Shown: positions 1 to 16,829 of the stretch, piece by piece
Layout of the letters: every line of letters begins with the position of its first letter
How positions within the stretch are numbered: position 1 is the stretch's first letter
DNA from: an uncultured Collinsella sp.
Lineage (GTDB): Bacteria > Actinomycetota > Coriobacteriia > Coriobacteriales > Coriobacteriaceae
Reading direction: 5' to 3'
DNA: 16,829 bases
Assembly (NCBI GenBank): GCA_900754745.1
Contig: CAAEEB010000082.1
Coordinates: 1-16,829 of the forward strand
Program-made: the position numbers and the translations under genes
Notes under the pieces: generated by a model
What the model was told of the DNA's origin: nothing
The model's database searches: none
Seen by the model: the letters and a program-made list of their open reading frames with translations, nothing else

Positions 1-740
1 AGCAGGCAGGCGGAGTCCTCCCGGGCCCCCTCGACGGTGTCCATCTCCCAGGCCGCGGCGCACGCGTCCTCCCCGAGGGCGAGGAACGCGGCGTGCGACC
101 TGCGGGCGGAGTGGCGGGTCGCCGCCCGGCCCGCGGCGCGCTTCCTCGGCCTGTAGCCGACCTTGCGCCTGAGCTCCATGTTGGTCATGCCGTCGTAGCC
201 CGCCGAGACCCAGCGGTAGATGGTCGACGGCGACAGGTCCACCGGGCCGCCGTTGCGCGCCGCCATCTGCTCGGGGGAGAGCCCCCGGCGCAGGCAGCCC
301 CTTATCGCCTCCAGCCTGGCCGCCGCGGCGGGCTCGTCGGCGTCTATCCCGCGCCTGGACGAGACGAGGACCGAGTCGGCGCACAGCTGCGCGGCCCGGG
401 CCTCGTAGAAGACGTGGGGGCGGCGCTTGCAGCCGATCGCGCGGTACCGCCCGCAGCCGTTGCAGCATCGCGGCCATGCCGCCAGGCGCGGGCAGGCCGC
501 CGACAGGTCGGCGGAGGCGTCCACGCGCTCGCCGCGCCTGGCCTTCGGCGCCGTCACGAACCTGTGCGACGCCACCTCGGCGCTCACCGTCGAGGGCGAC
601 CTGCCCAGCTCCCTCGCGATCTCCCTGCACGACGCCCTGCGCTCCAGCATCCTCTGGACCGTGTCCCGCTCGTGCCTCGTGAGCCTTCCGTAGGCCCTCG
701 GGACCGCCCTTGCGGAGTCCCTTTTCTTCTTTCCGGACAT
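1..740 (-). CDS. IS30-family transposase, C-terminal part beyond the window
   Basis: The minus-strand frame is open from the ATG at 738-740 to the left edge (246 residues visible). It would move an IS30-type element by cut-and-join of its ends. Visible parts: an N-terminal helix-turn-helix around residues 24-57 (REIARELGRSPSTVSAEV), a Cys cluster (C83, C92, C93, C96, C104) that may bind zinc, a second helix-turn-helix around 150-180 (LSPEQMA...LSPSTIYRWV), and the start of the DDE catalytic domain, WEMDTVEG, with the probable first Asp at residue 234. The other two catalytic residues would lie outside the window. Arg codons are mostly AGG, unlike the CGC-rich chromosomal genes here, which fits a mobile gene. 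No frameshift is seen in the visible part. Confidence 0.9.
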   Translation of the reverse strand, partial: MSGKKKRDSARAVPRAYGRLTRHERDTVQRMLERRASCREIARELGRSPSTVSAEVASHRFVTAPKARRGERVDASADLSAACPRLAAWPRCCNGCGRYRAIGCKRRPHVFYEARAAQLCADSVLVSSRRGIDADEPAAAARLEAIRGCLRRGLSPEQMAARNGGPVDLSPSTIYRWVSAGYDGMTNMELRRKVGYRPRKRAAGRAATRHSARRSHAAFLALGEDACAAAWEMDTVEGAREDSACL

Positions 741-963
741 GCCGTCCTCCGATCTCCCGGGGCCGGCCGGCCCGGCCCTCAGGGTATCGGGTTCCCACAT
801 TCACCCGCACATGTTCGGATGAATGTGGGAGGTGTTCGGATAAAGTCGATAATCAAGGCTGGGGTGTCGGGCTGCATCACAAGGTCATTAGATGAATTTA
901 AAAGTGCTGGGAACGTGCTACCATTGCCGATAGCCTTAATCTTGTAGAAGCGGAGGCCGGATT
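741..963. other. intergenic region with the probable IS30 end
   Basis: This stretch separates the transposase start from the SHOCT gene. The first 100 bp are GC-rich like the transposase and hold the dyad at 793-830. From about 842 the sequence becomes more AT-rich, which suggests the IS end lies near 841, but no target duplication can be shown because the other end is outside the window. A GGAGG ribosome binding site for the SHOCT gene lies at 953-957. I find no convincing promoter hexamers. Confidence 0.4.
793..841. repeat. 11-bp inverted repeat and 9-bp direct repeat near the IS30 end
   Basis: The arms TCCCACATTCA (793-803) and TGAATGTGGGA (820-830) are perfectly complementary with a 16-nt spacer. 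The 9-mer TGTTCGGAT occurs twice, at 812-820 and 833-841, 21 bp apart. The position just upstream of the transposase suggests transposase binding sites in the terminal region of the element, or an operator of its promoter. This is inference; the other IS end is needed to define the terminal repeat. Confidence 0.5.
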
Positions 964-1431
964 ATGGGTTTTGCGGATCAGCAGCTTCAGATTCAGGTAC
1001 CGTATTCTCCTGACGACACGTTTAATGCCTTGAAGGCAGCTATGGAAAAGCTGCCTAAAGTAAAAGTTGATAGCGCATCGCCCGCAACAAGAACAGTTGC
1101 AGCCGAGATTGGTATGAGCCTTTGGTCCTGGGGTGAAAATATCAGTATTTCGGTTGTTCCAGTTGAAGGCGGATCTGGCGTTACTGTCAACTCGTCATCT
1201 AAGGTCAGGACAAACGTATTAAACGGGGGCAAAAATGCAAAGAATATTGCCGAGATAGTCGATGCCCTATCGAAGGAGCTCGAGCAGTATCCGCAGGTTT
1301 CACAGACTATTGAGACGCTGGTGGATAGTGGTGATGTAGTTGCAAGGCCCGAGAGACTTGCAGCGCTGCGTGATAGTGGAGTACTTACCGAGGAAGAGTT
1401 TGCTGCAGAAAAGGCGAAAATCCTTTCGTAA
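964..1431 (+). CDS. SHOCT-domain protein
   Basis: A 155-residue soluble protein without signal peptide or membrane segment. Residues about 128-154 (ERLAALRDSGVLTEEEFAAEKAKIL) match the SHOCT pattern, a short C-terminal alpha-helical motif found at the ends of many bacterial proteins and thought to mediate oligomerisation. The preceding 110 residues look like a compact alpha/beta domain that I do not recognise (YSPDDTFNALKAAMEKLP at about 14-31). The ATG is preceded by GGAGG at 953-957, a good spacing. It stands alone, between an IS30 element and hicAB, and its codons are less GC-rich than those of core genes in this window, which suggests an accessory gene. Its function is unknown. Confidence 0.85.
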   Translation: MGFADQQLQIQVPYSPDDTFNALKAAMEKLPKVKVDSASPATRTVAAEIGMSLWSWGENISISVVPVEGGSGVTVNSSSKVRTNVLNGGKNAKNIAEIVDALSKELEQYPQVSQTIETLVDSGDVVARPERLAALRDSGVLTEEEFAAEKAKILS

Positions 1432-1525
1432 TTAGACACGATGGTTGGATTTGCTTTCTGTTATTGAACTTGTTTATACCAGGCTGAAAACATCGTGTGG
1501 AATAAAAGTGCGCAGTAGCCTCGCC

Positions 1526-1978
1526 TTATACGGCAATAGGGACCTCTTTCGGGCGCCCTGCTTTTGGTGCGTCGGCGAGTCGTGCCTCGATGGAAGCTTT
1601 GGACACCATGCGCTTGGTGCCGTCCTTCCATGAATCCAACATTCCTGCATTTATCAGTTGCGATACCCGTGCTGAGCTAACACCGAGCATACGTGCGGCA
1701 TCCGCTGCGGTGACGGCGGGGATGTCGCCGAGCTCGCGGCTGACGGCCACGGCGATAATCTTGCCGCCGTGTTGTGGCTGGTGTCCAAAGTCCGGCGCGG
1801 GAAGATCGACGCCGCCCATAAGGTGATCGTCGACCATACATGCGAGAAAATCGGCGGCGCTTTCGACGGCGTCGTTTAGGTCGGATCCGAACGTTCCGCC
1901 TCCGCCCAGCGAGCCACATGGCACAGCGTCGACAACGCCGTTCGAATCAAAGAACTCGAATTCCCATACGTAAACCAT
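1526..1978 (-). CDS. hicB: HicB-type antitoxin with C-terminal helix-turn-helix
   Basis: A 150-residue protein directly downstream of hicA, so the likely antitoxin that binds and neutralises HicA and represses the operon. The N-terminal half (residues 1-80) has the HicB layout: beta strands, a Gly-rich turn, then a helix (DLNDAVESAADFLACMVDD) and a short Pro-containing segment (DLPAPDF). Residues about 87-134 form a helix-turn-helix (AADAARMLGVSSARVSQLI) for operator binding, and the tail is basic and Pro-rich. The start at 1976-1978 has an excellent AGGAGG at 1985-1990. The gap to the hicA stop is 45 bp. HicB in toxin-first operons commonly carries such a DNA-binding domain. Confidence 0.87.
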   Translation of the reverse strand: MVYVWEFEFFDSNGVVDAVPCGSLGGGGTFGSDLNDAVESAADFLACMVDDHLMGGVDLPAPDFGHQPQHGGKIIAVAVSRELGDIPAVTAADAARMLGVSSARVSQLINAGMLDSWKDGTKRMVSKASIEARLADAPKAGRPKEVPIAV

Positions 1979-2023
1979 GTATGACCTCCTCTAAAAAGCG
2001 ATGCGAAATGTGATGAGGATGAG

Positions 2024-2194
2024 CTATCGAAGCCCTGCCTGCCTTAGGATTCTTTTGGCAATTTGATCCTCAATCTCTCGGTGGCGTTTCACGAGCACGA
2101 GCTCATCTCCTTTGACGAACTTCTCGTGATTAGTGCCTCCTTTCGAGATGAAGCCGGCTTCTTCGAGGATACGGATCAATTCGCGTCTCTGCAT
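2024..2194 (-). CDS. hicA: HicA-type mRNA interferase toxin
   Basis: A 56-residue basic protein with the HicA double-stranded-RNA-binding-like fold: MQRRELIRILEEAGF, a Gly turn, then TNHEKFV with the conserved His at residue 23, and ELVLVKRHREIEDQIAKRIL. HicA toxins cleave mRNA when free of HicB; the His is the expected catalytic residue. I chose the ATG at 2192-2194 because the product then begins like other HicA proteins and has AGAGG at 2200-2204. An in-frame TTG at 2207-2209 would add five residues (MKEAE) but leaves no good ribosome binding site. hicB follows on the same strand. All recognisable motifs are intact, so the toxin is probably active. Confidence 0.92.
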   Translation of the reverse strand: MQRRELIRILEEAGFISKGGTNHEKFVKGDELVLVKRHREIEDQIAKRILRQAGLR

Positions 2195-2212
2195 CTCAGC
2201 CTCTTTCAATAA

Positions 2213-2266
2213 CTATATATTAGCACTTCCTAAGGGTTTTTAGGCTTAAATCTTAGCTATTGCTAA
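2213..2266 (-). promoter_or_regulatory. hicAB promoter region with two operator-like dyads
   Basis: Two similar 14-bp dyads lie upstream of hicA: TTAGCACTTCCTAA at 2220-2233 (one mismatch between arms) and TTAGCTATTGCTAA at 2253-2266 (perfect 5-bp arms). Their centres are 33 bp apart, about three helical turns, so a multimeric HicB could bind both on one face. On the minus strand an AT-rich -10-like sequence (TAATAT or TATATA) at about 2214-2222 partly overlaps the first dyad. The -35 is not clear. The role in autoregulation is inferred from position and symmetry. Confidence 0.55.
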
Positions 2267-2517
2267 TCCTTTGTTTTGCGGCGCCATCCTTGAATAACGG
2301 CTTATATTCCTTGTTGTATTAGTCTATTTGCTCGTGCGGACACGATTTTGGTGCTCTGCGCACGACCGCGAAAAGGGTCAACAGGATCAAGGACCGCAGT
2401 GTTTTTCTGCGCAACAGGCTGTTGACCGCCTGCACCTTCAGCCTCAGCAGCCACGCGAAGGCGCAGGAATTCGTCAATGTGCTCAATATGGTGATGTGAT
2501 CGGGCGCTTTCGAACGC
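2267..2517. other. gene-poor stretch with an unrecognised start-less open frame
   Basis: Between the hicA promoter and the lipoprotein terminator I see no convincing gene. The plus-strand frame 2323-2499 is open for 58 codons with no ATG, GTG or TTG near its beginning. Its product is basic (RTTAKRVNRIKDRSVFLRNR) and may be the tail of a decayed gene. A minus-strand frame over the same bases has no better support. No family is recognised. Confidence 0.25.
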
Positions 2518-2556
2518 AAAAAACCGGGATGCAGGGAGTCGCACCTTGCATCCCGG
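2518..2556 (-). terminator. intrinsic terminator of the first lipoprotein gene
   Basis: Perfect 10-bp arms CCGGGATGCA (2524-2533) and TGCATCCCGG (2547-2556) with a 13-nt loop. On the minus strand the stem is followed by six T residues (2518-2523). It lies about 40 bp beyond the stop codon of the lipoprotein gene at 2594. Confidence 0.88.
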
Positions 2557-2593
2557 CTGAGCTAAAACGGCGCTGCTGCATGCCGTTGGAGCT

Positions 2594-3187
2594 TTAGCGC
2601 TTGATCTCGATATCCTCGAGCTTAACGTCCATGGCCTCGGTCTTGGCCTCGGCGATATCATCGGCAAACTCCAGGGACTTCATCATGGTCTCGACGGCGT
2701 CCTTGTGTTCCTCGACGTTGTCGATACGCACGTACACGCTGCCGCCGTCAACGTCGGTGAAGTACTCGGTCGTCACGCCGCCCGAGTGCGTAAAGTAGGC
2801 GCTGCGCCAGGTCTTGCCGTTGTACTTAACGGGATCGCTCTCGGTCCATCCGGAGTTGGCCTTCCACTTTGCCTCGTAGTCAAACAGTTCATCGGCGTTC
2901 TTGTCAGGATCGAAGACGGGGATGAAGCGGTCGCTGGCATGCTCGCTCTCGGTGAACTTAAACTGGGCCCTGTCGGCGGTATCGCCTGCGACGTCCGTGA
3001 TTTCGACGCCCTCGGGGACTTCGACCTTAAACCAAATGAAGTCGGTCCTCATATCCACGGCTGGCTTTTCTGCTCCGCCGCCACCGCCACTGCCGGTAGC
3101 GCCGCCGCTTCCGCCACAGCCCACCAGGGCAACCGCGGCAAAGAGACTGATGCAGAGGGTGAGAATCGCAAAGGCCTTCTTTTTCAT
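2594..3187 (-). CDS. lipoprotein, paralogue of its upstream neighbour
   Basis: A 197-residue lipoprotein of unknown function. The signal peptide is MKKKAFAILTLCISLFAAVA followed by the lipobox LVGC, with Cys24 as the expected lipidated residue. A Gly-rich linker (about 25-39) leads to a domain starting FIWFKVEVPEG at about residue 50. It shares DRFIPV, YNGKTW, FTDVDGGSVYV and MMKSLEFADD with the gene at 3419-4021, so the two arose by duplication. The general pattern (beta strand ending in VPEG, then a C-terminal helix ending in SLEF) resembles the PsbP/LpqN-like fold, which is only inference. The start has GAGGAGG about 8 bp upstream. It has its own terminator downstream and another upstream, so it is probably transcribed separately. 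Confidence 0.9.
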   Translation of the reverse strand: MKKKAFAILTLCISLFAAVALVGCGGSGGATGSGGGGGAEKPAVDMRTDFIWFKVEVPEGVEITDVAGDTADRAQFKFTESEHASDRFIPVFDPDKNADELFDYEAKWKANSGWTESDPVKYNGKTWRSAYFTHSGGVTTEYFTDVDGGSVYVRIDNVEEHKDAVETMMKSLEFADDIAEAKTEAMDVKLEDIEIKR

Positions 3188-3259
3188 GGTCGTGTCCTCC
3201 TCGATCTGTAACCGCCCATGGATTACTTGCCTTTACTGTACGCGTGGACGGCTCGCTAG

Positions 3260-3278
3260 GGTGGGCCATGTGTCCCAT
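3260..3278. repeat. 19-bp motif upstream of lipoprotein gene 1, copy 1
   Basis: GGTGGGCCATGTGTCCCAT lies 73 bp upstream of the start codon at 3187. A near-identical copy (17 of 19 bases) is at 4219-4237, upstream of the paralogous gene. It may be a shared regulatory site or a remnant of the duplicated promoter region. Confidence 0.5.
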
Positions 3279-3324
3279 TCTGAGGGCCGGATTTGCGCCG
3301 TTAAGTGGCAATATGTCCGGGCGC

Positions 3325-3359
3325 AAAAGAGGGGAGGGTCGATGCTATCGACCCTCCCC
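3325..3359 (-). terminator. intrinsic terminator of the second lipoprotein gene
   Basis: Perfect 13-bp arms GGGGAGGGTCGAT (3331-3343) and ATCGACCCTCCCC (3347-3359) with a 3-nt loop. On the minus strand the stem is followed by TCTTTT (3325-3330). It lies about 60 bp beyond the stop codon at 3419 and separates the two paralogues. Confidence 0.85.
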
Positions 3360-3418
3360 GGTGTTGGGTGCCCGTTGTTTTAATGGAGCGCGCGTACGTG
3401 GGTGTGTGCGGTGTTCAA

Positions 3419-4021
3419 TTACTTGATCTCGATGTTCGAAATCTCGACTTCGCGTGCCTCGGCAACTGCCTTCGCCATGTCATCGGGGAACTCGATGGAG
3501 TTGAGGAGCGCCTCGGCTTCTTTCTTATGCAGATCGAAGTTCGAGATAAGAACGTAGACGCTTCCCGGCTCAACGTCGGTAAAAAGCATGGTTGAGATGC
3601 CGCTGTTGTCCTCGTATGTTCCGACGAGCCACGTCCTGCCGTTATACTCGACGGATCCGCCATCCTTCCACTGGAACGTATCACCTTTCTTTTCTGCCTG
3701 GTCGGCGTGGGATTCCTCTGCCGTCAGCGCTTTTTTCCAAACGGGGATAAAGCGATCGGCCGAACCGTTCTCGTCTTCGGGGAAAGTGAGTTGGACCTTG
3801 TCGGCATTCTTGCCAGCGGAGTCGCTTACGCCAGCGCCCTCGGGCATCTCGACCTTAAACCAAATGAAGTCAGTCTTCTTGGCAACGGGGGCCTTTTCCT
3901 TACTCTCGCTCTTAGCGGCGCTGCCGCCCCCGCCCGATGCGCTCCCGCCGCAGCCGACAAGGGCGAGTGCGGCAAAGAGGGCGATGCACAGGGAAAGGAT
4001 CGATAGGGTCTTTTTCATCAT
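3419..4021 (-). CDS. lipoprotein, paralogue of its downstream neighbour
   Basis: A 200-residue lipoprotein of unknown function. The signal peptide MMKKTLSILSLCIALFAALA ends in the lipobox LVGC (Cys24), aligned residue for residue with the downstream paralogue. After a Ser/Gly/Lys linker the domain begins TDFIWFKVEMPEG and continues with DRFIPVWKK, YNGRTWLVGTYED, FTDVEPGSVYVLI and ends LLNSIEFPDDMA. I chose the ATG at 4019-4021 because AAGGAGG lies at the usual distance; a longer frame begins at 4054 but reads through the ribosome binding site. Expected location is the outer face of the cytoplasmic membrane. Ligand or partner cannot be read from the sequence. Confidence 0.9.
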   Translation of the reverse strand: MMKKTLSILSLCIALFAALALVGCGGSASGGGGSAAKSESKEKAPVAKKTDFIWFKVEMPEGAGVSDSAGKNADKVQLTFPEDENGSADRFIPVWKKALTAEESHADQAEKKGDTFQWKDGGSVEYNGRTWLVGTYEDNSGISTMLFTDVEPGSVYVLISNFDLHKKEAEALLNSIEFPDDMAKAVAEAREVEISNIEIK

Positions 4022-4384
4022 GGTGGCGTCCTCCTTGTCTGTCGGTGACATCACGGCGCCGCGGGTTGTTGGAGCGTTGTTTGTTTTGGCGGCGGATGTC
4101 TTTGTGTACTGTGCGGCTTATGCCTCCGTTCATCGCTTGTGGCCGTTGCGCGGCCGTGCCCCAACGGGTTCCTTACTTATAGATATGCCCCAGTTTGCGC
4201 TGCTGGGGAGTCTCGAAAGGTGGGCCAGATGTCCCATGTTTGCGTGTGCGGGCTTGCCGCAAGGTGGGCCTGGCGCTGGGCAAGCGTGCGGCTTGGTTGA
4301 TGCTCCTAATGTTGCGCAACAGCAATGCCGGCTTGAGGTTTTAGACTTGGCTGTGACAAAAGCTAAACCACGAAAGGTCGAACG
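4022..4384. other. divergent intergenic region
   Basis: This 363-bp region must hold the promoters of the minus-strand lipoprotein and the plus-strand zinc-ribbon gene. It contains the second copy of the 19-bp GGTGGGCC motif (4219-4237), a further GGTGGGCC at about 4263-4270, and a short hairpin CCCCAG/CTGGGG around 4188-4207. A minus-strand TATAAG-like -10 lies near 4180 without a clear -35. No gene is supported; long frames across it are shadows. Confidence 0.4.
4219..4237. repeat. 19-bp motif upstream of lipoprotein gene 2, copy 2
   Basis: GGTGGGCCAGATGTCCCAT differs at two positions from the copy at 3260-3278. It lies about 198 bp upstream of the lipoprotein start at 4021 and about 148 bp upstream of the divergent gene at 4385, so it could serve either. 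Confidence 0.5.
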
Positions 4385-5224
4385 ATGTTCTGTCAAAAAT
4401 GCGGACAGCAAGTTCCCGATGGATCGACGTTTTGCACGCATTGCGGGGCGTCGCTTGCGGGTGGTTCCGCGCCGACGTCCGCGGGCGCTGGTCCTTCCTC
4501 TGCCCCGGGCCTGACCCAGTCGATGCCGCCGGTCGCGCCCGCGCCTCAAAAACCTAAGAGCAAAGCTCCGATTGTCATCGCGGTGGCGTGTGCCGCCGTG
4601 GTACTCCTTGGGGGTGGCACGGTGTTCGCGCTCACGATGCTTAACGGGTCCAAGAGCTCTGACACGCAAATCTCGGTGATCGATACCGGGTCTTCGGACG
4701 AGAAAGATTCTTCTGCCAAGAGGAAGAGCGACAAGTCCAAGTCCAAGGAGTCTTCGCCGGCGGATGACGAGGCTGTTCCCGAGGACGAATCGGCATACTA
4801 CGGCTCGGGCGATTCGGACGATTACCTGACCGACGTGTATACGTACACGAACGACATGCATCCTTATAGCATGTCGATTCCCAATCGCTTTGAGATGGAA
4901 GATACTCCCAGCAGCAGCGGCACAAGGTATAAAGATCCGGAGACGGGCTTTGTGATCAGCCTGTTTGGCTTTGCTAACGTCAACGATGAAACCGCACACG
5001 AGATGTTCGTTGACGAGGATACCTCGGGCAAGGCCGACCTCTATACCGCGGAGGGCGACAACTGGTACGTGGTCTCGTGGCGCGAGGGCGACACAATCAC
5101 GTACGAAAAGACGATCGTCACGGATTCGACGATTGCCACGGCGCATTTGGAGTACTCGACTGCAAACCGCGACATGGGGTCGAAGGTTATCGATACGCTG
5201 TTGCCGACGTTCCAGGTGGACTAG
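4385..5224 (+). CDS. zinc-ribbon membrane protein with extracytoplasmic domain
   Basis: A 279-residue protein. The N-terminus is a zinc ribbon of the double-CxxC type (C3, C6, C17, C20: FCQKCG...FCTHCG), followed by a Pro/Ala/Gly linker and one membrane helix at about 61-86 (APIVIAVACAAVVLLGGG). A Ser/Lys/Asp/Glu-rich stalk (about 90-145) leads to an extracytoplasmic domain (about 155-279) starting YSMSIPNRFEM and ending VIDTLLPTFQVD. With the ribbon inside and the domain outside it could sense or bridge across the membrane. The C-terminal domain has the same broad outline as the neighbouring lipoproteins (strand plus Pro turn at the start, helix plus hydrophobic end). AAAGG at 4369-4373 serves the ATG. 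Function unknown. Confidence 0.88.
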   Translation: MFCQKCGQQVPDGSTFCTHCGASLAGGSAPTSAGAGPSSAPGLTQSMPPVAPAPQKPKSKAPIVIAVACAAVVLLGGGTVFALTMLNGSKSSDTQISVIDTGSSDEKDSSAKRKSDKSKSKESSPADDEAVPEDESAYYGSGDSDDYLTDVYTYTNDMHPYSMSIPNRFEMEDTPSSSGTRYKDPETGFVISLFGFANVNDETAHEMFVDEDTSGKADLYTAEGDNWYVVSWREGDTITYEKTIVTDSTIATAHLEYSTANRDMGSKVIDTLLPTFQVD

Positions 5225-5272
5225 GCGCCCGCGCCTATAGCCGGCAATCGGAAACGCCGATAGCCAGAGCTC

Positions 5273-5301
5273 CTGACAGTCTTTGTCTTATGGGCTAGAC
5301 T
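5273..5301 (+). promoter_or_regulatory. predicted sigma-70-type promoter before fchA-folD
   Basis: CTGACA (5273-5278, five of six consensus bases) is separated by exactly 17 bp from TAGACT (5296-5301, four of six). The start of transcription would be near 5308, leaving a leader of about 100 nt before fchA. The hairpin at 5321-5360 would lie inside this leader. Confidence 0.5.
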
Positions 5302-5320
5302 GGCTTGGACAAGATCGATG

Positions 5321-5360
5321 AATGGGACAACCGCTTCCTGGCGTCGTTGTCCCATTTTTT
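5321..5360 (+). terminator. intrinsic terminator between the zinc-ribbon gene and fchA
   Basis: Perfect 11-bp arms AATGGGACAAC (5321-5331) and GTTGTCCCATT (5346-5356) with a 14-nt loop, followed by a run of six T residues (5355-5360). It can end transcription of the gene at 4385-5224. If the promoter at 5273-5301 is real, the same hairpin sits in the fchA leader and could attenuate it. Confidence 0.85.
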
Positions 5361-5409
5361 ATTATGCGTGCGGCCCGTGGTGGCCGGCGCGGTGGGCAGA
5401 GGTGTTTCG

Positions 5410-6042
5410 ATGAGTCAAGAGATGATGGACAAAACCTGCCGAGGGTTTGCCGAGGCGCTTGCCGCGCGCGAGCCGGTTCCCGGCGGCGGCAGCGCCAGCG
5501 CGTTTGTGGGAGCACTGGGCGCCTCGCTGTGCGGAATGGTTGCCCGCTATGGTGCGACGAACCCCGCGCTTGCCGATCGCGCGGACGATCTGACGCTCGC
5601 GTTTGCCCAAGCAGACGAGCTGGCTCAGGAACTTGTGGGTCTGGTCGCCGAGGATGTTCGTGCGTACGGACAGGTGTCTGCGGCATACGGTATTCCGCGC
5701 GAGGATCCGGCTCGACCGACTGCGATTCAGGATGCGCTGCACGTGGCAGCCATGCCGCCGTACCGCATTATGGATGCCTGCGGGCGCGCGCTGGCGCTGC
5801 TCGAGGACATGGCCGATAAGGGCTCGCGCCAGTTGCTGTCAGACGTGGCCTGCGGTGCCGTGTTCTGCCGCGCCGCCATGCAGGGCGCGAGCTTGACGCT
5901 CTTTGCGAACACCACGTCTATGAAGGATCGTGCCCGCGCCGAGGAGCTCGAGGCGGCGTGCGACGATCTGCTCGATACGTGGCTGCCGCGCGCCGATGCG
6001 CTGGCGCGCCGCGCCGCCGACGCTGCAAGGAAGAGGGGATAG
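5410..6042 (+). CDS. fchA: methenyltetrahydrofolate cyclohydrolase / cyclodeaminase-family protein
   Basis: A 210-residue cytoplasmic protein of the FTCD C-terminal (cyclodeaminase/cyclohydrolase) family, mostly alpha-helical. The hallmark is PVPGGGSASAFVGALGASL at about residues 20-38. In FchA the family hydrolyses 5,10-methenyl-THF to 10-formyl-THF; in fused histidine-degradation enzymes it deaminates formimino-THF. No formiminotransferase domain is present here, and folD follows after 2 bp, which favours the cyclohydrolase role. I chose the ATG at 5410 (MSQEMMDKT); the longer open frame from 5305 would translate the terminator hairpin. AGAGG at 5398-5402 is a modest ribosome binding site. 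Confidence 0.9.
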   Translation: MSQEMMDKTCRGFAEALAAREPVPGGGSASAFVGALGASLCGMVARYGATNPALADRADDLTLAFAQADELAQELVGLVAEDVRAYGQVSAAYGIPREDPARPTAIQDALHVAAMPPYRIMDACGRALALLEDMADKGSRQLLSDVACGAVFCRAAMQGASLTLFANTTSMKDRARAEELEAACDDLLDTWLPRADALARRAADAARKRG

Positions 6043-6044
6043 CC

Positions 6045-6899
6045 ATGGCTGAGCTGTTGAAGGGCGCTCCCGTCGCCTGCGCGTTGACTGAGGAGCTTGC
6101 CGCTCGTTGTGCTGTTTTGCGCGAGCGCGGCATTGTTCCGACGCTGGCCATCGTTCGTGTGGGCGAGCGCGAGGACGACCTATCCTACGAGCGCGGTGCC
6201 CTCAAGCGCTGCGAGAAGGTGGGCATCGAAGCTCGTCGCGTGTTGCTGCCCGCCGATGTCTCGCAAGACGAGCTGATGGCTGCTATCGAGGGCATCAATG
6301 CCGATTCGACTGTTCACGGATGCCTGATGTTTCGTCCGTTGCCCGCTGGGCTTGACGAGGATGCGGTTGCCGCGGCACTCGAGCCCGCCAAGGATGTTGA
6401 CTCCATGACGCCGGCCTCGCTGCTTACCACGCTTTCGGGGCGAGGCGAGGGCTTTGCTCCTTGCACGGCCGAGGCCGTGCTGGCGTTGCTGGACCATTAC
6501 GGCGTTGAGCTGGATGGGGCCAAGGTCGCGGTCGTCGGTCGATCGCTGGTAATTGGGCGTCCCGTTGCCGCCATGCTTACGGCACGCAATGCCACAGTGG
6601 CGACGTGCCATACGCATACGCGCGACTTGGCTGCCGAGTGCCGTTCTGCCGACATTGTTGTTGCCGCGGTTGGACGTGCGTGCACGATTGGCGCGGATGC
6701 GGTTCGCGAGGGCCAGACGATCATCGATGTGGGTATTAACTGGGACGAGGCCGCCGGCAAGCTGGTCGGCGACGTCGATTTTGATGCTGCGGAGCCGGTT
6801 GTTGGCGCAATTACTCCCGTGCCGGGCGGCGTGGGGGCTGTGACCACGGCGATCCTCGCCAAACACGTGATTGAGGCGTCGGAGCGTGCATCGAAATAG
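6045..6899 (+). CDS. folD: FolD-family methylenetetrahydrofolate dehydrogenase, probably lacking cyclohydrolase activity
   Basis: A 284-residue FolD-family protein. It should oxidise 5,10-methylene-THF to methenyl-THF with NAD(P). The substrate domain has SYERGALKRCEKVGI (Y48), MFRPLPAG and KDVDSMTP (D119). The nucleotide domain has VAVVGRSLVIGRPVAAML and the end motif ITPVPGGVGAVTTAIL. Aligned by eye without gaps to E. coli FolD, the cyclohydrolase Lys54 is Ala52 here and Gln98 is Phe96, while Tyr50 and Asp121 are kept. So I expect a dehydrogenase whose cyclohydrolase step is done by FchA. The ATG follows the fchA stop by 2 bp and has AGAGGGG upstream; the two are surely cotranscribed. A longer frame from 5958 overlaps fchA and is rejected. 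Confidence 0.93.
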   Translation: MAELLKGAPVACALTEELAARCAVLRERGIVPTLAIVRVGEREDDLSYERGALKRCEKVGIEARRVLLPADVSQDELMAAIEGINADSTVHGCLMFRPLPAGLDEDAVAAALEPAKDVDSMTPASLLTTLSGRGEGFAPCTAEAVLALLDHYGVELDGAKVAVVGRSLVIGRPVAAMLTARNATVATCHTHTRDLAAECRSADIVVAAVGRACTIGADAVREGQTIIDVGINWDEAAGKLVGDVDFDAAEPVVGAITPVPGGVGAVTTAILAKHVIEASERASK

Positions 6900-6937
6900 G
6901 CGTTTTGGGCTGTATGAAGGGTCAGTTATATACCCAC

Positions 6938-7165
6938 TGTGCAAAAAACGCCAAATATGAGTACTGTTGCCAAGATAGTCACATATATTTTAGGCCATTT
7001 TGGCTCTCTATCGGTATTTATTATCGATAGAGAGTCTATTTTATTGGACTTATGAGGAATTATATCATCAAGCTTTTGAACAAATGTAGATTATCGACAC
7101 CTGCATTCGGTTAAATTGCTGCTACTAAATTGGTGACAGTACTCATATTTGGCATTTTTTGCACA
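6938..7165. mobile_element. MITE-like AT-rich element with 35-bp terminal inverted repeats
   Basis: The arms 6938-6972 and 7131-7165 are inverted copies with 32 of 35 positions matching; the outer 30 bases differ at one position only. The outer end reads TGTGCAAAAAACGCCAAATA. The 158-bp interior is strongly AT-rich in a GC-rich chromosome and has a second perfect hairpin, CTCTCTATCG (7003-7012) with CGATAGAGAG (7024-7033). No transposase fits inside; the only small frame (ATG at 7051, about 20 codons) has no ribosome binding site. It lies between folD and the dipeptidase gene. No target duplication is obvious. Alternatives are a long-stem structured RNA or a transcription-ending palindrome. 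Confidence 0.65.
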
Positions 7166-7264
7166 CGGGGGTCTCGAGGGGGTCGTGGCGACTGTGGTTT
7201 CGCCCTTTTTGCGCCGAAGCGATACACTGTTGCCGTTTGATTTCTTCGCTCAAGGAGGATGCGC

Positions 7265-8788
7265 ATGCCGTGCACAACGATTTTGGTTGGTAAGAACGCG
7301 AGCTACGACGGGTCGACGCTTGTCGCCCGCAACGAGGACTCGTCCAACGGGGTGTTTGAGCCCAAGCGCATGTGCGTGGTGCATCCCGACGAGCAGCCGC
7401 GTGTCTACACGAGTGTCTTGAGCCACCTGACCGTTGAACTGCCCGACAATCCCATGCGCTACACGAGTGTCCCCGACGTTATCCCGGGTCACGGCATCTG
7501 GGCCGAGGCCGGATTCAACGAGCTCAATGTTGGCATGTCCGCAACCGAGACGCTCACCACCAACGAGCGCGTCCGAGGCGCCGATCCGCTCGTGGACTAC
7601 GTGCCCGCCAAGGGCAACGAGGGCGAGGACGGCTATGTTCCGGCGCAGCCCGGCGGTCTGGGTGAGGAGGACATGGTGACCCTGGTGCTGCCGTACGCCA
7701 AGTCTGCCCGCGACGGTGTGCGCATTCTGGGCGAGCTGCTCGAGCGCTACGGTACCTACGAGAACAACGGTATTGCCTTTAGTGACGTTGACGAGATCTG
7801 GTGGCTCGAGACCATCGGCGGCCACCACTGGATCGCCAAGCGCGTGCCCGATGACGCCTATGTGACCATGCCCAACCAGCTGGGTATCGATAGCTTTGAC
7901 CTGGACGACGCCGAGGGCGCCCAGGCCGACCACATGTGCTCCGCCGACCTGCGCTCCTGGATGGCCGAGTGGCATCTGGACCTGACGCTGGGCGTCGAGG
8001 GCGACGGTCCGGCTGCGGTCTTTAACCCGCGCGAGGCCTTTGGCTCGCACAGTGACAGCGACCACGTCTACAACACGCCGCGCGCCTGGTACATGCAGCG
8101 CTGTCTCAACCCCAGCGATGTGTGGGACGGTCCCGACGCCGATTACACGCCCGAGAGCGACGACATCCCCTGGAGCCGCGTGCCCGAGCGCAAGGTGACC
8201 ATCGAGGACATCAAGTACGTGCTTTCGAGCCACTACCAGGGCACGGAGTACGACTGCTACGGCAGCAAGGGTACGCCCGCCACGCGCGGCGCCTATCGTC
8301 CTATCGGCATCAACCGCAACAGCCAGCTCGCCGTGCTGCAGCTGCGCCCCTATGCGCAGCCGGCATATCGCGCCGTGCAGTGGATGGCCTTTGGCTCTAA
8401 CTCGTTTAACGCGCTCGTGCCGCTGTACGCCAACGTCGAGACCATGCCCGAGTACTATGCCGACACGCAGGCTCGCGTGACGTCCGAGAATTTCTATTGG
8501 GCAAATCGCCTGATTGGTGCCTTGGCCGATGTTCGCTTCCATGAGTGCGGTCGCGCGGTCGAGGATTATCAGGAGAAGGTCGGCGGCATGGGCCACAAGC
8601 AGATTCACGACGTCGACGCTGCCGTAGCCGCGCTGCCCGAGGCCGAGGTGCCCGCCGAGCTCGCCCGCGCCAACGAGGACTTTGCCGAGCTCGTGCGCGT
8701 GGAGACCGATGCCCTGTTGGGCAAGGTGCTCTACACCACGAGCTGTGCCATGAAGAATTCCTTCGCGATGAACGACAATGTGAGATAA
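7265..8788 (+). CDS. C69-family dipeptidase
   Basis: A 507-residue Ntn-hydrolase of peptidase family C69 (dipeptidase A type), expected to split dipeptides in the cytoplasm. The N-terminus MPCTTILVGKNASYDGS carries Cys3, the nucleophile expected at the N-terminus after processing, followed by ARNEDS. Further family features are WWLETIGGHHWIAKRVPDD and VTMPNQ near the middle, and a C-terminal part with SNSFNALVPLYANV and RFHECG. I chose the ATG at 7265 because AAGGAGG at 7252-7258 gives a 6-bp spacing and puts Cys at position 3; the ATG at 7259 touches the ribosome binding site. No signal peptide. It is transcribed alone, just after the MITE-like element and with a terminator downstream. Confidence 0.93.
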   Translation: MPCTTILVGKNASYDGSTLVARNEDSSNGVFEPKRMCVVHPDEQPRVYTSVLSHLTVELPDNPMRYTSVPDVIPGHGIWAEAGFNELNVGMSATETLTTNERVRGADPLVDYVPAKGNEGEDGYVPAQPGGLGEEDMVTLVLPYAKSARDGVRILGELLERYGTYENNGIAFSDVDEIWWLETIGGHHWIAKRVPDDAYVTMPNQLGIDSFDLDDAEGAQADHMCSADLRSWMAEWHLDLTLGVEGDGPAAVFNPREAFGSHSDSDHVYNTPRAWYMQRCLNPSDVWDGPDADYTPESDDIPWSRVPERKVTIEDIKYVLSSHYQGTEYDCYGSKGTPATRGAYRPIGINRNSQLAVLQLRPYAQPAYRAVQWMAFGSNSFNALVPLYANVETMPEYYADTQARVTSENFYWANRLIGALADVRFHECGRAVEDYQEKVGGMGHKQIHDVDAAVAALPEAEVPAELARANEDFAELVRVETDALLGKVLYTTSCAMKNSFAMNDNVR

Positions 8789-8808
8789 AGAGAACCTTGC
8801 AACGAGCG

Positions 8809-8850
8809 AGCGGGGCAAACGCCATCAAAGGCTTTGCCCCGCTTGATTCC
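8809..8850 (+). terminator. probable terminator after the dipeptidase gene
   Basis: AGCGGGGCAAA (8809-8819) pairs perfectly with TTTGCCCCGCT (8833-8843) across a 13-nt loop. The tail TGATTCCTTT is only moderately T-rich, so efficiency is uncertain. Confidence 0.65.
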
Positions 8851-8871
8851 TTTCTGGGCGGTAAAACGATT

Positions 8872-8901
8872 TTGTGTCGTTCGCCCAATCTTGGGTACAA
8901 G
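8872..8901 (+). promoter_or_regulatory. possible promoter of the phasin-ABC1 operon
   Basis: TTGTGT (8872-8877) and TACAAG (8896-8901) are separated by 18 bp. The match is moderate (three and four of six consensus bases), but it lies between a terminator and a gene start where a promoter is needed. Confidence 0.35.
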
Positions 8902-8936
8902 AAGGCCAATGCAGTTGTTTGTGATTGGAGACAACC

Positions 8937-9353
8937 ATGGTTATGAAACTCGATCAGCTTGTTAACGGCGCCATCAACGTGGGCTTTGGCGCTGCCGCCG
9001 TTGCTGTCGAAGGCGGCAAGAAGGTCCTCGACGACCTTAACACCAAGGGCGAGCAGGTCCGCAAGGACACCGCCACCCCCGATATCGCCCGCAGCGTGTC
9101 CGACATGTTCGAGCAGGCCGGCGGTACCATCTCCGATCTGACCGAGCGCTTGGGCATGCAGGGCGAGACCGCGGCCCAGCGCGTGCTCGACGAGCTCATC
9201 CTTGCCCGCGTCCGCGTCATGACCGCCCCCGAGCGCACGGCCTTCCTGGCCCATGTGCGCGACATCGTCGATTCGGTCGAGGACAACGTGACCTCGGTGC
9301 CCGTCGAGTCTGTTGAGCCCGACGACGCAGAGGACGCCGAAGAGGCCGAGTAG
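8937..9353 (+). CDS. phasin-like small coiled protein
   Basis: A 138-residue protein, mainly helical, with the look of the phasin / polyhydroxyalkanoate-regulator PhaF-PhaI-like group: a small N-terminal amphipathic segment (KLDQLVNGAINVGFGAAAVAV), Lys/Glu-rich helices and a strongly acidic tail (about 117-138). The ATG at 8937 has GGAG six bases upstream; an in-frame TTG at 8925 lies before that site and is unlikely. It precedes an ABC1-family kinase by only 8 bp, so both are in one operon. Nothing else in the window points to polymer granules, so a role with the kinase at the membrane is at least as likely as a granule role. Confidence 0.75.
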   Translation: MVMKLDQLVNGAINVGFGAAAVAVEGGKKVLDDLNTKGEQVRKDTATPDIARSVSDMFEQAGGTISDLTERLGMQGETAAQRVLDELILARVRVMTAPERTAFLAHVRDIVDSVEDNVTSVPVESVEPDDAEDAEEAE

Positions 9354-9361
9354 CAGCGCAG

Positions 9362-11125
9362 ATGGCAGATTCCACCACCGATTACAACAATCTAGATCCC
9401 TTGGGTGACGAGACGGCGGTTGTCGACGAGGTCGATGCCGCCGTCTCGGGCGCTCGCAAGAAGCCGCGCGCTGTCGATATGGTCCCCGAGGAGCCCGACG
9501 CGATGGCGCCGGACGAGGAATACCAGCTCACACCGGCAGGTCGCCGCGAACGCATCGGTCAGATTGTTCGCCTGATTAAAAAGTACCGCGTATGGGATAA
9601 CCTCACGCCGGTTCGCCTGCGCCGCCTGCTCGAAGAGCTCGGCCCCATGTTCGTCAAGATGGGGCAGATTCTGGCTAACCGCTCCGAGATTTTGCCGCAG
9701 CGGTTTTGCGACGAGCTCCGTCGCCTGCGCTCCGACGTAGAACCGGTGCCGTATGAGGTAGTGCTCCGCTGTCTGGAAGAGGAATACGGCCAGCGCTTGG
9801 GGCAGATGTTCGACGCGATCGACCCCAACCCGCTCGGAAGCGCGTCGCTCGCGCAGGTACACCGCGCCCGCCTGGTGACGGGCGAGGACGTGGCCGTTAA
9901 GGTGCAGCGCCCCGGTGCGCAGCAGGTGATGGCTCAGGACATCGACATCATTCGCTCGGTGGTGCGTATCGTTTCCAAGTTCGTCAACACCGACCAGTTT
10001 GTTGACCTGCACGGCGTGGTCGAAGAGCTGTGGACCTCGTTTCGCGAGGAGACCAACTTTTTAGCCGAGGCCAAAAACCTCAACGATTTCTATGACTTCC
10101 ACAAAAGCGTGCACGGCGTGTCGTGTCCCAAATCCTACTTGGATCTTTGCACCGAACACGTGGTGGTCATGGACTACATTGACGGCATCTCGATTGCCGA
10201 TCCCGAGCGCCTGGTGGCCGAGGGCTATGACCTGGAAAAGATTGGCTCGGCGATTGTCGAGGACTATTCGACGCAGGTGCTCGACGACGGCTTTTTCCAT
10301 GCCGACCCGCATGCGGGAAACATCATCCTCAAAGATGGCATCGTTTACTTTATTGACCTGGGCATGGTCGGGCGCATGTCGAGCCACGACCGCGGTATCG
10401 TCAAGGACATGATTTTCGCCGTGGCCGAGGGCGACGTGCCCAAGCTCAAGGATTCGCTTATGCGCTTTGCCGTGACGCGCGGCGACTCGGCCGAGCTCGA
10501 CCATTCGGCCTTTTTGTCCGATTTGGACTTTATCGTTGCCGACTTTGCGGGCCTCGATCTTAAGGACCTGGATATCGGCGAGTTTTTGACCTCGCTGGTG
10601 AACCTGGCGCGCAAGAACGACGTTGAGCTGCCGAGCGTGGTGACGATGTTCGCGCGCGGCATGGTGACGCTCGAGGGCCTGCTGACCGAGTACATGCCCA
10701 ACGTCAACATGATCCAGATCATCCAGACGCATATTAAAAACGAGAAGAGCACCTATGCCCGCGTGCGCGAGATGGGTCGCGACTTTGCGGCGAGCAGCTA
10801 CCGCGCGGCTAAGGGCTCGCTCGAGGCGGCAGAGTACCTGGGCTTGGCGTCGCGCATGCTCACGCGCGGCCAGCTTAAGGTGAACACGCAGATCATGAGC
10901 AGCGATAAGGCGCTGCGACAGCTGGGTGGAATTATCGACCGCATGTCGATGGCAATTGTGATTGCCGGTCTGTTTATCGGTTCGTCGGTGGTGTACTACG
11001 CGCGCATCGAGCCGGTTGTGTTCGGTATCCCAGTCATTGGCTTTATGGGCTACGTGAGTGCGCTGGTGCTGGCGCTGATGCTGGGCCGCGAGATCTGGCG
11101 CAACAGCCACGGCGGCAAGCACTAG
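9362..11125 (+). CDS. ABC1/UbiB-family atypical kinase, membrane-anchored
   Basis: A 587-residue ADCK/UbiB-type protein-kinase-like ATPase. Family motifs in order: KxGQ (VKMGQILANRSEILP, about 98-112), the Ala/Ser nucleotide loop (SASLAQVHRA, about 160-169), the ATP-binding Lys in VAVKVQRP (about 181), EETNFLAEA (about 230-238), the catalytic-loop variant HADPHAGNII (about 313-322) and the metal-binding DLG in IDLGMVG (about 331-337). The C-terminus has two predicted membrane helices, about 529-546 and 552-575. An acidic tail-like N-terminus (first 60 residues) is unusual. The family is tied to ubiquinone synthesis in Proteobacteria and to lipid homeostasis elsewhere; in this anaerobic-type gene set a lipid role is more plausible. 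It follows the phasin-like gene by 8 bp. Confidence 0.93.
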   Translation: MADSTTDYNNLDPLGDETAVVDEVDAAVSGARKKPRAVDMVPEEPDAMAPDEEYQLTPAGRRERIGQIVRLIKKYRVWDNLTPVRLRRLLEELGPMFVKMGQILANRSEILPQRFCDELRRLRSDVEPVPYEVVLRCLEEEYGQRLGQMFDAIDPNPLGSASLAQVHRARLVTGEDVAVKVQRPGAQQVMAQDIDIIRSVVRIVSKFVNTDQFVDLHGVVEELWTSFREETNFLAEAKNLNDFYDFHKSVHGVSCPKSYLDLCTEHVVVMDYIDGISIADPERLVAEGYDLEKIGSAIVEDYSTQVLDDGFFHADPHAGNIILKDGIVYFIDLGMVGRMSSHDRGIVKDMIFAVAEGDVPKLKDSLMRFAVTRGDSAELDHSAFLSDLDFIVADFAGLDLKDLDIGEFLTSLVNLARKNDVELPSVVTMFARGMVTLEGLLTEYMPNVNMIQIIQTHIKNEKSTYARVREMGRDFAASSYRAAKGSLEAAEYLGLASRMLTRGQLKVNTQIMSSDKALRQLGGIIDRMSMAIVIAGLFIGSSVVYYARIEPVVFGIPVIGFMGYVSALVLALMLGREIWRNSHGGKH

Positions 11126-11176
11126 AGGCTGCGACCGTCCCCGCTTTTTCCTATCGCAAACAATAGCTTTTACCTT

Positions 11177-11204
11177 GGGCTTCGCCTGCGTGCGAGGCTC
11201 TTTT
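11177..11204 (+). terminator. intrinsic terminator of the ABC1 kinase operon
   Basis: GGGCTTCGC (11177-11185) pairs with GCGAGGCTC (11192-11200) over 9 bp including two G-U pairs, with a 6-nt loop, followed by TTTT. The last T residues overlap the -35 of the next promoter. Confidence 0.65.
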
Positions 11205-11231
11205 GCGTGATACCATATCGACGGTTTTAAT
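11203..11231 (+). promoter_or_regulatory. predicted sigma-70-type promoter of the riboswitch operon
   Basis: TTGCGT (11203-11208, four of six consensus bases) and TTTAAT (11226-11231, five of six) are separated by exactly 17 bp. Transcription would start near 11238, directly before the riboswitch P1 stem at 11241, which supports the assignment. Confidence 0.65.
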
Positions 11232-11240
11232 CGATGGCCT

Positions 11241-11413
11241 AGATGGTGGTGCGGAGACGCACGAATGCGCGGTTTTCCTGTGCGTTTGGGAGAATCGGGG
11301 TGCAAGTCCCCGGCTGTACCAGTAACCGTAATTCCTCTTGGCTTGGGATGCTCGCGTCGCAGATCGGACGACGTGCCCGAGTCGTTAAGGTTAAGTCGGA
11401 TCGCCTCCCATCT
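11241..11413 (+). ncRNA. cobalamin riboswitch
   Basis: The aptamer core matches the cobalamin class: GGGAGAATCGGGGTGCAAGT, then CCCCGGCTGT and CAGTAACCGTAA (about 11287-11333), which correspond to the conserved central junction of B12 riboswitches. AGATGG (11241-11246) and CCATCT (11408-11413) can form the closing P1 stem around a 173-nt element. Binding of a corrinoid is expected to reduce expression of the downstream gene. Downstream, a hairpin at 11414-11447 directly abuts P1 and has no T-run. The CCTCC at 11404-11408 could pair with the GGAGG near 11457, so control may be translational; the mechanism is uncertain. Confidence 0.92.
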
Positions 11414-11556
11414 TGCATACGGCTGCGGCTTTTGCCGCCGGTGTGCATAGGGCTCTGGAGGGAAGGGGGACCCCGATGGGGGAACTCGAGCGCAACATGC
11501 GCGATGACGTGGGGCAGCCTCAAGGCAACGCTCCAAGTACAGACAGTAGGAGACAA

Positions 11557-14500
11557 ATGGATATGTTTGAGGGCGAGCGCGAGCGTGCCTCGTTGCATCG
11601 CCGTGGCGCGATTGCACGCGGTGTAGCCAAGCGCGGCCTGGTGGCATTCCTGGCCTTCGCGATGGCTTTCAGCACCACGCCGGCTCAGCTGTGGGCCGAG
11701 GGCGCCGAGGGCATTGCCGAGGCTGTGGCTCAGGCTGCGACGCCGGGCGAGGACGCAGCACTTGCGGGCGGTACCGCTGAGCAGAGTGGCGCCGAGGTTT
11801 CGGATTCCGTGGGCGCGCCTGCAGCTAGTGCCGCCACAACAGAGGCAGCAACTGGCGACGAAGGCTCGACGACGGGGGAGAGCCCTGCCGCGAGCGAGCA
11901 GTCTTCGACGGTATCCGCTGGCCAAGCAGGATCTGCCGCCGCGGCTGCCGTTCAGGCAGAGAACCCGACAGAAACCGGCGATGTCGCCAAGAAGCAGGTC
12001 GAGGTCTCGTTCTCGATCATCGGCACCGATGCCGACGGCAGGGCTCAGACCTGGGTGGCACCTACGCAGCTTAAGCTCGACGAGGGCTCGACGGCTGCGG
12101 ATGCCTTCGTTAAGCTGCAGCAGAAGACGGGCTTTAAAGCGGATTACGAACCGAACACGGCATACGGCTTCTACCTCAAAAGCATTACGTCCCCGACAGA
12201 TGGCCGCACGCTTGCCTACGATCCGACGACTTGTGCCTTCTGGCAGCTGTTCGTCGACGGCGCGTCTTCCTCGGTTGGCGCGAGCAGCGTTAAGCTCACC
12301 CAGGGGCAGAAGATTGAGTTTGCCTATACGGCTGGTAGCGCGTCCCCTGTCGTTAAGGACCAGGTTGCCGCAAATGTGACCGTCATTGGTCGCGATGCCC
12401 AGGGCAAGACTCAGACTTGGGTCGATAACGCGCAGTATGTGGTGACGTCCGGCTCGAGCGCGCTTGATCTTACGAAGGTCGCGCTCGAGGCGAATGGCAT
12501 CGACGCCGTTGCTGCGGGCTCCTTCATTCTGAGCCTTAAGTACAACGGCGTTGAGCTGGGTACGCCGTTCGATTATTCGACCTATTGGCAGCTGTTCATC
12601 AACGGCAAGTCGAGCGACTATACGGCAGACAATGTCACCATCCATGCCGGCGATACCGTCACGTGGTTCTACGGTGGCTGGGGCGACCAGCTGCCCTCCG
12701 ATTCTGTCCATGCTTCTGTTCAGGTCCTCGGTAAGGACAAGGATGGCAAGCAGCAGGTTTGGGCTTCGACGGGCCAGACGAGTCTCAAGGCGGGTTCTAC
12801 TGCCAAGGATCTCCTTGAGCAGACCAGCCTTACTCTCGATGCTGGCGAATCGTCTTGGGGCTGGTTCCTCAACGGCATTACTTCGCCGTTCGATGGTAAG
12901 TCCTATGGGTATGATCCTGCGACCAATAGCTATTGGCGCTTCTATGTAAATGGCAAGTTCGCCGACGTTGGCGCCGGTAGCTACGAGCTCGGCGAGGGCG
13001 ACGCCATTACCTTTATGTATGCTGGCGACAGCGATGCCCTTCCTGGTCAGGTGCTTGGATCCGCCGATATTATCGGCCCCGATGTCAACGGGAATGATAC
13101 GCGTTGGGGCACGGCGAGTAACGTTTCTCTGCCCGAAGGCTCCACGGCCCAGAACCTTATTGAGGCAGTTCTGAAGGCCAAGGGCGTTGCGTACAACGGC
13201 TCCCAGAGTGGTGAGTACTGGTTCCTTAATTCCATTACTTCGCCGTTCGATCACAAGCCATATGGCTGGGATGCTGCGACCAATAAATATTGGCATCTGT
13301 ATATCAACGGAGAGCCCTCATCTCTCTGCGCCAACCAGGTCACGCTCAAGAGCGACGACAAGGTTACGTTTGCCTACACCACCGATAATTCGCCCATGCC
13401 CGATCCCGACAAGATTGTCGTGGACCCGAGCGCGACGACTCCTGATTGGGATGCCGAGTGGGCAGGTTACGGCAACAGCGGCAACGGTTCGACCGTAACG
13501 GATGCCAAGACGCCTGCGCAGGCCGCCGGACTTAAGTGGGCCTTCGATTGGAAGGCCGAGTCTGGTCGGCAGCATGCCAACTGCAGCGAACCTGTCATCG
13601 CTAACGGCTTTGTCTACATCGCGACCGAGAACGAGCTCATTAAGATCGATTCGTCCACGGGCAAAAAGGTTGCCTCTGCGCCGCTTGCCTCTAAGGTGAG
13701 CTATACCTCTCGTCCGATCTATACCAATGGCCTTCTCATCGTTCCGCTCAACGGCGGTGCGGTCCAGGCGATTACTGCGGACAAACTGATCTGCAAGTGG
13801 CTGACGCCTGGTTTGACGGACTTGACGCAGAGCTCCTGCACCGTCGTTTCGGACGGCGAGTACGTCTATGTAGGCTCGGTCGATATTTCGTATGACGAGA
13901 ATTACAACGCGACCTACGGCAACGGCTCCTTTGTGCGCATTAAGATTGCCACGGGCGAAGTTTCTTGGCAGAACATCGACCCTGCCGAGGGCTATTACTG
14001 GACTGGTGCGGCTTTGACGGATAAGTATGCCATCGTTCCTACGAGCGCGGGTACGCTTAAGTGCATTGATAAGACGACGGGCGATGTCGTTTCGACCATG
14101 AAGCTCGGCGCTGTCGCAAATGCCGATTGCATTGCCGATCCGACCAATGGTTCGACCTTCTATCAGATGACGCACGACGGAAAGCTCCATGTGATTTCGC
14201 TTTCGGCGAAGGGCGTGCTGAGTGAGCAGAAGACGGTTGATCTGGGCCTCACAAATAACATGAGCGCCCCGGCGGTGTCTGGTGACAATCTGATTGTCGG
14301 CGGACAGACGGCTACTGGCTCTGCTCTGGTTCTCTATAACCTGAAGACTGGCAAAACCACGATGGTCGCTGCTGCCGACGGCAAGGCGCTGCCGGCTGGT
14401 TTCAACGGTATTGCTGCTACTCCGCTGGTGAGTGTTCAGGGCGGCAAGACCTATGTGTATTTCACCGTTAACAGCGCGGATAGCAAGGATTACGTCAACT

Positions 14501-15363
14501 ACTCTGCTGGTGGTGGCGTGTATCGCTATACGCTCGGCGATGCAGAGGCGACGCAGATTTATGATGCGGCTGGCCATTACCAGTACTGCGACTCTCCGGT
14601 CATTGCCGATGCATCTGGCAACCTGTACTACATCAATGACTCGGGCACGCTGTTCAAGCTTGGTGCCGTTGAGTCTTGGACGGTTGCCTTTAATTCCAAC
14701 GGCGGGTCTGCTTGCGACACTAAGTTTGTTGCTACGGCAGATGGCAAGCTGGTCAAGCCGGCCGATCCGACGCGCGATGGCTACACTTTCGGCGGTTGGT
14801 ATACCGATGAGGCTTGCACGCAGGCGTATGACTTCGGTACGCCGGTGACGGCCGATCTGACGTTGTATGCCAAGTGGACCAAGAACGCCGTTAACCCTGG
14901 CGGCATTGGCGGTTCTGGCTCCAATGGCGGCAATGGTGGCGCTGGTAACGGTTCCGGTGCTGGCACGGGCGCTGGCACGGGTTCCGGCTCCGGCATGAAG
15001 GGCCAGCAGGCTGGCGGCGCTGTCGCCCCGGGTCATAAGCCGACGACCAAGACGACGGTGTCGACCAAGACTGAGACCAAGGACAACAAGTCCGACAAGA
15101 AGGACTCCGATAAGTCCGATAAGAAGGACGAGAAGAAGTCTGACAAGAAGTCTGACAAGAAGTCTGACAAGAAGGACAGCAAGTCCGACAAGAAGTCCGA
15201 TTCCAAGTCCGATACGGGTGCTGCTTCCACGACCACTGCTAAGAAGTCCTCTAGTGCTTCCGAGCAGGAGAATGGCACCAATTCGCTTGCCATCGTCGGC
15301 GTTGCGGCTGGCGTGATCGGTCTTGCCGTCATCGGCGTGTTCGTGTTTACCAAGCGTCGGTAG
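11557..15363 (+). CDS. surface protein with four DUF4430 repeats and a beta-propeller, probable corrinoid binder
   Basis: A 1268-residue exported protein under a cobalamin riboswitch. A long basic N-region and hydrophobic segment (GLVAFLAFAMAFSTTPA) end near the likely signal cleavage AQLWA at about residue 47. A low-complexity linker (50-140) precedes four DUF4430-like repeats at about 145-258, 270-375, 384-492 and 499-611. Each has the core FWQLFVDG, YWQLFING, YWRFYVNG or YWHLYING (Trp at 229, 344, 460, 579), as in the cobalamin-binding beta domain of transcobalamin. Residues about 665-1037 are PQQ-like propeller blades, about 1041-1110 an InlB_B-type repeat, then a Gly-rich and KSD-rich stalk and a C-terminal membrane helix (1242-1265) ending KRR. 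No LPxTG. Start chosen by AGGAG at 11548-11552; ATG 11476 is an alternative. Confidence 0.9.
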   Translation: MDMFEGERERASLHRRGAIARGVAKRGLVAFLAFAMAFSTTPAQLWAEGAEGIAEAVAQAATPGEDAALAGGTAEQSGAEVSDSVGAPAASAATTEAATGDEGSTTGESPAASEQSSTVSAGQAGSAAAAAVQAENPTETGDVAKKQVEVSFSIIGTDADGRAQTWVAPTQLKLDEGSTAADAFVKLQQKTGFKADYEPNTAYGFYLKSITSPTDGRTLAYDPTTCAFWQLFVDGASSSVGASSVKLTQGQKIEFAYTAGSASPVVKDQVAANVTVIGRDAQGKTQTWVDNAQYVVTSGSSALDLTKVALEANGIDAVAAGSFILSLKYNGVELGTPFDYSTYWQLFINGKSSDYTADNVTIHAGDTVTWFYGGWGDQLPSDSVHASVQVLGKDKDGKQQVWASTGQTSLKAGSTAKDLLEQTSLTLDAGESSWGWFLNGITSPFDGKSYGYDPATNSYWRFYVNGKFADVGAGSYELGEGDAITFMYAGDSDALPGQVLGSADIIGPDVNGNDTRWGTASNVSLPEGSTAQNLIEAVLKAKGVAYNGSQSGEYWFLNSITSPFDHKPYGWDAATNKYWHLYINGEPSSLCANQVTLKSDDKVTFAYTTDNSPMPDPDKIVVDPSATTPDWDAEWAGYGNSGNGSTVTDAKTPAQAAGLKWAFDWKAESGRQHANCSEPVIANGFVYIATENELIKIDSSTGKKVASAPLASKVSYTSRPIYTNGLLIVPLNGGAVQAITADKLICKWLTPGLTDLTQSSCTVVSDGEYVYVGSVDISYDENYNATYGNGSFVRIKIATGEVSWQNIDPAEGYYWTGAALTDKYAIVPTSAGTLKCIDKTTGDVVSTMKLGAVANADCIADPTNGSTFYQMTHDGKLHVISLSAKGVLSEQKTVDLGLTNNMSAPAVSGDNLIVGGQTATGSALVLYNLKTGKTTMVAAADGKALPAGFNGIAATPLVSVQGGKTYVYFTVNSADSKDYVNYSAGGGVYRYTLGDAEATQIYDAAGHYQYCDSPVIADASGNLYYINDSGTLFKLGAVESWTVAFNSNGGSACDTKFVATADGKLVKPADPTRDGYTFGGWYTDEACTQAYDFGTPVTADLTLYAKWTKNAVNPGGIGGSGSNGGNGGAGNGSGAGTGAGTGSGSGMKGQQAGGAVAPGHKPTTKTTVSTKTETKDNKSDKKDSDKSDKKDEKKSDKKSDKKSDKKDSKSDKKSDSKSDTGAASTTTAKKSSSASEQENGTNSLAIVGVAAGVIGLAVIGVFVFTKRR
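15133..15168 (+). repeat. three perfect 12-bp tandem repeats in the stalk
   Basis: AAGAAGTCTGAC occurs three times in a row (15133-15144, 15145-15156, 15157-15168), flanked by diverged copies. Each unit encodes KKSD. Slippage would change stalk length in frame. Confidence 0.8.
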
Positions 15364-16281
15364 GTGAGGGCTGTGTCCAATAAGCCACAGGACGCCGAGT
15401 CCAAGCAGCCCGACTCGTCGTTCATTCAGCTTGACGATGTAAAGCAAAAGGGCGCCGCTTCGGCGGCGTCCGGCCCTCGGCGCAAGGCGCTTGTTGGCGT
15501 CCTGACAGCCGCCTGTATTGCACTCATTGTCGTCTCGTTGGGTTTTGTCCACCCCTCTACCAGCGGTGCATGGTCCATCGACTGGATTGCGCGGGCTGTG
15601 ACAGGGGAGAGCATCGTTGCTAAGGATGTGTCGGTTTCCGGCTCGACTACCGCTTCGGGTAAGACTGGAGTCAAGGGCTCAAAATCTTCGGACAATGCGA
15701 AGGACGGGTCGAAGGATTCGGATGAATCCGATTCCAAGGACAAGTCTGAATCTTCGGACAAAAAGTCAGACAAGGGCTCGAAGGCGAAGAGGTCCGAAGA
15801 CAAGGGCGGCAAGAAGTCAGGGGACAAATCGGGTTCGCAGAATTCTGATTCCACTGGCGAATCGAGTTCTTCTGACGGCTCTTCTTCGGGCGGTGGCTCG
15901 GTGTCTGGCGGTGGGTCTGCATCCAACAGTGGCGGCGCCTCTGCGGGCAATCAGGACGGCTCGCAGCAGTCTGGTTATGTCACAGTGACGGTCTCGGTTA
16001 CGTCGAGCGCCGTGGGCAATCCTGTGTCTTCTGGCGGCACCTTCACCTTTAACGAGGGCGCTACGGTCTACGATGCCCTGTGCGCTCTGGGGCTTTCTGT
16101 CAATGCGCACGGCTCGTCATACGGCACGTATGTCGCCGCGATTGGTGGTCTGGCCGAGAAACAGTACGGCGGCACGAGCGGCTGGATGTACTCCGTCAAC
16201 GGCACAACGCCCATGACGGCCTGCAGCAACTACGTTCTCTCAAACGGCGACAACGTAGTCTGGTATTACGTTACAGGCTAG
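15364..16281 (+). CDS. membrane-anchored protein with one DUF4430 domain, probable corrinoid binder
   Basis: A 305-residue protein beginning with GTG directly after the stop codon of the preceding gene, so translation is probably coupled; GTG 15373 is an alternative start. Residues 1-40 are hydrophilic and cytoplasmic, 42-62 is one membrane helix (ALVGVLTAACIALIVVSLG), and about 75-200 is a Ser/Lys/Asp/Gly stalk like that of the upstream protein. The C-terminal domain (about 202-305) fits DUF4430: TFTFNEGATVYDALCALGL, then GTSGWMYSVNGT and NGDNVVWYYVTG. It is anchored at the N-terminus while its neighbour is anchored at the C-terminus, so it could receive ligand from it. Regulation by the same riboswitch is expected. 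A terminator follows. Confidence 0.88.
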   Translation: MRAVSNKPQDAESKQPDSSFIQLDDVKQKGAASAASGPRRKALVGVLTAACIALIVVSLGFVHPSTSGAWSIDWIARAVTGESIVAKDVSVSGSTTASGKTGVKGSKSSDNAKDGSKDSDESDSKDKSESSDKKSDKGSKAKRSEDKGGKKSGDKSGSQNSDSTGESSSSDGSSSGGGSVSGGGSASNSGGASAGNQDGSQQSGYVTVTVSVTSSAVGNPVSSGGTFTFNEGATVYDALCALGLSVNAHGSSYGTYVAAIGGLAEKQYGGTSGWMYSVNGTTPMTACSNYVLSNGDNVVWYYVTG

Positions 16282-16303
16282 AGGCCTCGACATAGCGCGT
16301 CAG

Positions 16304-16341
16304 ACGGGCGGTTCGGACAAACACTCGGGCCGCCCGTTTTT
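16304..16341 (+). terminator. intrinsic terminator of the B12-regulated operon
   Basis: ACGGGCGG (16304-16311) pairs with CCGCCCGT (16330-16337), followed by five T residues (16337-16341). It lies 23 bp after the stop codon of the second DUF4430 gene and marks a two-gene operon. Confidence 0.85.
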
Positions 16342-16349
16342 ATGCGAAT

Positions 16350-16455
16350 GGGACGTCGTTTCCCAATCGAGGCTCAACCGGAAAATGCATCCCGCTCTGT
16401 AGGCGAATTCCGGGACACAGTTTCCGCATCAGCATCCATTGGGAAAGCGGGGACC
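16350..16455. repeat. nested palindromic intergenic element
   Basis: Outer arms TTTCCCAAT (16359-16367) and ATTGGGAAA (16438-16446) are perfect. Inside them 16379-16395 and 16410-16426 pair imperfectly (13 of 17), reading CGGAAAATGCATCCCGC and CCGGGACACAGTTTCCG. No coding frame is convincing. It resembles a REP/BIME-type repeat or the end of a mobile element. Confidence 0.45.
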
Positions 16456-16484
16456 TCGGACGTTTTACGGACCATGTCCCGGCG

Positions 16485-16600
16485 CTATGCCGCATGGTCC
16501 CTCTCCTCGCGATACTCCCTAATGGTCTTCCATCCTAGGTCTTTCGTGAGCTTGCTGTCCCTATATCACTCGATATATTCGCCGAGCAGGCGTGGATTGG
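16485..16600 (-). pseudogene. decayed IS3-type transposase C-terminus
   Basis: On the minus strand one frame reads PRLLGEYIE, a TGA at 16566-16568, then YRDSKLTKDLGWKTIREYRE and a stop at 16485-16487. This pattern fits the C-terminal end of IS3-family OrfB (integrase tail: EYIEWY..., LGW, YRE), with the TGA replacing an expected Trp codon. The sequence differs from the adjacent intact transposase tail, so it is a remnant of another element. The final codons overlap a hairpin (GGACCATG 16469-16476 with CATGGTCC 16493-16500). Confidence 0.55.
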
Positions 16601-16606
16601 CAACAC

Positions 16607-16829
16607 CTATTTGGACGATTCCGGGAGGGACAGCCCCGCCTCCCTGAACTCGACCGGCGACATGTAGCCCAGCGTCGAGTGGATCCTGAAGTTGTCGTAC
16701 CGGTGCACGTAGTCCGAGAGCTTGGCCCGTAGCTCGCGCGTCGTGCCGAACGCCTCGCGGTGGACGAGCTCGGCCTTCAGTATCCTGTTGGTCGACTCGT
16801 CGACGGCGTTGTCGTAGGGGCAGCCCTTG
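16607..16829 (-). CDS. IS3-family transposase (OrfB), C-terminal 74 residues
   Basis: The minus-strand frame enters from the right edge and ends with TAG at 16607-16609. It shows the end of the rve/DDE integrase domain: KGCPYDNAVDESTNRILKAE, where the Glu of DES is the third catalytic residue, then LRAKLSDYVHRYDNFRIHST and LGYMSPVEFREAG. This is the typical IS3/IS150 OrfB ending. The start and the first two Asp residues are outside the window. No frameshift is visible. AGG and CTC-rich codons resemble those of the IS30 transposase at the other edge. Confidence 0.92.
   Translation of the reverse strand, partial: KGCPYDNAVDESTNRILKAELVHREAFGTTRELRAKLSDYVHRYDNFRIHSTLGYMSPVEFREAGLSLPESSK

What the first reader, a model, noticed from the sequence alone, without database searches (positions are those of the whole stretch)
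11203..16281. Riboswitch-controlled two-protein surface system for corrinoid capture
Seen directly: a cobalamin riboswitch behind a clear promoter, then a large exported protein with four repeats containing F/Y-W-x-h-Y/F-V/I-N/D-G cores, a propeller-like region and a C-terminal anchor, then an adjoining gene for an N-terminally anchored protein with one such domain. Known: DUF4430 is related to the cobalamin-binding beta domain of transcobalamin/intrinsic factor, and the Bacteroides surface protein BtuG binds B12 with a beta-propeller. Combining both fold types in one protein, plus a second short-stalk binder with the opposite anchor, suggests a relay from the cell surface to the membrane in a Gram-positive gut bacterium. 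No BtuCDF or ECF transporter is in the window.
Basis: partly seen in the sequence, partly recalled or inferred. Interest (0 to 1): 0.85.

Follow-up and report, generated by a model that had tools for sequence, protein, structure and literature searches.

The report
Transcobalamin-like B12 capture proteins in Collinsella
A gut bacterium carries a vitamin-B12-type RNA switch in front of genes for two surface proteins built from domains related to our own B12 carriers; in many relatives the same two genes stand in a row with the genes of a membrane pump related to a known B12 pump, so they most likely catch B12 outside the cell for that pump.

Summary
In Collinsella, window 11236-11413 is a variant cobalamin riboswitch. 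Rfam's curated threshold misses it (29.1 vs 36.5 bits), but a covariance model built without it or its close kin finds it at 165 bits. Gene A (11476-15363) has four DUF4430 domains, a BamB-like propeller, an InlB-type repeat and a C-terminal membrane segment. Gene B (15364-16281) has an N-terminal membrane segment and one DUF4430. New here: of 80 A-type loci kept from reference genomes, 75 have B downstream and 36 continue with EcfT, EcfAA' and an S component on the same strand. That S family's best PDB match is 6FNP, the cobalamin transporter ECF-CbrT (4e-14). Fifty-four of the 80 carry the variant switch upstream; eight more carry canonical RF00174. In the nearest held genome the ECF genes lie elsewhere. 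DUF4430 matches the transcobalamin beta-domain by profile. Not upheld: the 'clear promoter' fails a sigma-70 scan, and the propeller matches eight-bladed BamB/YxaL folds while BtuG has seven blades. Best reading: surface corrinoid capture feeding a CbrT-type ECF transporter.

The parts
11208..11216 (+). extended -10-like element TGATACCAT (weak)
   Evidence: read by eye; a similar TGnTAnnAT lies upstream of the riboswitch in several relatives; strict sigma-70 scan found no promoter here
11236..11413 (+). variant cobalamin riboswitch aptamer
   Evidence: R1 165.3 bits, E=1.9e-45; AdoCbl-II below cut-off; compensatory changes
11454..11469 (+). UCUGG plus Shine-Dalgarno; proposed L13 partner of the CCAG in L5, masking ribosome binding
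   Evidence: [CT]CTGG followed by a purine stretch and a start codon in 38 of 39 R1 sites tested, 8.3 expected in shuffles; pairing inferred
11476..15363 (+). gene A: exported protein, four DUF4430 + propeller + InlB-type repeat + Lys/Ser/Asp-rich spacer + C-terminal membrane anchor
11989..13407 (+). four DUF4430 domains D1-D4 (about 11989-12345, 12346-12702, 12703-13059, 13060-13407)
   Evidence: PF14478, 4 stretches; bounds are the cuts used
13444..14670 (+). eight-bladed BamB/YxaL-like beta-propeller
14680..14874 (+). Flg_new / List_Bact_rpt (InlB B-repeat) domain
   Evidence: PF09479 2.9e-22; PDB internalin B 1.2e-4
15280..15360 (+). C-terminal hydrophobic membrane anchor with KRR tail
   Evidence: hydropathy 2.73; C-terminal segment in 77 of 80 A proteins with an intact 3' end, window included
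15364..16281 (+). gene B: N-terminally anchored protein, Ser/Asp/Lys-rich stalk, C-terminal DUF4430
15493..15549 (+). N-terminal transmembrane segment of B
   Evidence: hydropathy 2.62
16057..16272 (+). DUF4430 domain of B
   Evidence: PF14478 1.5e-18

Best explanation
A and B are the extracellular capture part of a corrinoid (vitamin B12 family) uptake system whose membrane engine is a CbrT-type ECF transporter. When corrinoid is scarce, the riboswitch leaves the Shine-Dalgarno of A free; when corrinoid binds, loop L5 (CCAG) pairs with CUGG beside the Shine-Dalgarno and shuts translation. A reaches out from the cell (signal peptide, repeats and propeller outside, C-terminal membrane anchor). 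B, on an N-terminal anchor and flexible stalk, holds one DUF4430 near the membrane and passes corrinoid to the S component. Shown by computation: riboswitch homology and covariation, domain make-up, conserved gene order, co-occurrence with the S component. Inferred: corrinoid binding by DUF4430, hand-off from A to B to S, the off-switch logic, and the propeller's role (docking or part of the site).
For: In 36 of 80 A-type loci the order is A-B-EcfT-EcfAA'-S on one strand, 17 of them with the R1 riboswitch upstream and 6 more with canonical RF00174. A profile of ten S components from such loci and from G001 matches 6fnp at 4e-14, next ECF entry 0.0018; the G001 S component alone matches 6fnp at 8.5e-6. 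PMC5997447 gives 6FNP as ECF-CbrT, a B12 transporter. The EcfT profile matches EcfT structures at about 2e-10. In five Collinsella genomes the same switch precedes a single-DUF4430 gene with an LGGC lipobox, followed by ECF genes. S and DUF4430 both occur in 42 of 43 genus genomes and are both missing from G039. Canonical RF00174 switches, 69.6-88.5 bits, stand upstream of A in 8 of the 26 loci without an upstream R1 match. Outside the genus, 48 of 60 R1 sites have a listed DUF4430 within 10 kb downstream on the same strand. DUF4430 profile: transcobalamin-1 beta-domain 2e-4, transcobalamin-2 0.0048. Opposite anchors are kept: C-terminal segment in 77 of 80 A, N-terminal segment in 61 of 76 B. 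A B12-binding-domain protein is in 38 of 43 genus genomes; the one checked is MetH-like. C. aerofaciens is reported to require B12 (PMC6593275, passage).
Against: No binding datum for any bacterial DUF4430 was found in the searches made. The window's switch fails Rfam's own threshold. In G001, the nearest held genome, the ECF genes carry no riboswitch motif and no R1 hit at E<=1 (L129), so capture and pump are not co-regulated there by this element. By Pfam the S components hit DUF6580 and the riboflavin S family, not a cobalamin-named one, and 4 of 5 EcfT proteins scanned hit no CbiQ model. Five complete A proteins have no detectable DUF4430, and four copies occur only in close kin. G001 also has corrinoid-synthesis genes and a FecCD-type ABC importer, so uptake by this route is not its only possible source. 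PF01923 adenosyltransferase matched in only 3 of 43 genus genomes (2 over the cut-off), so the sensed form may not be AdoCbl. Twelve of the 80 loci had no switch by either model although A's start is inside the locus. One of the two Clostridia loci (L264) has A but no B or ECF genes.
Confidence: 0.8

Rival explanations
1. Only B (and the single-domain lipoproteins) bind corrinoid; A is a scaffold. Its propeller docks B or the transporter, or binds mucin or another cell, and its DUF4430 copies are partly degenerate spacers.
Against: Invariant residues of the propeller include aromatics (Y314, W315) that could equally line a ligand site; 71 of 76 complete A frames keep at least one DUF4430.
Confidence: 0.22
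2. A and B take B12 from host or food carrier proteins (haptocorrin, intrinsic factor) by binding the carrier rather than the free vitamin.
For: DUF4430 is a relative of the carriers' beta-domain; many of the record titles are species known from the gut (habitat recalled).
Against: Not tested here. The ECF link explains direct capture without carriers.
Confidence: 0.07
3. DUF4430 here binds another ligand, such as cobalt or another metal, and the cobalamin switch only reports low corrinoid.
For: The top PDB relative 3u7z is named 'putative metal binding protein'.
Against: The adjacent S component's best PDB match is CbrT; beta-domains of transcobalamins help bind cobalamin (established knowledge).
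Confidence: 0.06
4. The riboswitch is a chance match and the two proteins are ordinary adhesins.
For: Below Rfam gathering score.
Against: R1 E=1.9e-45, covariation, class-wide linkage and canonical switches in other lineages.
Confidence: 0.01

Closest known systems
ECF-CbrT of Lactobacillus delbrueckii (PMC5997447)
   Same: S component related by sequence (6fnp, profile 4e-14); genes for EcfT, EcfA, EcfA' and S; CbrT takes up cobalamin and cobinamide
   Different: The passages and Discussion read describe CbrT itself as the substrate-binding protein; the word search of the main text found no 'riboswitch' and no 'lipoprotein'; here one or two DUF4430 proteins accompany it
BtuG/BtuH surface B12 binders of Bacteroides (PMC10404256 passages; PMC6143338 and PMC8941943 seen only in a search listing)
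   Same: Surface-anchored capture proteins in corrinoid transport loci; BtuG is a propeller protein
   Different: Gram-negative, feeds BtuB; BtuG2 is seven-bladed, here an eight-bladed BamB/YxaL-like propeller; DUF4465 binders are jellyrolls (abstract of PMC13398666)
Transcobalamin / haptocorrin / intrinsic factor beta-domain
   Same: Profile similarity to the C-terminal beta-domain
   Different: No alpha-barrel domain found; membrane-anchored, repeated up to four times, joined to a propeller
AdoCbl-II / Cobalamin riboswitches (RF01689, RF00174)
   Same: Core L4, L5 and B12-box-like 3' segment; a CUGG next to the Shine-Dalgarno as in translational types (recalled)
   Different: Altered enough to fall below Rfam cut-offs in most Collinsella genomes (RF01689 matched 33 of 43, over the cut-off in 4)

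Membership tests
Cobalamin/AdoCbl-II riboswitch | score at or above Rfam gathering in the window | tested here: not met
   29.1 vs 36.5 bits; so it is called a variant, not filed as RF01689
Cobalamin/AdoCbl-II riboswitch | homologues at the same locus reach the curated cut-off | tested here: met
   RF01689 over cut-off in 4 of 43 genus genomes
Cobalamin/AdoCbl-II riboswitch | secondary structure kept by compensatory changes | tested here: met
   18 of 32 pairs, 86 cells, 0 of 500 shuffles as high, slid controls at most 7 pairs and 33 cells; relatedness not removed by the shuffles
Cobalamin/AdoCbl-II riboswitch | L5-L13 kissing loop | tested here: inconclusive
   Both halves conserved, but no covariation because neither varies
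Cobalamin/AdoCbl-II riboswitch | binds cobalamin | not testable with these tools
   needs in-line probing
DUF4430 (PF14478) | score over Pfam gathering | tested here: met
   154.9 and 67.4 bits vs 23.8
Transcobalamin family | beta-domain homology | tested here: met
   4kki E=2e-4, 5no0 0.0048
Transcobalamin family | N-terminal alpha-barrel domain | tested here: not met
   no such Pfam match in A or B up to E=1
BtuG | seven-bladed propeller with the B12 pocket at its centre | tested here: inconclusive
   top matches are BamB, YxaL and designed eight-bladed propellers; BtuG not listed, which does not exclude it
ECF-CbrT system | S component related to CbrT beside the genes | tested here: met
   in 36 of 80 A-type loci, profile match 4e-14 to 6fnp; in the nearest held genome it is at another locus, and the window's own assembly is not held
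ECF-CbrT system | EcfT subunit | tested here: met
   profile of ten matches EcfT structures at about 2e-10; single-protein Pfam scans gave CbiQ only for the Cuneatibacter protein, 1 of 5
ECF-CbrT system | transports cobalamin | not testable with these tools
   no assay

The most novel reading that the evidence does not exclude
A vitamin ECF transporter, a class whose S component is taken to do all substrate binding, is fed by dedicated extracellular proteins built from transcobalamin-type domains: a bacterial counterpart of the animal B12 carriers that relays corrinoid from an outstretched multi-domain protein (A) through a membrane-proximal one (B) to the S component, across Coriobacteriia and at least one Clostridia species.
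Probability: 0.55. Interest if true: 0.87.

Novelty: new variant of a known kind. Interest (0 to 1): 0.78.

Why it matters
PMC6593275 (passages) calls the identification of B12 transport systems in numerous gut genomes an open problem and lists Collinsella aerofaciens as B12-requiring. This locus offers a named, testable answer for Coriobacteriia. It would give DUF4430 a function, add an extracellular capture step to ECF transport, and show that a domain of our own B12 carriers also serves gut bacteria competing for the vitamin.

Tried and rejected
Chance riboswitch: rejected by R1, covariation and linkage. BtuG homology: not among the listed fold matches; a missing row excludes nothing. Single-sequence AlphaFold2 of a D3-D4-propeller piece: unusable, pLDDT 39. 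Codon-position test for A's start: inconclusive. Viral fold library: no informative match, mostly other propellers. sigma-70 promoter: none found before the switch. NCBIfam scan of A and B: no DUF4430 model matched. RF00174 across the genus: at E<=1e-3 in 6 of 43; over cut-off only in G031, G032, G034, elsewhere in those genomes; sub-threshold at the switch itself in G023, G027, G041. Pfam for EcfT: no CbiQ match in 4 of 5 proteins; settled by the profile. A lax Rfam scan of three Olsenella-type loci found nothing, although the sequence before A looks riboswitch-like by eye. Of the 26 loci without an upstream R1 match, all 26 were scanned with Rfam at gathering: 8 have RF00174 before A; 12 (L204, L205, L210, L220, L224, L227, L228, L229, L231, L235, L243, L249) have nothing; five (L192, L218, L236, L238, L260) begin at or just before A's first domains; L265's switch lies on the other strand, before another DUF4430 stretch.

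Papers: PMC5997447 passages plus whole Discussion; PMC10404256, PMC6593275, PMC8123684, PMC4350170 passages; PMC13398666 abstract and outline; the rest search listings only. That bacterial DUF4430 has no tested function in print rests (open-access library; six papers hold the word). That BamB is eight-bladed, how L5-L13 works, and that ECF transporters are usually said to need no extracellular binder are recalled.
Full report
What is in the window. The window is from Collinsella or very near it. A variant cobalamin riboswitch lies at 11236-11413. Gene A follows with its Shine-Dalgarno right behind the switch, and gene B starts at the base after A's stop. A carries four DUF4430 domains (7.3e-46), a propeller, an InlB-type repeat and a C-terminal membrane segment; B carries an N-terminal membrane segment and one DUF4430 (1.5e-18).

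The riboswitch is real but unusual. Rfam reports nothing at curated thresholds and a sub-threshold AdoCbl-II match under a lax scan (29.1 of 36.5 bits). The same family is found once per genome in 33 of 43 Collinsella genomes, over the cut-off in 4. A motif search located the element in 41 of the 43: 39 of the 40 genomes with loci L061-L100, plus G005 and G031; not in G029, while G039 was seen only, without a match. A covariance model from 18 sequences without the window or its close kin finds the window at 165 bits. On the 26-sequence alignment 95.5% of cells pair, 18 of 32 pairs show changes on both sides, and slid controls reach at most 7; the shuffles do not remove relatedness. Loop L5 holds CCAG. 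Behind the aptamer, [CT]CTGG followed by a purine stretch and a start codon is present in 38 of 39 R1 sites from several genera, 8.3 expected in shuffles. This fits an L5-L13 kissing loop masking the ribosome site; neither half varies, so covariation cannot test it.

What the switch controls elsewhere. In 246 Coriobacteriia genomes the model hits 85 and DUF4430 is in 145. Leaving out the Collinsella rows, 60 hits in 51 genomes remain; 48 hits (44 genomes) have a listed DUF4430 within 10 kb downstream on the same strand, a lower bound because the DUF4430 table was truncated; two genomes contribute tandem hits. The model was trained on switches at DUF4430 loci, but on RNA only. In five Collinsella genomes (G015, G020, G030, G040, G041) the switch precedes a single-DUF4430 gene with an LGGC lipobox, followed by ECF genes: read out and scanned in L070 and L078, with the S match in all five, in G030 cut by the contig end. 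Of 20 loci fetched from other genera, 12 have the S component beside DUF4430, and in two (L183, L184) A and B stand in the same row as the ECF genes.

The key result. A search of one genome per species with the D4-propeller alignment gave 188 relatives, of which the tool kept the best 80. By record title these are Coriobacteriia (among them Collinsella, Slackia, Gordonibacter, Rubneribacter, Adlercreutzia, Eggerthella, Olsenella, Tractidigestivibacter, Parafannyhessea, Atopobium, Enorma), one 'uncultured actinobacterium' and two Clostridia; a number of them are the same genomes as the G handles, so this set is not independent of the others. Of the 80, 75 have B downstream, 36 have A, B, EcfT, EcfAA' and S in that order on one strand (not always touching: in L217 and L247 about 2 kb separate EcfAA' from S), 54 have the variant switch upstream on the same strand, and 17 have switch plus full order. 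The other 44 show no S component in the flank held; the Collinsella and Enorma loci are all among these. Among the 26 without an upstream variant match, 8 carry a canonical cobalamin riboswitch of 69.6-88.5 bits upstream of A, and 6 of these 8 have the full order, including Cuneatibacter caecimuris, a Clostridia species; L252 has A and B only, and L264, a Clostridia MAG, A only. Two kinds of cobalamin switch in front of the same genes make the cobalamin link very strong.

The transporter. A profile of ten S components, G001's included, finds 6fnp in the PDB at 4e-14; the next ECF entry, 4hzu, is at 0.0018. The L070 and G001 proteins alone find it at 8e-9 and 8.5e-6. PMC5997447 names 6FNP as ECF-CbrT and shows transport of cobalamin and cobinamide (passages and Discussion). 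By Pfam the S proteins fall into DUF6580, ECF-ribofla_trS and, in part, ECF_trnsprt, none cobalamin-specific. The protein called EcfT hits CbiQ in only 1 of 5 scanned, but a profile of ten matches EcfT structures at about 2e-10. The S homologue is in 42 of 43 Collinsella genomes, as is DUF4430, and both are missing from the same genome, G039. In G001 it sits in an EcfT-EcfAA-S row at another place without DUF4430 or the switch motif. FecCD importers are in 29 of 43. The window's own assembly is not held, so the transporter of this very strain was not seen.

Physiology. A B12-binding-domain protein is in 38 of 43 Collinsella genomes; the one checked, from G008, has methionine synthase domains. 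The five without it (G016, G017, G018, G027, G028) still have the switch and DUF4430. PMC6593275 lists C. aerofaciens as B12-requiring although it has a set of synthesis genes, and calls B12 transport in numerous gut genomes an open problem (passages). CobS is in 17 of 43 genomes including G001, and G001 has CbiK, CbiA and methylase genes near a FecCD importer. PF01923 adenosyltransferases matched in 3 of 43, so the sensed form may not be adenosylcobalamin; other adenosyltransferase families were not searched.

Reading. The simplest account is that A and B are extracellular corrinoid-capture proteins of a CbrT-type ECF system, with the ECF genes apart from them in Collinsella. Shown: homology, gene order, co-occurrence, regulation element. 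Inferred: ligand binding, hand-off, off-switch direction, propeller function. Rivals are a scaffold role for A (about 0.22), capture from host carriers (0.07) and another ligand (0.06).

Noticed in passing
L273 (G029:C10:218000-232000), about 4227-4342 and 4495-9063: G029 lacks the switch at its B locus but has a weak R1 hit (36.8 bits) just before a 1522-aa exported-looking protein with a FIVAR domain: possibly another B12-controlled surface protein.
   Followed up: partly
L271 (G001:C3) 4029-9581: A FecCD-type ABC importer with a Peripla_BP_2 protein stands beside a CbiK-type chelatase that begins with an export-like leader, next to cbi/cob genes.
   Followed up: partly
G111:C1:3639160-3639593 and G177:C23:263543-263977: Two R1 riboswitch matches in tandem before the same DUF4430 locus.
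   Followed up: no
L101, L102, L103 (G032, G034, G031): A separate RF00174 cobalamin riboswitch over cut-off exists elsewhere in these three genomes; the gene behind it was not examined.
   Followed up: no
G017:C1:793923-794390: A cobalamin adenosyltransferase (PF01923) match lies just upstream of the riboswitch and A gene in this relative.
   Followed up: partly
L243 17230-17484 and L249 13470-13716: raiA RNA lies a few kilobases downstream of the A-type gene in two Atopobium records.
   Followed up: no
window 2594-3187 and 3419-4054, minus strand: Two similar small lipoprotein-like genes side by side, unnamed here.
   Followed up: no
window 3-800, minus strand: Reading frame that looks like an IS30-type transposase (recalled, not searched), at the left edge.
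   Followed up: no
G024 (L085): The A gene of this relative has an internal TAG in the first DUF4430 region and was called as two frames; described only.
   Followed up: no
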